A DNA stretch of 64,000 nucleotides from Alicyclobacillus sacchari (lineage in GTDB: Bacteria; Bacillota; Bacilli; Alicyclobacillales; Alicyclobacillaceae). The translations under genes and the position numbers were made by a program. Below, piece after piece: positions 1 through 64,000 of the stretch. Position 1 is the stretch's first letter, and each line of letters starts with the position of its first letter. The stretch spans positions 1 through 64,000 of the forward strand of contig NZ_SORF01000008.1 in the NCBI RefSeq assembly GCF_004366795.1, read 5' to 3'. The notes under the pieces were generated by a model that had not been told where the DNA came from, searched no databases, and saw only the letters and a list, made by a program, of their open reading frames with translations.

Positions 1-1
1 G

Positions 2-277
2 ACAGCTGTACTGGGACTCCCGGAGAAAATTCGTCGCCGTCTGCGGACAACCAATGGCGTGGAACGGCTAAACGAAGAGATTCGCAGACGTGAACGCGTG
101 ATCCGCATCTTCTCGAACCGCGAATCAGCGATTCGCCTGATCGGCGCTCTACTCATGGAGATAGACGAAGCATGGACAACGGGGCGCAGATATCTCGATA
201 TGGAGGCGTATTGGGCATGGAGAGAACAGCAAGCATCATCCGCACAAACCGCAAAGGTGCACACGCTACGGGGATAA
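2..277 (+). CDS. IS256-family transposase, C-terminal part
   Basis: Partial gene, open at the left window edge and read in frame from base 2 (91 residues seen). IS256-type DDE transposases cut and paste the element through a circular intermediate. The piece carries the conserved tail of the family: an arginine-rich stretch followed by TTNGVERLNEEIRRRERV, the helix IRIFSNRESAIRLIGALL, and the typical aromatic end around YWAWRE. The catalytic Asp/Asp/Glu residues would lie upstream. An apparent GTG start at 59 is internal to the domain and not real. The tail reaches the usual family end, so there is no sign of decay in what is visible. Confidence 0.85.
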   Translation, partial: TAVLGLPEKIRRRLRTTNGVERLNEEIRRRERVIRIFSNRESAIRLIGALLMEIDEAWTTGRRYLDMEAYWAWREQQASSAQTAKVHTLRG

Positions 278-452
278 CGGGAGGAGCTGTGGTGCGGTGA
301 ACACCGCAGGTGAAGGCTTTGCCCCTTCGTTCCTTATCATCGACCGGCGAAGCGCCTCTTGATGGAGCGACGACGGGACATATTTGATTTGCCGAGGCAA
401 AGCCGTCAAAGGCGGCACGTCGAAACTCAGCACATTCTACATGTAGGGGCAA

Positions 453-476
453 TTTACACACAAATTCGGACTTGAC
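453..476 (+). repeat. IS256-type terminal inverted repeat (right end)
   Basis: Read on the minus strand the element would begin GTCAAGTCCGAATTTGTGTG, which resembles the IS256-family terminus pattern (GATAGTGTCC...TTTTGTGTAAA). It lies at the expected distance past a transposase 3' end. The exact outer boundary is inferred. Confidence 0.6.
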
Positions 477-540
477 CTAAAGAACTGCACCGCAAGCCGA
501 GTGGCCTACGGCGCAGCCTTGAGTTTCGTCTTGTTGGAAG

Positions 541-2277
541 TTAACCCAGAATGGAAAGATCATCCCCAGGATACGAATTTGAAGCGTTTTGTGTTTGAAT
601 CACGGTAGTTGTTCCGCTCTGCGACTGCGTCGTACCTGTCGAACCGTCCGCTTGTTGTCCAGAGACGTTCACCACGGCTGCCGACTGCCCTTGGCCGATG
701 GAGCTATCATGTGCACCCTGGATTTGACCAATATTTGTTCCAGTAGACTGCACCTGTGTTACATTGGTTGCACCATTCGCATGTTGGCCCGAGAGATTCG
801 CGACGCCAGCGGCCTGGTGCTGCGCAGTATCGGAACCACTCGTAGAAGATTGGCCCTGACCAATGCCAGACTGATTGATTTGATACTGACCGTCCGTACT
901 GTTATCGCCAATTTGCCCTGTCGAGCCATTCGCCTGTTGAACTCCCACGTTCAGCACGCCAGCGGCCTGTGTCTGATGCGAGTTGGAGTTGACATTCGTC
1001 TGATCCTGACCGAAGTCATTCAAATTCGACTGCGACTGATATTGGCCGTTTGCTCCTTCTGCAGACTGCACGCCTACATTTACAGCGCCTCCAATTTGCG
1101 TCTGGCTGCGATCCCCACTCAAACCAATTTGCTTTTGGACGGATCCCGTGGATGTCGTCTGAGACTGCATAGTGTCAGTTGAGCCATTGGCAGATTGCAA
1201 GTTCACATTTAGGCTGCCGCTAGCCTGGGTTTGTGGTAGGTACCCTCTTCCCACTTGCCCTTGTGACTGTGCTGTCAAGTATGTGTTGGATTGACTCTGA
1301 AACGTTCCTGATGCCCCTTGAGCCGACTGTCCATCCAGATTCGCCACACCACTGGCCTGCGTTTGTGTAGCCATGCCTCCAACAGCTTTTTGCTGTTGTG
1401 TTGCATTGTTGTTATCTCCCTGTTCTTGCAATGTATCAGTCGATCCATCCGCTTGCTGGCCGCTAAGGTTCACATTCGTATCTAACTGTTTTTGCTCTGC
1501 ACCTGAGATCACACTGTTTTGAGTCTGTGCACTTCCTGTGCTAGTGGTTTGAGCTTGATCGCTCCCCATGGCTCCTTCTGCGGACTGGCCGTCGGCTGTG
1601 AAAACTGCTGTCTTTTGGCTTTGCCCAGTGATTGAAAACAAACTGCCTTGCGTTTGCTGAGCCGTAGTTTGATTTTGTTGTCCTTGAAATACATCCAGCG
1701 ATCCATCCGCACGCTGGCCGGTCAAGGTATGGTTGACAAACGACTGTGACTGCTGTCCGAAGATAGATGCGCCAAGTTGCTGAGATTGTGCAAGCCCCGT
1801 ATCATTAGCTGACTCCTGTGTGTTGTAACCCGCGACACCTGTTGCATCATTTGCGGACTGCACAGATTTCGTTGTGTTGAGCGCTTGCTGGTTTTGTCCG
1901 GAAAGCAACGTCCATTTTCCTGTCTGTGATTGAGCAACAGATGTTGCACCGGACTCTTGTTGGCCAACATCTGTCGATCTATTTGCACTTTCTGTCGCAG
2001 CTGTTACTCCACGATACGTAGCCGTTTGCTGGCTTCCTTCCGATGATGTGTTGCCCTGCGACTGTGCAACCGCCGTACCTGGATCCTGAAGCGTTCCATT
2101 TCCGTAGTCTTGCTGCTGTACAACACCATCTGCTCCGTTTGCCGACTGGCTTAACACGTTTTTCTGCGTAACACTTTGCTGCTGTGGACTAACGCCAGCA
2201 AACGCCATCGGAGAAGCAATAGCCAAAACCGTCACTGCCGCTGCCACTGTCATACCCGCCTTGCCCTTTCCGTTCAT
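541..2277 (-). CDS. Exported Gln/Ser/Asn-rich repetitive protein (578 aa)
   Basis: No recognised family. ATG 2277 is chosen (TTG 2280 also possible) because GGGAGG lies just upstream; longer starts lack a site. Residues 1-27 form a clean signal peptide ending SPMAFA, so the product is exported. The mature part has almost no Lys, Arg, Cys or aromatics and is built of about eleven degenerate units of roughly 45-50 residues. Their core reads like GVxNVxGQQADGSTDxxQxQ, with alternating QxQ and TQA/SG steps. Such Gln/Asn/Ser/Gly repeats with regular Val/Leu recall curlin-like or beta-solenoid fibre subunits, but this is inference only. No sortase motif, SLH domain or membrane anchor is seen. It is divergent from a second Q/S-rich exported protein gene (2730-5393), suggesting a shared surface or matrix role. 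Confidence 0.75.
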   Translation of the reverse strand: MNGKGKAGMTVAAAVTVLAIASPMAFAGVSPQQQSVTQKNVLSQSANGADGVVQQQDYGNGTLQDPGTAVAQSQGNTSSEGSQQTATYRGVTAATESANRSTDVGQQESGATSVAQSQTGKWTLLSGQNQQALNTTKSVQSANDATGVAGYNTQESANDTGLAQSQQLGASIFGQQSQSFVNHTLTGQRADGSLDVFQGQQNQTTAQQTQGSLFSITGQSQKTAVFTADGQSAEGAMGSDQAQTTSTGSAQTQNSVISGAEQKQLDTNVNLSGQQADGSTDTLQEQGDNNNATQQQKAVGGMATQTQASGVANLDGQSAQGASGTFQSQSNTYLTAQSQGQVGRGYLPQTQASGSLNVNLQSANGSTDTMQSQTTSTGSVQKQIGLSGDRSQTQIGGAVNVGVQSAEGANGQYQSQSNLNDFGQDQTNVNSNSHQTQAAGVLNVGVQQANGSTGQIGDNSTDGQYQINQSGIGQGQSSTSGSDTAQHQAAGVANLSGQHANGATNVTQVQSTGTNIGQIQGAHDSSIGQGQSAAVVNVSGQQADGSTGTTQSQSGTTTVIQTQNASNSYPGDDLSILG

Positions 2278-2729
2278 CAACGCTTTTTTCCTCCCTAATA
2301 ATTGCTCTTTATATGGGAACCTCATGTACATACGAATGATCTACAAGAGGATTCCTCCACCCTTAACCCCACGGAGGTTCGCGCTGATGATCCGGCAAAA
2401 CACAACCGTGGTTTGCGCCGGAGTTGTTGTCGATCTCTATCTTGTCTGTCTTTTAACCCAGCCGCTCTGAATCTATTCTCACATCACAATCCTTTAGACC
2501 GATCCCGCTGAAAAATTTTTCTCCCCGTCCGCCGACGCCCGCATCACCACCGCAAAGGTGAAATATCGCCCGTTCTGAGTTTTGCCGGACAACCTACTTT
2601 CCATACGTTGTTTGTAAAATTTTCAGTCATGGGTTTAGCAGAAGCATATTTGCGAAAAGCTGTTCATCAAATAGACAGACTTGAAGTCATAGAAGCAGAT
2701 ACAGACTCAAACAGTGAGGGTGAAAATGG
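2278..2729. other. Divergent intergenic region between two repetitive-protein genes
   Basis: About 450 bases serve as 5' region for both genes. I see the ribosome site of the left gene near 2287-2293 and a 34-codon reading frame at 2629-2733. I cannot identify a convincing -35/-10 pair, operator or terminator in the rest. Confidence 0.4.
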
Positions 2730-2733
2730 GTGA
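2629..2733 (+). CDS. Possible 34-aa small protein coupled to the next gene
   Basis: A short frame with ATG at 2629 encodes a charged peptide beginning MGLAEAYLRKAVHQIDRLEV, rich in Glu/Asp toward its end. Its TGA (2731-2733) overlaps the GTG start of the following gene as GTGA, and the GAGGGTG inside it can act as ribosome site for that gene. Such overlap is typical of translational coupling. No good ribosome site precedes its own ATG and no family is recognised, so it may simply be leader sequence. Confidence 0.35.
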   Translation: MGLAEAYLRKAVHQIDRLEVIEADTDSNSEGENG

Positions 2734-5393
2734 TTAGAAGTTTGGGGATTACGATTGCCGCATCGTTCGCGGGGCTTGCAGGCGGCTATGTGACTGTCCA
2801 CGCGGCGACACAATCGCAGAATCAAAATGCATTCAGTCAACAGTATCAGGGCATTCAGAGTGGCAATAGCAACAGCTTAGAATCCGCCGCACAAACTTCC
2901 GCCATATCAGGAACGCAAATCTTGCAGCTCCCTACTCAATCCACCGCAACCCCTTCCACAAGTTACCATGGATATCAAGCGGTTGCGCAAGAAAGCTCCA
3001 TCGGTACACAGAATGCTAGCTCATCCGAGATTCAACAAACACAAACCATCGGTACAACCGAAAGTCAGAATCAAGAGATCCCCCTTGATGAAAACGTACA
3101 ACCTTTTCTGTCAGGATCACATGATTCCCCCGCTACATCCGTCGATCAATTCGCCGGTTACGCTGTTTTTGATGCATCTGGAAACATGATAAGCGACACA
3201 TTCGGAAATTTAGGTAACGGAGTTCAACACTTCGACGACTTTCAACCCAATATTCCTGTCGTGCTAGTTGTTCGTGCAGTTGATAAACAAGGCAACCCGA
3301 TTGCCAACCCTTCCGCAGCTAGAATTCACTTTCATTCCAATAACCCTGACGGACAAGTGAGTGTTATGGGCAAAGATGTGCATAGTCTGTACATGCCAAT
3401 GGGTTCACTTGGTGTGCCGTTTATATACACAAATTTAGGAAGACAAGCGGGATTTGATGTGATTGACGCTGAAGTTCTGCGAAACTGGTCTACTGCCGCT
3501 TCCATCTGTACTCAAGGCTGGACAGAACCGTCATCCTCAAGTACCTGGTCGCAGACGTCATCCTGGTGGTACTGGGCCTACCGCCGTTCAAAAGGTTCGC
3601 AACAGACCGTCGCCGGCTACGCCGTCTTCGATTTAAATGGCAATCGCCTCAGCGACAGTTTTGGCAGTATGAGTAACGCAACAGCACATTTTGACTGCTT
3701 CCAGCCCAACCAATCTACCATTTTAATTGTCTGTGCGGTTAACTCGGCCGGTATGCCCATTGTCAGTCCAGATAATTGCTATGTGAACTTATACTCCAAC
3801 AATCCGAACGGCACCATATCCGTTGGGGGACACCCAGCTTACGGTATTGAAGTTCCTGAAGGCTCCTACGGTGTGCCATTCGTCTATACAAACGCAGGAA
3901 ATTCACCAAGTTATGACGTGATCGATGCCAGAATATGCAATCCAGGTGTCGTGATCAAATCTGCGTCAAGCCCTTTTGTCCCGACACCCGGTACAGCCAT
4001 ACAAACCGCTGACGTAAATGCGTCACAACAAGAAAGTGCCACGGTGAGTACGCCAGCGATTGCTGTTCAAAGTGAGATGACAAATGTAGGAAGCTCACAA
4101 ACACAGTCGTTCAGCGGGACGACATCTGATACCCAAACGCAATCCAATGGTAGTATCACAAAGCAAACTCAACAAATTTCGACGAACGGACCCGTAAGTT
4201 TCAACCAAATTCAGTCATCAAACACCAGCACATCTCAAGTGCAGTCTACGACGATGTCTTCTCCAGGTAACGAACCTGGTACGACAATGACAATTGCCAT
4301 GAACCAGCTGCAAGCAATACAACCTTCCGACTTGTCATCGTCTGCAGAATCAAATACAGGAAGTCCAATCGTGCAAACATACGCAAGCGGTTCAAATGCC
4401 ACGGCAAGTGCCGACCAATCTCAATCGGCAAGTTTTCAAGTGGCTTCGGTTACGAATCTCTATGTGACGCAGAACGCGACAGCATCGACATCAGGAGTAC
4501 TACTTTCGGAAGGAATAGAAGTCGACTTATCATCCACAGGAAACTCCACCGCAAACACCGGAATTTTGAACGTCTATGTCAATGGACAGTTCTTTCATAC
4601 GTATGACTGCAATGGAACCGTAACCGTCGCGGAGCACCAATCGGCAACTCCTGTGAATCCAAATATACCCACAGGAGACAGTGTGGACGGCCCCAATGAC
4701 AACAGTACATTGAGCGTTGAACAGGGCCAGAGTGCCCAACCCAGCAGCGCTTCGCAACCCAGCAGCGCTTCGCAATCCAGCGGCGCTTCGCAATCCAGCA
4801 GTGCTTCGCAATCCAGCGACACTGCACAATCCAGCAGTGCTTCGCAATCCAGCGACACTGCACAATCCAGCGGCGCTTCGCAATCCAGCGGCGCTTCGCA
4901 ATCCAGCGGCGCTTCGCAATCCAGCAGCGCTTCGCAATCCAGCGGCGCTTCGCAATCCAGCGGCGCTTCGCAATCCAGCGGCGCTACACAATCCAGCGGC
5001 GCTTCGCAATCCAGCAGTGCTTCGCAATCCAGCGACACTGCACAATCCAGCAGTGCTTCGCAATCCAGCGACACTGCACAATCCAGCGGCGCTTCGCAAT
5101 CCAGCGGCGCTACACAATCCAGCGGCGCTACACAATCCAGCGGCGCTGCACAATCCAGCAGTGCTCCGCAATCCAGCGGCGCTTCGCAATCCAGCAGCGC
5201 TGCACAACCCAGCGACACTGCACAATCCAGCGGCGCTTCGCAATCCAGCGGCGCTTCGCAACCCAGTGGGGCCAATCAGCCTACGCCAGGGAACTCCGGT
5301 TCCTCATCCCAAATGTCTCAGGAGTCAGTTTCCAGCAGCGCAACGTTAACCTTCGGCCAAAACGGCCAACAAGTAACCGTACAACTTCCGTAA
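2730..5393 (+). CDS. Large exported protein: duplicated unknown domain plus hexapeptide repeat tail (887 aa)
   Basis: Starts at GTG 2730 behind GAGGG. Residues 1-26 are a signal peptide (hydrophobic core, VHAA cleavage region). Residues 27-140 and 405-560 are Gln/Ser/Thr-rich low complexity resembling the neighbouring 541-2277 product. Residues about 141-249 and 295-403 are two copies of one unknown domain of about 110 residues, each opening GYAVFD.xGN, with H(F)D.FQPN, YSNNP.G and ending GVPF.YTN...DVIDA. Both copies look foldable and beta-rich. Residues 670-849 are 30 tandem hexapeptides of the type QSSGAS, followed by a short tail ending QVTVQLP. The layout (domains on a flexible Ser/Gln stalk) suggests a surface adhesin or matrix protein, but no wall anchor is visible. 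Function unknown. Confidence 0.8.
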   Translation: MIRSLGITIAASFAGLAGGYVTVHAATQSQNQNAFSQQYQGIQSGNSNSLESAAQTSAISGTQILQLPTQSTATPSTSYHGYQAVAQESSIGTQNASSSEIQQTQTIGTTESQNQEIPLDENVQPFLSGSHDSPATSVDQFAGYAVFDASGNMISDTFGNLGNGVQHFDDFQPNIPVVLVVRAVDKQGNPIANPSAARIHFHSNNPDGQVSVMGKDVHSLYMPMGSLGVPFIYTNLGRQAGFDVIDAEVLRNWSTAASICTQGWTEPSSSSTWSQTSSWWYWAYRRSKGSQQTVAGYAVFDLNGNRLSDSFGSMSNATAHFDCFQPNQSTILIVCAVNSAGMPIVSPDNCYVNLYSNNPNGTISVGGHPAYGIEVPEGSYGVPFVYTNAGNSPSYDVIDARICNPGVVIKSASSPFVPTPGTAIQTADVNASQQESATVSTPAIAVQSEMTNVGSSQTQSFSGTTSDTQTQSNGSITKQTQQISTNGPVSFNQIQSSNTSTSQVQSTTMSSPGNEPGTTMTIAMNQLQAIQPSDLSSSAESNTGSPIVQTYASGSNATASADQSQSASFQVASVTNLYVTQNATASTSGVLLSEGIEVDLSSTGNSTANTGILNVYVNGQFFHTYDCNGTVTVAEHQSATPVNPNIPTGDSVDGPNDNSTLSVEQGQSAQPSSASQPSSASQSSGASQSSSASQSSDTAQSSSASQSSDTAQSSGASQSSGASQSSGASQSSSASQSSGASQSSGASQSSGATQSSGASQSSSASQSSDTAQSSSASQSSDTAQSSGASQSSGATQSSGATQSSGAAQSSSAPQSSGASQSSSAAQPSDTAQSSGASQSSGASQPSGANQPTPGNSGSSSQMSQESVSSSATLTFGQNGQQVTVQLP
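4737..5276 (+). repeat. 18-bp tandem repeat array, 30 in-frame copies
   Basis: Thirty units of 18 bases (consensus CAATCCAGCGGCGCTTCG) encode QSSGAS and variants (QSSSAS, QSSDTA, QSSGAT, QPSSAS). Higher-order units such as QSSSAS-QSSDTA occur four times, pointing to recent expansion by slippage or recombination. Because the unit is a multiple of three without stops, all six frames stay open, giving false antisense frames. Confidence 0.97.
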
Positions 5394-5394
5394 T

Positions 5395-5436
5395 GCAAAA
5401 AACGCCGGTATGAGACGCTTGCCTCATACTGGCGTT
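5395..5436 (-). terminator. Rho-independent terminator (mainly for the minus-strand permease)
   Basis: A 14-bp stem pairs 5401-5414 with 5423-5436 (one G-U), loop ACGCTTGC. On the minus strand it is followed by a run of six T. It lies between convergent genes and could also stop plus-strand transcription. Confidence 0.85.
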
Positions 5437-5457
5437 CTAAGTTGCAGTGACTGAAGA

Positions 5458-7047
5458 TTACTCACTCTGCGCCGTGTTCGCATCCCCATCTCGGAAATTT
5501 GGCTTTGCAAAGGCACTTCGTACTCCCCAGACGTAAAACAGCAAGGCCGAAATGGCCACGACCACCATGTCGACCCCGTACGGGATGACGTTGCTGCCGC
5601 CAAACTGCTTACTCCCTAGGAATGAAATCAAAGCCATCCATAGGAAGTAGCCAATTAGCCAGATACCGGAGCGGAGGTGGCGACCTATATCCTGCCAACC
5701 ACCTTTAGCCATGTAATAAAAGTAAATTGGCAATCCGATCACGATGACCACAATCACTTCTCCGGTCAACGGCCATTGCGCCCAGTACAAAATGAGCGAC
5801 GCAAAGATGAACGCGATTGGAGCGATGATGGACATCCCCCGAACCTTTACCGGTCGCTTGACAGCGTCACCCATACGCCGGAACGCAATCACCGAAATCG
5901 GACCGGTCACGTAGGAAATAAGCGTCGCCACGGAGATGACTCCGGACAACTCGCCCCACCCACGAAACATCAGCATGAAGATGTACGCAATCACAAGGTT
6001 CAGCCACATGGCCGCACGCGGCACTCCATACAGAGGATGAATGCGGCCAAAGACCTCAGGGAAGTACCCGTTCTGCTGCATGCCATGCACCATGCGTGCG
6101 GTTGTTGCCGTGTAGGTGATGCCCGTACCCGATGGAGATACGAAGGCATCCAGGAAGAGGACAATGGCCAACCAGTTGACGCCAAGCGACAAGGCGAGGT
6201 CAGCGAATGGCGAGTTCAGATTCAATCCAGCCCATCCGTGCGTCAACATGTTGCCACGCACAGCTCCAATGAACGCGGTCTGCAATAGAAGGTAGATGAC
6301 ACCGGCCAAGAGCACCGATCCAATGACGGCCAGTGGAATATTCCGGCTCGGATTACGCGCTTCCCCGGCCAGGTTCACGGGACTTTGGAAGCCATTAAAA
6401 GCAAAGATAACGCCAGATGTCGCAATTGCAGTCAGCACGCTGGACCAGCCATTGGGCGTGAAGCCGCCGTACTGCGTGAAGTTCTGCCCGTGAAACCCCG
6501 CAACCATTAAGCCGATTACGGTCAAAGTCGGGATGATGAATTTGAAAACCGTGATGAGTGTATTGGAACGCGCAAATATCTTTACCGTCCAATAATTTAA
6601 GAAAAAGTAAATCAGCACAAGTATACCCGCCAACACGAGCCCGGGTGGCGTTAACGTTTTATTGTGATACAACCCATGCGCCCATGCTGCCCAATGCCAC
6701 GGCCAGGAACTCATATATTGGATGGACGCCTCTGCTTCGACCGGAATAACCGAAACGATGGCAATCCAGTTGGCCCACCCAGAAAGAAATCCTACGAACG
6801 AACCGTGTGAATAGTGTGCGTAGCGAACCATGCCGCCCGATTGTGGAAACATTGAGCCTAATTCTGCATACGTGAGGCCAATGAGCAAAATGACGATCAC
6901 GCCTAATATCCAGGCGACAAGTGCACCAGGACCAGCCACTTTAGCGGCTTTCCAGGCACCAAACAGCCAGCCCGAGCCAATAATGGAACCTAGGCCTGTC
7001 ATCGTCAAGGCCAGTAGGCCAATGTCTCGCCGCATGCCTTTCTCCAT
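5458..7047 (-). CDS. APC-superfamily amino acid permease
   Basis: A 529-residue polytopic membrane protein with about 12 transmembrane helices. ATG 7047 is chosen because AAGGAGG sits six bases upstream; a start six codons earlier has no site. The first helix carries the APC hallmark GLGSIIGSGWLFG, where the unwound Gly-rich stretch contacts the substrate amine and carboxylate, and helix 6 has FAFNGFQSPVNLAGE. The WLFGAWKAAK variant resembles Bacillus YveA-type aspartate/acidic amino acid symporters, so that substrate is possible but not shown. It stands alone between a terminator and a long intergenic region facing an aldehyde dehydrogenase gene. Confidence 0.85.
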   Translation of the reverse strand: MEKGMRRDIGLLALTMTGLGSIIGSGWLFGAWKAAKVAGPGALVAWILGVIVILLIGLTYAELGSMFPQSGGMVRYAHYSHGSFVGFLSGWANWIAIVSVIPVEAEASIQYMSSWPWHWAAWAHGLYHNKTLTPPGLVLAGILVLIYFFLNYWTVKIFARSNTLITVFKFIIPTLTVIGLMVAGFHGQNFTQYGGFTPNGWSSVLTAIATSGVIFAFNGFQSPVNLAGEARNPSRNIPLAVIGSVLLAGVIYLLLQTAFIGAVRGNMLTHGWAGLNLNSPFADLALSLGVNWLAIVLFLDAFVSPSGTGITYTATTARMVHGMQQNGYFPEVFGRIHPLYGVPRAAMWLNLVIAYIFMLMFRGWGELSGVISVATLISYVTGPISVIAFRRMGDAVKRPVKVRGMSIIAPIAFIFASLILYWAQWPLTGEVIVVIVIGLPIYFYYMAKGGWQDIGRHLRSGIWLIGYFLWMALISFLGSKQFGGSNVIPYGVDMVVVAISALLFYVWGVRSAFAKPNFRDGDANTAQSE

Positions 7048-7440
7048 GCGATCCCTCCTTAACAAAATACAATCCCGGTTGAGGCTACTCGGACATGTTA
7101 TCCACTTTTTGTGAATCCGATTACAACAAATGGACTCCGGCTTCTCTCGATAGTAATGAAGAATGAAGCCCTACAAGCACACATCCCCAACCTAATGAAT
7201 TTTATGATGAAGAAATCGGGCCAATTTGTCAACGTAGATACTTATTGGGTTTACAATCCAAATCACGCGCACAAATGGTTATCGTAATTTTTTGTATTTT
7301 TAAATGTATACTCAAGTTACACGCGTTGGGTAGGCATATTTCGACAAAACTTCTCATTGATACTCCTTTCTGTAAGGGTTAGGATCCTATATGAAAGCGG
7401 TTTCTGACCACTTTCGTGAAATCTGAGGGAGGGAAACTTG
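7048..7440. promoter_or_regulatory. Divergent permease/aldehyde dehydrogenase control region with a cre-like site
   Basis: An AT-rich 390-base region. At 7392-7405 TGAAAGCGGTTTCT matches the CcpA cre pattern TGWNANCGNTNWCA at 13 of 14 positions and lies 35 bases before the dehydrogenase start, suggesting carbon-catabolite repression. I could not assign a good -35/-10 pair for either gene. Confidence 0.45.
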
Positions 7441-8931
7441 ATGGCTGTCAATCAAGTGGGTAGCTCACTGCATCCGAACGTGATCAATTTCTTACAAGGT
7501 ACAAAGGAATTGTTTATCGATGGTCGGTTTGTCCCTTCGTCGTCCGGAAAAACATTTGAAACGCTGAATCCAGCGACAGAAGAAGTGCTCGCTGTCGTCT
7601 CGGAAGCCGAAGCGGCCGATATCGACAAAGCGGTGAAAGCTGCACGACGAGCGTTCGACGAAGGACCATGGTCAACCATGAGTGGAGCCGAACGCGGACG
7701 CCTCATTTACAAATTGGCCGATTTAATGGAAGAACATCGGCTGGAACTTGCCCAGTTGGATACTCTGGATAACGGTAAACCCATTCGGGAAACGACGAAT
7801 GCAGACGTCCCTCTTGCCATTGAACATTTCCGATACTACGCCGGCTGGGCTAGCAAAGTCGTCGGTCAGACCATACCTGTCGCAGGACACTACTTGAACT
7901 ACACGCGGCACGAACCAGTTGGCGTCGTCGGCCAGATCATCCCATGGAACTTCCCACTCCTCATGGCAGCATGGAAGCTGGGAGCGGCTTTGGCGATGGG
8001 CTGTACCGTCGTTCTCAAGCCAGCGGAGCAAACACCGCTTTCCGCCCTCTACCTCGCGACACTCATTCAAGAAGCTGGGTTTCCCGATGGGGTGGTCAAT
8101 GTCGTCCCTGGATTCGGTGAGACTGCCGGTGCCGCTCTTGTCGATCACCCGCAGGTCGATAAAATCGCATTCACCGGATCGACCGAGGTTGGCAAGTTGA
8201 TTATGCGCCAGGCATCCCAGACCCTAAAGCGCGTTACATTGGAGTTAGGCGGCAAATCACCGAACATCATTCTGCCCGATGCCGACCTGTCGCGCGCAAT
8301 CCCTGGTGCGTTGATGGGCATCATGTTCAACCAAGGGCAGGTTTGTTGCGCAGGATCGCGTCTGTTCGTCCAAAAGAAGGCTTACGATCATGTGGTCGCC
8401 GATCTTGTTTCCTTGGCAAAAAATATCCATCAAGGCGTCGGTATTCAGCCGGATACCGAGATGGGGCCTCTTGTCTCGGACGAACAGCAAGACAAGGTTT
8501 TGCGCTATATCGAGAGTGGTGTGAGCGACGGCGCGGAGTTACTCGTCGGCGGCGGTCGGCCCACAGACCAAGGTTACTTTGTCTCCCCTACGATTTTCGC
8601 CAATGTGCGTGATGACATGACGATTGCCAAAGAGGAAATTTTCGGGCCCGTCGTGGCTGCCATGCCATTCGACGATCTCGACGAAGTGATTCGCCGTGCA
8701 AACCGTTCCGATTACGGTCTGGCTGCGGGGCTGTGGACGGAGAACGTCCGCAATGCTCACTACGTCGCAAGCAAATTAAAGGCGGGAACGGTGTGGGTGA
8801 ACTGTTATAACGTCTTTGATGCGGCAGCGCCATTTGGAGGCTACAAGCAGTCGGGCATCGGTCGCGAAATGGGATCATACGCATTGAACAACTACACAGA
8901 AGTCAAAGACGTGTGGATCAATTTGCAGTGA
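7441..8931 (+). CDS. NAD(P)+-dependent aldehyde dehydrogenase
   Basis: A 496-residue member of the ALDH superfamily, of usual length, oxidising an aldehyde to its acid. ATG 7441 is chosen, eight bases after GAGGGAGGG; TTG 7438 is an alternative. Visible motifs: [14 protein letters not shown] for cofactor binding, FTGSTEVGK, the general base Glu in LELGGKSPN, and the catalytic thiol in GQVCCAGSR (two adjacent Cys, as in betaine/retinal-type ALDHs). The C-terminal [13 protein letters not shown] and YTEVK resemble DhaS/ALDH1-like enzymes, so the substrate could be an aliphatic or amino aldehyde. Monocistronic: a terminator follows and a cre-like site precedes. Confidence 0.92.
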
Positions 8932-8946
8932 CGCTTTGATCTCGGC

Positions 8947-8979
8947 CAAAAGGCCCCGCTGATGGCGAGGCCTTTTTCC
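8947..8979 (+). terminator. Rho-independent terminator of the aldehyde dehydrogenase gene
   Basis: AAAAGGCC (8948-8955) pairs with GGCCTTTT (8969-8976) and is followed by a short T run. Confidence 0.8.
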
Positions 8980-8991
8980 TTGGGAATGGTT

Positions 8992-10656
8992 TTATTGTAC
9001 TGGCTTGAGATGTTGCATGACAATCGCTGCAGATTGATAGTTGGCAGGGCCAGGAGTGATCCAAAGATTTGCCTTGGTTGGCCAGCCTGTGTAATTCGTA
9101 TCGTTGTACTCGTACCAGTACGCTCCCGTCAGCAACGGAATGACCGGCAACTTGTCTGCGGCGATCCGCTCAATCTTGTACATGGCCTGCTTCTGTTTGG
9201 CCAGGTCCGTAGTTGACGCGAACTCGTTGAGCGCTTGATCGACTTGCGGATCCTTAAAGCCCTCGACGTTAAACGACCCATTCGAATCGAGCATGTCGTA
9301 ATATGCCAAATACGGCGTTGGACCCGAGTTCGTCCAGGAAATGGCGAGATCGTACTTGCCGACTTGAACACCGTTTGCGGACGCGGTGGGCGCGATGTTT
9401 GAATAGTACGTCCCGAAGTTCACCTGGTTAATCGTGATTTTGATGCCTATCTTGGCGAGATCCTGCTGGATCAACAAGCAATCCTCGTCCCAATCGCTCC
9501 ACCCAGAGACCACCTCAAGCGAGAAGTTGAGCTCCTTGCCGTTTTTCGCGTAAATGCCATTTGCGTCTTTGCGAAAACCGGCAGCTTGCAACAGTTGCTG
9601 GGCCTTCGCATCGTTGACCGCCGGGAACTTGAGGTACGATTGGGACAAGCTCGGATCGAGCCAGCTTTTGTAGTTGGGCAATGGAAGGCTGATAGGGTTG
9701 CCAACAGCTTCGTAGCCGGTTTCCCCAAGGGTGGAGAGCTTGTTTCGATCAATCGCCAAACTGATAGCCTCGCGAACGTTATAGTTGGCCAAAAGTGGGT
9801 TGGTCAGATTCGGATACAGCTCGACTTCGTTATCGGGCGGGAAGTAGTAGTGGTTGTGCGGATTTGCCGCAACGTATGTCTTCTGCACATTCGGAATATC
9901 CAAGTTGCCATATTGCACGTTGCCTTGTGCTAGGGCCAAATCTGCGCTACTGTTGCTCGTGAAAGCGGGATAGTCGAGTTCAGGTACCTTGGGTGCGCCG
10001 AGATAGTAATTTGGGTTTGCTTTAAATTTGTAGTCCTGCGAAGAAAAATATGAGACGATGAAGGGACCGGTCCCAATGGCCTTATCCCAAGTGATTTTGG
10101 CCTTCGCGGGATCGCCCAGAGAAGCCCACTCGTGTTGTGGCAAAATGTAGGTTGAACCCAGCACATATTGCTCCGCAAATGGGACGTTCACCGTTTTAAA
10201 GGTGAAGACGACTTGATAGTTGCCTACAGCCTTGACGCTCGCGAGATGTTGCCAAACACCATTGGCGTCCGCATCCGGGTACTTTTTCATGGCATTAAAC
10301 GTGAACACGACGTCTTGTGCGGTAAATGCCTTCCCATCGGTCCACTTTGCATTGTGTCGAAGATTCACGGTCAACGTCTTATTGTCGCTTGAAAAGTGAT
10401 AGCTCGTTCCAAGCAAGTCGAAGGTATGACCGCTGACCGCATCAAAGTAGAATAGTGTCTCGTATACATTGCCCAGCGTTCCGGCCAAATTGCCAGACGC
10501 ATATGGGTTGAAGTTATCTGCGTAGGTTCCTTGCGGACTGGTGCAGACAACCAGCGGCGGCAACGTCTTGGCCGTTGCCGTGGCTGCTGGAATCGCAAAG
10601 CCAGCAACTGTGACAGCCGAAGTGGCCAATAAAACTGATAATCTTTTCTTATCCAT
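8992..10656 (-). CDS. ABC transporter substrate-binding protein, family 5 (peptide/nickel type)
   Basis: A 554-residue extracellular solute-binding protein of the oligopeptide/dipeptide/nickel family. ATG 10656 follows a GGGGGG stretch and gives a normal signal peptide (MDKKRLSVLL..., ending near ATATAKT). The frame is open 42 codons further upstream, but those residues are not signal-like. There is no lipobox Cys, so anchoring must be by another route. Family features include DNFNPYASG near the N-terminus, LRHNAKWTDGKAFTAQDVVF, NVREAISLAIDR and GYDLAISW-like GKYDLAISW. No permease or ATPase gene is adjacent, so it is an orphan binding protein. The LacI-type regulator gene immediately upstream and two operator-like sites suggest control by a sugar, hinting at a glycoside ligand rather than a peptide. 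Confidence 0.88.
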   Translation of the reverse strand: MDKKRLSVLLATSAVTVAGFAIPAATATAKTLPPLVVCTSPQGTYADNFNPYASGNLAGTLGNVYETLFYFDAVSGHTFDLLGTSYHFSSDNKTLTVNLRHNAKWTDGKAFTAQDVVFTFNAMKKYPDADANGVWQHLASVKAVGNYQVVFTFKTVNVPFAEQYVLGSTYILPQHEWASLGDPAKAKITWDKAIGTGPFIVSYFSSQDYKFKANPNYYLGAPKVPELDYPAFTSNSSADLALAQGNVQYGNLDIPNVQKTYVAANPHNHYYFPPDNEVELYPNLTNPLLANYNVREAISLAIDRNKLSTLGETGYEAVGNPISLPLPNYKSWLDPSLSQSYLKFPAVNDAKAQQLLQAAGFRKDANGIYAKNGKELNFSLEVVSGWSDWDEDCLLIQQDLAKIGIKITINQVNFGTYYSNIAPTASANGVQVGKYDLAISWTNSGPTPYLAYYDMLDSNGSFNVEGFKDPQVDQALNEFASTTDLAKQKQAMYKIERIAADKLPVIPLLTGAYWYEYNDTNYTGWPTKANLWITPGPANYQSAAIVMQHLKPVQ

Positions 10657-10767
10657 ACATTTCAACCCCCCTGAATTCGTATACAAGCAATCACACCAAT
10701 CAAAGTTCGTATCGTCACTGCATTGGCCGGGGCCCTTTGTCCCGCAGGCTGAAATCCCCCCTCCAAG

Positions 10768-10806
10768 AGCAAGCGCTTTCATTTAGCTTAAACGTTAAAG
10801 CTAACA
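10768..10806 (-). promoter_or_regulatory. cre-like site and LacI-type palindrome upstream of the binding-protein gene
   Basis: AGCAAGCGCTTTCA (10768-10781) is a near-cre sequence with the central GCGC typical of LacI/CcpA operators. Next to it AGCTTAAACGTTAAAGCT (about 10785-10802) is an 18-bp palindrome with one mismatched pair and a central CG. Both lie between the LacI gene and its downstream target, so they may bind CcpA and the local repressor. Confidence 0.5.
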
Positions 10807-10836
10807 TACACTTTCCTCTTCTTAGATGCAAGACAT

Positions 10837-11844
10837 TTACTGATTGTCAAGGGATATTGTGGAGGTCGATTCGCGTGGTACGAAGCGAACCGGCAGTATC
10901 ACAGGGCACTTGTACTCTCGCCCGTCCAGCTTGGCGATGAGCATGGAAGCAGCCTCCCGCCCGGCACGGTAAATATCGTGGTGCACCGTTGTTATCGATG
11001 GCCGCACATACTTGGAGAAGTCGGCATCATCAAACCCAATCACGGACATATCGTCCGGAACACGAAGCCCGCGTTCATGCAGATACTCTATCGCACCAAG
11101 GGCCATGATGTCGGTCGACGCAAAAATCGCCGTCGGCCGGACGCCACGTGTCAAAATGGCATGTATCGCCAACGCCCCGCCTTCACGGCTGTTCTCGCCC
11201 GTCGCACAAAGCCGCCGATCCAATGACAACCCAAGTTCAGCGTGCATACAACGAAAGATGCGGTACCGTTCACACACATACTCATAACCAAGCGGGCCCA
11301 GCAAATAGCCCATGCGGCGGTGTCCCAAGCGATAGACATGATTGATCGCTTCTCGAATCCCACGATTCGTATCCGAAATGACGTAATCACGCAGCATCGG
11401 ATCGCCGCCTCTCCCCAAGGCGACAAACGGCATGCGAATTCTTTTGAAATACTGTACATATTCGTCGTTGTTTTTCAGCTCTGTGAGCACAAGTCCGTCG
11501 ATCCGTTGACGCACAGAGTCGCTCAAGCCGTCCGAATAAATGATGGACACGACATAGCCATACTGTAGCGCCACTTCCGTCATTCCGCGAAGCGCTTCGG
11601 CGAAATACGAATCCGATAATACGCGTGGTGAAGCGGGGATGAAGAGTCCTATCGTATACGTGCGGCGCTTGACGAGGGCCCGTGCAGACATGTTGGGCGT
11701 GTACTGCAATTCCTCGACAGCCTGTAACACTCGCCGCCTCGTCTCATCACTGATGCGGTTGGTTCCATTTAACACGTTCGATACAGTGGTTGGCGTGACA
11801 CCAACTGCTCTCGCCACATCTTTAATCGTAACTTTTTTACGCAT
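10837..11844 (-). CDS. LacI-family transcriptional repressor
   Basis: A 335-residue regulator of standard family length. Residues 5-30 form the LacI helix-turn-helix (VTIKDVARAVGVTPTTVSNVLNG) followed by the hinge helix YTPNMSARAL. Residues from about 63 are a periplasmic-binding-protein-like effector domain with YTIGLFIP, the DGLVLTE loop, FASTDIMALGAIEYL and VIGFDD. It is the first gene read leftward ahead of the orphan binding protein and most likely controls it through the palindromes at 10768-10806. The inducer cannot be told from the sequence. Confidence 0.92.
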   Translation of the reverse strand: MRKKVTIKDVARAVGVTPTTVSNVLNGTNRISDETRRRVLQAVEELQYTPNMSARALVKRRTYTIGLFIPASPRVLSDSYFAEALRGMTEVALQYGYVVSIIYSDGLSDSVRQRIDGLVLTELKNNDEYVQYFKRIRMPFVALGRGGDPMLRDYVISDTNRGIREAINHVYRLGHRRMGYLLGPLGYEYVCERYRIFRCMHAELGLSLDRRLCATGENSREGGALAIHAILTRGVRPTAIFASTDIMALGAIEYLHERGLRVPDDMSVIGFDDADFSKYVRPSITTVHHDIYRAGREAASMLIAKLDGREYKCPVILPVRFVPRESTSTISLDNQ

Positions 11845-12036
11845 GGTTTTCAGTCCCTAGTAAATCACGGAATGGAACGCTGTCTACTACGGTGCCAGCT
11901 TCGAGAAAATCCGTCAAGTTCGCCACCGCACCAGATACGAATAACCGAGTCTTGACACGAGCGGTTGAAAACGATTTCATCTTGGTGAGAGAAGGTTCCC
12001 TGCCACCGCCATTCTGAGTAAGGGGGAATCGAAGCT

Positions 12037-12954
12037 ATGGACTGGTTCCAATTGCGTTACTTCATGCGCGCCGCCGAATTAGAAAACGTCAGCAAGGCGG
12101 CTGAAGAACTTTCCGTTTCGCAACCAGCCCTCAGCCGGGCCATCGCAAAACTGGAAGAGGAACTCGCTGCCCCCTTGTTTATTCGAGAAAGCCGCGGCGT
12201 TCGCCTTACTCCGTACGGCAAGACATTTTTGCCCTACGTTCAACGCGCGTTCGCAGAGCTTGCGCAGGGGCAAGAGGCTGTGCGCGCACTGGTGAATCCG
12301 AGCCATGGCGTGCTCCATATTGGACTTATCTATTCTTTGGGAACACGATTTTTGCCCGAGCTCATCCACGCGTTTAGCCAAGACGAACCCAAGATTTCTG
12401 TCCAATTAATCGAGTCGCCAACGCGCGGTTTACTGGAGTGTCTCGAACGAGGCGATATTGACATTGCGTTCTGCTCACCAGGGGACGACTTCCGTCACTT
12501 AGAGCGAATCGAAGTACTGCGGGAAGATTTGGTGTTTATCGTACCGAAGGAGCATAAATGGGCGGGCCATGAGCGAGCCGCACTGATAGAGGGCAAGGAC
12601 GAGCCATTCGTTATGTATAGTAAGGAAAGTGGTATTCGCGCAATGATTATGCGATACTGCAAAATAGCAGGTTTTACACCGAAAATCGTCATGGAAGGCA
12701 TCGAGGATTTGACGGTAGCAGGCTTGGTTGCAGCGGGCCTGGGAATTGCCATCGTGCCATACAACCGCCATTTGCTTCAACTTCCTATTCACGTCGTGCA
12801 TATCGACATACCCAAGTGCTTTCGTGCCGTGAGCATGGTTTGGCGAAAGCACCAACTGCTCACGCCAGCAGCCCGTAAATTCGTAAACTTCGTCACGCAG
12901 CACCGAGCCGAGTTATGTCCACAGCAAAACTTGCCCAATACGCCTTTCGAGTAA
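12037..12954 (+). CDS. LysR-family transcriptional regulator
   Basis: A 305-residue LysR protein. The N-terminal winged helix-turn-helix is plain: LRYFMRAAELENVSKAAEEL then SQPALSRAIAKLEEEL. The effector-binding domain starts near residue 90 (GVLHIGLIYSLGTRFLPELI) and has LVAAGLGIAIVPY near its end. GGGGGA precedes the ATG. The next gene, a metallo-beta-lactamase-fold hydrolase, starts 15 bases after its stop on the same strand, so the two are likely co-transcribed. This is unlike the usual divergent LysR arrangement. A 190-base gap separates it from the divergent LacI gene. Confidence 0.93.
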   Translation: MDWFQLRYFMRAAELENVSKAAEELSVSQPALSRAIAKLEEELAAPLFIRESRGVRLTPYGKTFLPYVQRAFAELAQGQEAVRALVNPSHGVLHIGLIYSLGTRFLPELIHAFSQDEPKISVQLIESPTRGLLECLERGDIDIAFCSPGDDFRHLERIEVLREDLVFIVPKEHKWAGHERAALIEGKDEPFVMYSKESGIRAMIMRYCKIAGFTPKIVMEGIEDLTVAGLVAAGLGIAIVPYNRHLLQLPIHVVHIDIPKCFRAVSMVWRKHQLLTPAARKFVNFVTQHRAELCPQQNLPNTPFE

Positions 12955-12969
12955 CAGGAGGAGCTACTC

Positions 12970-13620
12970 ATGGAAATTCGTTGTTTTTTCCTTTCCCCAC
13001 TGCGTTCATGTTGCTATATCATGGCCGAATCATTTGAAAAAGGGGCAAAGGCGGTCGTGATCGATCCAGGAGATCTTCATCTTGACCCAGTTTTTGAGTT
13101 TGTTGATAACACAGGCCTCCAAGTGGTTGCCAACTGGAACACACACGCCCACTTCGATCACATCATAGGTGTCGATGTTCTGCGCGATCGCTACGGCATT
13201 CCTGCTTGGGTGCATGAAGCGGATGCTCCAGTCTGGGCGAAGGCACATGTGGCGCATGAGCAGTTTCTTGGCGCATCGGCGCCAGCCGTGGCAAAGCCGG
13301 ATCAATACATGCACGACGGTGACACGCTGACGCTGGGCACCGAGACATTCACAGTCTGGCACACGCCAGGCCATTCGCCGGGCAGCGTCTGTTTGGTAGG
13401 GAACGAGATTGTCTTTTCAGGCGATACCCTATTCGCTGGTACTATCGGACGAACAGACTTGGAAGGCTCAAGTCCGGAAGATATGCGGCAATCGCTTGCG
13501 CGTATTCTGGATTGGCATGACGATTTGATGATTTACCCAGGACACGGCGTGCCGACAAAGATGGCTGTGGAACGGCAGAACAATCGATTTTTGCGCGAGA
13601 TTGCCAGCCGTTTCTCGTGA
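12970..13620 (+). CDS. Metallo-beta-lactamase-fold hydrolase (glyoxalase II-like)
   Basis: A 216-residue cytoplasmic hydrolase of the short glyoxalase-II-like group. The dinuclear metal site is complete: THAHFDH (HxHxDH), His in TPGHSPGSV, Asp in FSGDTLF, and the final His in GHGVPT. GRTDLEGSS is the loop common to YcbL/GloB2-like enzymes, which hydrolyse thioesters. The lack of a rhodanese or long C-terminal domain argues against persulfide dioxygenase. AGGAGG precedes the ATG. It follows a LysR regulator by 15 bases and the start region of a broken MFS gene overlaps its end. True substrate unknown. Confidence 0.88.
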   Translation: MEIRCFFLSPLRSCCYIMAESFEKGAKAVVIDPGDLHLDPVFEFVDNTGLQVVANWNTHAHFDHIIGVDVLRDRYGIPAWVHEADAPVWAKAHVAHEQFLGASAPAVAKPDQYMHDGDTLTLGTETFTVWHTPGHSPGSVCLVGNEIVFSGDTLFAGTIGRTDLEGSSPEDMRQSLARILDWHDDLMIYPGHGVPTKMAVERQNNRFLREIASRFS

Positions 13621-14035
13621 GATTACCCGTGGACCCGTGACGAGAAAGTCAAAGGGCGTCCCTTTTGCTTGGAGGTTTTTGGCACCTTTATATATGGAGT
13701 CCACGTTGAATCCCATCAACAATTCCATGATTGCGACCGCACTCGTTCCGATTGCAACACGCATACACGTTTCCGTCGCGCAAGTCACAGTACTCGTGAC
13801 CGTTCTCTACCTCGCAAGCGCGATCGCCCAACCCACCTCGGGAAAACTCGCAGCGGAATTCGGTCCGAGGCGGATCTTTCTCTCTGGCATCCTCTTGGTC
13901 CTTTTTGGAGGTCTGTTAGGTGGCTTAGGGCGCAACCTAGCCATGTTGATTTTCTCGCGCATCCTGATTGGTATTGGCACTTCTCCTGCCTATCCATCTG
14001 CAATGCTTTTGATTCGGCGTCATGCCGTATGGTAA
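13601..14035 (+). pseudogene. Truncated MFS transporter (EmrB/QacA-like N-terminal part)
   Basis: The frame encodes only about the first four helices of a drug:H+ antiporter-like MFS protein: LAPLYMESTLNPINNSMIAT, SAIAQPTSGKLAAEFGPRR (motif A region) and LGRNLAMLIFSRILIGIGT. It ends at a TAA just after AMLLIRR, where an intact relative would continue for another 300 or more residues. No frame downstream restores transporter sequence before the convergent gene at 14223, so this is a deletion remnant rather than a simple frameshift. The start is uncertain: ATG 13694 is a good internal candidate behind GGAGG at some distance, or a start overlapping the preceding hydrolase. Confidence 0.75.
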
Positions 14036-14074
14036 CCAAACGGCGTTATATATACAGGTTTCAACTAAACATAT

Positions 14075-14123
14075 GGGGCTGGTACGCAAATCCGCTTTCA
14101 TTGACGGATGAATGGCCAGCCCC
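14075..14123. repeat. Two-tier hairpin after the truncated MFS gene
   Basis: GGGGCTGG (14075-14082) pairs perfectly with CCAGCCCC (14116-14123), and ATCCG (14090-14094) with CGGAT (14105-14109) inside it. No T run follows on either strand, so it is not a standard terminator. It may be a remnant repeat or structured RNA. Confidence 0.4.
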
Positions 14124-14222
14124 GTTTGGGGAATTACATATAGTTTGGCGTCACTCCCAAAAGTCTGCTAGATTCAATCATCCAGTGTACGTTGCCTGCG
14201 CGTCATGACCACACGCGACATG

Positions 14223-15533
14223 TTACAATGAATTCGAACGAGGGATGGGACGGCTGCCTGCAGAAGCTTGTTCCATGGGTGCGATTGGATCGAGATCGGT
14301 TAGCAAAAAAGCATAACTGAATATGCCGATGACGAGCACGCCGGCCGCGCAGAGAAAAGCATCCATGAAAGAACCTGTCGCTTGCACAATGAACCCAGTG
14401 ACAATAGGTGCAACAATGCCCATGGCGTTATTTCCAAACGTGAGGAAACCGGTTAGGACGCCAACTGTACCACGCGGGGCAATGAACGTCGGCACACTAT
14501 ACGCAACCGAAGAGGTACATACGAGCGAACCTAGCGCCAAAGATATCCACAAAACCGCCCACCCCGCGGAGTGCACATAGGCGGCCCCAATAACGGATAA
14601 TCCAAGCAGGAGACCAATAACCAGAACCGCTTTACGCACCCGCAAAGGGTTACGTCCGCGGCGAATCAGCGCATCCACGAGTATACCGCCCACCAGCATC
14701 TCGGCCAGGAACCCGACGAGCCATGGCACCGCCGCGTACCAACCTGTTTTTAAAACGGTCAAGTGCATTTGGTCTTCCAGATAACCAGGCAGCCAGGATA
14801 AAAAGAGCCACCAGGAATATCCGTAAGCCGCAAAGCCAATAAAGACACCCCAAACCTTCTTGAACCGAAGCAAATACACTAAATTGCTCCAAGTGCCACC
14901 GACGGCCTCACCTTCAGCTTGGCTTCCTCCCGCCTCAATGTACTTGCGTTCTTCTGACGAAAGCCGCTGATCCTCGCTTGGATTGCGATACATCGCCCAA
15001 AAGACGATGACATAGACAATGCTGAGGGCGCCAGTCGCAATGAAGCCCCCGCGCCAGCCCCAGGCCGTGACGGCCCAGGCGAGCAAAGGAGCCCCAATGG
15101 CACTAGCCAGTTTGGACTCTGAATCGTATAGAGATACCGCACGGGCGCGCTCAGCAACGGGAAACCAATACGCCGATGCCTTGGTTGCGGCTGGAAAATA
15201 CGGCGCCTCACCAAACCCAAGTAGCACGCGTGCGAATAAAAGCAACCCCTGCCCCGTGGCCGCCGCCGTGGTGAAACATGCAATCGACCACAACAACATC
15301 CCCAAACGAATAACCCATTTCACGCCGACCTTATCGAGCAGCGCGCCAACCGGAATCTGAAGCAATGCGTAGGACCAACCAAATGCCGATAAGATGATGC
15401 CCATTTGCCCGGCTGTCAAGTGAAAGCCCGACTCGATGGGCTTTGTCGCGATCGACATGGTCGAGCGATCCAAGTAGTTGACGATCACGCCAAACGCAAT
15501 CAGTATGCCAATCCACCAACGTCGATGTTTCAT
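14223..15533 (-). CDS. MFS transporter, anion:cation symporter type (sugar acid uptake)
   Basis: A 436-residue, 12-helix carrier. The N-terminus has the ACS-family signature IVNYLDRSTMSIA, followed by GWSYALLQIPVGALLDKVG (motif A region) and RVLLGFGEAPYFPAA. Relatives such as GudP, GarP, ExuT and DgoT import hexuronates, aldarates or aldonates with protons. GGGGAG lies seven bases before the ATG. It is the third gene of a leftward set after a zinc dehydrogenase and a TIM-barrel isomerase, fitting an operon that takes up and oxidises or isomerises a sugar acid or polyol. The actual substrate cannot be read from sequence. Confidence 0.88.
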   Translation of the reverse strand: MKHRRWWIGILIAFGVIVNYLDRSTMSIATKPIESGFHLTAGQMGIILSAFGWSYALLQIPVGALLDKVGVKWVIRLGMLLWSIACFTTAAATGQGLLLFARVLLGFGEAPYFPAATKASAYWFPVAERARAVSLYDSESKLASAIGAPLLAWAVTAWGWRGGFIATGALSIVYVIVFWAMYRNPSEDQRLSSEERKYIEAGGSQAEGEAVGGTWSNLVYLLRFKKVWGVFIGFAAYGYSWWLFLSWLPGYLEDQMHLTVLKTGWYAAVPWLVGFLAEMLVGGILVDALIRRGRNPLRVRKAVLVIGLLLGLSVIGAAYVHSAGWAVLWISLALGSLVCTSSVAYSVPTFIAPRGTVGVLTGFLTFGNNAMGIVAPIVTGFIVQATGSFMDAFLCAAGVLVIGIFSYAFLLTDLDPIAPMEQASAGSRPIPRSNSL

Positions 15534-15639
15534 TGCGTCACTCCCCTATTGTGCGTGCTATTACGTTCTGGTCAGTTGTCCTCCATTCCTGCCGAACGCT
15601 GATTGAAAGGGCTTACATGCAAGGCGGAAGAAGGGACAA

Positions 15640-16449
15640 CTAGGCGGATCGCCCACGGCACTCCGCAAGCGAACGCAACAGTGCGCTCCACCCACGATGC
15701 CCAAAATACTCTAAGGAAACGTAACCCGTGTAGCCCCGACCTTGCAATTCACGCAACACAGCCGTATTGTTGACATCGCCTGTCGGATCGAACACAGACA
15801 CTGGCTGGCTGCGATACCAACAATCGTGATTCCAGTGATAGTTTTTGCAATGCACATGTGCGATACTTGCATACATCGCGTCTAAAACCTGCAGCGGATC
15901 AATGTGATCTGGATTGAAATTGGCCGGATCAAAAATCAATTTGACATCGCAGTCGCGCGTAGCCTCAATCAGCTCCTCAAGCGCATCAAGGTGATCCGCG
16001 AACGTCTGATAATGTGTCTCCACCCATAGCTCCATTCCGTCTGCATACGCAATTTTTGCCGCGTGGCGCAAAGCCATCAACGACTCATCCCATAGTTCGG
16101 GACTCGTTTTCGCGGACGGAATGTGACCAAAAAACGTCCGTACCGCCTTTGCACCGATTTTACGGCCTATCGCGGCTAGCTGCTGTACCTTCAGAATGTC
16201 CTTCTCCCGCTCGGCTGGACCTTGCGAAAAATAGGTATACCCACTTACCACAGGCACTTCAACGCGATTTCCTTCCAATTGCTCGATCAAGCCCTCAAGC
16301 GCATTTCGTGATGCGTACGGCTCGAGGTGACCCTCCCACAACTCCAGGCCATCGATGCTGGCACCTTCCCTGCGCCATAGATCGACTTGTTGCAACACCC
16401 ATTGTACGTCGTGCTCTTTCATACCTGTCGTGCAAACACTCCACTTCAT
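15640..16449 (-). CDS. Sugar phosphate isomerase/epimerase (xylose isomerase-like TIM barrel)
   Basis: A 269-residue AP-endonuclease-2/xylose-isomerase-like TIM barrel. The frame is open 133 codons further upstream, but that part only shadows the dehydrogenase gene. ATG 16449, behind AGGGA, begins the fold (MKWSVCTTGM...). The metal-binding acidic/His residues expected for the family are visible: Glu in WVETHYQ, Asp in IFDPANF, His in AHVHCKNYHW, and Glu in VSLEYFGH near the end. Such enzymes act as 3-epimerases, hydroxypyruvate isomerases or inosose dehydratases. It lies 25 bases after the dehydrogenase gene and before an MFS carrier, so it should act on the same sugar pathway. Confidence 0.85.
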   Translation of the reverse strand: MKWSVCTTGMKEHDVQWVLQQVDLWRREGASIDGLELWEGHLEPYASRNALEGLIEQLEGNRVEVPVVSGYTYFSQGPAEREKDILKVQQLAAIGRKIGAKAVRTFFGHIPSAKTSPELWDESLMALRHAAKIAYADGMELWVETHYQTFADHLDALEELIEATRDCDVKLIFDPANFNPDHIDPLQVLDAMYASIAHVHCKNYHWNHDCWYRSQPVSVFDPTGDVNNTAVLRELQGRGYTGYVSLEYFGHRGWSALLRSLAECRGRSA

Positions 16450-16474
16450 AGCTGCATCCCTCGCTTGTTCGGAG

Positions 16475-17467
16475 TTAGAATCTGAGCAACGCTTTACCTG
16501 GTTTACCGGAAAGCGCATGGGCATAAGCCGCTTCAAATGCATCGAGCGATACCTCAGCCCCAATGCATGCCTCCAGTTTAGACGCCAGTTCGCGATCGCG
16601 ATTGAGCCACGCCAAAGCCGCCACGAAGTCGTCATAGACATAAATGATAGAGCCATACAGCGTGGCCTCTTTACGCACAAACCGCTGCATCGGAATGGCC
16701 GCTTCCTCAGCCATGCCAACGCCAATGATGGAACCGCCCGACGACACGGCAGCAAATGCCGCTTCAACGGATGCACGTGCACCCGCCGCCTCAACCACCA
16801 CGGAAAAGGCGTCATCCTCAACTTGATCCGGCGTGATCGTATGCACATCTGGCAAAAACGAGCGAATCCAGGTCAGGCGGCTCGGCTGGATATCAGTTAC
16901 AGTAACCTGAGCGCCCCGAGCTCTGGCAACCATCGCGCATAGTGCCCCTTCCGTCCCGCAACCGCTGACGAGAACCTCTTCACCTTCGCAAATGTGTACT
17001 TTGCGCATTGCGTGCACAGCCACCGCAAATGGCTCGACAAGAACCGCCACTCGATCGGGTATTGCTTCCGGTACAGGTACCGCGTACTTGGCTGCAACCA
17101 CCCATTCGTCAGCAAAGCCACCAGGTACGTTGATGCCAAGCGATTGCTTGTTTCGACAGATGTTTGTCTGGCCCCGCTTACATCTGTCACACTCATTACA
17201 AAACGTATTGGGAATGATAACAATGCGATCCCCTGGTACAAACGAAGTCCCATCGCCGGCTTCCGTCACGACAGCAAGTACTTCATGCCCAGGCCGCACC
17301 GGGTACACAGCATGTGCAAGATGCCCCTCATATACCTTCAAATCCGATCCACAGATACCACCATACAGCGTGCTAACCCGAAGCTCGCCAGCCTGCAAGG
17401 GACGGCTTTCGGAACGAGGCGTGTGCACGAATAACTTTCCAGGCTCCTCCAGAATAAGCTCCCGCAC
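16475..17467 (-). CDS. Zinc-dependent alcohol/polyol dehydrogenase (MDR family)
   Basis: A 330-residue medium-chain dehydrogenase, NAD(P)-linked. GTG 17467 is chosen because AAGGAG lies nine bases upstream; a GTG 26 codons earlier lacks a site. Catalytic zinc ligands: Cys in GGICGSDLKVYEGH, His-Glu in RPGHEV and Glu in VEPFAVAVHA. Structural zinc: four Cys in FCNECDRCKRGQTNICR. The Rossmann loop reads VSGCGTEGAL. It resembles sorbitol, threonine or galactitol-1-phosphate dehydrogenases. First gene of the predicted dehydrogenase-isomerase-transporter operon. Confidence 0.9.
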   Translation of the reverse strand: MRELILEEPGKLFVHTPRSESRPLQAGELRVSTLYGGICGSDLKVYEGHLAHAVYPVRPGHEVLAVVTEAGDGTSFVPGDRIVIIPNTFCNECDRCKRGQTNICRNKQSLGINVPGGFADEWVVAAKYAVPVPEAIPDRVAVLVEPFAVAVHAMRKVHICEGEEVLVSGCGTEGALCAMVARARGAQVTVTDIQPSRLTWIRSFLPDVHTITPDQVEDDAFSVVVEAAGARASVEAAFAAVSSGGSIIGVGMAEEAAIPMQRFVRKEATLYGSIIYVYDDFVAALAWLNRDRELASKLEACIGAEVSLDAFEAAYAHALSGKPGKALLRF

Positions 17468-17621
17468 CTGTCCCCACTCCTTCGCTCTTCGTTTCGTCGA
17501 GAAGATGACATATGCTCCACCGGCCGGGTACACCGAATGTATCACCAGCTAAAGCGGAGGTCTAATACCGATTGTGACACGCAGGCATGCATACGGGTTA
17601 TATCTGAGACTCGCCTGCCTG

Positions 17622-17906
17622 TTACAACCGATTCAAACGATCCCGCTGGATCTTGCACGACTCGGCGTGAATGGCGCGAAATACATCCTGCATGAACTCC
17701 CCCCGCAACCCTAACGCAGTCCCCAAGCGAACATAGTTTTCCTGTACCGCGGCGGCCCGCTGCGGCTGATAGACAGACTCAGATGTCGCCTGTTTGCGCG
17801 CCCCGATCTCCGCCGACAATGTCAAACGTCTGGCAATACACGCAATCAATTCGCGATCCACTCGGTCAATCTCCCTGCGCAATGTCTCAAGGATGGGATC
17901 TGACAT
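17622..17906 (-). CDS. aroQ: Chorismate mutase, AroQ type (monofunctional)
   Basis: A 94-residue all-alpha chorismate mutase converting chorismate to prephenate, the branch step to Phe and Tyr. ATG 17906 follows GGGGG by ten bases. Family pattern: LRREIDRVDRELIACIARRL, where the first Arg and the Asp-Arg start the active site; IGARKQ supplies the Arg/Lys pair; and the last helix has VFRAIHAESCKIQ. The length equals a stand-alone AroQ domain, with no fused DAHP synthase or prephenate dehydratase. It is preceded by an unusual T-box leader with its own strong promoter, so it should be induced when the cognate aminoacyl-tRNA is uncharged. No further biosynthetic gene follows. Confidence 0.88.
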   Translation of the reverse strand: MSDPILETLRREIDRVDRELIACIARRLTLSAEIGARKQATSESVYQPQRAAAVQENYVRLGTALGLRGEFMQDVFRAIHAESCKIQRDRLNRL

Positions 17907-17934
17907 CGTATTCACGCCCCCCATTGTACAACAC

Positions 17935-18286
17935 AAAATATCCCCGCCCCTTGAGGGGCGAGGATATGCTCGCGGTACCACCCTGCAAAGGCCTGCCTAA
18001 GCAATGGCGTATCACAATAAAAACCCCGCCCCAAGTAGGGACGAGGTCGTCGTGGTACCACCCTATTGCAAAGGCCGCAAGCCTTTTACTTCATTGGGAT
18101 AACGGAAACGTTAGGCGCTTCCGGCTCGAGCTACAAGCTACCATACCAGTAGTCTTCACTCTGCGGCTCCGAAGTGAACTTCCACTGCCCATCTCAGTTC
18201 GGTTTGCACCAACCACCGACTCTCTGTACCGATCCGAACAGGTACTCTCTTCATCCATGCCGTTTCCACGATAGAGTTGTCAGTAT
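17935..18286 (-). promoter_or_regulatory. T-box riboswitch with one Stem I and two antiterminator/terminator modules
   Basis: The 380-nt leader of aroQ has T-box landmarks: AGAGAG and GGTTGGTGCAAACC in Stem I, a probable Phe specifier TTC at 18176-18178 (context GAAGTTCACTTCGGAGC), and then the T-box AGGGTGGTACCACG (18051-18064) with terminator 18018-18047. Only about 65 nt further a second T-box AGGGTGGTACCGCG (17971-17984) has its own terminator at 17935-17967, a strong stem plus TATTTT. There is no room for a second Stem I. Uncharged tRNA would have to antiterminate both. The specifier assignment is from pattern only. Confidence 0.9.
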
Positions 18287-18292
18287 AGTCGA

Positions 18293-18321
18293 AATATATA
18301 TCGACATCCGCAGATTGTCAA
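18293..18321 (-). promoter_or_regulatory. Sigma-A promoter of the T-box/aroQ transcript
   Basis: A perfect TTGACA (18316-18321), a 17-base spacer and TATATT (18293-18298) lie directly before the Stem I region, just past the ahpF stop codon. Start of transcription expected near 18286. Confidence 0.85.
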
Positions 18322-18335
18322 TCCCAAAAGCCATC

Positions 18336-19865
18336 TCAGCTGCGAATGAGGTGATCGAAGGCCCCCAAGGCTGCCGTCGCTCCCGATCCCATGGAGATGA
18401 TAATCTGCTTATATGGGGCATTGGTACAATCCCCTGCCGCGAATACGCCGGGTATGTTTGTCGCCCCTCGGCTATCGACGACGATTTCACCAATCCGCGT
18501 ACGTTCCACGACGCCGCCCAGCCACTCGGTATTCGGCACAAGGCCAATCTGAACAAAGACGCCATCCAGATCCATGTGCTTGGTTTCACCTGAACTGCGA
18601 TCCAGGTACGTGATTCCGTCAACCTTGTCGGTACCGGTGATTTCTTTTGTCTCAACATGGGTGAGCACGGTGACATTGGCCAAGCTGAATAGTCGTTTTT
18701 GCAAGACATCGTCGGCCTTAAGCTCCGGCAAGAATTCGAGTACCGTCACATGGCGGGCAAGACCGGCGAGATCAATGGCGGCTTCAATTCCAGAATTCCC
18801 TCCGCCAATGACAGCCACGTGCTTTCCTTGAAACAGAGGTCCATCACAGTGCGGGCAGTAAGCGACGCCTTTATTTTTGAACTCCGCTTCTCCTGGCACG
18901 CCAAGCGTCCGCCAACGAGCCCCAGTCGCGATAATCACCGCTTTACTCCTCAAGACCGCGCCATTCTCAAGTTCGACTTCAGCAAGCTCGCCCTTTCGCA
19001 GCTGTTTTGCGCGTTGCGCTGGAATGATATCCACGTCATAATGCCGCACATGCTCCTCTAAACGAGCAGCGAACGTCGGCCCCTCCGTGTATTTGACACT
19101 GATGAAGTTTTCGATCCCCAAGGTGTCCAGAACTTGGCCGCCAAACCGCTCGGCTATCATCCCTGTGCGAATCCCTTTGCGCGCGGCATAAATTGCGGCG
19201 CTGGCCCCCGCCGGGCCGCCACCTACCACCAATACGTCGTACGGATCGCGATCCGCTAGATCAACCGGATCCGGATTGCTCCCGAGTTTCGCCAAGATTT
19301 CACCAATGGTCATTCGCCCACTTTCAAACCATTCCCCGTTCAAATACACCGCGGGCACCGCCATCACGCTTTTCGCTTCAACTTCCGCCTTGAACGCCGC
19401 CCCGTCGATCATCGTGTGCGTAATCCGGGGATGCAAAACGCTCATCGCGTTAAGAGCTTGGACGACATCGGGGCAATTGTGGCAACTCAAGCTTACGTAC
19501 GTTTCAAAGTGGTATTCGCCCTGCAAGCCTTGAATTTGACGAATCACCGCTTCATCCAGCTTCGGAGTCCGGCCACTCACCTGCAAGAGCGCTAAAACAA
19601 GGGAAGTGAATTCGTGACCCAGGGGAACGCCTGCAAACGCAATGCCCGTATCTTCACCGATACGATTGAGCGTGAAACTCGGAGTCCTCGGCAGTGTCGC
19701 CTGTTCAACGCGAATATGCTGTGACATGTCTGCCAACTCGTTGACGAGGGACAGCATATCCTTTGACACATCGTCCGATCCTACGCTGACACGGATGACC
19801 ACGTCCCCCTCCATCAATTGGAGGTACTGCGTCAATTGGCCGCGAATGTCATCATCTAATACCAT
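18336..19865 (-). CDS. ahpF: Alkyl hydroperoxide reductase subunit F
   Basis: A 509-residue flavoprotein disulfide reductase that passes electrons from NADH through FAD to AhpC. ATG 19865 is seven bases after AAGGAGG. Residues 1-200 hold the two thioredoxin-like folds with redox CxxC in SLSCHNCPD (about 128/131). The thioredoxin-reductase-like part has the FAD loop VVGGGPAGAS, active CPHCDG (about 344) and IGGGNSGIEAA for NADH, ending with VFAAGDCT. Length and motifs match the AhpF family. It follows ahpC by 12 bases as its operon partner under the PerR box. The aroQ promoter sits immediately behind it. Confidence 0.97.
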   Translation of the reverse strand: MVLDDDIRGQLTQYLQLMEGDVVIRVSVGSDDVSKDMLSLVNELADMSQHIRVEQATLPRTPSFTLNRIGEDTGIAFAGVPLGHEFTSLVLALLQVSGRTPKLDEAVIRQIQGLQGEYHFETYVSLSCHNCPDVVQALNAMSVLHPRITHTMIDGAAFKAEVEAKSVMAVPAVYLNGEWFESGRMTIGEILAKLGSNPDPVDLADRDPYDVLVVGGGPAGASAAIYAARKGIRTGMIAERFGGQVLDTLGIENFISVKYTEGPTFAARLEEHVRHYDVDIIPAQRAKQLRKGELAEVELENGAVLRSKAVIIATGARWRTLGVPGEAEFKNKGVAYCPHCDGPLFQGKHVAVIGGGNSGIEAAIDLAGLARHVTVLEFLPELKADDVLQKRLFSLANVTVLTHVETKEITGTDKVDGITYLDRSSGETKHMDLDGVFVQIGLVPNTEWLGGVVERTRIGEIVVDSRGATNIPGVFAAGDCTNAPYKQIIISMGSGATAALGAFDHLIRS

Positions 19866-19877
19866 CACTCGACCTCC

Positions 19878-20441
19878 TTAAATCTTGCCGACCAGGTCGA
19901 GGCTTGGCTTAAGTGTCTTTTCCCCTTCTTTCCATTTCGCCGGACAAACCTCACCGGGGTGGTTGCGCACATATTGTGCAGCCTTGATTTTATTGACAAG
20001 CATACTTGCATCGCGACCGATACCGTCAGCATGAATTTCGTACACCTGAATGACACCGTCCGGATCCACAACAAAGGTTCCCCGTTCAGCAATGCCTTGC
20101 GATTCAATAAGAACGTCGAAGTTGCGCGATAAGACGTGTGCCGCATCGCTGAGCATGGTGTAGGTAATTTTGCCGATGGCAGGTGACGCATCGTGCCATG
20201 CCTTGTGAGTGAAATGCGTGTCTGTAGAAATGGAATACACTTCTACACCGAGTGACTTCAACGTCTCATATTGATCTTGCAAGTCCTCTAATTCCGTTGG
20301 ACAGACAAATGAGAAGTCTGCCGGATAAAAGCAAAGAACGTTCCACTTCCCCTTCAAATCTGCATCGGTAACTTCAACAAACTCACCATTGCGATATCCC
20401 GTAACCTTAAACGGTTTGATCTCAGTTCCTATCAGCGACAT
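19878..20441 (-). CDS. ahpC: Alkyl hydroperoxide reductase subunit C (2-Cys peroxiredoxin)
   Basis: A 187-residue typical 2-Cys peroxiredoxin that reduces H2O2 and organic hydroperoxides. Peroxidatic Cys47 is in [13 protein letters not shown] and resolving Cys166 in GEVCPAKW. The C-terminal [18 protein letters not shown] matches bacterial AhpC. A good ribosome site (GGAGGAAATG region) precedes the ATG. First gene of ahpC-ahpF; the PerR box about 100 bases upstream predicts peroxide induction. Confidence 0.98.
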
Positions 20442-20542
20442 GTCATTTCCTCCTTCACATCGTTCACATGTACTTTCGCGCGATCATACCCGTGGACAAT
20501 CCCGGCGATTCTTAGTAGGCTTAGTTCATATCAACTCCTTGT

Positions 20543-20557
20543 TGATAATTATTATTA
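20543..20557. promoter_or_regulatory. PerR box between ahpC and perR
   Basis: TGATAATTATTATTA matches the Bacillus Per box TTATAATNATTATAA at 12 of 14 informative positions. It lies in the divergent region 100 bases from both starts, so it can control ahpCF and autoregulate perR. Confidence 0.85.
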
Positions 20558-20642
20558 ACTTGATTCGATTATAAAGAATGCACTTGGCTTTGTCAAAACA
20601 CATCTGATACATTGGATGGAGAACAGAAGGGAGGGAAGGTAC

Positions 20643-21074
20643 GTGCACGGACATGCAATCAACAGCGTGCAGTTGCTCAAAGAGGCTGGTCTTCGGGTGA
20701 CCCCCCAGCGTGAGGTGATTCTGCAGTTCCTGATGGACTACCAGGGACATGCGACAGTCGATGAGATCTATCGGTCCGTTCATCCGACCTTCCCAAGCAT
20801 GAGTGTTTCGACGGTGTACAACACGGTGAAGAACTTCGCCCAACTCGGCTTGGTCAAAGAGATCACAGTCGGGGATGGACCGAGCCGTTTCGATATCAAC
20901 GTCAAGCCGCACCATCACCTTGTGTGTGTCAAATGTGGCGCACTCATTGACTTTTATATGGAGGAACAACCGAAGTTCCAATTGCCGCCGGAAGCCACTG
21001 GGTTTGAAATCGAAGATTATCATGTCGAGGTCAAAGGAATTTGCCCTGCTTGCCGCGGAAAGTCCGCAGGTTGA
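20643..21074 (+). CDS. perR: Peroxide-responsive Fur-family repressor PerR
   Basis: A 143-residue Fur-family metalloregulator. GTG 20643 follows GGGAGGG; an ATG 27 bases earlier has no site. The winged helix covers LRVTPQREVILQFL to STVYNTVKNF. Regulatory-site residues fit PerR rather than Fur: His in GHATVDEIY, Asp in SRFDINV, and His residues in KPHHHLVC with Asp in ALIDF. Oxidation of the site His residues by Fe/H2O2 is the known PerR mechanism. The structural Zn site has two CxxC motifs (CVKC, CPAC). Divergent from ahpCF, with a Per box between. Confidence 0.93.
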   Translation: MHGHAINSVQLLKEAGLRVTPQREVILQFLMDYQGHATVDEIYRSVHPTFPSMSVSTVYNTVKNFAQLGLVKEITVGDGPSRFDINVKPHHHLVCVKCGALIDFYMEEQPKFQLPPEATGFEIEDYHVEVKGICPACRGKSAG

Positions 21075-21151
21075 TGACATTGCCCGTCTTTTGTGGGTAA
21101 GAAACTCACACTGTGCTTCCACCGTCGTTGTACGAAAGTCGTAGATGAGGA

Positions 21152-21181
21152 AATCCCCCGCCGGAGAACCAGCGGGGGATT
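21152..21181. terminator. Hairpin between convergent perR and phosphoesterase genes
   Basis: AATCCCCCGC pairs with GCGGGGGATT around a 10-base loop, a 10-bp GC-rich stem. A weak T run follows only on the minus strand. The rest of 21075-21363 shows no gene. Confidence 0.6.
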
Positions 21182-21363
21182 GTGCATCCTGCGCCTTTTT
21201 GGCTTTGGCTCTTTTCGTATCGGTTGTTGCTCATTGGGACAATCATGTTCGGCACAATGCGTCCAAGCGCGTGACACAACGTATTCCTGCCACACGCCAG
21301 ACAAAGATCGAGTGAACGGAAGCAGCCCGATTTGCGACCCAGAAATTCCTTTAGCTCACCAAA

Positions 21364-22482
21364 TTACTTCGGTTCACCAGGTATTGCGATGGTTTTGACT
21401 TGCTCACTGTCCGACGCATTGCCCAGATACCCAAGATTCCAGTTTTGCTCAATCGTACGCAGCAAAGAGTAGTGGTCTGCCCACGTGTTCACCTTGAAGG
21501 GGCCAACTGCCGCATTATCCACGATAATCATCGGAACCTGCCCGCCCCCGTATGGGCCGCCGGTCCATGTATAGCCGTTGTCCACCGTGACGCCTTTCGG
21601 CAGAATCGGAGCATCCGGACCAGGTGCGGTGAAAATGTCCATTGTGGCCTTGTCCGGCACGGTTCCATAGGGTGGATACTCCGCTTCATCCCACGTGATG
21701 TAAATCACGGACTTGCTCGTCTTCCAGCTCTTCGACGAGGTGATTTCCTGTACCAACCGTTGGATCGTCTGATCGCCATCTTTCGCCAATTCCGCGTCGG
21801 TCTCCTTGTACGGGGGCGTACCGTGCATGTCGTTGATGAGATTCGGGCTGATGAACGCGAAGTTCGGCACGCGGTTGTTCTGCAGATCCTGTTGCAACTG
21901 GGTCAACGGTACTACGTTTTGCAACCGCTTCTGGTTGTCAAGGATATCGGTCATCAACACGAACGGATCGTGCTTGTTCGCGTACAACGCGCCAGTCGGT
22001 GTGCTGAGAGACGTAGCGTTGTTATCCCAGTAGCCAGTATACCCGGCATACGGAATGCTCTCCATATAGCCTTTCCAAGTGAGGTGGTGCGCTTCGAGCT
22101 GATCGACCAAGTTGGTGTGATCAAAAGTCTGCGAAGGGTCGTCGCTGTTGGTCCCCCAGTTACTTCCGCTCAACAGAGCCACATAGTTGGCCAGACTGTC
22201 GTGCGTCACACCAAAATAGTTGCTTTCATAGCCGTCGCGCTGTGCAAGTTCGTTGACATACGGCATGTTGACGTTGCCAAGAATTTGTTGGGCGCCTTCG
22301 TTTTCCATCATAATCACGTAAATATGCTGGAATGGTTGCACAGATTCAGATGATCCGTGCACAGTGGATTGGCCCTTAACAGAATTCGCGACACGCTGCG
22401 CGGCGTGGGCGGGAAGCGCAACCGCTCCAACGAGCAGCGCGGCAACACCTGCGGTAGAAAACCAAACCGATCTTATCTTCAT
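21364..22482 (-). CDS. Secreted phosphoesterase (phospholipase C/acid phosphatase family)
   Basis: A 372-residue exported enzyme of the alkaline-phosphatase-like phosphoesterase family (PF04185 type). ATG 22482 behind GGGAGG gives a signal peptide (MKIRSVWFSTAG...PAHA); the 27-codon upstream extension is not signal-like. Motifs: IYVIMMENEGAQQILGN, with the Glu-Asn of the metal site; the nucleophile region VTHDSLANYVALLSG; FISPNLINDMHG; YITWDEAEYPPYG; and WADHYSLLRTIEQ near the end. Related enzymes include fungal acid phosphatases and bacterial non-specific phospholipases. It probably scavenges phosphate outside the cell. Confidence 0.82.
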   Translation of the reverse strand: MKIRSVWFSTAGVAALLVGAVALPAHAAQRVANSVKGQSTVHGSSESVQPFQHIYVIMMENEGAQQILGNVNMPYVNELAQRDGYESNYFGVTHDSLANYVALLSGSNWGTNSDDPSQTFDHTNLVDQLEAHHLTWKGYMESIPYAGYTGYWDNNATSLSTPTGALYANKHDPFVLMTDILDNQKRLQNVVPLTQLQQDLQNNRVPNFAFISPNLINDMHGTPPYKETDAELAKDGDQTIQRLVQEITSSKSWKTSKSVIYITWDEAEYPPYGTVPDKATMDIFTAPGPDAPILPKGVTVDNGYTWTGGPYGGGQVPMIIVDNAAVGPFKVNTWADHYSLLRTIEQNWNLGYLGNASDSEQVKTIAIPGEPK

Positions 22483-22829
22483 CAGCAGCCCCTCCCAAAT
22501 TTCGTTCGTGGATGACACCGCCCTACACCCAGGGATATTAGCCGCCTGATATGAAGATGTCATGTGGCTTGGATTGAAGTTTTGTAAAGGATATTTTCGT
22601 AAAGGTTGTTGCTAACAGCCCATGTGTTTGAATAGACTTCATATACCTTGGCTCAGGAAAAGCGTACTGTACCCGCTTCAAACTGGGCGGGTTTTTCCAG
22701 CTTGGCTCAATTCATCAAACAACCTTCGTATACGTCTTACCACCGCGCTCAAATCGCTCCCTGGACATACTGTGTCGGGTATTATGTATTCAAAAGGCAA
22801 CATCTATACGGAAACAGCTGCCCAGTCCG
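22483..22829. other. Intergenic region upstream of the phosphoesterase with a short direct repeat
   Basis: On the minus strand CCTTTACGAAAA and CCTTTACAAAA recur 15 bases apart (22580-22605), about 100 bases before the phosphoesterase start. The repeat is faintly like PhoP-box TTWACA repeats but with non-standard spacing. No gene is supported in the rest. Confidence 0.25.
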
Positions 22830-23624
22830 TCACCGACTTTCTTTGGGATTCGAAACGTAACGTTCATACCACTGTTCAAACTCGTTGGCCACAATCCTCT
22901 CACTCGTGAATCCATCCGATAGGTTTGACGCCAAGAACACAATCGGCTCTGCCATCACTTCTGGGTATAGCAAAGGAGATGTAAGCTTCGCCTTCATGTC
23001 TTCCGGAATCATGCCGGTTTCCGTTGCACCGCCCGGTAACAGCATATTGACCGTAATCCCGTGCGGCAACAAATCTTCCGCCATAATGTACGACAGGGAC
23101 TCCGCCCCGGCACGAGACGGCCCATACGGGACAAAACCCCGCCGGCGCATCGTCGCGTGGTTCATACTGATGTTAATGATCTTCCCGTGGCCCTGCGCCA
23201 CCATCATCGGTGCAAAACCACGGGCCACCAGAAAGTAGCCGGTCAGATTTGTGTCGATTACGTCACGAAATCCGTCCGGCGTAACTTCATAGAAAGGCAG
23301 CGGTTCGACCATAAAGCGAGGATTGACCGTTCGCATGCCAATCCCGGCGTTGTTCACGAGGACATCGAGGCTCCCCCACGTTTCTCTTACCCACGTGACC
23401 GCGTCACTCACCGAATCCTCAGAGCGAACGTCCATCGGCAGCTTGTGCGCGTCGTATCCCACATCAACAAGGCGTTTCACTTCGCTGTCCAGTTTGGAAC
23501 TTTGTCGTGCGGCCAAGGCGACTGAAGCCCCTGCACGTAACAATGCTTCGCTCATGGCAAGGCCGAGGCCACTGGAAGCGCCGGTCACAAGAATGCGGAC
23601 TCCTGTCAAACTGATGGGTTCCAT
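22830..23624 (-). CDS. Short-chain dehydrogenase/reductase with altered catalytic residues
   Basis: A 264-residue SDR. ATG 23624 follows GAGGAG. The N-terminal Rossmann motif VTGASSGLGLAM and NNAGIGM are intact. The catalytic segment reads NISMNHATMRRRGFVPYGPSR: the Tyr is present but the usual YxxxK Lys is Arg, and the position 13 before Tyr is Met, with Ser one earlier. The C-terminal part (LLPGGATETGM) is normal. It may be a weakly active or specialised reductase, or a binding protein. It stands alone; the upstream 230 bases contain a 10-bp inverted repeat. Confidence 0.85.
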   Translation of the reverse strand: MEPISLTGVRILVTGASSGLGLAMSEALLRAGASVALAARQSSKLDSEVKRLVDVGYDAHKLPMDVRSEDSVSDAVTWVRETWGSLDVLVNNAGIGMRTVNPRFMVEPLPFYEVTPDGFRDVIDTNLTGYFLVARGFAPMMVAQGHGKIINISMNHATMRRRGFVPYGPSRAGAESLSYIMAEDLLPHGITVNMLLPGGATETGMIPEDMKAKLTSPLLYPEVMAEPIVFLASNLSDGFTSERIVANEFEQWYERYVSNPKESR

Positions 23625-23694
23625 CTCGGATAGCTCCTCACTGTGATTTACGTCGATGATGTCGTCGGTCGTTCGTAAACGCCCCAATTGTCGG

Positions 23695-23785
23695 ACGGAT
23701 GGGCCTAATTACATGGTCTGTGTGCTATCATACCCAAGAAAATTGCCAATATCTCATCTACAGTGCCTCTGTAGCGCCCATCCGT
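23695..23785. repeat. 10-bp perfect inverted repeat upstream of the SDR gene
   Basis: ACGGATGGGC (23695-23704) and GCCCATCCGT (23776-23785) are exact reverse complements 71 bases apart, in the gap between the SDR gene start and the 3' end of the next leftward gene. They could be looped operator halves or a long hairpin. Confidence 0.4.
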
Positions 23786-23858
23786 ATAAACCTGAAGGGG
23801 CATATGTGGCCAAATGCAACTTATTGTAGCATCTGGAGATTATCATCGCCCTCGCCAC

Positions 23859-25241
23859 TCAACCAAGTTCGGTCAGCCTATCGACAAGTTTACCAGGGTT
23901 GAAAATCCCCAAAGGATCGAGCATGCGTTTTATATCCTGCATGATGGCCAGGGCAGGGCCATGCTCCGCCTGTTGGTATGCACGCTTGCCAAGGCCTACG
24001 CCGTGTTCCCCTGTGCACGTGCCACCAACCGAGAGGGCAAACTCCACCACATGGTGGGAAAAGTCTTCGGCGCGCCTCAAATCGTCCGGATCGTTCGTAT
24101 CTACCATGACGCCGACATGGAAGTTGCCATCACCCACGTGCCCAATGATCCCGCCGCGGATTTGCAGGCGCTCCATCCACGACTCCGCAACTGCGATGGC
24201 CTCTGGTAGCTGGGAAATCGGGACACAAACATCCGTGCTCATGTGAAACAACCCTGGGTAGGAACGCATCAGCGCATAAGCAGCATTGTGCCGCGCGGTC
24301 CACAACTGGCGTCGATCCTCCTCTGACTGCACAGCTCGAAACTGCGCACAACCCTCGTCGCGCAGGATGGCCTCCACCAGCTCCGTATCCGCCTGAACAC
24401 TGGCTTCAGAACCTGACAATTCGAGGAACAATGTCGGTGTCTCCGCGTACTGTGTACCTAGCTGCTTATTGATAACCTCCATGTATTGGCGACTCACCAA
24501 CTCACATCGCGTGAGCAACAAGCCCGTCCCAAGCAAGGTGCAGACAGCTTGTACAGCCGCTTGAACGCTGCCAAATTCCGCTGCAGCGGCGACTGTGCGC
24601 TCCGGTATGCCATATAACCTCAGCCACAGTTTGCTAAACACGCCCAGTGTCCCTTCCGACCCCACAAACAACTCGGTCAGATGATAGCCTGAACTCGACT
24701 TGGCGGCGAGCGATCCGGTCTGTATGACGCGTCCATCAGCCAACACGACCTCCAAGCTCCGCACGTTGTCCTTCATGCCGCCGTAGCGAACGGTCGTCGT
24801 GCCGCTGGCGTTGGTGGCCGCCATGCCACCCAGTGTGGCGTTTGCACCGGGATCGACCGGAAAAAAGAGTCCATACGGCCGCAAGGCCTCATGTAAGGCG
24901 CGTCGCGTGACACCCGGTTCGACACAGACAAGAAAATCGTTGGGCCGTACTTCGATCACGCGATTCATTCGTGTCAAATCAAGCGAAATGCCGCCATCAA
25001 CCGGAATCACGTGCCCCTCCAAGCCAGACCCAGCGCCAAACGGCACAATCGGTACACGGTGCTCGCGGGCAAACCGCACCGTCTGACAAATATCATCGAG
25101 CGATTCTGCAAATACCACCGCATCAGGAAGGTGCTCTGGATGATACGACTCGTCCCGCGCATGTGCCCGCCGCACGCTCTCGCCCCGGCTCACCTTGTCC
25201 GCGCCTAACAACCTCTGCAGCGACTCCCAGTCTACACTCAC
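23859..25241 (-). CDS. FAD-binding 2-hydroxyacid dehydrogenase (GlcD/D-lactate dehydrogenase type)
   Basis: A 460-residue flavoenzyme of the VAO/PCMH superfamily that oxidises a D-2-hydroxyacid (glycolate or D-lactate). FAD-binding landmarks: VPFGAGSGLEGHVIP, VDPGANATLGGMAATNASG and VGSEGTLGVFSKL. The C-terminal cap has the active-site histidines in GHVGDGNFHVG and GTCTGEHGVGLGK. The start is a GTG at 25241 without a strong ribosome site, so it is somewhat uncertain. No iron-sulfur partner (GlcF) is adjacent. A divergent MFS carrier gene 177 bases away suggests joint use of a carboxylate. Confidence 0.9.
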   Translation of the reverse strand: MSVDWESLQRLLGADKVSRGESVRRAHARDESYHPEHLPDAVVFAESLDDICQTVRFAREHRVPIVPFGAGSGLEGHVIPVDGGISLDLTRMNRVIEVRPNDFLVCVEPGVTRRALHEALRPYGLFFPVDPGANATLGGMAATNASGTTTVRYGGMKDNVRSLEVVLADGRVIQTGSLAAKSSSGYHLTELFVGSEGTLGVFSKLWLRLYGIPERTVAAAAEFGSVQAAVQAVCTLLGTGLLLTRCELVSRQYMEVINKQLGTQYAETPTLFLELSGSEASVQADTELVEAILRDEGCAQFRAVQSEEDRRQLWTARHNAAYALMRSYPGLFHMSTDVCVPISQLPEAIAVAESWMERLQIRGGIIGHVGDGNFHVGVMVDTNDPDDLRRAEDFSHHVVEFALSVGGTCTGEHGVGLGKRAYQQAEHGPALAIMQDIKRMLDPLGIFNPGKLVDRLTELG

Positions 25242-25342
25242 TCCGTCTCACGCCTTTCCTTGTGACACTCTCCAACGACATTCACGAACACAGCGCTTCC
25301 TGTTCAAAAAAACACGTTCATCAATTCTTCTACAGAACCATT

Positions 25343-25377
25343 CTCGAACCCTGGGTCTTTTAATATAATAATTCGAG
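25343..25377. promoter_or_regulatory. Dyad and -10 element between dehydrogenase and MFS genes
   Basis: CTCGAA (25343-25348) and TTCGAG (25372-25377) flank a perfect TATAAT at 25364-25369 reading toward the MFS gene; no good -35 is seen. The dyad over the promoter is a candidate operator. Confidence 0.4.
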
Positions 25378-25418
25378 AGTGGAAATATTACTGATGTCAT
25401 TAACAAGAGGTGATCAGG

Positions 25419-26669
25419 ATGACCGGCACCCCCCAAATGGGTAAACCGCACATCGTAGAGCCAACCGAAACACCCCGGCCGTTCTTGAAAGCGCTTATAT
25501 CCATTGCCTTGGTATGGGCGTTTGACGCGATGGACTTCTCCATCTTGACGTTTGTTCTCATTGATATTATCAAAGATTATCATGTACCGCTGACACTGGC
25601 TGCCGCTGTTTCGTCCGCCACCACGTTTGCGCGGCTCGGCGGTGGCTTTCTGGGCGGACTGTTGGGCGATGCCGCCGGGCGTAAAATTGGCCTCATCATC
25701 TCGATCCTATGGTTCAGCGTGTTCGAGTGTCTCACCGGCTTTTCCATCGGATTCGCACTGTTGTTCGTCGTTCGCATCCTTTATGGCATCGGCATGGGCG
25801 GGATGTATGCCAACGGCACGCCGATGCTGATGGAAATGATGCCTGCCAAGTGGCGCGGCCTCGCATCCGGCTTGATGCAATCAGGCTTCTCGTTTGGCTA
25901 TATTTTCGCAGCAATCCTGTATCGCCTGTGGTATTCCGATCTCGGTTGGCACAATCTGTTCTTTATCGCCTGTGTTCCAGCCGTTCTCGTGGCCATCTAC
26001 ATCTGGCGCACCTTACCCGAATCCCGCCGTTGGAAGCAAGCTCAAGCCACGCAGAATAAGCGCATACCCATTTCTTCTATCTTTGGCAAAGGCCGTACGT
26101 GGAACACCCTCCACGCCACACTCATCGCGATCATCGCCTTTAGCGTCACCTATCCCATCAACACGTTCTACGCGACACTGCTCAAAGAAGACGGCCACTT
26201 CTCGACTGCCGTTGTCGCCAATACCATCATCATTCTGAACGTCGCCGGTATTCTCGGCAACCTGATTGGCGGTTGGGTTTCAGATGCCATCGGTCGCCGC
26301 TTGACGCTCGTGATTGCCTCGATTGGCACGGCCGCAAGCTCATTTGTCTTTTTGCACATCGCGAACCAAGCCGATCGCGACATCTTTACGTTCCTGATTG
26401 GATTTTTCTCGATTGGGGGCGTATGGTCAGTGATCCCGACGTATTTGGCCGAGCACTTCCCCACTGGCGTTCGCTCGACGGGCCAAGGCACCACGTATCA
26501 TATCGGTGCGGCACTCGGAGGTGCCGTTGTTCCATTGATTGTATCCGGAATGGCCAATTCCGTTGGGGGACTCGCTGCGGCGATGACCTATTCCGTCGCG
26601 ATCGCGTCCCTTCTTGTGATCATCTTTGCGTCCCTATGGCGTGAATCAAAAGGCGAAGTGTTGGAGTAA
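25419..26669 (+). CDS. MFS transporter (carboxylate/aromatic-acid symporter-like)
   Basis: A 416-residue, 12-helix MFS carrier. ATG 25419 is chosen because AGAGGTGATC, a long match to the 16S 3' end, lies just before it; the GTG at 25410 is part of that site. Motif A copies: GGLLGDAAGRKIG after helix 2 and GGWVSDAIGRRL in the second half. WAFDAMDFSILTFVL in helix 1 is typical of the sialate/aromatic acid/lactate-type symporters. Its divergent pairing with a 2-hydroxyacid dehydrogenase suggests glycolate, lactate or a related acid as substrate, by inference. Confidence 0.88.
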   Translation: MTGTPQMGKPHIVEPTETPRPFLKALISIALVWAFDAMDFSILTFVLIDIIKDYHVPLTLAAAVSSATTFARLGGGFLGGLLGDAAGRKIGLIISILWFSVFECLTGFSIGFALLFVVRILYGIGMGGMYANGTPMLMEMMPAKWRGLASGLMQSGFSFGYIFAAILYRLWYSDLGWHNLFFIACVPAVLVAIYIWRTLPESRRWKQAQATQNKRIPISSIFGKGRTWNTLHATLIAIIAFSVTYPINTFYATLLKEDGHFSTAVVANTIIILNVAGILGNLIGGWVSDAIGRRLTLVIASIGTAASSFVFLHIANQADRDIFTFLIGFFSIGGVWSVIPTYLAEHFPTGVRSTGQGTTYHIGAALGGAVVPLIVSGMANSVGGLAAAMTYSVAIASLLVIIFASLWRESKGEVLE

Positions 26670-26756
26670 ACGCTTTCGTACATCGTATCGCGATCTCCCG
26701 CTGTGCTCAGGAGGCATTGCGCATGACAAGCACAGCGGGGTGCAGCAAACCAGCGA

Positions 26757-27524
26757 TCATACGAGCGACATCATTTCAGCATGAAGTTCTTCGTACATCG
26801 ATGCTTCTGACAAGGCAATATACCTTCCTGTTTCATACATCAGACGCAGTTCATCCGGTGCTGTGTGACGCTGTAAGATCTGTTTGCACAATTCGTAATG
26901 CCGAGGCTCGTGCTCGTCGGCATGAACCTGCCAGAACAGGCTGTTCACAGCCCCCTCCGCCTGGTAATGTGGGTGCAAGACCCCTTCCCCAATGCGCGCC
27001 ATAACCGCACCCGCAAAAAGTTCCGATCCGAGTCCCACCGCAGCCATGGCTTGTAGCGGCGTCGCCTCTCGGAAGAACTGAATGAAGGTGTCAATGGCTG
27101 TTTCCACTGCAGGTGACATCGGGACATCCGGTATGCCGTGCCGATCCAACTTGGCATCTGGCACCACCGACTTTAAAAAGGTCAGATACAATTTTTCGTG
27201 TGCCCTGCCAGATTCGCCGCGTCCGGCCTCATCCCATAGATTGTCTGCCACAGGAACCCACCATTCGTCAATGGGAGGCATGGCCGCAATGGCGGCTCCG
27301 AGCACGCGAGGAAAATGCCGACTGTAATAGCCATACTGAAGCGCGAAATAACGAAGCTGAACGTTGTTATAGTTGCCGCTGCACAGCGTTTGCAGGAAGC
27401 TCCCTTGAAAGAAGTGCTCGTCTACCAAGGCAAGCATGCTCTGTTCTACGTCTTCATACGTGGAGAATTGCCGATTCATGACCTGCACGTCGTACCTGCC
27501 TTTCCGTCTTGGATGACTCTCCAT
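26757..27524 (-). CDS. Haem-oxygenase-like diiron protein (TenA/PqqC-like fold)
   Basis: A 255-residue helical protein resembling the iron-containing redox enzyme/HDO group (CADD, UndA, BesC relatives). Candidate iron ligands are spaced as expected: Asp/Glu and His in NLWDEAGRGESGRAHEKLY (about 98-109), Glu in GLGSELFAGA (168), His in LHPHYQ (184/186) and the HADEHEPRHYE cluster (201-209). Such enzymes use O2 to fragment amino acid or fatty acid substrates, or synthesise p-aminobenzoate; which one applies here is unknown. ATG 27524 follows TAGGAA; ATG 27479 is an alternative. It lies downstream of a terminator and is transcribed alone. Confidence 0.75.
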   Translation of the reverse strand: MESHPRRKGRYDVQVMNRQFSTYEDVEQSMLALVDEHFFQGSFLQTLCSGNYNNVQLRYFALQYGYYSRHFPRVLGAAIAAMPPIDEWWVPVADNLWDEAGRGESGRAHEKLYLTFLKSVVPDAKLDRHGIPDVPMSPAVETAIDTFIQFFREATPLQAMAAVGLGSELFAGAVMARIGEGVLHPHYQAEGAVNSLFWQVHADEHEPRHYELCKQILQRHTAPDELRLMYETGRYIALSEASMYEELHAEMMSLV

Positions 27525-27608
27525 GATGTTCCTACTAAAAACGACCCCGAAAGCATACGAAATCTAGCCGTCAAAGGTCAAGAGAACGTCGCCCACAGAG
27601 ATACGAAA

Positions 27609-27641
27609 CATGGCACCTCGCGGGACAAGCGAAGTGCCATG
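27609..27641 (-). terminator. Terminator of the proline dehydrogenase-permease operon
   Basis: CATGGCAC.TCGC pairs with GCGA.GTGCCATG, a 13-bp stem with one mismatch and a seven-base loop, followed by GTTTCG on the minus strand. It is 36 bases past the permease stop. Confidence 0.75.
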
Positions 27642-27676
27642 CCGGAACGTGACGCATCCGTACAGGAAAAGGGACC

Positions 27677-29044
27677 TCAACGTCGTGTCAAAGCAGATCG
27701 GAACCAGTGGATGGTAAGCAATACAGCGACGCTTACCAAACTTAAAACAAGCTGTGAGACATCCCCTTTGTGAAAGACCATCGAGATCATGACCGCCACC
27801 ATGCCAGCAATGCAAAGATAGGTGAGATACGGATAAAACCACATCTTGACTGGGAGTTCTACGCGATCGCGATTCAACTGGCGACGCAGCCGAAGTTGTG
27901 AACAGGCAATGAGCAAGTAGATAAACAGACCGACCGCACCGGACGAGTTTAAGAGAAACAAGAACACGTGCTGTGGCGAGACGTAGTCCATGATGATGGA
28001 CAGGTACCCCACAATGGTGCACACAAGGATCGCACGTACGGGTACGCCGCGCCGATTCACACGCAAGAGATTCTTGGGTGCATTCCCCTGATGAGCTAGG
28101 GCAAACAACATGCGCGAAGCGGTATAAAGCCCAGAGTTCAAGCAGGATAGAACCGCTGTGATGACGACGACATCCATGGCCGAAGCGACACCGGGTACTC
28201 CTAACAGTTTCAACGCGTTGACGTAGGGGCTCGCCAAGGCCTTCGGATCGTTCCACGGCAAGATGGTCACAATGAGAAAGATAGATAAAACATAGAAGAC
28301 CAGGACCCGCCAAATGACGGAATTGGTGGCCCGGGCAACGGATCGCGCGGGTTCTTTGGACTCGGCCGCGGCAATAGTTACAATTTCTGAGCCGAAAAAT
28401 GAAAAGATGAGCGTGGTCACGCTCGAAAAGAGCGCCCCTACACCAAACGGTATGAAGCCACCATGTTTGGTCAAATTGGAAAAATTGAGATGAGCGTGCG
28501 GCCAAAGTCCGAGGACAAACAATGCGCCCAGCACGATGAAAACGACGATCGCCGCGACTTTGATAAAGGCGAACCAATACTCAAACTCGCCGTACGATCG
28601 CACGGAAAAGACGTTGGTCAGTGTCAATATGACAAGCAAGGCCAAGGATAACAGCCACAGTGGGACGCCAGGAAGCACCCAGTTGTGCAAGGTCAAGGCG
28701 CCTGCGGTAGCCTCAACGGCGACGACAATGACCCAGAAGTACCAGTACAGCCAGCCAATGAGAAATCCCGCCCACTCTCCAAGCGCGATCCGGCCATACT
28801 CTGCAAACGATCCCACGGATGGTCTCGCCACCGCCATTTCACCAAGCATGCGCATAATGAAAATGACCAGCAGACCGGCCATCGCGTAGGAAATGATGGC
28901 CGCGGGACCTGTCGCTTGAATCACGGCACCGCTTCCCACAAACAATCCAGCGCCGATCACGCCGCCCAGCGAGATCATGGTCATGTGCCGCATACGCAGA
29001 CTTTGTTGTAGTGTTCCCGACGCATGTTCAGACTCAGTTCGCAT
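27677..29044 (-). CDS. Amino acid permease of the proline-utilisation locus (GabP/RocC-like)
   Basis: A 455-residue, 12-helix APC transporter of the amino acid transporter family. Helix 1 carries SLGGVIGAGLFVGSG, helix 3 SFAEYGRIALGEWAGF, and helix 6 SFFGSEIVTIAAAESKEP, all typical of AAT members such as GabP, RocC and ProY. ATG 29044 is used; TTG 29050 is better spaced from GGAGAGGG and may be the true start. It is read 57 bases after proline dehydrogenase on the same strand and ends at a terminator, so proline is the likeliest substrate, from context. Confidence 0.87.
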   Translation of the reverse strand: MRTESEHASGTLQQSLRMRHMTMISLGGVIGAGLFVGSGAVIQATGPAAIISYAMAGLLVIFIMRMLGEMAVARPSVGSFAEYGRIALGEWAGFLIGWLYWYFWVIVVAVEATAGALTLHNWVLPGVPLWLLSLALLVILTLTNVFSVRSYGEFEYWFAFIKVAAIVVFIVLGALFVLGLWPHAHLNFSNLTKHGGFIPFGVGALFSSVTTLIFSFFGSEIVTIAAAESKEPARSVARATNSVIWRVLVFYVLSIFLIVTILPWNDPKALASPYVNALKLLGVPGVASAMDVVVITAVLSCLNSGLYTASRMLFALAHQGNAPKNLLRVNRRGVPVRAILVCTIVGYLSIIMDYVSPQHVFLFLLNSSGAVGLFIYLLIACSQLRLRRQLNRDRVELPVKMWFYPYLTYLCIAGMVAVMISMVFHKGDVSQLVLSLVSVAVLLTIHWFRSALTRR

Positions 29045-29101
29045 CGCCAATGCACTCACCCTCTCCATCCAGCGCAACGCCACTGGGTTTGGTGAACCAC
29101 T

Positions 29102-30025
29102 TTACGCTCTGACGAGTGATTTCAATACGAAGGAAACATTCGCAGGCCGCTCGGCCAACCTGCGCATAAAGTACCCATACCAGTCTTCTCCAAAGGGAAC
29201 GTATACACGTACGCGATACCCTTCCTGTGCCAATGACTCTTGCAATTGTGGACGGATACCATAGAGCATCTGAAATTCCCAAACCGATTGCGGGATATTG
29301 TGCTCTCTTACAAACGCTTTCACCCAATCGATGATCCGTTCATCATGGGTGGCCACGGCAGTCGGGCAGTGTGCCTCAAGTTGGGCGGCAATCATACGCT
29401 TATAGTTTTCATCGACGTCCCGTTTCTCTGGATATGCGACGCTCGCAGGTTCCTTATATGCACCTTTGACCAAGCGAAGGTTTGGCTGCAAAGACCGCAG
29501 TGCAGCCAAATCGTCCATGCTTTTATACAGATACGCTTGGATCACAGTTCCGATTGCATGGGATCCAAATTCATCGCATAAAGCACGGTACATGTGCAGG
29601 GTCTTCTCGTTGCGCGCATAGTCCTCCATATCAATTCGAACAAAACGACCGATCTCGCGCGCTTGACGAACAATCCTTCGCATGTTTTCGTGGCATAGTT
29701 CCTCCGAGATATCCAAACCCAACTGCGTCAACTTCACCGATAGATAGACATCACCGGTTTCATTTTCCGTTGCCTGTAGCGTGCGTACACAAAACTCCGC
29801 TGCCGCTATGGCCTCTTCGCGATTGTCGACAAACTCGCCCAAATGATCGAGCGCTGTGGCCAATCCCTTGCTTTGCAGCATGCGGACGGCCCTGACGGCG
29901 TCCTCAATCGTCTCGCCTGGAACAAACCGCGAAGCACCCAGCCGCGGCCCGAAGCGGCGTGCCATACGCTCGACCTTGCGATTTTGCGATAGCTGTAAGA
30001 GTGTGCTGCGCATCCACTGCTCCAT
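29102..30025 (-). CDS. putB: Proline dehydrogenase (monofunctional)
   Basis: A 307-residue FAD enzyme oxidising L-proline to 1-pyrroline-5-carboxylate. The second of two ATGs (30025) is chosen, seven bases after GGAGG. Barrel motifs are clear: VYLSVKLTQLGLDIS, FVRIDMEDY, IGTVIQAYLYKS, LRLVKGAYKEP, ATHDERII, FQMLYGIRP, and the C-terminal YVPFGEDWYGYFMRRLAERP that closes the active site. Length matches the short Bacillus-type enzyme, without the DNA-binding or P5C dehydrogenase parts of PutA. The partner P5C dehydrogenase is divergent, beyond the regulator gene. Confidence 0.96.
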   Translation of the reverse strand: MEQWMRSTLLQLSQNRKVERMARRFGPRLGASRFVPGETIEDAVRAVRMLQSKGLATALDHLGEFVDNREEAIAAAEFCVRTLQATENETGDVYLSVKLTQLGLDISEELCHENMRRIVRQAREIGRFVRIDMEDYARNEKTLHMYRALCDEFGSHAIGTVIQAYLYKSMDDLAALRSLQPNLRLVKGAYKEPASVAYPEKRDVDENYKRMIAAQLEAHCPTAVATHDERIIDWVKAFVREHNIPQSVWEFQMLYGIRPQLQESLAQEGYRVRVYVPFGEDWYGYFMRRLAERPANVSFVLKSLVRA

Positions 30026-30064
30026 GGCCATTCCTCCGTTTCTCCAAGAAACGTCTGTTCTTGT

Positions 30065-30132
30065 GTTTCATTTTTGGACATATCGATCAGAAAGTTGACA
30101 CACCAAGCGTATCGTGGTTTCATTTTAGACAC
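30065..30132. promoter_or_regulatory. Operator-like direct repeats between proline dehydrogenase and its regulator
   Basis: GTTTCATTTTTGGACA (30065-30080) and GTTTCATTTTAGACAC (30117-30132) are direct repeats 52 bases apart, almost exactly five helical turns, in the 250-base divergent region. TTGACA at 30095-30100 lies between them but lacks a good -10. They are candidate binding sites for the neighbouring Fis-type regulator. Confidence 0.5.
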
Positions 30133-30274
30133 ACACATGTGAAAGCGCAATACATGGATATCATGGGGGTACATGTACAAGAGACATCGCTGTATTCATG
30201 CAGCATCTGCTGTGTCTCTCGATATGCTGCGCCTAGTACAAGTGCCTGGTTCAATGTGGGAGAGGAAGCGAACG

Positions 30275-31597
30275 ATGGGCAATTTCATGCAGTGCGTACC
30301 TGGCCCATACGACTTAACGGAACCCGTTCTCAATCTCATTCACGACGCCATTACCGCCATCAATACGGAGGGTATGGTCACCGTCTGGAATGCCGCCGCA
30401 CAGGCCCTTTACGGGATCGCGGAAGAGGAGATTTTAGGGCACTCCATCGGCGAATTCTTCCCAGCTGAGTCCATCATGTTGTTCAACGTGATGCGCACAG
30501 GAGAATCTCTGCACCAGGTCTATCATCAACCGCGATCCGACGTCCATGTCTTCATTTCCGCCGAGCCCCTATATGACACGGACGGCGAACTGATTGGCGC
30601 CGTGGCCGTCGAGCAGGATATCACCCACCTCGTGCGCATGAGCGGAGAGCAGATGCGGACGGCAGTTCAAAAAATCGACGCGAATGACGGACCTTACATA
30701 GGCCCGTCAACACAAACCATCCTACAGTTGCTCACGCACACGCCTCTGCTCGGCCATCACGCGCCCATTTTACTGATGGGTGAACCTGGTACTGGAAAAC
30801 GCACCATTGCTCACACTGTGCTTTGGCAGCTGCGGCAAGATGGCCCCTTTGTCCCAATAGCCTGTAATGCGATTCCGCCCGCCCTCGCGGATGTGGAACT
30901 ATTCGGATTTCAAGGAGGATTGCTGGCCGGGGAATCCGAAGGTCGCATCGGTCGGCTCGAACAGGCCGCCGGTGGCACATTGTACCTCGCGAACGTGCAC
31001 GCGCTGCCCCCGCCCGCCCAGCGAGCCCTGGCCAAGGCCCTGCGCGTTGGCTCCTTTTCACGCGTGGGAAGCGCTGATCGCAAACCGATCAACTGCCACG
31101 TGATCGCGTCCGCAGTGCCCGGTACCAAGCTCGATCCGGCGCTGGAATGTGTCCTGCATCGAATTGATGTGTTACCTCTGCGCGATCGCAAAGAGGAAAT
31201 TTCGGGGTTTTGTCAATTTTTCTTATCGCGTCTCGCACGAGAAATGGGACGCCCGGTCCCAACTCTCTCGGATGAAGTGCTGGCCCTGTTGCGGGCCTAT
31301 GACTGGCCAGGCAATGTGGCCGAACTGGAGCAAACGATGCGACACGCAGTCACGGTGTGCCAAGGCAGCACACTGATGAAGGAAGATCTTCCGACCGCGC
31401 TCGCGCAGGGATCTCTGGCGCAGTTTACCGGAGATGCTACCCCGCTCGCCGTCGTCTCGCGCGCAGCTGAACGCACTCGCATTGAAGAAGCGTTGAAGCA
31501 GAGCAAAGGCAACAAAACCATTGCTGCGCGATTGCTTGGTATTTCTCGCGGAGCACTGTACTACAAAATGAAACAGTACCATCTCGACACCGAGTGA
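30275..31597 (+). CDS. PAS/AAA+/Fis-type regulator with lost sigma-54 motifs
   Basis: A 440-residue RocR-like regulator. ATG 30275 follows GAGAGGA; frames upstream are not conserved-looking. Residues 15-120 are a PAS sensor, 140-370 an AAA+ domain and 395-440 a Fis-type helix-turn-helix (KGNKTIAARLLGISRGALYY). Walker A is intact (GEPGTGKR, 169-176). The sigma-54 contact loop GAFTGA is replaced by GGLLAG (214-219), and Walker B Asp-Glu by Ala-Asn in TLYLANV (239-240). The usual FRxDLYYRL arginine segment keeps only one Arg. It should therefore not hydrolyse ATP or remodel sigma-54 holoenzyme, and may act as an ordinary activator or repressor. It sits between divergent proline dehydrogenase and P5C dehydrogenase genes, its probable targets. 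Confidence 0.9.
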   Translation: MGNFMQCVPGPYDLTEPVLNLIHDAITAINTEGMVTVWNAAAQALYGIAEEEILGHSIGEFFPAESIMLFNVMRTGESLHQVYHQPRSDVHVFISAEPLYDTDGELIGAVAVEQDITHLVRMSGEQMRTAVQKIDANDGPYIGPSTQTILQLLTHTPLLGHHAPILLMGEPGTGKRTIAHTVLWQLRQDGPFVPIACNAIPPALADVELFGFQGGLLAGESEGRIGRLEQAAGGTLYLANVHALPPPAQRALAKALRVGSFSRVGSADRKPINCHVIASAVPGTKLDPALECVLHRIDVLPLRDRKEEISGFCQFFLSRLAREMGRPVPTLSDEVLALLRAYDWPGNVAELEQTMRHAVTVCQGSTLMKEDLPTALAQGSLAQFTGDATPLAVVSRAAERTRIEEALKQSKGNKTIAARLLGISRGALYYKMKQYHLDTE

Positions 31598-31663
31598 GTT
31601 TCATGATTCTACCCAGCCAATCCTTCTGTATGAGCTATCTCAATCCACTAAGGAGGTTTTCAT

Positions 31664-33211
31664 ATGTTACCAGAATTCCGCAATGAGCCATTCAGCCGTT
31701 TTTCCAATCCCGAAGTCCGTGCGCAGATGCTTGCGGCCCTGGAAGCCGTCAAACACGAACACGACGTTGTCTATCCGCTCTACATTGATGGTGAAGCGAT
31801 CACGACCGCGAACGTGATCGAATCCCTCAATCCGTCGCGCAAGGAGCAAGTGATTGGCCGCGTTCACGAAGGAACGGCCGAGCACGCTGAACGCGCCATT
31901 GCAGGAGCTGCACGCGCCTTTACATCGTGGAGCAAGAAGTCGTTCGAAGAACGGGCACGCTATTTGTTCAAGGCCGCAGCTATTATGCGGCGACGCAAGT
32001 TTGAGTTATCCGCGACCATGGTGTTGGAAGCAGGAAAGACGTGGGCAGAGGCCGATGCAGACACCGCGGAAGCGATTGATTTCCTGGAATTTTATGCGCG
32101 AGAGGCCATGCGCCTAGGTGCGCCTCAGCCATTGACACGCATTCGCGAAGAAGACAATGAACTCTACTATATTCCGCTTGGTGTGGGCGCTATCATCACG
32201 CCTTGGAACTTCCCTCTCGCCATTCTGACCGGTATGACCACATCGGCCATCGTCGCAGGCAACACGGTCGTCTTAAAGCCTGCTATGCAAACGCCGGTGA
32301 TCGCAGCTAAGTTTATGGAAGTCATGAAAGAGGCGGGCGTCCCAGCCGGCGTCATCCAGTTCGTTCCAGGTGCAGGTGAGACGGTCGGTGAGACGCTGGT
32401 GGATCACCCGCAAACCCGGTTCATTTCATTCACCGGATCACGCCGCGTCGGTTGCCGAATCTATGAGCGGGCAGCGAAAGTGCAACCGGGGCAAATTTGG
32501 TTGAAGCGCGTGATCGCAGAAATGGGCGGCAAAGACGCCATCGTGGTCGACGAGCACGCCGATCTCGACGACGCTGCCCGGCAGATTGTCGCTTCCGCAT
32601 TCAATTTCGCGGGACAGAAGTGCTCAGCCTGCAGCCGGGCGATTCTGCACGAAGCGATTTACGACGAGATGGTGGACCGCCTGCTTGCCATCACGAAGGA
32701 TTTGCGTATCGGCGATGCGGAAAGCCCGGACAGCCATGTCGGTCCGGTGATTGACGAGGGAGCGTTCCAAAAAGTGCTATCGTACATCGAGATTGGGCAA
32801 GGCGAAGGTACCTTGCTTTGTGGTGGTAAGCAAGCAAGCCCGGATGGCTATTTCATCGAGCCAACCATCTTTGGGGATGTGCGGCCAACGGCGCGCATTG
32901 CCCAAGAAGAAATCTTTGGACCTGTGCTCGCGCTCATCAAGGCACGCACGTTTGAGGAGGCCATTGATATCGCCAATGATACCGATTATGGGCTGACGGG
33001 ATCCGTGTTCAGTCGCGACCGGGATCATTTGGAATACGCCCGTGTCAACTTCCAGGTGGGCAACCTTTACTTCAACCGCAAGTCCACCGGCGCGCTTGTC
33101 GGGGTCCATCCTTTTGGCGGATTCAACATGTCCGGCACCGATTCCAAGGCGGGCGGACGCGACTACCTGCTGCAATTCACCCAAGCGAAGGCCGTATCGG
33201 AGCGGTTGTGA
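31664..33211 (+). CDS. rocA: 1-pyrroline-5-carboxylate dehydrogenase
   Basis: A 515-residue ALDH-family enzyme oxidising glutamate semialdehyde/P5C to glutamate with NAD+, the second step of proline breakdown. A perfect AAGGAGG precedes the ATG. Typical of RocA/PutC: start with PEFRNEPFSRF, YIPLGVGAIITPWNFP, the base Glu in VIAEMGGKDAIVV, the nucleophile in FAGQKCSACSRA, and the C-terminal FGGFNMSGTDSKAGGRDYL. It lies 66 bases after the regulator gene and may be co-transcribed with it. Confidence 0.97.
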   Translation: MLPEFRNEPFSRFSNPEVRAQMLAALEAVKHEHDVVYPLYIDGEAITTANVIESLNPSRKEQVIGRVHEGTAEHAERAIAGAARAFTSWSKKSFEERARYLFKAAAIMRRRKFELSATMVLEAGKTWAEADADTAEAIDFLEFYAREAMRLGAPQPLTRIREEDNELYYIPLGVGAIITPWNFPLAILTGMTTSAIVAGNTVVLKPAMQTPVIAAKFMEVMKEAGVPAGVIQFVPGAGETVGETLVDHPQTRFISFTGSRRVGCRIYERAAKVQPGQIWLKRVIAEMGGKDAIVVDEHADLDDAARQIVASAFNFAGQKCSACSRAILHEAIYDEMVDRLLAITKDLRIGDAESPDSHVGPVIDEGAFQKVLSYIEIGQGEGTLLCGGKQASPDGYFIEPTIFGDVRPTARIAQEEIFGPVLALIKARTFEEAIDIANDTDYGLTGSVFSRDRDHLEYARVNFQVGNLYFNRKSTGALVGVHPFGGFNMSGTDSKAGGRDYLLQFTQAKAVSERL

Positions 33212-33336
33212 GGCTTCAATCCCCCCAACGTAATATGGTGGAAGGCCGCTGGATGGCTGCCTTCCCCTCAAAAATCATTGATGACACATACATTTCCGCG
33301 ACGTTTAAGCGGTCAACTGTCCAACCAATCATGGAT

Positions 33337-34128
33337 TTATGCATTTGACGAGCTGATTGAATACGTCACGTACAGCTCGGTCATCACTTCTCCGGCCTGA
33401 TTCCCGTTGTTATACACAAGTTGCAGACCAGGCACGGACGGGCTCGTTGAATATGGACCGGTAAGCGGCTGTACGCCACCACTGGGCATAACTGTAGAAA
33501 TCGCGTTCACAGATCCAAGTTGCACACCCGCCTCGTTTGCTAATGTCGCAGCTTGAGCGTGCGCGCTATTTAAAGCCGCCTGATAGAGCCTTGGCCATAG
33601 TGCATCTGGGTCGAGTGGTACCACCTGATCGCTCATGAAGCCATTTTGCAAGAAACTCGGGCTGTAACTTCCTAAGCTGGCGATCACATGAGGGACTTGA
33701 CCGGCGCTAGGTACGATCACATTCAGTTGCAGATTCGTCTGCGCCCCGGAATTGCCCTCGTTAAACGAGGGTGTCGTGAACTGAATATCCCCATTGGAAA
33801 TCCCAACTTGCTTCAATGTGGTTCGCATGTGCTGCTCAAGAATCGACACATCCTTCATTTCCGCCGTAACCGATGAGTCTGTGACGGTCATCGCATAGGT
33901 GATGTCGGTCACCGGATTTGGTATTGGCAGCGTCGCAACGCCCTCGACGGTCATGGTGTCAGGTGCTAACACGTTGGCTGTATTTGTCGAGGGATCGGGT
34001 GCCCCCATGGCCCATGCGTTTCCCGTCAAGGCTCCCAGGAGCGCAATCCCAGAGCCGATCGCGATAAACGTTCGAGATGGCCAGCCCCTTCCCCTTGTAG
34101 CACCCGTCGTTTTCACCCATTTTCTCAT
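33337..34128 (-). CDS. Secreted SIMPL-domain protein
   Basis: A 263-residue exported protein. ATG 34128 is chosen to give a signal peptide (basic start, hydrophobic core FIAIGSGIALLGALTG, cleavage after NAWA); a longer frame is open but not signal-like. The mature part resembles the SIMPL (DUF541) domain: TMTVEGVATLPIPNP, a helix with EQHMRTTLKQVGISNGDIQFTTPSF, a mid-region ALNSAHAQAATLANEAGVQLG, and a final strand. SIMPL proteins are periplasmic or surface proteins of unclear role. Eight bases of spacing to the next leftward gene's stop suggest co-transcription with the upstream hydrolase. Confidence 0.7.
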   Translation of the reverse strand: MRKWVKTTGATRGRGWPSRTFIAIGSGIALLGALTGNAWAMGAPDPSTNTANVLAPDTMTVEGVATLPIPNPVTDITYAMTVTDSSVTAEMKDVSILEQHMRTTLKQVGISNGDIQFTTPSFNEGNSGAQTNLQLNVIVPSAGQVPHVIASLGSYSPSFLQNGFMSDQVVPLDPDALWPRLYQAALNSAHAQAATLANEAGVQLGSVNAISTVMPSGGVQPLTGPYSTSPSVPGLQLVYNNGNQAGEVMTELYVTYSISSSNA

Positions 34129-34210
34129 TTCGTCAGCACGCCCCTCGTCAGAGTAGTATGAATCTACACTCGTTTGACGAAGGCCATGGCCAGAACGTGA
34201 CAAATGATTG

Positions 34211-35143
34211 TCATCGCTGCAGGCGTCTCTCTATCCACCTATAAATATCGGTGTAAACTTGTTCACGGCCGATCTCGTTCAATAACTCATGGCGAGCATC
34301 GGTGTATAATTTGTAATCGATGTTCAATACACCCGCCCGTTGCAGTGCTGCTCTAAGCTTCTGTACGCCACGGCCAAAGTTGCCAACCGGATCGCGCGTA
34401 CCGGAGATGAGTAGAAATGGCAGACTTTCAGGAACTTGAACCATTTGCTTGGGTTGCTCTACGATTTGCAACCCACAGAAATAATCATGGAAGAACCCAG
34501 CTGTGTGCACATGACCGCACAGTGGGTCTGCCAAATATGCGTCGACTTGTGTAGTATCTCGACTGAGCCAATCCATTTCTGTTCGATTAGGACGGAACGC
34601 CTTGTTGAAACCACCAAAGGTTAGCCGATGAAGAAAAGGACTCGGTTCCCTGCGCCCTCGCTTCGCCACCTCGCGTACAGCAAGCCACGAAGCTAGCATG
34701 AGTATTGGTCTCGAAAACCACCCCGATCCGCATAGAATCACACCCGCAAGCCGTTCTCCGAACTGTTGGATGTAACGAAGCGACAACGAAGATCCCATAC
34801 TGTGTCCAAACAAAAAGATGGGAACGCCCGGGTAATCTTCTTCAATCCGTTTGGTCACCACTTCGATATCGCGCACAACCTTCTCGAACCCATCGTGATC
34901 GGCGAAATACCCAAGTATGCCATGTTGCGTTCCTGTTCGACCGTGGCCGCGATGATCGTGTCCATAGACGACGATACCCTGACTCACGAGGAACTGCGCA
35001 AAGGCATCGTAACGAGCTATGTGCTCAGCCATGCCGTGAGCAATCTGCACCACTGCGCGTGGTGCAGATCGATCTTCGGGAGACCAGGTGCAGCCGTAAA
35101 TCTGGGTACTGTCATCTGACCCTATGGAGAACTCTGAAAACAC
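34211..35143 (-). CDS. Alpha/beta hydrolase, lysophospholipase/monoacylglycerol lipase type
   Basis: A 310-residue serine hydrolase without a signal peptide. GTG 35143 follows GAGGAGGG at ideal distance. Catalytic Ser in FGHSMGSSL, Asp in SGTRDPVG and His in ARHELLNE complete the triad; HGMAEHIARYDAFAQFL and YGHDHRGHGRT are hallmark motifs of the PldB/MGL group. It likely cleaves acyl glycerols or lysophospholipids. The SIMPL gene follows closely on the same strand. Confidence 0.9.
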   Translation of the reverse strand: MFSEFSIGSDDSTQIYGCTWSPEDRSAPRAVVQIAHGMAEHIARYDAFAQFLVSQGIVVYGHDHRGHGRTGTQHGILGYFADHDGFEKVVRDIEVVTKRIEEDYPGVPIFLFGHSMGSSLSLRYIQQFGERLAGVILCGSGWFSRPILMLASWLAVREVAKRGRREPSPFLHRLTFGGFNKAFRPNRTEMDWLSRDTTQVDAYLADPLCGHVHTAGFFHDYFCGLQIVEQPKQMVQVPESLPFLLISGTRDPVGNFGRGVQKLRAALQRAGVLNIDYKLYTDARHELLNEIGREQVYTDIYRWIERRLQR

Positions 35144-35344
35144 AAATTATCCCTCCTCACTATTGAGATTTACATCCTTGGCACCATTTCTGGGAGGTCG
35201 GGTAGAGCCGTTCTCGACTACCACCACATCGAGGTGCTTCTTGGGCCCTATCAAATGTGTCATTGAACAGCTTAACCCTGGTCGTTCACCAACCAACTTT
35301 CCGAAGTCATCAGCGTGAGTCGTGTTCCATTCTCCTTCCTCCTG

Positions 35345-36238
35345 TTATCTGGATGTAGATGTGTTCATCTGCCCTCGTGCGTTGATTTCGATGGCAGCTT
35401 TCATGGCCGCCCACAGGACAAGTTGCACATAGATACACATCCCAAGTCCCACCCAACTGACCAATGAGGTACCCGAGAATAACACGCCAAAGCCCACTGC
35501 CACAATGACCCCGACGCGTAAAAACGCTTTACGGCTCATCCACCCATTCGCCTTTCCGCCCACGCCCCAGTGGGACACAACCTCATCCGGCAAGTGATCG
35601 CGATACGTACGTGCAAGGTGAATTTGAAGGTATACAAATAGACAGGAGATCAGGAATGCTGCCACAGCGGCGGACCAGTGGATAGGGACAGCGGCTGTGT
35701 ACTGCGCCGAAGGAAGCGGTGCTCCAAAATCCGCAACGCGATCGGCAAGGGCGTGAACGTTGAGCGTGGAGATGAGCACAAGGTGATGACCGTCGGAAAT
35801 CGCGAGCTCTGGGTAATGGCCAAGTCTGTAGACAATCGCGGTTTCACCGTTCTTGAGGCGAAATAGACCTGTCTGATAGTCGCCTGCACTGGTACCGTAC
35901 ATTCGTACAGCGGGTGCATAGGGGCCATCAGGCACCACCCAGTCTGCCGATGCACGAGCGAGATCGACCGTGGTCACACCGACATCGGTGCGCAGCTCGA
36001 GCGTGGAGCCGCGGACTTGCCAGCCCCCCGCAAGCATGGTAACAAGCATCCATACGCATAGAAACGACGGGGCAAACGGTAGAATGCGAAATAACAGACG
36101 GAACTGCCTTGCATAACTCTTGGCAAACGATCGCGATAACACAACGGATAAGATGACAAACGCCATCGTGAGGCCAACTGTGATCCAAATACCAGTATTC
36201 ATGCTGAGTGCTTGCGCGAGGGAAAGGCGATCCGACAT
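35345..36238 (-). CDS. Membrane protein with PH-like and DUF1648 regions
   Basis: A 297-residue membrane protein with about five transmembrane helices. AAAGGAG lies seven bases before the ATG. Between helices 2 and 3 is a soluble beta-rich part (about 75-170) resembling bacterial PH-like domains. After it comes the DUF1648 signature LPDEVVSHWGVGGKANGWMSR between helices, as in SdpI-like immunity/signal proteins. Function unknown. It faces away from the cupredoxin gene and is followed leftward by a lipase gene. Confidence 0.72.
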   Translation of the reverse strand: MSDRLSLAQALSMNTGIWITVGLTMAFVILSVVLSRSFAKSYARQFRLLFRILPFAPSFLCVWMLVTMLAGGWQVRGSTLELRTDVGVTTVDLARASADWVVPDGPYAPAVRMYGTSAGDYQTGLFRLKNGETAIVYRLGHYPELAISDGHHLVLISTLNVHALADRVADFGAPLPSAQYTAAVPIHWSAAVAAFLISCLFVYLQIHLARTYRDHLPDEVVSHWGVGGKANGWMSRKAFLRVGVIVAVGFGVLFSGTSLVSWVGLGMCIYVQLVLWAAMKAAIEINARGQMNTSTSR

Positions 36239-36657
36239 CCTCCCACTCCTTTGCGGGCGTTATCGTGGATCTAGCCAAAATATACGATGTTTGAACGGTT
36301 ATGACAAAAGTAAGTTTACTCCCCCCGTCGATACGCGCGAATCGCGTCTGATAGTCCTCTCCGATCGCGTTTCCCGAAAAGGCTCCAACCACAATCAGAT
36401 CGGGCCAGCGACCTGGAGGAATACGGATTAAACGACAGCACATCAAGACATTTACGAAAAAGATGTAATACTGGAAGCATATGTTCAAGATCGGACTTTA
36501 TAGTCGAGGAAGACACCCTGCTGCAAAGACAAAGATGAGATAAATGGAACAATTGTGGAACGCGTGCGTCACTCCGAGGCATTATCATCGAATCCGGTTG
36601 GGAGAACGGGAATTAACCAACTTCTAGAGCAAGCAACATGTGAAGGGGAGATAGAGT
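36239..36657. other. Intergenic region without a supported gene
   Basis: A 419-base divergent gap. Short frames exist on both strands but lack ribosome sites and recognisable composition. Only the GAAGGGGAG ribosome site at the right edge is assignable; no promoter or operator stands out. Confidence 0.4.
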
Positions 36658-38460
36658 ATGAACCGGGCTCATTTGCTACACGCCGGCGCAGTCGGCCTTG
36701 CGGTTGTCGCGGCGTTGTCCTTCTCGACCATGCCAGTACTCGCAGACACCGCCAACACCACATCGAGTACCAGCGCCGCGACAACTTCGACTGGAGTGAC
36801 GTGGACTGTGGATGCGGGTGCGATGTCGAAGAGTGGCGTGATGGCCATGGCGTTCTTCCCGAATGTCATCACCATTGACGCCGGCGACACGATCACGTTT
36901 GAGGGAGCAGGTCATACCGTTTCGTTTCCGGGCGCAGACGGCAAGCTTCCAGCATCAACATCCCCAGCGGCCCAGGCCCCTGCGGGCGGGAGTACGTATG
37001 ACGGTACCTCCTTCACGTCTTCCGGTCTCCTGATCGGCAAGCCCTACACCTTGACGTTCACGAAACCTGGTGTCTATCCGTACTATTGTTTACTTCATCC
37101 TGGCATGATGGGCGTCGTCATCGTCAACCCAGCCGGAACCCCGTATCCGATGACGCAGGCCCAGTACAATGCCGAAGGACAGTCGGAGCAACAAGCGGAT
37201 TTCACTGCTGGGGACCAAGCGGTATCGTCGTTCCAATTGAAGGCCCAGAAGAATCCGAACGGAACCACCACCTATTTTGCGCAGACGGATGCGCCCGAAC
37301 CACAAACGTACACATTTGACTTGTCAGCGCAGAATAGCAGTACCGTCCGTGGCTCTGCGCTCATTGCGTTTTCGCTGCCACCGTCCCAGTCGAATCCAGA
37401 GACGACATACAGCATCGCCGTGAAGCTGGCGGGATTGACACCAGGACAATCGTACACGGCAGTGTTGAGCGAGGGGACGAGCGGCAGCGGCGTGACGGTT
37501 CCTCAGTCCCAGTTTGGAACGGTCACCGTCAACGCGGATGGTACGGGAACGGTCACCGGATCGGTCAACGCAATGGCGCTGCCGCAAGGTGTTTGGACGC
37601 TCGACATTGAGGACGCCACTCACCACATAGTGGCGAGTGGGCGCATTGACCATCCGTCGTGGGCATACGAACGCTTCCTGCCAGATACGCTCCACATCCA
37701 CACGGGAGACACGGTGGTGTGGACACAGACCGGTATCAACGAAGTGCACACGGTCACGTTCCTCCCGAGCGGATGGTCCGATATCCCGAACGAGAGTCTC
37801 ATGCCGGTCCCCTATGGCGGTCACATCTATGCGGGAACAGGGTTCTATAACTCTGGATTCATGGTTCCAGGCGCAACGTATGATCTCACATTTATTAAGT
37901 CAGGCAACTTTGCTTACCGCTGCTTGCTCCACGATGTGATGGGTATGTTGGGAACAGTGGACGTGACACCACAGCCCAACGTCTTGACGATCGCGCTAAA
38001 CAACAGCGTGGACAACGTACCATCTCGGACAGTGGGCAAGACGACCTACGTGCCCATCTGGTACGTGATGCACATGTTGCAATCGCAAGGACTGCATAGC
38101 ACTTGGAATGGATCCGACTGGAAGGTGAGCTCGACGACGCCGATTAACGCCCACAGCCAGGCCGGAAGCAGCGGCAACATCCACCTCTATTTGAACAACC
38201 AGCTTCTGTTTAGCGGCGACAGTCAGGTGTGGAGTCTGAACGGACACGCGACCACGTTCGTACCGGTACACCAAGTCGTCGGTGCACTCCAGTCGCTCGG
38301 GTTCGATGCGGCGTTTGACGGGAGCACCCTCGACATGACGCCTCAAGCGCACGCAGGATCCGTGCCTGCCCCTACCGCAGCACAAAGTATGGGTACTGGT
38401 GGCTCCCAGTCGTCCAGTGCCTCGGGAACCTCCGGAAACGCGATGAGTGGCATGAACTAA
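36658..38460 (+). CDS. Secreted double-cupredoxin protein with copper-amine-oxidase-N-like tail
   Basis: A 600-residue exported protein, ATG behind GAAGGGGAG. Signal peptide 1-29 (ending PVLADT). Cupredoxin 1 (about 45-160) keeps the blue-copper ligands: His in GAGHTVSFPG and Cys/His/Met in YYCLLHPGMMG. Residues 180-340 form a beta-rich spacer. Cupredoxin 2 (about 340-440) has His in EVHTVTF and YRCLLHDVMGM. Residues 445-560 resemble the copper amine oxidase N-terminal repeat (two KTTYVPIWYVM / ATTFVPVHQVV units), followed by a Ser/Gly tail. It may bind copper or carry electrons outside the cell. A strong terminator follows. Confidence 0.85.
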   Translation: MNRAHLLHAGAVGLAVVAALSFSTMPVLADTANTTSSTSAATTSTGVTWTVDAGAMSKSGVMAMAFFPNVITIDAGDTITFEGAGHTVSFPGADGKLPASTSPAAQAPAGGSTYDGTSFTSSGLLIGKPYTLTFTKPGVYPYYCLLHPGMMGVVIVNPAGTPYPMTQAQYNAEGQSEQQADFTAGDQAVSSFQLKAQKNPNGTTTYFAQTDAPEPQTYTFDLSAQNSSTVRGSALIAFSLPPSQSNPETTYSIAVKLAGLTPGQSYTAVLSEGTSGSGVTVPQSQFGTVTVNADGTGTVTGSVNAMALPQGVWTLDIEDATHHIVASGRIDHPSWAYERFLPDTLHIHTGDTVVWTQTGINEVHTVTFLPSGWSDIPNESLMPVPYGGHIYAGTGFYNSGFMVPGATYDLTFIKSGNFAYRCLLHDVMGMLGTVDVTPQPNVLTIALNNSVDNVPSRTVGKTTYVPIWYVMHMLQSQGLHSTWNGSDWKVSSTTPINAHSQAGSSGNIHLYLNNQLLFSGDSQVWSLNGHATTFVPVHQVVGALQSLGFDAAFDGSTLDMTPQAHAGSVPAPTAAQSMGTGGSQSSSASGTSGNAMSGMN

Positions 38461-38467
38461 GCGGACA

Positions 38468-38507
38468 TCAACAGACCCTCGCACGTATTGGTGCGAGGGT
38501 CTGTTGA
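38468..38507 (+). terminator. Terminator after the double-cupredoxin gene
   Basis: TCAACAGACCCTCGCAC pairs with GTGCGAGGGTCTGTTGA (17 bp) around a six-base loop, followed by GTTTTC. Confidence 0.92.
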
Positions 38508-38735
38508 GTTTTCGGCTGGGGAATCCAATTGGGTACCGTGAGGCGTTAAGGCTCGCATGTGAACGGCCGATGGACGGCCTGTTCACGCCTGTAGAAGCAT
38601 CTTCAAGCAGTTGGCTACACTAACCACCAACCATTTAGACATGACTCTTGGCGAATGATTCGGAATCACAAACGCCAGGGGATCGAAAAAGCCGCCTTTG
38701 GTGTTGTTCATCCAAAGCGGCTTCCCCTTATCTCA

Positions 38736-38809
38736 TGGAGCGGGTGATGGGAATCGAACCCACGCTACCAGCTTGGAAGGCTGGAGTTCTACCATTGAAC
38801 TACACCCGC
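38736..38809 (-). tRNA. tRNA-Gly (anticodon TCC)
   Basis: Complete cloverleaf: acceptor GCGGGTG/CACCCGC, D-arm GTTC..GAAC, anticodon stem CCAGC/GCTGG with loop CTTCCAA, T-loop TTCGATT, discriminator T and encoded CCA (38736-38738). Confidence 0.96.
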
Positions 38810-38833
38810 ACATTTTGTTTGCGCACATTTCAC

Positions 38834-38910
<77 letters not shown>

Positions 38911-39065
38911 GATGCGACGATAAAAATTATAACACAGTCGTCGCTGGTTGTCACGCTCGAGATCGAAATTCTAAGCACTCCCCTTCCCAGCGCCATTCAA
39001 GCCAGTGATGGAGGGTCAGGCAGCCAATACGGCCAGCCCGCCCCCTCGGATGAGCAATCACTGTA

Positions 39066-39710
39066 TTATGCCCACGTGATGTCTGGCACGCCCTCAAGTA
39101 GCACCACTCGCGCAGGCGCCGCGTCAATTCCCGTAAGTTTCAGCGGCAACGCAACCATGAAGTAATGGCCTGCCGGCACGTCCTTCAAGCGCAAGCCTTC
39201 CAGAATCACGATATCCTTCGACAACAGCGACACGTGCGTCTCGTGGTTCGGCTGTGCCCGCTCAACGCCAAGACCATCAATGCCCACACCAGCGATCCCG
39301 ATGTTTGCCAAATACTCGGCACCGTCCGCAGCCAAATAAATAAATTCGAAGTTGAACGTCTCCTCGAACGAGTTGCGCGTCTTGAACAACAAAAATTCGC
39401 CCGCTTGCGGTTGGTGCGGCTCCAGATCCGCCTTCGTGATGCCACCAGTGACTGAGGTCAGATCGATCACGCGGCAGGATCGAACCAACTTGTCCAAACC
39501 GACAGCTTCGATCGTCCGCCCATTCGGAATCATGTGCAGCTCGGCGTCGATGTGCGTACCGGTGTGCGCATCGAGATGCAGACGCGTCTCATGCGCACTT
39601 CCGGTGGTGAAGTCAGAGGTGGTTTCGAACTGAGGACGTTTTTCATCCTTGTTCTTGTATACCTGCATATCAGCATGGATCAACATGCTGATATCGTAGA
39701 GCTTTGCCAT
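39066..39710 (-). CDS. Cyclase-family metal-dependent hydrolase coupled to zwf
   Basis: A 214-residue member of the cyclase/kynurenine formamidase superfamily (PF04199). The metal signature is LDAHTGTHIDAELHMI (HxGTHxD..xH), with a downstream VGIDGLGVE and NHETHVSLL region and VILEGLRL near the end. Its ATG abuts the zwf stop (TAAATG), so its synthesis is coupled to glucose-6-phosphate dehydrogenase. Relatives hydrolyse N-formylkynurenine, isatin and other amides or lactones. No pgl gene is adjacent, so a 6-phosphogluconolactonase role is an attractive but unproven idea. Tryptophan-degradation neighbours expected for KynB are absent. Confidence 0.85.
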   Translation of the reverse strand: MAKLYDISMLIHADMQVYKNKDEKRPQFETTSDFTTGSAHETRLHLDAHTGTHIDAELHMIPNGRTIEAVGLDKLVRSCRVIDLTSVTGGITKADLEPHQPQAGEFLLFKTRNSFEETFNFEFIYLAADGAEYLANIGIAGVGIDGLGVERAQPNHETHVSLLSKDIVILEGLRLKDVPAGHYFMVALPLKLTGIDAAPARVVLLEGVPDITWA

Positions 39711-41258
39711 TTACCGCTTCACCTCCACCGGATGTCCGGTCGCGTGCTCGAGGTTGTCCATCGGCGACTCATTGCCGTAGAGCGGCCACCAGAGACCCGG
39801 CTGTTCCTTGACGAGATCGTGCGCAGCCTTCGGTCCCCATTCGCCAGCCTTGTAAGTGTGCAGCGGCACTGTGTTGTTTGCAAAGGCGTGCGCAATCGGA
39901 TCGACAAACTTCCACGCCAGTGAAACTTCGTCCCAGCGCGTGAAGAACGTCGAATCGCCGTGCATCGCATCGTGCAGGAGGCGTTCGTAAGCTTCCGGCG
40001 ACTTGTCGGCAGATTGACTGAACTCCATCGCGATCGGCACAACGACATTGTCGGTTCCCGGGCGCTTGACGTTCATCTGCATGTACATGCCTTCCACCGG
40101 GTTGATGCGAATGACGAGCAGGTTCGGGCCGAGATTGCCGTCCTGGTTGAAGTACAGGTGCTTCGGCATGTTGCGGAACTGGATGACGATCTCGGTCGAT
40201 TTCACCGGCATCCGCTTGCCAGTTCGAATGTAAAATGGCACGCCTGCCCAACGGAAGTTGTCGATGAACAGCTTCGCCGCGACAAACGTCTCCGTCTTGG
40301 AATCCGGCGCAACACCCGGCTCTTCCAAGTATCCCGGTACTGCTTTGCCGCCGATTTCACCAGCCGTATACTGGCCACGCACGACGTACTGGCCAACTTC
40401 ATCTTCCTGATACGCGCGCAAGGAGCGCAGCACCTTCACCTTTTCGTCGCGGATCGCCTCTGTGTGCAAGCGGCTGGGTGGCTCCATGGCGGTCATCATG
40501 ACCATTTGCAACATGTGGTTTTGGACCATGTCGCGCAGTGCGCCTGACGTCTCGTAGTACGACGCGCGATCCTCGACGCCGACTGTCTCACTCGAGGTGA
40601 TTTGCACCGACGCGATGGAACGGTTATCCCAAAGCGGTTCGAACATCGAGTTGGCAAAGCGGATGACTTCGATGTTCTGCACCATTTCTTTGCCAAGGTA
40701 GTGGTCAATACGATAGATCTCTTCTTCTGCAAACGCGCTTGAGAGCTGATCGTTCAATTCGGCAGCCGACTTGTAGTCGTGTCCGAACGGCTTCTCGATA
40801 ATCAGGCGACGCCATCCTTTGGTGTCGGCAAGGCCTACCTTCTTCAAATAGAGGGCTGTTTCGCCGAAGAAACGAGGCGCCATCGACAGATAGAAGAGGC
40901 GGTTGCCGCCATGATCCTTCTTGCTCTCGACGTCCAGCACAAACTGATGCAACTTGCGGAAGTCGTCCTCGCTGTCGACGTTGCCTGGGACATAGAAGAT
41001 ACGCGCCAGGAAGCGCGACCAGACGTCTTCCTCCACGCCTTCCTTCACGAAGGATACAAGTGCCTTGTGCACTTCATCGCGGAACGCTTCCGTCGTGTAG
41101 TCGCGACGCGCCGTGCCGACGATGCTCAAGCCTTCCGGCATGAGACCCTTCTTCTCGAGTTGATATAAGGCCGGAAACAGTTTGCGATGGGCGAGATCGC
41201 CCGTGGCACCGAATAGGACAAAGACATGCGGCGGCAATTGACGAGTGTTGTTCTCCAT
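39711..41258 (-). CDS. zwf: Glucose-6-phosphate 1-dehydrogenase
   Basis: A 515-residue enzyme oxidising glucose-6-phosphate to 6-phosphogluconolactone with NADP+, first step of the oxidative pentose phosphate pathway. ATG 41258 is chosen behind TTGGAGTGGAG; GTG 41273 is also open. Motifs: [14 protein letters not shown] dinucleotide loop, IIEKPFGHD, the active-site signature [13 protein letters not shown], and IRTGKRMP. The end ...GHPVEVKR runs directly into the cyclase gene. Confidence 0.98.
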
Positions 41259-41397
41259 CTCCACTCCAACCACTTCCCCAATCTCTTGTATATATTCCGG
41301 GACTCATTGTACATCAAGCGCTCGCGATCATACCAATGCCAATCGGCAAATGATGTGACTTGACATTAGTTTTTGATTCGCAGCCAACGTTTATGAA

Positions 41398-42544
41398 TTA
41401 TTGCGCGGAATTGCCTGACTCGCGAGCCTGTTCGCGCGCGAGCTGCCAGCGCAAGTAGGCGTGAATGAACGGATCGAGCAAGCCATCGACCACCGCCTGA
41501 ACATTGCCGACTTCCTGGTTTGTGCGATGGTCCTTGACGAGCGAATACGGATGAAAGACGTAAGAGCGAATCTGGCTTCCCCACGCGATCTCCTTCTGCT
41601 CGCCGCGCAGTTCTGCGAGCTCCGCCTCGCGCTCTTCCTGACGTTTGGCCGCCAGACGCGCTTTCAGCAGTTCCATCGCAACAGCGCGGTTTTGGATCTG
41701 TGAACGCTCGCTCTGACAACTGACGACGATTCCTGTCGGCAAGTGCGTGATGCGTACAGCAGAGTCGGTGGTGTTGACGTGCTGACCGCCGGCACCCGTC
41801 GATCGGTAGGTATCGATCCGCAGTTCCTCCGGACGTATTTCGATGGTCGTATCATCCTCGGCAATCTCGGGAATCACGTCGACGGATGCGAAAGATGTAT
41901 GACGACGCCCAGAGGCGTCAAACGGCGAGATGCGGACAAGCCGATGCACGCCTTTCTCGGCCTTGAGGTAGCCATAGGCGTTGTGCCCTTTGATGCGCAA
42001 TGTCACGCTCTTGATACCCGCTTCGTCGCCAGGAAGATAGTCGAGAACTTCAACTTTGTATCCGTGGTCTTCCGCCCAGCGCGTATACATGCGCAGCAGG
42101 ATGGACGCCCAGTCCTGCGACTCCGTGCCGCCTGCGCCCGGGTGCAACTCGACGATCGCGTTATTTGCGTCATAGTCCCCTGAAAGCATCAACTGTAACT
42201 CGAAGGAGTCGATCCCGTCCCTCAGTTTCGTCGCCATCTCGTTCGCCTCGGCGAACAGGTCCATGTCGTTCTCTTCCTGCGCAAGTTGCAATGCGACATC
42301 CGCATCGGCATGCAGGCTGGTCAGCTCGTTCATCTTATCCACGACGGACTTGAGGGCGTTCATCTCGCCGATGATTTTCTGAGCCTTCTCCTGATCATCC
42401 CAAAAATTCGGCTCCGCCATCAACGACTCGAGCGTCGCAATGCGGTTTTGCTTGTTAGGGACGTCAAAGAGACCTCCCGAAGTCCGCCAACCGAGTGGCC
42501 ATCGTCTTTAGATCTTGGCGAAGCTCGCCAAAAGTCTCTGCCAT
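41398..42544 (-). CDS. prfB: Peptide chain release factor 2, made by +1 programmed frameshift
   Basis: RF2 reads UAA/UGA stops. Translation starts at ATG 42544 ([12 protein letters not shown]...) and reaches an in-frame TGA after codon 26; a +1 shift at CTT TGA C continues into [15 protein letters not shown] and the main frame, giving about 381 residues. The main frame has the stop-codon recognition SPF in RISPFDASG and the catalytic GGQ in TGAGGQHVN. The frameshift makes synthesis depend on RF2 level, the known autoregulation. It lies between secA and zwf. Confidence 0.97.
42463..42480 (-). promoter_or_regulatory. prfB +1 programmed frameshift site
   Basis: On the minus strand GGGAGG, a Shine-Dalgarno-like stimulator, is followed after a short gap by CTT TGA C (TGA at 42464-42466). 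This matches the classic prfB slip site. Confidence 0.95.
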
Positions 42545-42638
42545 AAACAGATCACTCCTCGTGTCATTTCCCACGGTATTGTATCAAACGCACGAACCCA
42601 TCTGTGCCATCATTCAGCTGTTGTCATGCCCATGTCAA

Positions 42639-42665
42639 GAAGGCGCAGCAGGCCGCTGCGCCTTT
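42639..42665 (-). terminator. Hairpin after secA
   Basis: AAGGCGCAG pairs with CTGCGCCTT (9 bp) around a seven-base loop, 17 bases past the secA stop. Only a weak T run follows. Confidence 0.6.
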
Positions 42666-42681
42666 CATCGTGCAACCCCGG

Positions 42682-45072
42682 TCAGCCGCCCTGTACAGGC
42701 ACTGCGCCGTGTGCCTGCACAGGCTGAGGCGCCTGTTGCAAAGTCGCCTTGAAGACGTAAAGCACAACCTCTTCCTCGATGGAATGGATCATCGCTTCAA
42801 ACATCTCGAATCCCTCTTTTTGGTAAATCACAAGCGGATCGGCTTGGCCGTAGGAACGCAAGTGTACACCCTGGCGGAACTGATCCATCGCATCAATGTG
42901 ATCCATCCATTTCGAGTCGACTGCTCGCAGCAGGACGATACGCTCCAGTTCGCGCAAGAATCCCTGCAGCTCTTCCTCGCGGGCGTCGTAATTGGCCTTC
43001 GCCAACTCAAGCAAGCGAGTTTTAATTTCATCGCGATCAAGCTTGCGAATCGACGCTTCATCGACTTGTCCCGGCAGGAGAAAGTGATGCTCCGCGTACT
43101 GCAGAAGCGCCGGAATGTCCCAGTCCTCCGGAATTTGTTCTTCGGAACAATAGACCTCGAGCATGTGATCGACCAGGTCGTCGAGCATGCCTTCGACGAC
43201 TTCTCGCAGGTTCTCGCGTTCGAGAATTTGTCGGCGTTGACGATAAATGACTTCGCGCTGCTTATTCAAAACGTCGTCATAGCGGAGGACGTGTTTGCGA
43301 AGATCGTAGTTATTGCCTTCAACCTTCTTTTGAGCACGCTCCATGGCACCGGTCAACATCTTGTGCTCAATGGGTTGATCTTCTTCAAGCCCAAGGCGAT
43401 CCATCAATCGACGGATGTTCTCGGAGCCAAAGAGCCGCAACAAATCGTCCTCAAGCGACAGGAAGAACTGCGATGAACCAGGATCCCCCTGACGACCTGC
43501 ACGACCGCGCAACTGATTGTCGATGCGGCGGCTCTCATGGCGCTCGGTACCAATGATGTGCAAGCCGCCAAGTGCAGGAACCCCTTCACCCAGCAGAATA
43601 TCAGTACCGCGTCCGGCCATGTTGGTGGCGATGGTCACCATGCCGCGTTGCCCGGCGAGCGCGACAATTTCCGCTTCACGCGCGTGATGCTTCGCATTCA
43701 ATACTTGATGCGGCACGCCCCGCTGGTGCAGAAGATGTGAAACAAGCTCCGATTTCTCGATGGACGTCGTGCCTACCAATACCGGCTGACCGACCCGATG
43801 GCGTTCGACGACGTCGTTGACCACCGCATTGAACTTCGCACGCTCCGTCTTATAGATGACGTCACCAAGGTCTTTGCGGGCAAGCGGCCGATTCGTCGGG
43901 ATGACGACGACATCCATGCCGTAAATTTCAACGAACTCTTTCTCTTCCGTCTTGGCAGTACCGGTCATACCGGATAACTTTTCGTACATGCGGAAGTAGT
44001 TCTGCAACGTGATGGTGGCTAAGGTCTTCGACTCGTTCTGGACGCGCACGCCTTCCTTGGCCTCGATGGCCTGGTGCAGGCCTTCGCTGTAGCGCCGCCC
44101 CTCCATCAGGCGACCGGTGAACTCGTCGACGATGCAAATCTCGTCGCCCATCACGACATAGTCCTTGTCTCGGTGCATGAGGCCGTGTGCCTTGAGGGCT
44201 TGCGTAATATGATGCATCAACGTGACATGATCGGGATCGAACAAGTTGCTCACACCGAAGTAGGATTCCGCCTTGCGGACGCCGGAATCGGTCAAGTTGG
44301 CGGTGCGCATCTTCTCGTCGACTTCATAGTCTTCTTCCGGCTTCAAGCGGCGAACGAGAAGATCTGCCCGAAAGTAGAGATCCGCAGACTTCTCGGCAGG
44401 TCCAGAGATGATAAGCGGCGTACGCGCCTCGTCAATGAGGATGGAGTCCACTTCGTCGACGATGGCAAAGTGCAGGCGGCGTTGCACCATATCGTCAAGC
44501 GTCATCACCATGTTGTCGCGCAGATAATCGAAACCGAACTCATTGTTTGTGCCATAGGTAATATCGGCCATGTAGGCTTCGCGCTTCTGCGCGGGTGTCA
44601 TGTCGTGGCCGTTATAGCCTACGGTGAGGCCGAGAAAACGATGGACCTGGCCTGTATATTCGGCGTCACGCTTGGCCAAATAGTCGTTGACCGTGACCAC
44701 ATGCACACCGTGTCCTGTCAAACCGTTCAGATACGAAGGCAAGGTTGCGACCAGCGTCTTACCCTCACCGGTCTTCATCTCAGCGACCCGGCCTTCATGC
44801 AACACCATGCCGCCCATCAACTGAACGTCGTAATGGCGTTGGCCAAATACGCGCTTCGCGGCCTCACGCACAACCGCGAACGCCTCGGGTAAGAGATTGT
44901 CCAACTTTTCGCCATTTGCCAGCCGTTCCCGAAACGCAGGTGTCATCGCTTGCAGTTCAGCATCTGTCATCGCCTCGAATTGCGGTTCGAGCGCATTAAT
45001 CCGATCCACCTTACGGCGCAATCGGGCAATATCTCGTTCGTTCGAATTAAAGACCTGTTTGAGGAGTCCCAC
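42682..45072 (-). CDS. secA: Preprotein translocase ATPase SecA without the zinc-binding tail
   Basis: A 796-residue motor driving Sec export. GTG 45072 starts the normal N-terminus ([18 protein letters not shown]). Walker A is [12 protein letters not shown], and [15 protein letters not shown] and [14 protein letters not shown] mark NBD1 and NBD2; the preprotein-binding and helical wing domains follow in order. The protein ends shortly after [10 protein letters not shown] with a Gln/Pro/Val-rich stretch and lacks the C-terminal CxCxxxxxxxxCH/C zinc motif of Bacillus SecA, about 40 residues short. The stop is followed by a hairpin, so this looks like the true end. Gene order hpf-secA-prfB is the usual Bacillales one. 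Confidence 0.97.
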
Positions 45073-45194
45073 CGAACGGTTACACCCCCATATCGCGATC
45101 GACTTCTAACTAGAGATTGTACCGTAGCCATGCACGATATCACAACATAAAGAAATCAAACACCATTTTCGTTAAATTTCTTTTCTACAAGAAG

Positions 45195-45238
45195 AGGCTT
45201 CCGGCACCACCGTCGCGCACGAGCGGTGCAGGAAGCCC
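45195..45238 (-). terminator. Hairpin after hpf
   Basis: GGCTTCCGGCACC and GGTGCAGGAAGCC form a 13-bp stem with an internal mismatch between hpf and secA. The remaining 45073-45341 shows no gene. Confidence 0.6.
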
Positions 45239-45341
45239 CTTGATGAAAAGCATGATGGAGACATTGTTCAACCACGCTGTTGAAACCTATTGCGTTGCGT
45301 CTGTTGCAGTTGTTGGAATGGTTCGCCAGAACCCTTGACGA

Positions 45342-45887
45342 TTAGCCCTGAGGTTCGATGAGACCGTAATCTCCCCGTTTGCGGCGATAGACGACATTGA
45401 CCTCTTCCGTCTCGGCGTTCGTGAAGACGAAGAAATCATGGCCGAGCAGATCCATCTGCATGATGGCCTCCTCCACGTCCATTGGCTTAATGGGAAACCG
45501 CTTTACACGAACAACGCGCAAATCCTCTTCCGTGTCCAGCACTTCATCCGCAAAGCCACGATGCCGAATTTGTGTGCGTAATCCGCGAGCACGAAACCGT
45601 CTATTCAATTTTTGTTTATATCGGTGAACCTGTTCTTCCAATTTATCTGTGACCAAATCAATGGAGGCGTACATGTCCTGCGACTTTTCTTCCGCCCGGA
45701 AGATGACACCATGTACGTGCACTGTCATTTCAACGCGGTGATACGTTCCTTCAACCGCCATCGTTACGTGAATCTGCTTGTCCGCCTCACCCTCAAAGTA
45801 CCGGGTCAAGCGCCCAATTTTTTTGTCCACGTATTCCTGAAGAGCCGAAGTGACAGAAATGTTGTCGCCATGAACCTGAATCTTCAT
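45342..45887 (-). CDS. hpf: Ribosome hibernation-promoting factor, long form
   Basis: A 181-residue long HPF that dimerises 70S ribosomes into inactive 100S particles in stationary phase or stress. ATG 45887 is seven bases after AAGGAGGA; TTG 45893 is not needed. The N-terminal domain (1-105) begins MKIQVHGDNISVTSALQEYV. The C-terminal dimerisation domain (about 125-181) has VVRVKRFPIKPMDVEEAIMQMDLLGHDFFVF in pieces, then NVVYRRKRGDYGLIEP. Placement before secA is conserved in Bacilli. Confidence 0.97.
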   Translation of the reverse strand: MKIQVHGDNISVTSALQEYVDKKIGRLTRYFEGEADKQIHVTMAVEGTYHRVEMTVHVHGVIFRAEEKSQDMYASIDLVTDKLEEQVHRYKQKLNRRFRARGLRTQIRHRGFADEVLDTEEDLRVVRVKRFPIKPMDVEEAIMQMDLLGHDFFVFTNAETEEVNVVYRRKRGDYGLIEPQG

Positions 45888-45914
45888 TGACAACTCCTCC
45901 TTCGTGGTGGCTAC

Positions 45915-45920
45915 ATTATA
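45915..45920 (-). promoter_or_regulatory. -10 element of hpf
   Basis: A perfect TATAAT lies 28 bases before the hpf start, but no good -35 occurs 17 bases upstream, so another factor or activator may be needed. Confidence 0.45.
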
Positions 45921-46070
45921 AGCCTAATGGCCGGAAAGAGGAATGGTCAGATTCGGGTTTCGAGTGGCACTCTTACATTGTATACTTGGTATACTTGAAA
46001 CAAGCAACTCTCCGCAATACATAAGGCAACAAACAAACCACAAGATTGGTATGCGAGGAGAAGTACACCT

Positions 46071-46937
46071 TTGAAGCCGCTATCGGAACGATTTCTAACC
46101 ATCGATGCAACTTGGTCCTCCTATGCACATCAGGATCAGTTAGATAACCGCTGGCTTCTGGCTCAAACGTTACACACAGCGGCCACCCGTCGAGCCTTTC
46201 TTCCTGCTCTGGGTATCAAAGACAACATGACGGTGCTTGATTTAGGCACTGGGTTTGGTGCACTGGCGTTCGAGATCGCTGCATCTTGGGGTGTTACCAT
46301 GTACGCGGTCGATCGTGACGAAGCGGCAATAAGCTCAGCGGAGAGCATGCTAGCTGAAATCGCAGGTGCGCAAGGAATACATCCGCAATCAAGTATAATC
46401 TTTCACATTGGCGACGTGTACCAACTCGCTTACGAAGACAACTCGTTTGACTACGTCGTCAGTCGTTTTGTATTTCAACATCTGTCCAGCCCCCAGCTTG
46501 CTATGCAAGAAATTAGACGGATCCTAAAACCAGGGGGTATCGTCTGTATCATCGATATTGACGACAGGTTATCGTTGTCATATCCGGAACCGTCACTAGC
46601 GTTTGTCCGACTCAGAGAAGCATTTTGTCAATTGCAGAATTTGAATGGAGGAGATCGCTACATCGGTCGTAAAATTCCGTTAATGATGCACGAGTGCGGA
46701 CTCGACGTTATAAGGACGCTCGTACTCCCTCAGGCTCAATTTTCCCATGTTTCTTCCGACGGTTTGGCTACTAGATTAGCAATTCAGCAGTTTCTTGAAC
46801 ACCAAGAAGCTATCATTGAACACGGGTTGCTAACCGCAGACGAGTTTGAAAATTATATAGGGTCATTGCAAACGTCATCCGCTAGTTGGGTTTATTCCGT
46901 CAATGAAGAACTGATTACAATCGGACGGCACCGATGA
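46071..46937 (+). CDS. Class I SAM-dependent methyltransferase
   Basis: A 288-residue methyltransferase; TTG 46071 lies ten bases after GAGGAG. The Rossmann fold shows motif I VLDLGTGFGALAFEIA, motif II Asp in YAVDRDEAAI, and motif post-I with DNSFDYVVSRFVFQHL and LKPGGIVCIIDID, as in UbiE/Methyltransf_11 enzymes. The C-terminal part is unassigned. It opens an AT-rich rightward set of sugar-modifying genes and may methylate a glycan or its amino acid carrier. Target unknown. Confidence 0.85.
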   Translation: MKPLSERFLTIDATWSSYAHQDQLDNRWLLAQTLHTAATRRAFLPALGIKDNMTVLDLGTGFGALAFEIAASWGVTMYAVDRDEAAISSAESMLAEIAGAQGIHPQSSIIFHIGDVYQLAYEDNSFDYVVSRFVFQHLSSPQLAMQEIRRILKPGGIVCIIDIDDRLSLSYPEPSLAFVRLREAFCQLQNLNGGDRYIGRKIPLMMHECGLDVIRTLVLPQAQFSHVSSDGLATRLAIQQFLEHQEAIIEHGLLTADEFENYIGSLQTSSASWVYSVNEELITIGRHR

Positions 46938-47086
46938 TATCCACCCGACGTCTAAAACATCCATATTACCACTTTTTATCATCGTGAGAATATGAAGCAA
47001 AAGAAATGAGACCGCCGAGCTGAGGACTTGACCAACAATCGATGTGTTCTCTAGCAATCGCCTATGAATGGAGGTAGCTGTAGATC

Positions 47087-47893
47087 ATGAATTCTGTATA
47101 TGTCGGAAATGGAAAAGTACTGTCGTCTACCGTATGGGGCGGGCGACTGCTAGCACCTGGGTTTGACCTATCCATTATGCCGGTTCTTGCCACTCATGGC
47201 GTTTTCGAAGTACAACTTACAAAATACCTGATTGACACTGTTAAGCCTGGTAATGTCGTCTTTGACATAGGTGCAAATATTGGATATTTCACTGTTTTGA
47301 TGGGTTTGTTGGTCCAAAGGAACGGACGAGTTGTTGCTTATGAACCATCGCCAGCCATTTTTAACTTCCTTCAGGATAATATCTTCATCAATTACACGAA
47401 CGAACAAACCACCGTAGTGAATGCAGCAGTGCACGATCACGTCGGTACCATAGCACTGTTCCAAACTAGCAAATTTACAGGGAATTCATCCGTGTTCGAA
47501 CCCGATACACAATACTTTTCGTATTTTAGAAGCGATGAAGAAGTGACACGTATTTCAATTGCTTGCGAACCTCTAGACAAACATCTGCATTCGTTCGAGA
47601 AGATAGATCTGATAAAGATAGACGTTGAGGGCGCAGAACTTCATGTGTTCGAAGGCATGACAGATCTATTTCATGCCAAAAAGGTAGCACGGGTCGTTTT
47701 TGAGTTTAATAAGATGCGTATTGGTGAACAGTGGCATAGGCTATTAGATAAACTCTTATATTATCGAGATGCGTTCGAAGTTACTTTTTACACATTAAAT
47801 AATGAAGGTCAGCCCGTCATTTGTGACATAGTCGATTTACTACAAAGAAACAACATTGTGGAAAATATCGTCATGCTATTCCCAACCCCCTAA
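47087..47893 (+). CDS. FkbM-family methyltransferase
   Basis: A 268-residue SAM-dependent O-methyltransferase of the FkbM family, which methylates sugars and polyketides. ATG 47087 follows AATGGAGG. Motif I is VFDIGANIGYFTVLMG, followed by VVAYEPSPAIFNFLQDNI and the family signature KIDVEGAELHVFEGM. Codon use is more AT-rich than in the housekeeping genes nearby, as for the whole set. The next gene's frame begins close behind, so an operon is likely. Confidence 0.9.
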   Translation: MNSVYVGNGKVLSSTVWGGRLLAPGFDLSIMPVLATHGVFEVQLTKYLIDTVKPGNVVFDIGANIGYFTVLMGLLVQRNGRVVAYEPSPAIFNFLQDNIFINYTNEQTTVVNAAVHDHVGTIALFQTSKFTGNSSVFEPDTQYFSYFRSDEEVTRISIACEPLDKHLHSFEKIDLIKIDVEGAELHVFEGMTDLFHAKKVARVVFEFNKMRIGEQWHRLLDKLLYYRDAFEVTFYTLNNEGQPVICDIVDLLQRNNIVENIVMLFPTP

Positions 47894-47942
47894 TGTCTAC
47901 CGGGATTGTCTGTCCCTAAATAAAGGAAGGTTCATTGATCAT

Positions 47943-49049
47943 ATGCAGCCTCTAAACATCTTGCTGGATGGTCTTTTCACTAACGGGTCAGGTTTCGCTG
48001 AAGATAATTTGCGAATTTTATCCGCTCTTCGGAGCGGTCGGCACAAGGTGCAAATCCAAAATCGCCTTGCCGGGCATGCCCCCAATCCTGCACTCAGGCT
48101 GTTTGAGTCAGTACGTCTGGACACAAACGACATTTACATATGCAATCTGATGTGTGGCGCAGTTGAAGCAAGAGATGACTTCCGCATCAACATAGCACGT
48201 ACCACGTTCGAAACCGATCGCTTGCCTAAGGAATGGGTAACCCGATTAAATGCATTTGATGAAATTTGGGTTCCAAGCAGTTTTAATGCAGATGTTTTCA
48301 GCAGTGCAGGCGTCGTGTCGCCAATTTACGTCATACCCGAAACGATAGACTTTCAAATTTTTGACCCGAAAGGCGACGCGTGGCCGCTTCCGACCCACAA
48401 CCAGTTTGTGTTCCTCTCCATTTTCGACTGGCAGGCTCGTAAAGGTTTCCGCGAGCTTTTGCAGGCTTACATGGAAGAATTCACGGTAAAAGATAACGTG
48501 GTACTCGTAGTCAAGACGTACGATTTAACAGGGAACCGGGATCCGGTAGGCGAATTGGCAAAATGCATGGAGTTGTTTTCCAAACACGACTCACCTCCAG
48601 TGTATGTCTTGAGTCGCCACTTACCAATTCATGAAGTTGCAGCGTTATATCGAGCTGCAGACGCTTTTGTCCTTCCAACGCATGGAGAAGGATGGGGCCG
48701 GCCACTCTTTGAAGCCATGGCGATGCAATTGCCTACAATTGCAACTGACTGGGGGGGTCAAAAGGACTTCATGAATGAGACAAACTCTTATCTAATCTCA
48801 TATGAGCTTGGACCTGCAGAAAGCGAGTACTCAGTGTTTGATGGACATTCATGGGCTCATCCGTCCATTCCCAACCTTAAACAACGTTTACGTCAAATCT
48901 ATGAATTTCCATCCGAAGCTAAGATACGCGGCCAAATAGCTCGAGAAGATTTACTGGTACATTTCAATGAATCAGTGATTCAAGCCAAGGTCGATGAACG
49001 ATTACAAGCACTAAGTATCCGTATTGCAAATGAGGTGTCTAAGAAATGA
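47943..49049 (+). CDS. Family 4-type glycosyltransferase
   Basis: A 368-residue GT-B glycosyltransferase. ATG 47943 is preferred, with AAGGAAGG 12 bases upstream; an earlier frame overlaps the FkbM gene. The N-terminal domain starts LNILLDGLFTNGSGFAEDN, an opening typical of such enzymes. The C-terminal donor domain has the linker VFLSIFDWQARKGFRELL, VYVLSRHLPIHEVAALYRAADAFV in pieces, and the GT4 acidic motif HGEGWGRPLFEAMAM. Its stop overlaps the next start as ATGA. Sugar donor unknown. Confidence 0.88.
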   Translation: MQPLNILLDGLFTNGSGFAEDNLRILSALRSGRHKVQIQNRLAGHAPNPALRLFESVRLDTNDIYICNLMCGAVEARDDFRINIARTTFETDRLPKEWVTRLNAFDEIWVPSSFNADVFSSAGVVSPIYVIPETIDFQIFDPKGDAWPLPTHNQFVFLSIFDWQARKGFRELLQAYMEEFTVKDNVVLVVKTYDLTGNRDPVGELAKCMELFSKHDSPPVYVLSRHLPIHEVAALYRAADAFVLPTHGEGWGRPLFEAMAMQLPTIATDWGGQKDFMNETNSYLISYELGPAESEYSVFDGHSWAHPSIPNLKQRLRQIYEFPSEAKIRGQIAREDLLVHFNESVIQAKVDERLQALSIRIANEVSKK

Positions 49050-50761
49050 TTCTACCGAAAATCGAGTGGGAAGGTCCACAATTGGTGAATAGTAGCTTGG
49101 GGCTCGTCAATCGGCACTTGTGCCGCGAGTTGCTTCGGCATGGGGCACAACTCAAGGTTACCCCCACAGAAAAGGATACAATACCAGACTATTGGTTCTC
49201 TGATGCAAATATCATCCGTGATTGCTACAACGCCAACATTGGAATGCCCTTTATTCATATTCGACAGCAATGGCCTCCAAGCCTGCGTTCCTCGGAGGCA
49301 CCGTTAAATATTTTGTTCCAGCCTTGGGAGTATGGACCGATCCCTGAAAAATGGATACCTTTCATTCAAACATCCGTCGATGAAATCTGGGTGAACAGTG
49401 ATTACACCAAGCAGGGCTACGTTAAGTCCGGCATCAACGAGGACAAAGTCTTTACCTTCCCACTTGGTGTCGATACAACCGTATATCGAGTGAACGGGCC
49501 GCGCTACGCATTAAAAACTGCAAAATCATTTATATTTCTGTTTGTTGGCGGAACTATTTACCGCAAAGGTATAGACAAAGTGCTTGAAGCATACCGTAAA
49601 GCATTCAAACGCTCCGACGATGTATGCTTAGTGATCAAAGATTTTGGCCGAACGAGTTATTACGCGGGACAAACGTACCATGAACAAATTCTAGAGGCCA
49701 CGCTTGACCCAGCTTCTCCGGAAATACTTTATATAGATTGGGATTTAACACCTGCCGAAATGGGGGCTCTGTACCGAGCAAGCAATTGCCTTGTCCATCC
49801 ATATCGTGCCGAGGGATTTGGGTTGCCTATTCTTGAGGCTATGGCGTGCGGGGTACCGGCGATTATTCCTTGTATCGGCCCTGCCACAGAATTTACGACG
49901 GAAGAAAATAGCTACCGTGTGGAATCTACATTAAGCACGATATCTATGCCAACCGACATGCAACTCGTACTGCCAGCAGAAATCATTGATGTCGATGTTA
50001 ACCACCTGATGGACACACTAATAGAGGCATTTACAAACCGAACACGCCACTCCGTGATGTGCGAGAAAGCTGTGCAACATGCGCAGAAATACACATGGGA
50101 AGTGATTGGAGAGATTGTTGCAAAACGCATCCAAGCCTTACATGAAAGGCCCCTGAGCAAGACTATCATCCGTCAATCCATGGAAGAACAGGCTTTTCAT
50201 CTCTTACAGAATGTCAACCAACGAACCACTAATCATACTGCGACAAGTGCAACATATGCGGCAATCCTCTCTCACGGTTTGCATGAAAGTGACGTGATAT
50301 TGGATATAGGCCCAAAATCAGCGGACCTGTTGGAATTTCTACAAATGAAAGGGGGACGCGTCACTACGTTAGCCCTAGTTGGCCCCTATCCTCTAGAGAA
50401 TAAAATCCGCAGCCTACTGTCGGATGAGTGGTTAAACCATAAGATTTACGACGTGGTGTTCATGAGACACGTAATTGAGAAATTGCAACCCAGATCCGCT
50501 GTTGAACTACTTTTGCAACTTTACAAAGCACTGAGCTATCGTGGTCGAATTTTCATTGTAACACCAGATTGCGATAACACACAAATGATCACAAAGAAGT
50601 TTTGGACAAATCCATTTAATATACGTCCCTATTCCATGGAACTATTACAATTGCTACTTTCCGAGGTTGGATTCCGTACAATAACCGGAGGTAAAATGCC
50701 TGGAGGGGATGATGCACTGATATTTGCCTCACGTCTCGCTAATGACAATCCATTTGTATAA
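49046..50761 (+). CDS. Glycosyltransferase-methyltransferase fusion
   Basis: A 571-residue two-domain protein starting at an ATGA overlap with the previous gene. Residues 1-370 are a GT4-type glycosyltransferase: LFVGGTIYRKGIDKVLEAY, LYRASNCLVHPYRAEGFGLP and ILEAMACGVPAII carry the donor-site motifs. Residues about 385-571 are a degenerate class I methyltransferase: VILDIGPKSADLLEF as motif I, YDVVFMRHVIEKLQP, and a final strand VGFRTITGG. Motif I lacks the usual GxGxG, so methylation is uncertain. The fusion would let one protein add and methylate a sugar. Confidence 0.82.
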   Translation: MILPKIEWEGPQLVNSSLGLVNRHLCRELLRHGAQLKVTPTEKDTIPDYWFSDANIIRDCYNANIGMPFIHIRQQWPPSLRSSEAPLNILFQPWEYGPIPEKWIPFIQTSVDEIWVNSDYTKQGYVKSGINEDKVFTFPLGVDTTVYRVNGPRYALKTAKSFIFLFVGGTIYRKGIDKVLEAYRKAFKRSDDVCLVIKDFGRTSYYAGQTYHEQILEATLDPASPEILYIDWDLTPAEMGALYRASNCLVHPYRAEGFGLPILEAMACGVPAIIPCIGPATEFTTEENSYRVESTLSTISMPTDMQLVLPAEIIDVDVNHLMDTLIEAFTNRTRHSVMCEKAVQHAQKYTWEVIGEIVAKRIQALHERPLSKTIIRQSMEEQAFHLLQNVNQRTTNHTATSATYAAILSHGLHESDVILDIGPKSADLLEFLQMKGGRVTTLALVGPYPLENKIRSLLSDEWLNHKIYDVVFMRHVIEKLQPRSAVELLLQLYKALSYRGRIFIVTPDCDNTQMITKKFWTNPFNIRPYSMELLQLLLSEVGFRTITGGKMPGGDDALIFASRLANDNPFV

Positions 50762-50772
50762 GAAGGCCGTTT

Positions 50773-50818
50773 ACTCCCCCTCCTGTCATTTGGTCTCGTG
50801 TAAGTGACAGGAGGGTAG
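50773..50818. terminator. Terminator between convergent glycan genes
   Basis: ACTCCCCCTCCTGTCA pairs with TGACAGGAGGGTAGT around a 16-base loop (one bulge), between the stops of the fusion gene and the leftward glycosyltransferase. Confidence 0.7.
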
Positions 50819-50836
50819 TATTTCACCGAAAAACAG

Positions 50837-53107
50837 TCAAAGTCGTTTCCAAGTTTCCGTCCATGACTCCCAGAATTCCTTCATATTCTGATACTGCTCT
50901 GCAATGAGGCTTGGCTGCAAAAACCATTTTACCAACATGCTATAGTAAAACGCGTATGATGCGTCCGCCGCTTTTCCAGCCTCTGTCGAGGAATCTGTAC
51001 TGCTTCTGAGGAACGTAATAATATCTTGTACATATTGAATGTATTTACGAGCCTCCATAATCTCTCCTTGCTCATTGAGAATACGGATTTGTTCCACACA
51101 CTCAACTGCGCGTTCGTGAAGTTTCACAAGCTTAACCTGCAAAGGCATGGTCAATGCAGACGACTGATATGCACGATGTGGATTCATGCCTTCATCCCCT
51201 TCGTTCCATTGCAACAACTCATCTATCTGTTTGACACGGCGCTGACGAACGTCCAATTCGCTTGCAATTCGTTTGAGCAGTTCTGATGACGAGAAAATCA
51301 TCCCCCCCTGCTCGACAACATGGCGTGCAAGCTCCACATTCCCGTGAGCCAACGCAATGTCAGCTTCGATCACAACACGACGAACACTGGGTGGATATTG
51401 CATCGCTTTCTCTAGCCAGGATATGCTTTCCCTCATATCGCCACGTCGGAAAGCGCGGTTTGCCCGAAATTCGCACTCCCACCCGTTCTCTCCAACCCAC
51501 TCCACCTCAACGAGTACATCACGCAAGGGGCTGGCAAGAATCGTTGGGAGTACCGTATGCTTATCCGTAGCTCTCGGCAACCACGCAGTTAATAACTTCG
51601 TAGCATGCAAAAGCATGAGTTCCATCAAGACATCTGCAATCTGAACCTCGGTATGTCCGTCTGAAATCCACTCGAGAATCATTTGACCGCGCGAATCGGC
51701 ATCCACTAACCATTCTTGAGCTGCTTGTATATCACCGTGTTCCAGATAATATAAACCCAATAATATCTGGATCTCAGCACACGGATTCGATTTCGTATAC
51801 ACATCCATAGATTGCTCGGATGCCCTCAACGCCTCGATCCAATGCAACCGTTCGATCAGCGTGTCTGTCAGGGGACCACGTGAAATTTCTGAAATCCAAC
51901 GCTGCCAATCCTTCCCCCCCCGAACGGCACACGCCTGGACAAAATACGCGAAGCAGAGCGGATCTTGCTTACATACATTGTATAACTGAGCACGAATCGA
52001 CGCATGCTCCAGTGGCAAAAGATTTGCCAGAAACCACACGATATTTTCCTGACGAGTGTTCTCCCGAAAACTCGTCAAATACCATTCAGCAGCACAAGCT
52101 GTGTCACCTAAGAGCAGCCATGCTCTCCCCAATTCCGCAGCCGCAAGAAAACTGCCGAGCCCGGGGACCGTATCGATTAAGGGATCTTTCACGTCTCCTA
52201 ATTGTCGACACTGAAGCAGTAGAGGGATGGCATCCGCGACGCGGCCGACCTGAATGAGCGCGTGCGCATGATCCATGCGGATATCAGGGAGATATGGGAA
52301 GATATTTTCACCCCGCTCCGCATACTTGATAGCCTCCGCCGTTTCACCCGTCATCGAAAGAGCCACAACCAACATTCTCAAAAGTCTCGCAAGCAGGTGG
52401 GTAGCGTGGTTGGGATTTTTTTGAAACACTTCAAACCCATGTTTACCAAGCTTCACAACCTCGTCATACCTCTGTACTCGCATGTACTCTGCCATCATGT
52501 TGGAGATGTGAAACAAGCTATCCGGATCTTTGTCCAGTTCTCTTTGCAAGAGTTCCATGTTCCGCGCCGGCTTTGCTTTGTACACAACAAACTCATACAG
52601 GTACCCTAAGTGGTGAATCCGCAGATTGAGTGTCTCGATGCGACCTCCACTGTCTATCACGGCAGGCAACACTTGTTCGTGAATAGAACCTGAATAACGA
52701 TAGCCATTCTTAAAAACCCGGAGTACCTGAACAGGAGAGGAAGTCTGATACCTCGCCGAAGTCCCCGTGTAATTCACGACGCCAACCAAATAACCATCGG
52801 CCCTCGATTCCAGAAGTTTCGACCGAATATGGCGCTTGTCCATGGGATCCAAAAACTCGTCAGCATCAATCACCAGTACATACTCACCTGATGCGCGCTC
52901 AAGCGCAGCATTGCGAGCCGTGGCGAAGTCACCATCCCACTCATGAAAGTATACCTTTGCCCCATGATCTCGTGCGATATCGACCGTTTTATCTTTGGAA
53001 CCTGTATCCACCACGATAATCTCGTCAACAACACCTGTAAGTGACTCTAGACATCTTGATAAAGTGAATTCCTCATCTTTCGTGATCAGACACGCTGAAA
53101 GTAACAT
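50837..53107 (-). CDS. GT2-type glycosyltransferase with long TPR region
   Basis: A 756-residue protein; TAGGAG precedes ATG 53107. Residues 1-200 are a GT-A family-2 transferase: LSACLITKDEEFTLSRCLESL, IVVDTGSKDKT, HEWDGDFATARNAAL and the metal-binding acidic motif VLVIDADEFLD. The remaining 550 residues are helical, TPR-like repeats (for example LARLLRMLVVALSMTGETAEAIKYAERG in part). GT2-TPR proteins near hag commonly glycosylate flagellin in Firmicutes, and fliD, hag and flgKL follow within 2 kb. It probably attaches the first sugar, by inference. Confidence 0.85.
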   Translation of the reverse strand: MLLSACLITKDEEFTLSRCLESLTGVVDEIIVVDTGSKDKTVDIARDHGAKVYFHEWDGDFATARNAALERASGEYVLVIDADEFLDPMDKRHIRSKLLESRADGYLVGVVNYTGTSARYQTSSPVQVLRVFKNGYRYSGSIHEQVLPAVIDSGGRIETLNLRIHHLGYLYEFVVYKAKPARNMELLQRELDKDPDSLFHISNMMAEYMRVQRYDEVVKLGKHGFEVFQKNPNHATHLLARLLRMLVVALSMTGETAEAIKYAERGENIFPYLPDIRMDHAHALIQVGRVADAIPLLLQCRQLGDVKDPLIDTVPGLGSFLAAAELGRAWLLLGDTACAAEWYLTSFRENTRQENIVWFLANLLPLEHASIRAQLYNVCKQDPLCFAYFVQACAVRGGKDWQRWISEISRGPLTDTLIERLHWIEALRASEQSMDVYTKSNPCAEIQILLGLYYLEHGDIQAAQEWLVDADSRGQMILEWISDGHTEVQIADVLMELMLLHATKLLTAWLPRATDKHTVLPTILASPLRDVLVEVEWVGENGWECEFRANRAFRRGDMRESISWLEKAMQYPPSVRRVVIEADIALAHGNVELARHVVEQGGMIFSSSELLKRIASELDVRQRRVKQIDELLQWNEGDEGMNPHRAYQSSALTMPLQVKLVKLHERAVECVEQIRILNEQGEIMEARKYIQYVQDIITFLRSSTDSSTEAGKAADASYAFYYSMLVKWFLQPSLIAEQYQNMKEFWESWTETWKRL

Positions 53108-53125
53108 CTCGGTCTCCTATCTTAT

Positions 53126-53464
53126 TTACACTTTGCTGCAAGCTTCCGACATAAACTGCGCCTTTGCGTAGGCCTTCATGGCGGGTGAAACTTCGAACAA
53201 CGCTAACAGCCCATCCGAAATTTCTTGGTGATACACCATTGCCAGCGTAAAGATTCGGTGTGTTTGTTCAAAGATCTCTTGTGCATTCCCATCGTTGTTG
53301 TTCTGAGCATCGACAGGTGACCACCCTGCAAGCAAATGACCTCGCGTCGTCATAACCGCCAGAGCTTCCTGCAACCTGCGCTCGCTCAATAACGTAATTG
53401 CCATTTGCCCCAACGCGCGAATTCTTTCCGGAATTGCATCCTCGGACTGATTGGAATGCAGCAT
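53126..53464 (-). CDS. Small FliT-like helical protein downstream of fliD
   Basis: A 112-residue helical protein. Its ATG overlaps the fliD stop as TAATG, so it is translationally coupled to FliD. Position and size match FliT-type export chaperones that follow fliD-fliS in Bacilli, but sequence similarity is not evident to me. Helices include IRALGQMAITLLSERRLQEALAVM and FEQTHRIFTLAMVYHQEI. It could be a FliD/FliC chaperone. No fliS is found next to it. Confidence 0.6.
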   Translation of the reverse strand: MLHSNQSEDAIPERIRALGQMAITLLSERRLQEALAVMTTRGHLLAGWSPVDAQNNNDGNAQEIFEQTHRIFTLAMVYHQEISDGLLALFEVSPAMKAYAKAQFMSEACSKV

Positions 53465-55014
53465 TACAGTATGCCACCCGATGAAGACGACGCCGAAGTT
53501 CCAAACATCGCCGAAATTTGTTTCATCTGCGCCTGCGCCTGTTCCATAACAGAATTCAATTGATTCAACTGATTCGTGTAGTTATTGACTTGATTCGTAA
53601 TCTGTTGTTGAACAAGCTTTAGGTAATTCTGAATGCTCGTCTGTTGCGCTGAAATGGCATTCAACTCACCCTCAATGGGGCTTGTGCCCGTGCCACTCGA
53701 ATTTCCCAGCAATAGATTGTTCATCAGGTTATAAGCATTGCCGAGCACGCCAGACTGGGGGATTGCCGTAGTCGCTGTCGTGGAAACCACGCCAAAAAGC
53801 TGCTGCACTGCGCTTGGGTTCGACGATAGCGCAGATTCGAACATGCTTTGCCCATCGGGCAACGTTCCTGCTGCACTAGAAAAACCAGATGCGGACTGAA
53901 ACTCTAAATGTCCATTGGAGGGATCAATTACAATACCAATTGACGCCAATGAATTAATTGCTGAGCTAGAAGTCGTTATGGACGCGCTCACAGCTGCGGG
54001 CAACTGGCGCAATAAGTCCATGGCAAGCGGATCTCCAAATAAAGGACCAGCGGTTCCTTGTGCCGATGAACTTCCTGTAGACGGTGGAGAATACGCGGTG
54101 TCTTGGTTAATGGTGTCCATCAGCGTGTTATACGCTGACATCCAAGTCTGGACAGCCTTCTCTGCTTCGCTTGTGTCGGTAGAGAGGGTCAGGGTTCCAG
54201 CGCTCACCATCGTCTGCGACACCTGAATGGTTACATTCGGAATATAATTTTGAAACGTGTTGGTTGACGACGTCATGGCCTGCCCATCAAGTGTAATCTG
54301 CGCATCGGTCCCATTCGTTGTAGAAAACTGCATTTGCCCTGTCCCTGAACCAATTAAGCTACCGCTTATAGAGAAGTTGTTTGTAGTCCCTGTATTGACG
54401 GACGAGAGTGACAAAAAGTACTGATTTTGTCCGTTCGTTAACACAGAGGCCTGTACTCCTGTAGCCGATGTCTGTTGATTGATGGCCGCTGCAATATCGT
54501 TCAATGATTCACCTGCCGACACACTAATCGTGGCCGTCTTACTGCTGTCGACAGTGTTTGTTAGGACAATGGTGCCCGAAGTAAGGTTTGAACTGCCGTC
54601 AGCACTCGTCTGAAACTGCGACGGAGAGTTCTGAATTGATGTTTGACTGGTGGCTAAGGAGGTTACTTGCAAAGAATACATAGCTGGTTGCGCGCTGGGC
54701 TGAACGGTAACTGTGAACGCACTTGGGTCACTCGACGTTCCTGTGACTGTGCTCCAACTTTGCAAGCTCGATAGCGTTTCCGTGGCTTGCTCGAATGTCT
54801 GCAAAGCCGTTTGCAGCCCTGTTAGTGCGGTTTGTTGTGAGCTCAATTGAGACAATTCGTTATTTGACGGTGTTTCCAACTGTTGAGTCAAAATTTGTTG
54901 TAAATCTTGGGCATATTGTGATACCGGTAAACCTGTACCACTCGGGTTTGACAGGGTATTCAACTGTTGAAGCAAGTTGGCCATGGAGCTTGAACCGGTT
55001 GATGAAATGGACAT
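53464..55014 (-). CDS. fliD: Flagellar filament cap protein FliD
   Basis: A 516-residue hook-associated protein 2 that caps the filament and guides flagellin folding. AAAGGTGG precedes ATG 55014. The N-terminal FliD_N region opens GLPVSQYAQDLQQILTQQLE with the Q/L/S coiled coil, and the C-terminal domain ends ITNQVNNYTNQLNQLNSVME typical of FliD. Composition is very Ser/Thr/Gln-rich, usual for secreted filament proteins. It is followed by a coupled small gene, then the GT2-TPR gene. Confidence 0.95.
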   Translation of the reverse strand: MSISSTGSSSMANLLQQLNTLSNPSGTGLPVSQYAQDLQQILTQQLETPSNNELSQLSSQQTALTGLQTALQTFEQATETLSSLQSWSTVTGTSSDPSAFTVTVQPSAQPAMYSLQVTSLATSQTSIQNSPSQFQTSADGSSNLTSGTIVLTNTVDSSKTATISVSAGESLNDIAAAINQQTSATGVQASVLTNGQNQYFLSLSSVNTGTTNNFSISGSLIGSGTGQMQFSTTNGTDAQITLDGQAMTSSTNTFQNYIPNVTIQVSQTMVSAGTLTLSTDTSEAEKAVQTWMSAYNTLMDTINQDTAYSPPSTGSSSAQGTAGPLFGDPLAMDLLRQLPAAVSASITTSSSAINSLASIGIVIDPSNGHLEFQSASGFSSAAGTLPDGQSMFESALSSNPSAVQQLFGVVSTTATTAIPQSGVLGNAYNLMNNLLLGNSSGTGTSPIEGELNAISAQQTSIQNYLKLVQQQITNQVNNYTNQLNQLNSVMEQAQAQMKQISAMFGTSASSSSGGIL

Positions 55015-55036
55015 CGGTATACCACCTTTCGAAAAT

Positions 55037-55066
55037 TCCTCGGCCGACGCATCCGCCGACCGAGGA
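55037..55066 (-). terminator. Terminator of hag
   Basis: TCCTCGGTCGGC pairs with GTCGGCCGAGGA (12 bp, mostly perfect), followed by ATTTTC on the minus strand; it lies between hag and fliD. Confidence 0.8.
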
Positions 55067-55077
55067 ACATGTCAATC

Positions 55078-55914
55078 TTATTGCAACAGCTTGAGGATTG
55101 CGTCCGGCTGTTGATCTGCTTGCGAAAGCATTGCCAAACCGACTTGTTGAAGCACTTGCTGCTGGCTGAACTGCGTGTACGCCTGCGCCATATCCGTGTT
55201 GGTGATGGTGGACTGAGCGTTCTGCAGGTTTTCTGCCGTGTTTTGCAGATTTGACACGGTGTAGTTCAGTTGGTCTTCCACAGCACCTACGTTTGCCTGG
55301 TAAGCGGACAAGCTCGTAATCGCATTTTGAATCGACGTGATGGCCTGCTGCGCGAGCGTTTGCGATGTGATGTTGATAGTTCCGCCAAGCAACGAGCCAA
55401 CAGCGACAGAAGCAATTGTAATATTCAACTGAGAATTGCCTGTGCCGTCGGTGTTAATCTGGAATGTAACACCTGAGGTTGCAAGGGAACCGTCAAGCAG
55501 AGTCATGGTATTAAATTTCGTCTGATTCGCGATGTTGTTGATCTGATTCTGAAGAGCGGTCATCTCTTGATTCAAGTTCGAGAGGTCTGTGCTGTTCTCC
55601 GTTCCGTTGGCCGCTTCTACAGCCAATGTGTTCATGGTCTGAAGAATGTTGTTGATCTGATTCATCGCTCCAGACGCGGTCTGCAACATGCTGATACCAT
55701 TTTGCGCATTTTGCACAGATTGGTTCAAAGCATTGACCTGTGCCGTCATCTGTTGAGCAATCGCATATCCTGCAGGATCGTCCGCGGCACTGTTGATCTT
55801 ATTGCCTGTCGACAACTGCGTATACGATGTGTTCAAGGCGTTGTTCACAGCGGACAGATTGGAAAGAATGCTGGACGCGGATGCATTGTTGTTCACACTG
55901 AAATCAAGAGCCAT
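55078..55914 (-). CDS. hag: Flagellin
   Basis: A 278-residue flagellin of the compact Bacillus type. GAGGAGG precedes ATG 55914. The N-terminal D0/D1 helices have ALNTSYTQLSTGNKINSAADDPAGYAIAQ, and the C-terminal D1/D0 ends STITNTDMAQAYTQFSQQQVL and a final ILKLLQ, as usual for export and polymerisation. The variable centre is short, about 100 residues and Ser/Thr/Asn-rich, offering O-glycosylation sites. It lies only 42 bases after flgL, without a clear sigma-D promoter between. Confidence 0.98.
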   Translation of the reverse strand: MALDFSVNNNASASSILSNLSAVNNALNTSYTQLSTGNKINSAADDPAGYAIAQQMTAQVNALNQSVQNAQNGISMLQTASGAMNQINNILQTMNTLAVEAANGTENSTDLSNLNQEMTALQNQINNIANQTKFNTMTLLDGSLATSGVTFQINTDGTGNSQLNITIASVAVGSLLGGTINITSQTLAQQAITSIQNAITSLSAYQANVGAVEDQLNYTVSNLQNTAENLQNAQSTITNTDMAQAYTQFSQQQVLQQVGLAMLSQADQQPDAILKLLQ

Positions 55915-55956
55915 GATAAGACCTCCTCAAAGGAATAAGAGTTGTTCTACCCACAA

Positions 55957-56880
55957 TTATGAGTTGGGTAAATAGTTTACGAGAGAGGGGAGTAGGATTT
56001 GCGCGCCCATTTGCAAGGCCGCCGTGTAAACGGTCTGGTCTGTGGTGAATTGAGTGATCACCTGCGCCATATCCGCCCCTTCAATCCCCCCCTTCTCGTT
56101 AGTAAGATTTGTACTATACTGCTGTAACTGATTTTGTGCGGTAGTAAACCTTTGGATGCGAGCTCCAAGATCCGCATTCAGGTTGATTACCTGTGTGAGG
56201 TTTGCGTTCAGATCACTCAAGTCCTGTTGTAGACCCGTTTCGTTACCTGCCGTCAAGTCTGACTGGATATTGTTCAGCGTGTCTTGCAAATTTGGAGATG
56301 AACCTGGTGCGGTAAGGAAAATATCTGACGCAGTCACCGTGATCGAGACGCTGACACCAGAAGCTATCTGATAGTTCATTTCGGAAGTTGCTCCACTCGG
56401 TACAGGCGAAGGGCTATCAGATGGACTTTTTTTCAGATACGTACTTGGTTGCGTTTGGGATGCTTGTCCACCAAAAATATAGTTGTTACCCTGCCGCTGG
56501 TCCGCAGTCTGATAAATCCCTTGAATAAGCTGTGCAACCGTATCCGCAAGTCCTTGTTGCCCACCCGCACTCATATTGGTCGAGTTAAGCGCCTGCACCA
56601 CATCAGACTGCACCTCCTGAAGCTGCGAAATAATCCCCTGGAGCGCAGTGGATGTATTGTTCATCCAAGTGAGTCCTGTCGAGATAGTTGATAGATAACC
56701 CGACGTCTCCTGAACCTCAGACGCCAAATTCATGTCTTCGGATACAGCCAAAGGATTGTCTGACGCTTTATTCAGTGTCTTGCCCGTCGATAGCTGCTCT
56801 TGCGTATTCTGCATCGAGTTATCGATATTTGTGATGTTATACAAAAACTGTTGTTGCTCCATCCACGGCGTCACGCGCAT
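55957..56880 (-). CDS. flgL: Flagellar hook-filament junction protein FlgL
   Basis: A 307-residue HAP3. GGAGGTGAAGG precedes ATG 56880. The N-terminus MRVTPWMEQQQFLYNI with STGKTLNKASDNP matches the flagellin-like N-terminal helix, and the C-terminus EGADMAQVITQFTTDQTVYTA the C-terminal one. It is read 14 bases after flgK and directly before hag. Confidence 0.95.
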   Translation of the reverse strand: MRVTPWMEQQQFLYNITNIDNSMQNTQEQLSTGKTLNKASDNPLAVSEDMNLASEVQETSGYLSTISTGLTWMNNTSTALQGIISQLQEVQSDVVQALNSTNMSAGGQQGLADTVAQLIQGIYQTADQRQGNNYIFGGQASQTQPSTYLKKSPSDSPSPVPSGATSEMNYQIASGVSVSITVTASDIFLTAPGSSPNLQDTLNNIQSDLTAGNETGLQQDLSDLNANLTQVINLNADLGARIQRFTTAQNQLQQYSTNLTNEKGGIEGADMAQVITQFTTDQTVYTAALQMGAQILLPSLVNYLPNS

Positions 56881-56894
56881 CTTCCTTCACCTCC

Positions 56895-58325
56895 TCATGG
56901 CTGAACCATGTTTAATAGACTCTGCATCATCGATTGAAATGTCGTGATGTATTTCGCCGCGGCAGCATAGGCGTTCTGGAACTCAACCATATATGAAGCC
57001 TGCTCGTCCAGTGATACTCCAGACACTGATTGTCGAAGTTGCGAACTTTGCTCCTGCAACGCATTTGCCGTATTCTCATTAAAGGTAACACCGGACGCTT
57101 CCGTTCCAATGCCAGAAACCATCGCTGCCAGTTGTTGGTCTGGAGTTCCCGTGACACTTTGGGATACTGAAGAACCCCCATTAGCCTGCTGATTGTAAGC
57201 CCAGTTGATGGTCCACGATGTTGTCTGCAGATTCACCATGGCAACGGCGTAGCCGTTGTCGCCGGCATTACCGGACGGACCAGTTTTCAATCCAGAAGGC
57301 GATGACATGGCGACAGTGAGAACGCCGCCACTGTACGAGAAAAACGACTGACCTCCAAGCGCACTGTTCACCTGGCTCGCAAAGCCACTTAAAAACGAGT
57401 CAATGTTGCCAAGCAGATTGCTCGCATCATCGTACCCTTGCACATTACCAGCAATCTCACCCGATGTGATGGCCGATAACTGCGGTTGCAGAGATGAAAG
57501 CGAAACCGGCGTGCTTGTTGAAAGAGATGATGCCGCGGACGAATTGGGGAACGGCGAATACGTATCATCTTTGACCACCTGAACCGCATTCGCTCCGCTA
57601 CCTACAGTAACATCCACACCACCGTCTCCGGCTGAGTCAGGCGTGTACGTGATATTCGCCAATTTGGAGATTTCGTCAAGAATCTGACTTTGCTCATCAA
57701 ACAGTTGGTTGGGATTTTCACCCGATTGTTTGACTTGAGTAATTTGTTTGTTCAGATTTGCCAACTGCTGTGCGTACTGGTTCAATTGCACTAATTGACC
57801 GTTCACAACCCCAGTGAGGTTGCTCTGCAACTGTTGAAGCTGCTGTGTCACAACTTGGAACGTCTGTCCAACCACTTGGCCTTGCGTGATGACCGCCTGC
57901 TTCGCAGCATCATCCGACGGGTTGTTCGAAAGTTCCTGCCATGCACTGAAAAATTGATCCATCGAATTTTGCATGCTCGTAGAACTCGGTTCGTTCAATA
58001 TACCTTGAATCTGTGTAAGCACCGAGCTGTGTGTCGAGTACATCTGATATATACCTTGATTCTGTCGATCCTGTTCGTCGTAGTAAGCATCGTCCTGACG
58101 CGTAACCGACCCTACCGCAACACCTTGACCGAATTGACCTGCAACATCCGGGCCAGAGCCAGGAACAACCGGAAACGGTCCATTTTCCACAAAATTAACT
58201 TGTTCTTCCGCGTAACCAGGTGTACTGGCGTTGTCAATGTTGTTGCCCACAACGTTTTCCGCTTGTTGCATACTTTCAAGTCCAGATAGGCCCACATAGA
58301 GCGGCATAAATGTTGAAATACCCAC
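56895..58325 (-). CDS. flgK: Flagellar hook-associated protein FlgK
   Basis: A 476-residue HAP1. GTG 58325 lies seven bases after AGGAGGTGA. The rod/hook N-terminal motif MQQAENVVGNNIDNASTPGY is clear and the C-terminus has the ASYMVEFQNAYAAAAKYITT pattern. The centre is Ser/Gln-rich. It forms the junction with FlgL between hook and filament. Part of the flgM-flgN-flgK-flgL-hag set. Confidence 0.97.
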   Translation of the reverse strand: MGISTFMPLYVGLSGLESMQQAENVVGNNIDNASTPGYAEEQVNFVENGPFPVVPGSGPDVAGQFGQGVAVGSVTRQDDAYYDEQDRQNQGIYQMYSTHSSVLTQIQGILNEPSSTSMQNSMDQFFSAWQELSNNPSDDAAKQAVITQGQVVGQTFQVVTQQLQQLQSNLTGVVNGQLVQLNQYAQQLANLNKQITQVKQSGENPNQLFDEQSQILDEISKLANITYTPDSAGDGGVDVTVGSGANAVQVVKDDTYSPFPNSSAASSLSTSTPVSLSSLQPQLSAITSGEIAGNVQGYDDASNLLGNIDSFLSGFASQVNSALGGQSFFSYSGGVLTVAMSSPSGLKTGPSGNAGDNGYAVAMVNLQTTSWTINWAYNQQANGGSSVSQSVTGTPDQQLAAMVSGIGTEASGVTFNENTANALQEQSSQLRQSVSGVSLDEQASYMVEFQNAYAAAAKYITTFQSMMQSLLNMVQP

Positions 58326-58352
58326 GCTTGATTCACCTCCTAATCGAGAGCC

Positions 58353-58643
58353 TTATGCCAGACCGCTATAAGAACGCCCCTTATAAAGTTTCTTTAAGAA
58401 ACTCTCAGAAATGCTCAATCCTTGTTCAATGAGCATTTGCTGAAGTTGGACCTTTTGGGCGATACGATGCATTTCTTCGGGACGCCGTTCCATGTCAACA
58501 CGTTGTACCCGTTGTAAGCATGAACATTGTTCCGTAAGGAGTTCGATTAACCCATCCGTCCGCCCCGACTTCAGAGCTGTAAGCACACGATCCGTTGCCA
58601 TTTCCAATTGGTCAACTGCATCTATGACATCAGCCATCCGCAT
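58353..58643 (-). CDS. flgN: FlgN-family chaperone
   Basis: A 96-residue helical protein with ATG 58643 six bases after AAGGGG; it overlaps flgM by 14 bases. It resembles FlgN/YvyG, the export chaperone for FlgK and FlgL: helix ADVIDAVDQLEMATDRVLTA and a C-terminal helix ISESFLKKLYKG. It is shorter than typical FlgN (about 160), so a reduced version. Placement between flgM and flgK fits the family. Confidence 0.7.
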   Translation of the reverse strand: MRMADVIDAVDQLEMATDRVLTALKSGRTDGLIELLTEQCSCLQRVQRVDMERRPEEMHRIAQKVQLQQMLIEQGLSISESFLKKLYKGRSYSGLA

Positions 58644-58830
58644 CAAGAACCCCTTGTTGAACGATAACCTTTGCAATGTGATTCACATTCACGACATACG
58701 TTCCGTTGCGCACCGCTTCTTGAAGTTGCTTAAGCTTGTCTAAGCGACTCGTTTCCGGAGTTTGCAAATTCGTCGTCTGAGATATCTGTCGATTCCCAGT
58801 CACATCAAACGAATTGGATGGCGACCACAT
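58630..58830 (-). CDS. flgM: Anti-sigma factor FlgM
   Basis: A 66-residue anti-sigma factor that holds the flagellar sigma factor until the hook is complete. ATG 58830 follows AAGGAGGG; upstream starts are not needed. The C-terminal sigma-binding part RLDKLKQLQEAVRNGTYVVN followed by VNHIAKVIV resembles FlgM. It is shorter than B. subtilis FlgM (88). An unusual sigma-70-type gene lies immediately upstream. Confidence 0.75.
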   Translation of the reverse strand: MWSPSNSFDVTGNRQISQTTNLQTPETSRLDKLKQLQEAVRNGTYVVNVNHIAKVIVQQGVLDADG

Positions 58831-58946
58831 CGAGCTTCCCTCCTTGCCCTTCATCTTGAACAACGTCACCTTTTGTCGGATCGTTCGAGTGAGGCAAAAA
58901 ATTTTTTTGTTTTTGTCGAGCAACATTGAAAAAGATAGAAATAGAA

Positions 58947-58970
58947 AAGGAGCGATTGCGAACCGCTCCG
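58947..58970 (-). terminator. Terminator after the sigma-factor-like gene
   Basis: GGAGCG (58949-58954) pairs with CGCTCC (58964-58969) and on the minus strand is followed by TTTTCTATTTC, separating the sigma gene from flgM. Confidence 0.75.
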
Positions 58971-58995
58971 TGGTGCCATGACTTCGTATTTGGGT

Positions 58996-59568
58996 TCATG
59001 ATTGGTGCTTGAAGTGACTAAGTTGATCCACATCAAGTTTTGAACGAACCTCCGAAAGAACCTCTCGATACCTGTGATAAATCGCCGACTTGGTACTACC
59101 GAGCACCTCCGCCACCTCTCGAAAACTCAACCCCTGCTCAAACACTAAAGAGAGTAACAATTGATCTTCATGAGGAAGGGTGCCTATGATATGCCCCACT
59201 TCACGAACGAATTCTTCTTGTTCCCACTCTCCTATTGGATCGGTTGCTGCGAATTGTTCCACCGCAGTGTGATCAACGGACCGTTGGTAGGCCTGAATGG
59301 CTTGCCTCATAGGTACGGACCGGGGCGTCTTTAACATATTGGAATTTCGCAGTACTTCCAGCATGGCGTATTTGATGATTTGCTTGGCGTATTTTATATC
59401 CAAAAGCCCGCGGTCCATCTGGCGCTGCCACAAAGCGGAGAGCGCAGCCGCCGCTAAATCCGATTCATCAATCATGGCGCTCCGCCGGTACCGAATCAGA
59501 CGTTTCGCAAGCCGATGCACATACTGGGTATAATCTTCGAAGTTCATTCCGGCTTCCACCGCTGACAC
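58996..59568 (-). CDS. Sigma-70-family factor encoded beside flgM
   Basis: A 190-residue sigma-like protein. Residues 10-80 resemble sigma region 2 (YVHRLAKRLIRYRRSAMIDE...) and 125-180 region 4 with a helix-turn-helix (GLSFREVAEVLGSTKSAIYHRYREVL); sigma 3 is missing. It is 60 residues shorter than SigD/FliA but shares the same style of region 4. GTG 59568 behind AGGGAG is taken as start; ATG 59547 is possible. It lies between yvyF and flgM, where Bacillus has no gene. It might be an alternative FlgM target or a duplicate flagellar regulator. The canonical sigD is not in this window. Confidence 0.7.
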   Translation of the reverse strand: MSAVEAGMNFEDYTQYVHRLAKRLIRYRRSAMIDESDLAAAALSALWQRQMDRGLLDIKYAKQIIKYAMLEVLRNSNMLKTPRSVPMRQAIQAYQRSVDHTAVEQFAATDPIGEWEQEEFVREVGHIIGTLPHEDQLLLSLVFEQGLSFREVAEVLGSTKSAIYHRYREVLSEVRSKLDVDQLSHFKHQS

Positions 59569-59593
59569 CTAACTCCCTACATACCGGCTGTGT

Positions 59594-59983
59594 CTACCGG
59601 CTTAGAAATCCCTTTCCCCGCTTGCCCTGTGTCTCGTCTCTATGTAGCGTAGCCGTCGCGTGCCCCAGTCCTTTAGCCATCACCTGCGTGCAATTGGCGC
59701 ACAGGCGCCCCGATTGCGTCAATGTGCCGCAGCGCTCACACGGATACGCCATATTGGGATTGTCGCGCAGAATGAGGCGCCCATCGCGCAAAAACTCGAC
59801 AATCTCCTCATATGTGGCGTTTGTGCCTTCCGCGACTTCATAAATATTCGCCTGCGGATGTTTTTTCAAATACTGCCGAATCTCAAGCAGGACCGCGTCT
59901 TCCTGGCGAATGCACTCCGGGCAGATGTCCCGGCCTGCGCGATTGTACAAGCGCCCACAACGTTTACAATTGGCGATTGGCAT
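59594..59983 (-). CDS. yvyF: YvyF/TIGR03826-type flagellar operon protein
   Basis: A 129-residue small protein. ATG 59983 follows GGGAGG by eight bases; the longer frame is not conserved. Four CxxC motifs (CKRC, CPEC, CERC, CANC) suggest two zinc ribbons around a helix-turn-helix-like middle (ANIYEVAEGTNATYEEIVEF). It is a standard member of the comFC-yvyF-flgM order, of unknown biochemical role. Confidence 0.85.
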   Translation of the reverse strand: MPIANCKRCGRLYNRAGRDICPECIRQEDAVLLEIRQYLKKHPQANIYEVAEGTNATYEEIVEFLRDGRLILRDNPNMAYPCERCGTLTQSGRLCANCTQVMAKGLGHATATLHRDETQGKRGKGFLSR

Positions 59984-60039
59984 GCCAAATACCTCCCTGT
60001 CCCCCATGTTTCGCGCTTTCCCGACAAAATCCTGCCATG

Positions 60040-60795
60040 CTATCGCACTCGTGCCGCGACCATGGCGATCACGCTTTGGGCGCCTGAGGCGAACAGGATG
60101 TTCGCACATGCCGCGAGTGTGGCACCAGTTGTAGCGACATCGTCCAGCAGCAGCACGCGACGTCCGCCGATTGGCCTCTCTCGATTGGCGACAAAGCCCC
60201 CCTCCAACTCCCGGCGCCGCAACTGTGCATTTTTCGCCGTTTGTGACTGCGTGAACCCGCCCGGCCGTTGCACCCGAACGAGCGCCGCACGGATGGGCAG
60301 TTGCACGCGGTCGGCGACCATATCTGCGAGAATGCGAACGTGATCGTATCCCCGCTTGCGCATGCGATCCGCCGCTGTCGGCACCGGCACAACGCAGTCA
60401 CACCCGGCTTCCCCAAGCTCCTGCCAGCAGGCGAGCAGCACATGCGAAAAAAACGGTGCAAGCTCGATCACGCCATCATACTTGAAGGATCGAAACAAGG
60501 TTCGTACAAATGCGTCATAGTCGATGCCGCTGTACACGTCGATGCGCCCATAGGGTGCACGCTCCACCTGCAGGGCGTGGCACTCCACTGCGATGCGGCA
60601 CCTTTCCAGATCCTGCACGCAAAATGGGCATAGGCGCGAGCTGTCTGACGGCGATTGCCAGAGAGGGGCAGCGTCCGTGGTGAGGGAGGGACGCCCGCAA
60701 ACGGCGCATGTCTCGGCATCCGTGGGAAAGACCCAATTCAACACGCCGTGCAGGCCGCGCCTCCAGGCAAAGCTGGATGTCATGCCGCGTTTCAC
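60040..60795 (-). CDS. comFC: ComF-family phosphoribosyltransferase-like protein
   Basis: A 251-residue ComFC protein needed for DNA uptake. GTG 60795, seven bases after AGGAGG, is preferred over the ATG one base after the same site. N-terminal zinc-binding CAVCG and CPFC, then a PRTase fold with RKRGYDHVRILADMVA, and the PRPP loop VLLLDDVATTGATLAAC. comFA and comFB are not next to it; a PhoR-type kinase gene lies upstream. Confidence 0.9.
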   Translation of the reverse strand: MKRGMTSSFAWRRGLHGVLNWVFPTDAETCAVCGRPSLTTDAAPLWQSPSDSSRLCPFCVQDLERCRIAVECHALQVERAPYGRIDVYSGIDYDAFVRTLFRSFKYDGVIELAPFFSHVLLACWQELGEAGCDCVVPVPTAADRMRKRGYDHVRILADMVADRVQLPIRAALVRVQRPGGFTQSQTAKNAQLRRRELEGGFVANRERPIGGRRVLLLDDVATTGATLAACANILFASGAQSVIAMVAARVR

Positions 60796-60813
60796 AGGCA
60801 TACCTCCTGTCGA

Positions 60814-62118
60814 TCAGCGGGATCCGGCAGATACGGGTCGATCGAGCCGCGACAACGTGAACCAAAAGTCGCTGCCTTTGCCTTCTTCGCTCTCCACACC
60901 GACCTCGCCGCCCAGCGACGAGATGATGTGTTTGACGATGGCGAGGCCAAGGCCGGTACCCCCTGATGCGCGGCTGCGATCCTTTTGTACGCGGTAAAAG
61001 CGTTCAAAGACGCGATCCAACGACTCGCGCGGGATACCGATGCCATTGTCTTGCACGTGTACCTTAATGCGGTCGACCAGCACGTCCCAAGTGACGCGAA
61101 TCGTGCTGCCTGGCGGCGAATAATGAATGGCGTTCGCCAGCAAGTTCAAGAACACTTGCAACAGCAGATCCGGTTCGGCCCAGACCTGAACCGAATCTCG
61201 CGACGGAGTCACGATGCGAATGCCGCGCTCGCTGGCAGTAGGGCCGATGCGATCCAGCGCCCGCTCGAGGACGACGTACAGATTGACAGCGACCGGATCG
61301 ACACGGCTATCGGTCGCCTCCAGCTTCGATAATTCGAGCAAGTCAGAAACCAGATTGCCCATGCGCATCGATTCGTCATAGATGGTCTGGAGAAATTTCT
61401 GCTGCACTTCCTCGTCGACACCGCCGTCGAGCAAGGTCTCGGCGAAACCGCGAATAGCAGCAATGGGCGTTTTTAACTCATGTGAGACGTTGGCGACAAA
61501 CTCGCTGCGCATCCGTTCGAGCCGGCGCCACTCGGAGACGTCATTGACGAGCATGAGCACGTCGTGCGCGCCGTCCGCCGTCGCGCGCAAGCGGGGAGCC
61601 GCCGAGATGGGTACCAGCCGAACCGTCAGCGTCACGCCCTCGCGGATGATGAGTTCGCCCGCCCACGGCGTGCCAAACAGCAATGCGTGGTCAATGGCGC
61701 TCCCCAGGTTGTAGTTGCGAAAGACCGTCCAGTGATCCCTGTCTTGCCACTGTTCGCTCGGACGCCGAAACAACCGCTCCGCCGCATGGTTGACCATCTG
61801 CACCTGGCCATCGCTGCGCAAGTAGATGACACCCGTAGTCATATTTTGCAAAATGTGGCGCAAGATATCGCGCTCCTGTGACATATCCGCGAGCGTCTCT
61901 TCGATCCGCTCGGCCATCCGGTTAAACTGGCGAAACAATACGACCTCGGAAGGCCTGTTGCGGTATTCGTACATCCGCACGTCGTATCGGCCCTCGACGA
62001 TGGCATCCATCGCATCGCGCAAGTAGCTTCGCAAATTGCGGAACGCGGCCGCCTGGACGAGCAGCCCGGCTGCCAGCAAGGCCAGTCCAATCGCAAGTCC
62101 AATCCAGAAGCTTGTCAT
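60814..62118 (-). CDS. phoR: PhoR-type sensor histidine kinase with minimal sensor
   Basis: A 434-residue kinase overlapping the response regulator by four bases (ATGA). One transmembrane helix (about 5-25) leads straight into a HAMP-like linker and a PAS domain (90-195), with no extracellular loop. Dimerisation/phosphoacceptor His213 is in NVSHELKTPIAAIRGF; HATPase motifs are NLLANAIHYSPPG, DNGIGIPRE and GGTGLGLAIVKH. It resembles PhoR/PnpS kinases that sense inside the cell or through partners. It phosphorylates the adjacent PhoP-type regulator. Confidence 0.9.
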   Translation of the reverse strand: MTSFWIGLAIGLALLAAGLLVQAAAFRNLRSYLRDAMDAIVEGRYDVRMYEYRNRPSEVVLFRQFNRMAERIEETLADMSQERDILRHILQNMTTGVIYLRSDGQVQMVNHAAERLFRRPSEQWQDRDHWTVFRNYNLGSAIDHALLFGTPWAGELIIREGVTLTVRLVPISAAPRLRATADGAHDVLMLVNDVSEWRRLERMRSEFVANVSHELKTPIAAIRGFAETLLDGGVDEEVQQKFLQTIYDESMRMGNLVSDLLELSKLEATDSRVDPVAVNLYVVLERALDRIGPTASERGIRIVTPSRDSVQVWAEPDLLLQVFLNLLANAIHYSPPGSTIRVTWDVLVDRIKVHVQDNGIGIPRESLDRVFERFYRVQKDRSRASGGTGLGLAIVKHIISSLGGEVGVESEEGKGSDFWFTLSRLDRPVSAGSR

Positions 62119-62834
62119 GTTGCTGGCGCGCCTTCCGTGAACTTGTAGCCAATGCCGCGCACCGTGCGGATGTAGACTGGATTCTTGGAATCCTCCTCGA
62201 TCTTCTCACGCAGATGTGACACGTGCACGTCGACGATGCGCGTATCCGTGGCGCTGCTATAGCCCCAAACGCGATCCAGCAGTTGATCCCGCGACAGAAC
62301 ATGTTCCGGATTCTCCATGAAGTATTGAAGTAAATCGAACTCCTTGGGTGTGAAGTCCATGAGAACGCCGCCGACACGAACCTCGTGGCGGGCGACGTCG
62401 AGCACGATCCGCCCGGCACGCAGCACCTTGCCTGTGGGATTTGGCTTCGCTTCGAGCTCCTGCACATCACTGCGGCGCAGAACGGCGCGTGCCCGCGCCA
62501 CCAGCTCGCGCGGGCTGAAGGGTTTCGTGACATAGTCGTCGGCACCCAGCTCGAGGCCGAGCACCAAGTCGACTTCTTCATCGCGTGCGGTCAGGAGGAT
62601 GATGGGAATCTTCACACCCTCTTGGCGAAGCCGCCGACATACCTCCATCCCGTCCATACCGGGCAGCATCAGATCCAGTACGACGAGATCGTACTTGCGC
62701 GCGTCCTTGCTCAGAATGTCGTAGGCCGTCTTGCCGTCCGCGACGCCCTCCACGTCAAATCCGGAGCGGCTAAAGTTATATTCCACCAATGTCCTAATAG
62801 ACGCTTCGTCGTCGACAACCAAAACTGTCGGCAC
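62115..62834 (-). CDS. phoP: OmpR/PhoP-type response regulator
   Basis: A 239-residue response regulator. GTG 62834 follows GGGGGG by six bases; earlier ATGs at 62852 and 62864 are open. Receiver: DDEASIRTLVEYN, phosphorylated Asp54 in LVVLDLMLPGMDG, Thr in LLTARDEEVD, Lys in DDYVTKPFSPREL. Winged helix: MDFTPKEFDLLQYFMENPEHVLSR in parts and VRGIGYKF at the end. With the kinase gene directly behind, it fits the PhoPR phosphate response, although a WalR-like role cannot be excluded. Confidence 0.92.
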   Translation of the reverse strand: MPTVLVVDDEASIRTLVEYNFSRSGFDVEGVADGKTAYDILSKDARKYDLVVLDLMLPGMDGMEVCRRLRQEGVKIPIILLTARDEEVDLVLGLELGADDYVTKPFSPRELVARARAVLRRSDVQELEAKPNPTGKVLRAGRIVLDVARHEVRVGGVLMDFTPKEFDLLQYFMENPEHVLSRDQLLDRVWGYSSATDTRIVDVHVSHLREKIEEDSKNPVYIRTVRGIGYKFTEGAPAT

Positions 62835-62983
62835 AAGGTTCCCCCCGCTCATTGTCCTGTCCACATTGTAGCAAGTCTCACCAGACGACGGCCAGAACTG
62901 TTTTGTAGAACTCTATCGCTTCTTGTCAAAACAATACCAATATGTGAAACTCAATTCATAGGTTAGGGGAAGCGGGTGTCTGT

Positions 62984-64000
62984 GTGTCAATTGGTGAGAA
63001 AATTCACGATCTTCGCGTTCAGCGCGGCATGAGCCAGGTCGATCTCGCTGGTGATCTGGTCAGGCCGAGCATGATCAGTCAAATCGAATCTGGCAAGGTG
63101 AAGCCTTCCTACACCTTGCTCATGGAACTGGCAAAACGTTTGGGCGAGCCCGTGGAGACGTTTCTCACAGAGCTCGATCCACATTTCCTGCTGCAGGCAA
63201 CGATCCGCCTCGCGCAGTACAACTTGGCGACGGGACGGCCGCAAGCCGCGCGCCAGTTGCTCGAAAACTTGCCACGTGCATCCCTGCAAACGCGCAATCT
63301 GACCGAATACAGGCTCGTCTTGGCACGCGTCCATCGCGCTTGTGGAGAGTATCCCGAGGCCGTGCGAGAACTTGAGCAATTGCGCGAGCACGCCTACAGT
63401 GCACAAGACTGGCGCCTGTTGTTTTATGTGCTGCGCGAAACCGGACAAGCCGAGTACGATCGCGGCAACCTCGGCGGCGCCTTGCAAGAGTGGCGGGAAG
63501 CGGTCACGCTGGCGGATCGGCTGGAGGAGAAAAGTAACATCTCGCCGCTCGATCTGACGCAGAGCATGATCGAGTTGCATCTGCAGCTGGACTTGCTCGA
63601 TCCGGCCGGAGAAGGCTTCAGTGCACCGTGGCAGCGTTCGATCACGGCATTGCTCCCGAGTCTGAGTGTACCGCCACAAATTCCCGATGCTCATTTTGTA
63701 CATGCCGCTGAGACTGATACGCCCAGCCGACAGAACCGCCCTTATCTGAACCGGGCAGCGGATTTGGCGCGGCGCATGCCAACGCTGTGGACCGTCACAG
63801 AAAGGCTTGTGCAAGCAGCGCTGGAGTTGATGCCAACGGATCCCGCGACGGCGCGGCAATGGGCAGAACAAGCAAACACCTTGGTGAGCTACGCGCAGTT
63901 GATCGAAGCCGATATCGAGGTGCGCAACCGGACCCAAGAAGCGGCGAGATACAATGAAGGGCAGGACAACCTGTGGACGAACGAATGGAAGACGGTTGAG
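62984..64000 (+). CDS. XRE-family regulator with TPR-like C-terminus (partial)
   Basis: Open at the right edge (339 codons seen). GTG 62984 starts IGEKIHDLRVQRGMSQVDLA, an N-terminal Cro/C1-type helix-turn-helix ending PSYTLLMELAKRLGE. From about residue 70 the protein is helical with TPR-like pairs (ARQLLENLPRAS, ARVHRACGEYPEAVREL, GNLGGALQEWREAVTLA). HTH-TPR layout resembles the RRNPP peptide-sensing regulators, but also many peptide-independent ones. Divergent from the phoPR-type operon. A long frame on the opposite strand is its antisense shadow. Confidence 0.85.
   Translation, partial: MSIGEKIHDLRVQRGMSQVDLAGDLVRPSMISQIESGKVKPSYTLLMELAKRLGEPVETFLTELDPHFLLQATIRLAQYNLATGRPQAARQLLENLPRASLQTRNLTEYRLVLARVHRACGEYPEAVRELEQLREHAYSAQDWRLLFYVLRETGQAEYDRGNLGGALQEWREAVTLADRLEEKSNISPLDLTQSMIELHLQLDLLDPAGEGFSAPWQRSITALLPSLSVPPQIPDAHFVHAAETDTPSRQNRPYLNRAADLARRMPTLWTVTERLVQAALELMPTDPATARQWAEQANTLVSYAQLIEADIEVRNRTQEAARYNEGQDNLWTNEWKTVE

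Follow-up and report, generated by a model that had tools for sequence, protein, structure and literature searches.

A conserved divergent gene pair of Alicyclobacillus sacchari encoding a glutamine-lattice repeat protein and an Ig-like-domain protein, possible components of an extracellular matrix

The window analyzed here is a 64,000-nucleotide stretch of DNA from the very start of contig C8 in the 2.95-Mb genome of A. sacchari. The contig starts within a Mutator-family transposase, the C-terminal piece of which lies at positions 2–277 (plus strand). Beyond it lie two genes, designated A and B, in the divergent arrangement given by the original prediction for proteins of 578 and 887 amino acids (ORFs 541–2331 on the minus strand and 2730–5393 on the plus strand). 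The features of the pair are as follows.

541–2277, minus strand: gene A, predicted exported glutamine-lattice repeat protein, 578 amino acids (coding 544–2277; a longer frame extends to 2331)
2197–2277, minus strand: A residues 1–27, signal-peptide-like start, recognized by eye; the only part aligning with the starts of protein C (see below)
1732–2196, minus strand: A residues 28–182, Q-rich with looser spacing
544–1731, minus strand: A residues 183–578, nine units of approximately 43 residues with four Q elements per unit
2278–2729, no strand: divergent intergenic region
2730–5393, plus strand: gene B, predicted exported protein of 887 amino acids with Ig-like domains, a Q-rich region, and a stalk
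3144–3479, plus strand: B residues 139–250, Ig-like domain copy 1
3603–3938, plus strand: B residues 292–403, Ig-like domain copy 2
3942–4649, plus strand: B residues 405–640, Q-lattice spacing (z = 5.5)
4737–5266, plus strand: B hexapeptide stalk of the ASQSSG type, an 18-bp array of 29.4 copies
5314–5390, plus strand: C-terminal approximately 26 residues of B, still recognizable in the remnant of genome G010

Gene A starts with ATG at 2277, with GGGAGG 12 bases upstream, and gene B starts with GTG at 2730. A sigma-70-like site was looked for in the intergenic region 2278–2729, and none was found. The signal peptides previously assigned to both proteins were seen at their N-termini and appeared to be of the Sec type, as judged by eye rather than by a predictor. 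The neighbors of the pair in the window encode a permease, an aldehyde dehydrogenase, and a solute-binding protein. In Alicyclobacillus tengchongensis and in G010, a chemotaxis-like gene lies beside A where the window has the transposase piece. Elsewhere in the window, a 756-amino acid frame (50837–53107, minus strand) adjoining fliD, two flagellin genes, and flgK contains a GT2 glycosyltransferase domain (residues 4–126), TPR repeats, and a C-terminal FliS domain (residues 646–754), and is possibly a fused flagellin glycosyltransferase-chaperone. The G+C content falls to 0.44–0.50 over this flagellin/glycan cluster (46001–60000) and is 0.605 just after it.

Protein A had been described as about eleven units of 45–50 residues. 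The repeats were found, with a different number and length: after the looser stretch of residues 28–182, there are nine units of 43, 43, 43, 44, 43, 43, 51, 43, and 43 residues. The glutamine elements, most of them QxQ, are mostly 10–12 residues apart (one per approximately 10.75), and from residue 208 the steps between them are mostly 11, 11, 11, and 10 residues with a few breaks. The low-complexity glutamine pattern of the original prediction exceeded chance, as there were 36 QxQ motifs in A versus 17.9 ± 3.5 in composition shuffles; mature A contains 101 glutamine residues. The autocorrelation of glutamine gave z values of 8.4, 7.5, and 7.1 at lags of 10, 12, and 22 residues, 4.8, 3.7, and 4.5 at lags of 32, 33, and 34, and 8.0 at a lag of 43. 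The earlier statement that no family could be recognized also held: neither A nor B matched any family in Pfam or NCBIfam up to E = 1, and a PDB sequence search with A gave no match.

The only named relative found for A was that of A. tengchongensis (76% identity), in which A and B lie in the same divergent arrangement, as anticipated for a related genome; the contig there ends within the stalk. Between the two species, 91 of 101 glutamine, 50 of 62 alanine, 62 of 78 glycine, and 23 of 38 valine sites of A were identical. In an alignment of three-unit blocks of A, comprising paralogous blocks and orthologs, most Q and QxQ columns were invariant. The dN/dS ratios between the window and A. tengchongensis (L002) were 0.112 for A and 0.154 for B with the stalk excluded, and that of A between genomes G038 and G039 was 0.082, all of these being rough figures because dS was near saturation (1.1–1.7). 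The A–B pair is real and conserved and has been subject to purifying selection, and the conserved repeat register on which the earlier fibre proposal leaned was present in A.

Structure prediction of a few units, the other check proposed earlier, was less informative. The AlphaFold model of three A units (130 residues, six-row alignment) had a mean pLDDT of 33.3 and a pTM of 0.19, with values below 50 at 130 of 130 residues, which supports nothing, because a disordered chain would give the same result. Mature A is also weakly charged (12 K+R and 34 D+E per 551 residues), and such a low charge would suit acid surroundings, the habitat of the genus Alicyclobacillus. These properties, together with the low complexity of A and the Ser-rich stalk of B, would be expected if the two proteins formed a secreted, largely disordered, mucin-like coat of low charge, hydrated in acid, in which the glutamine spacing reflects repeat amplification. 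We regard such a coat as a rather unlikely explanation, since the 10–12-residue spacing persists over nine diverged units, and the glutamine sites of A were kept above those of glycine and valine at near-saturated dS.

Protein B carries the duplicated domain and the hexapeptide stalk that had been noted from its sequence, and the two copies of the domain (residues 139–250 and 292–403) were 47% identical. No SLH match was obtained with B, and its two matches in the PDB sequence search both lay on the low-complexity stalk. The domain had been called unknown; profile and model comparison instead pointed to an Ig-like fold. A profile built from nine copies of the B domain (A4) matched 16 of the 59 genomes of the order. 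The seven strong matches (160–173 bits) were the B genes, and the weak matches in the other nine genomes (20.7–37.9 bits) were excluded from the B gene count. A class-wide sample of 398 genomes added three more with weak matches, all outside the order, and a plasmid collection gave no match to the domain. Four weakly matching proteins were inspected: those of three of the nine genomes of the order (L046, L047, and L049) were large and rich in Ig domains, and that of L075 had SLH repeats. The profile of the B domain aligned with the domains of these four proteins at 98.5% in hhalign (E = 3.8e-15, 87 columns), a score that is not independent because the four domains had been picked as hits of the same profile. 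The AlphaFold model of copy 2 was a beta-sandwich of eight strands (pLDDT 78.7, pTM 0.71). Foldseek returned nothing under E = 0.001 for this model (best, 0.024). In VIA-align, its first match was a GH2 enzyme domain (Z = 7.7, 2.7 Å over 89 residues) and its fourth the S-layer protein SbsB (Z = 7.0, 3.3 Å over 93 residues), where Z values below 8 perhaps reflect a common arrangement only. From the profile and the model, we take both copies to be Ig-like surface-protein domains.

Strong B genes were present in 7 of the 59 genomes of the order (G000, which is the genome of the window, G005, G025, G029, G036, G038, and G039). Intact A was found in four of the 59 (G000, G005, G038, and G039), with a remnant in G010, and three (G025, G029, and G036) had another protein, C. 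Protein C is a QxQ-rich, predicted exported protein of approximately 280–290 amino acids encoded beside or near B. All seven strong-B genomes had A or C, and at the thresholds used, neither intact A nor C occurred in any of the remaining 52 genomes; the overlap gave p = 3e-9 with relatedness ignored, a value given no weight here, the seven genomes representing five genera and few lineages. The expectation that the pair would recur in relatives was therefore borne out as A+B or C+B wherever B was strong, and not in the 52 genomes from which the pair was absent. In the 398 class-sampled genomes, A was detected in only four of the same genomes, G010 among them. In G010 (L027, 9330–10090), an internal deletion joins the 3' part of A, from approximately codon 400, to the last approximately 26 codons of B; both remnants contain internal stops and the same permease gene adjoins. 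A weak match to the unit profile in G040 (E = 0.002) was judged to be due to chance, its ORF having no lattice, and A3 also matched weakly at two other places, in G036 and G025, where the ORFs were not rich in QxQ.

The glutamine lattice was sought in B and C at lags fixed beforehand from A. In the genomes with A, the region of B after the Ig-like domain had the lattice in four of four cases (z = 5.5, 5.3, 4.1, and 3.7), and 0 of 1000 shuffles reached the observed value in each. In the genomes with C, the same region lacked it in all three cases (z = 0.4, 0.9, and 0.7). In none of the seven genomes was a lattice clear in the N-terminal Q-rich part of B (z = 0.2–2.2). Protein C itself had no lattice despite its QxQ excess (z = -1.5, 0.3, and -1.9 in the three genomes). 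Homology between A and C was considered and rejected, as the hhalign alignment (61.6%) was confined to the signal peptides.

These results bear on an alternative explanation, in which B alone matters at the surface, as a stalked protein that is either an adhesin with Ig domains or associated with the S-layer, while A or C is secreted independently and accompanies it by chance. The relationship of the Ig-like domain to large Ig-rich and SLH proteins agrees with it, as does the unlinked state of the genes in G038 and G039, where A and B are on separate contigs and at least 7 kb on either side of B contains no A. We nevertheless consider it improbable, because A or C accompanied B in seven of seven genomes, the unlinked cases included, and the lattices of A and B match.

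In two other genera (G029 and G036), genes for C, B, a sortase, a glycosyltransferase, and a SinR/SlrR-like regulator lie within some 6–7 kb, and a PF00144 gene adjoins C. The best NCBIfam model for the sortase was class F, below the cut-off. The glycosyltransferase is of the GT2 type, by Pfam for the G029 copy and by eye for the G036 copy. For the regulator, the SinI domain scored above the Pfam cut-off in G036 and below it in G029, and the best NCBIfam model was SlrR, below the cut-off. The proposed surface or biofilm matrix role was partly supported, in that it fits the SinR-like regulator and sortase of these cassettes. In both cassettes, a small protein in which a CTCGH motif was identified by eye (L020, 10724–11188; L023, 5814–6566), and which has no Pfam match, is encoded between the SinR-like gene and B or the glycosyltransferase gene. 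Downstream of B in G029 (L020, 7152–8537), a 461-amino acid frame with SpaA/SdrD_B-like prealbumin-fold matches is possibly another surface protein. A sortase gene also follows B in G025, and one precedes A in G038, nearest to class D models and just below the cut-off. Sortase (PF04203) was present in 28 of the 41 genomes of the family, and a search for PF04203 in the window's genome and G005 found none.

In the window's genome and G005, SinR-like protein matches were only partial (37–40% over the HTH part). The sequence GTTCTYT, which we take to be the SinR motif, occurred 15 times in the window versus 13.9 expected and not between the two genes, and SinR control of the pair was rejected. TasA (PF12389) was found in 9 of the 41 genomes of the family; no PF12389 match was detected in A, B, or the window's genome, and no TasA in G005. 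The seven strong-B and nine TasA genomes shared no member, and G010, in which the pair is lost, has TasA. Replacement of TasA was not accepted from this zero overlap, and nothing was rested on it, because it would arise by chance with p = 0.15. In G010, TasA-like genes and a SinR homologue are close together on the contig carrying the A and B remnants.

Alicyclobacillus is a spore former, and exosporia commonly contain repetitive proteins. A and B might accordingly be spore-surface proteins, of the exosporium or crust, made in late sporulation. The Sec-type signal peptides seen by eye, the SinR-like regulator in two cassettes, and the lack of a sporulation family in the Pfam hits of the part of the neighbors that was scanned all argue against this assignment, which we hold to be very improbable.

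The signal-peptide-like starts, the lattice under purifying selection, the Ig-like domain, the association of A or C with B, and the B lattice found only with A are computed results, whereas it is inferred that the proteins are exported, form strands and fibres, and serve in a biofilm, and what B does there. The pair is very probably extracellular and probably structural, and possibly a matrix comparable to curli, by analogy only. Our preferred reading, whose chances we put just short of even, is that A and B both belong to a system that forms an extracellular matrix or a surface fibre, with A as the fibre subunit and B as its partner, by analogy with curli. Within what was searched, this putative system was found in part of the Alicyclobacillus family. 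In this model, A would serve as the principal structural component, and its Q elements, recurring every ~10.75 residues, would place glutamines on one face of successive short strands. Because glutamines at i and i+2 lie on one face of a beta-strand, they could stack as ladders and the chain could fold or assemble, and one element per approximately 11 residues is what short strands stacked via turns would need. The stacked ladders of A would thus build a cross-beta layer or fibre, as in curli subunits. B would be the minor partner. Its Q-lattice segment could initiate the A lattice or be incorporated into it, and the Ig-like domains and Ser-rich stalk of B may keep the assembly in place at the cell surface, set its spacing, or cross-link it, conceivably in biofilms. 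The pLDDT of 33 for the A model, the missing curli motif, the C proteins without a lattice, the negative searches for sortase, TasA, and a full-length SinR homologue in the window's genome, and the neighbors in the window were counted against the fibre.

A more specific version, which we think doubtful, is that the pair represents a new, sequence-unrelated cross-beta matrix of Gram-positive acidophiles, in which an uncharged lattice with the ~10.75-residue period would be suited to low pH, the lattice of the partner must match the subunit (A-type or C-type), and the matrix would take over the role of TasA in genomes lacking both TasA and SinR. If the matrix reading is true, a curli-like matrix absent from Pfam and NCBIfam exists in some Gram-positive acidophiles. 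Its regular glutamine lattice would allow clear mutational tests, and the genomes would themselves supply partners with and without a matching lattice for comparison. No literature on Alicyclobacillus matrix fibre proteins was among the matches listed, in a search with subscription journals mostly outside it. Alicyclobacillus biofilms are described as a nuisance in fruit processing (PMC7435816).

Among known systems, sortase-dependent adhesins and serine-rich repeat proteins resemble B in its Ser-rich stalk and in the sortase genes near B in G025, G029, and G036, whereas A and B have no LPxTG-type end and no sortase was found in the window's genome. Bacilli surface proteins that are rich in Ig domains or carry SLH repeats (L046, L047, L049, and L075) have domains that align with the duplicated domain of B, but B has no SLH match and is mostly rich in Q and S. 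The TasA/TapA-SipW system of Bacillus, which is under SinR, is similar in proposed role and in the SinR/SlrR-like regulator of the G029 and G036 cassettes. In TasA itself, globular subunits are joined to one another by donor-strand exchange (PMC9674648), whereas A is a repeat protein and neither A nor B contains PF12389. Membership of the curli family was rejected: the curli repeat is given as X6QXGX2NX10 (PMC3521004), and QxGxxN occurred 0 times in A (1.0 expected) and once in B minus the stalk (0.3 expected). Pfam also gave no match of A or B to the curlin repeat family PF07012 at E values up to 1. Unlike the curli proteins CsgA and CsgB, B is not an internal homologue of A and has Ig-like domains and a stalk. 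The pair nonetheless resembles CsgA and CsgB in its tandem repeats, regularly spaced glutamines, predicted export, and proposed major and minor partners, and half of the 43-residue unit of A is close to the curli repeat in length (PMC3521004).
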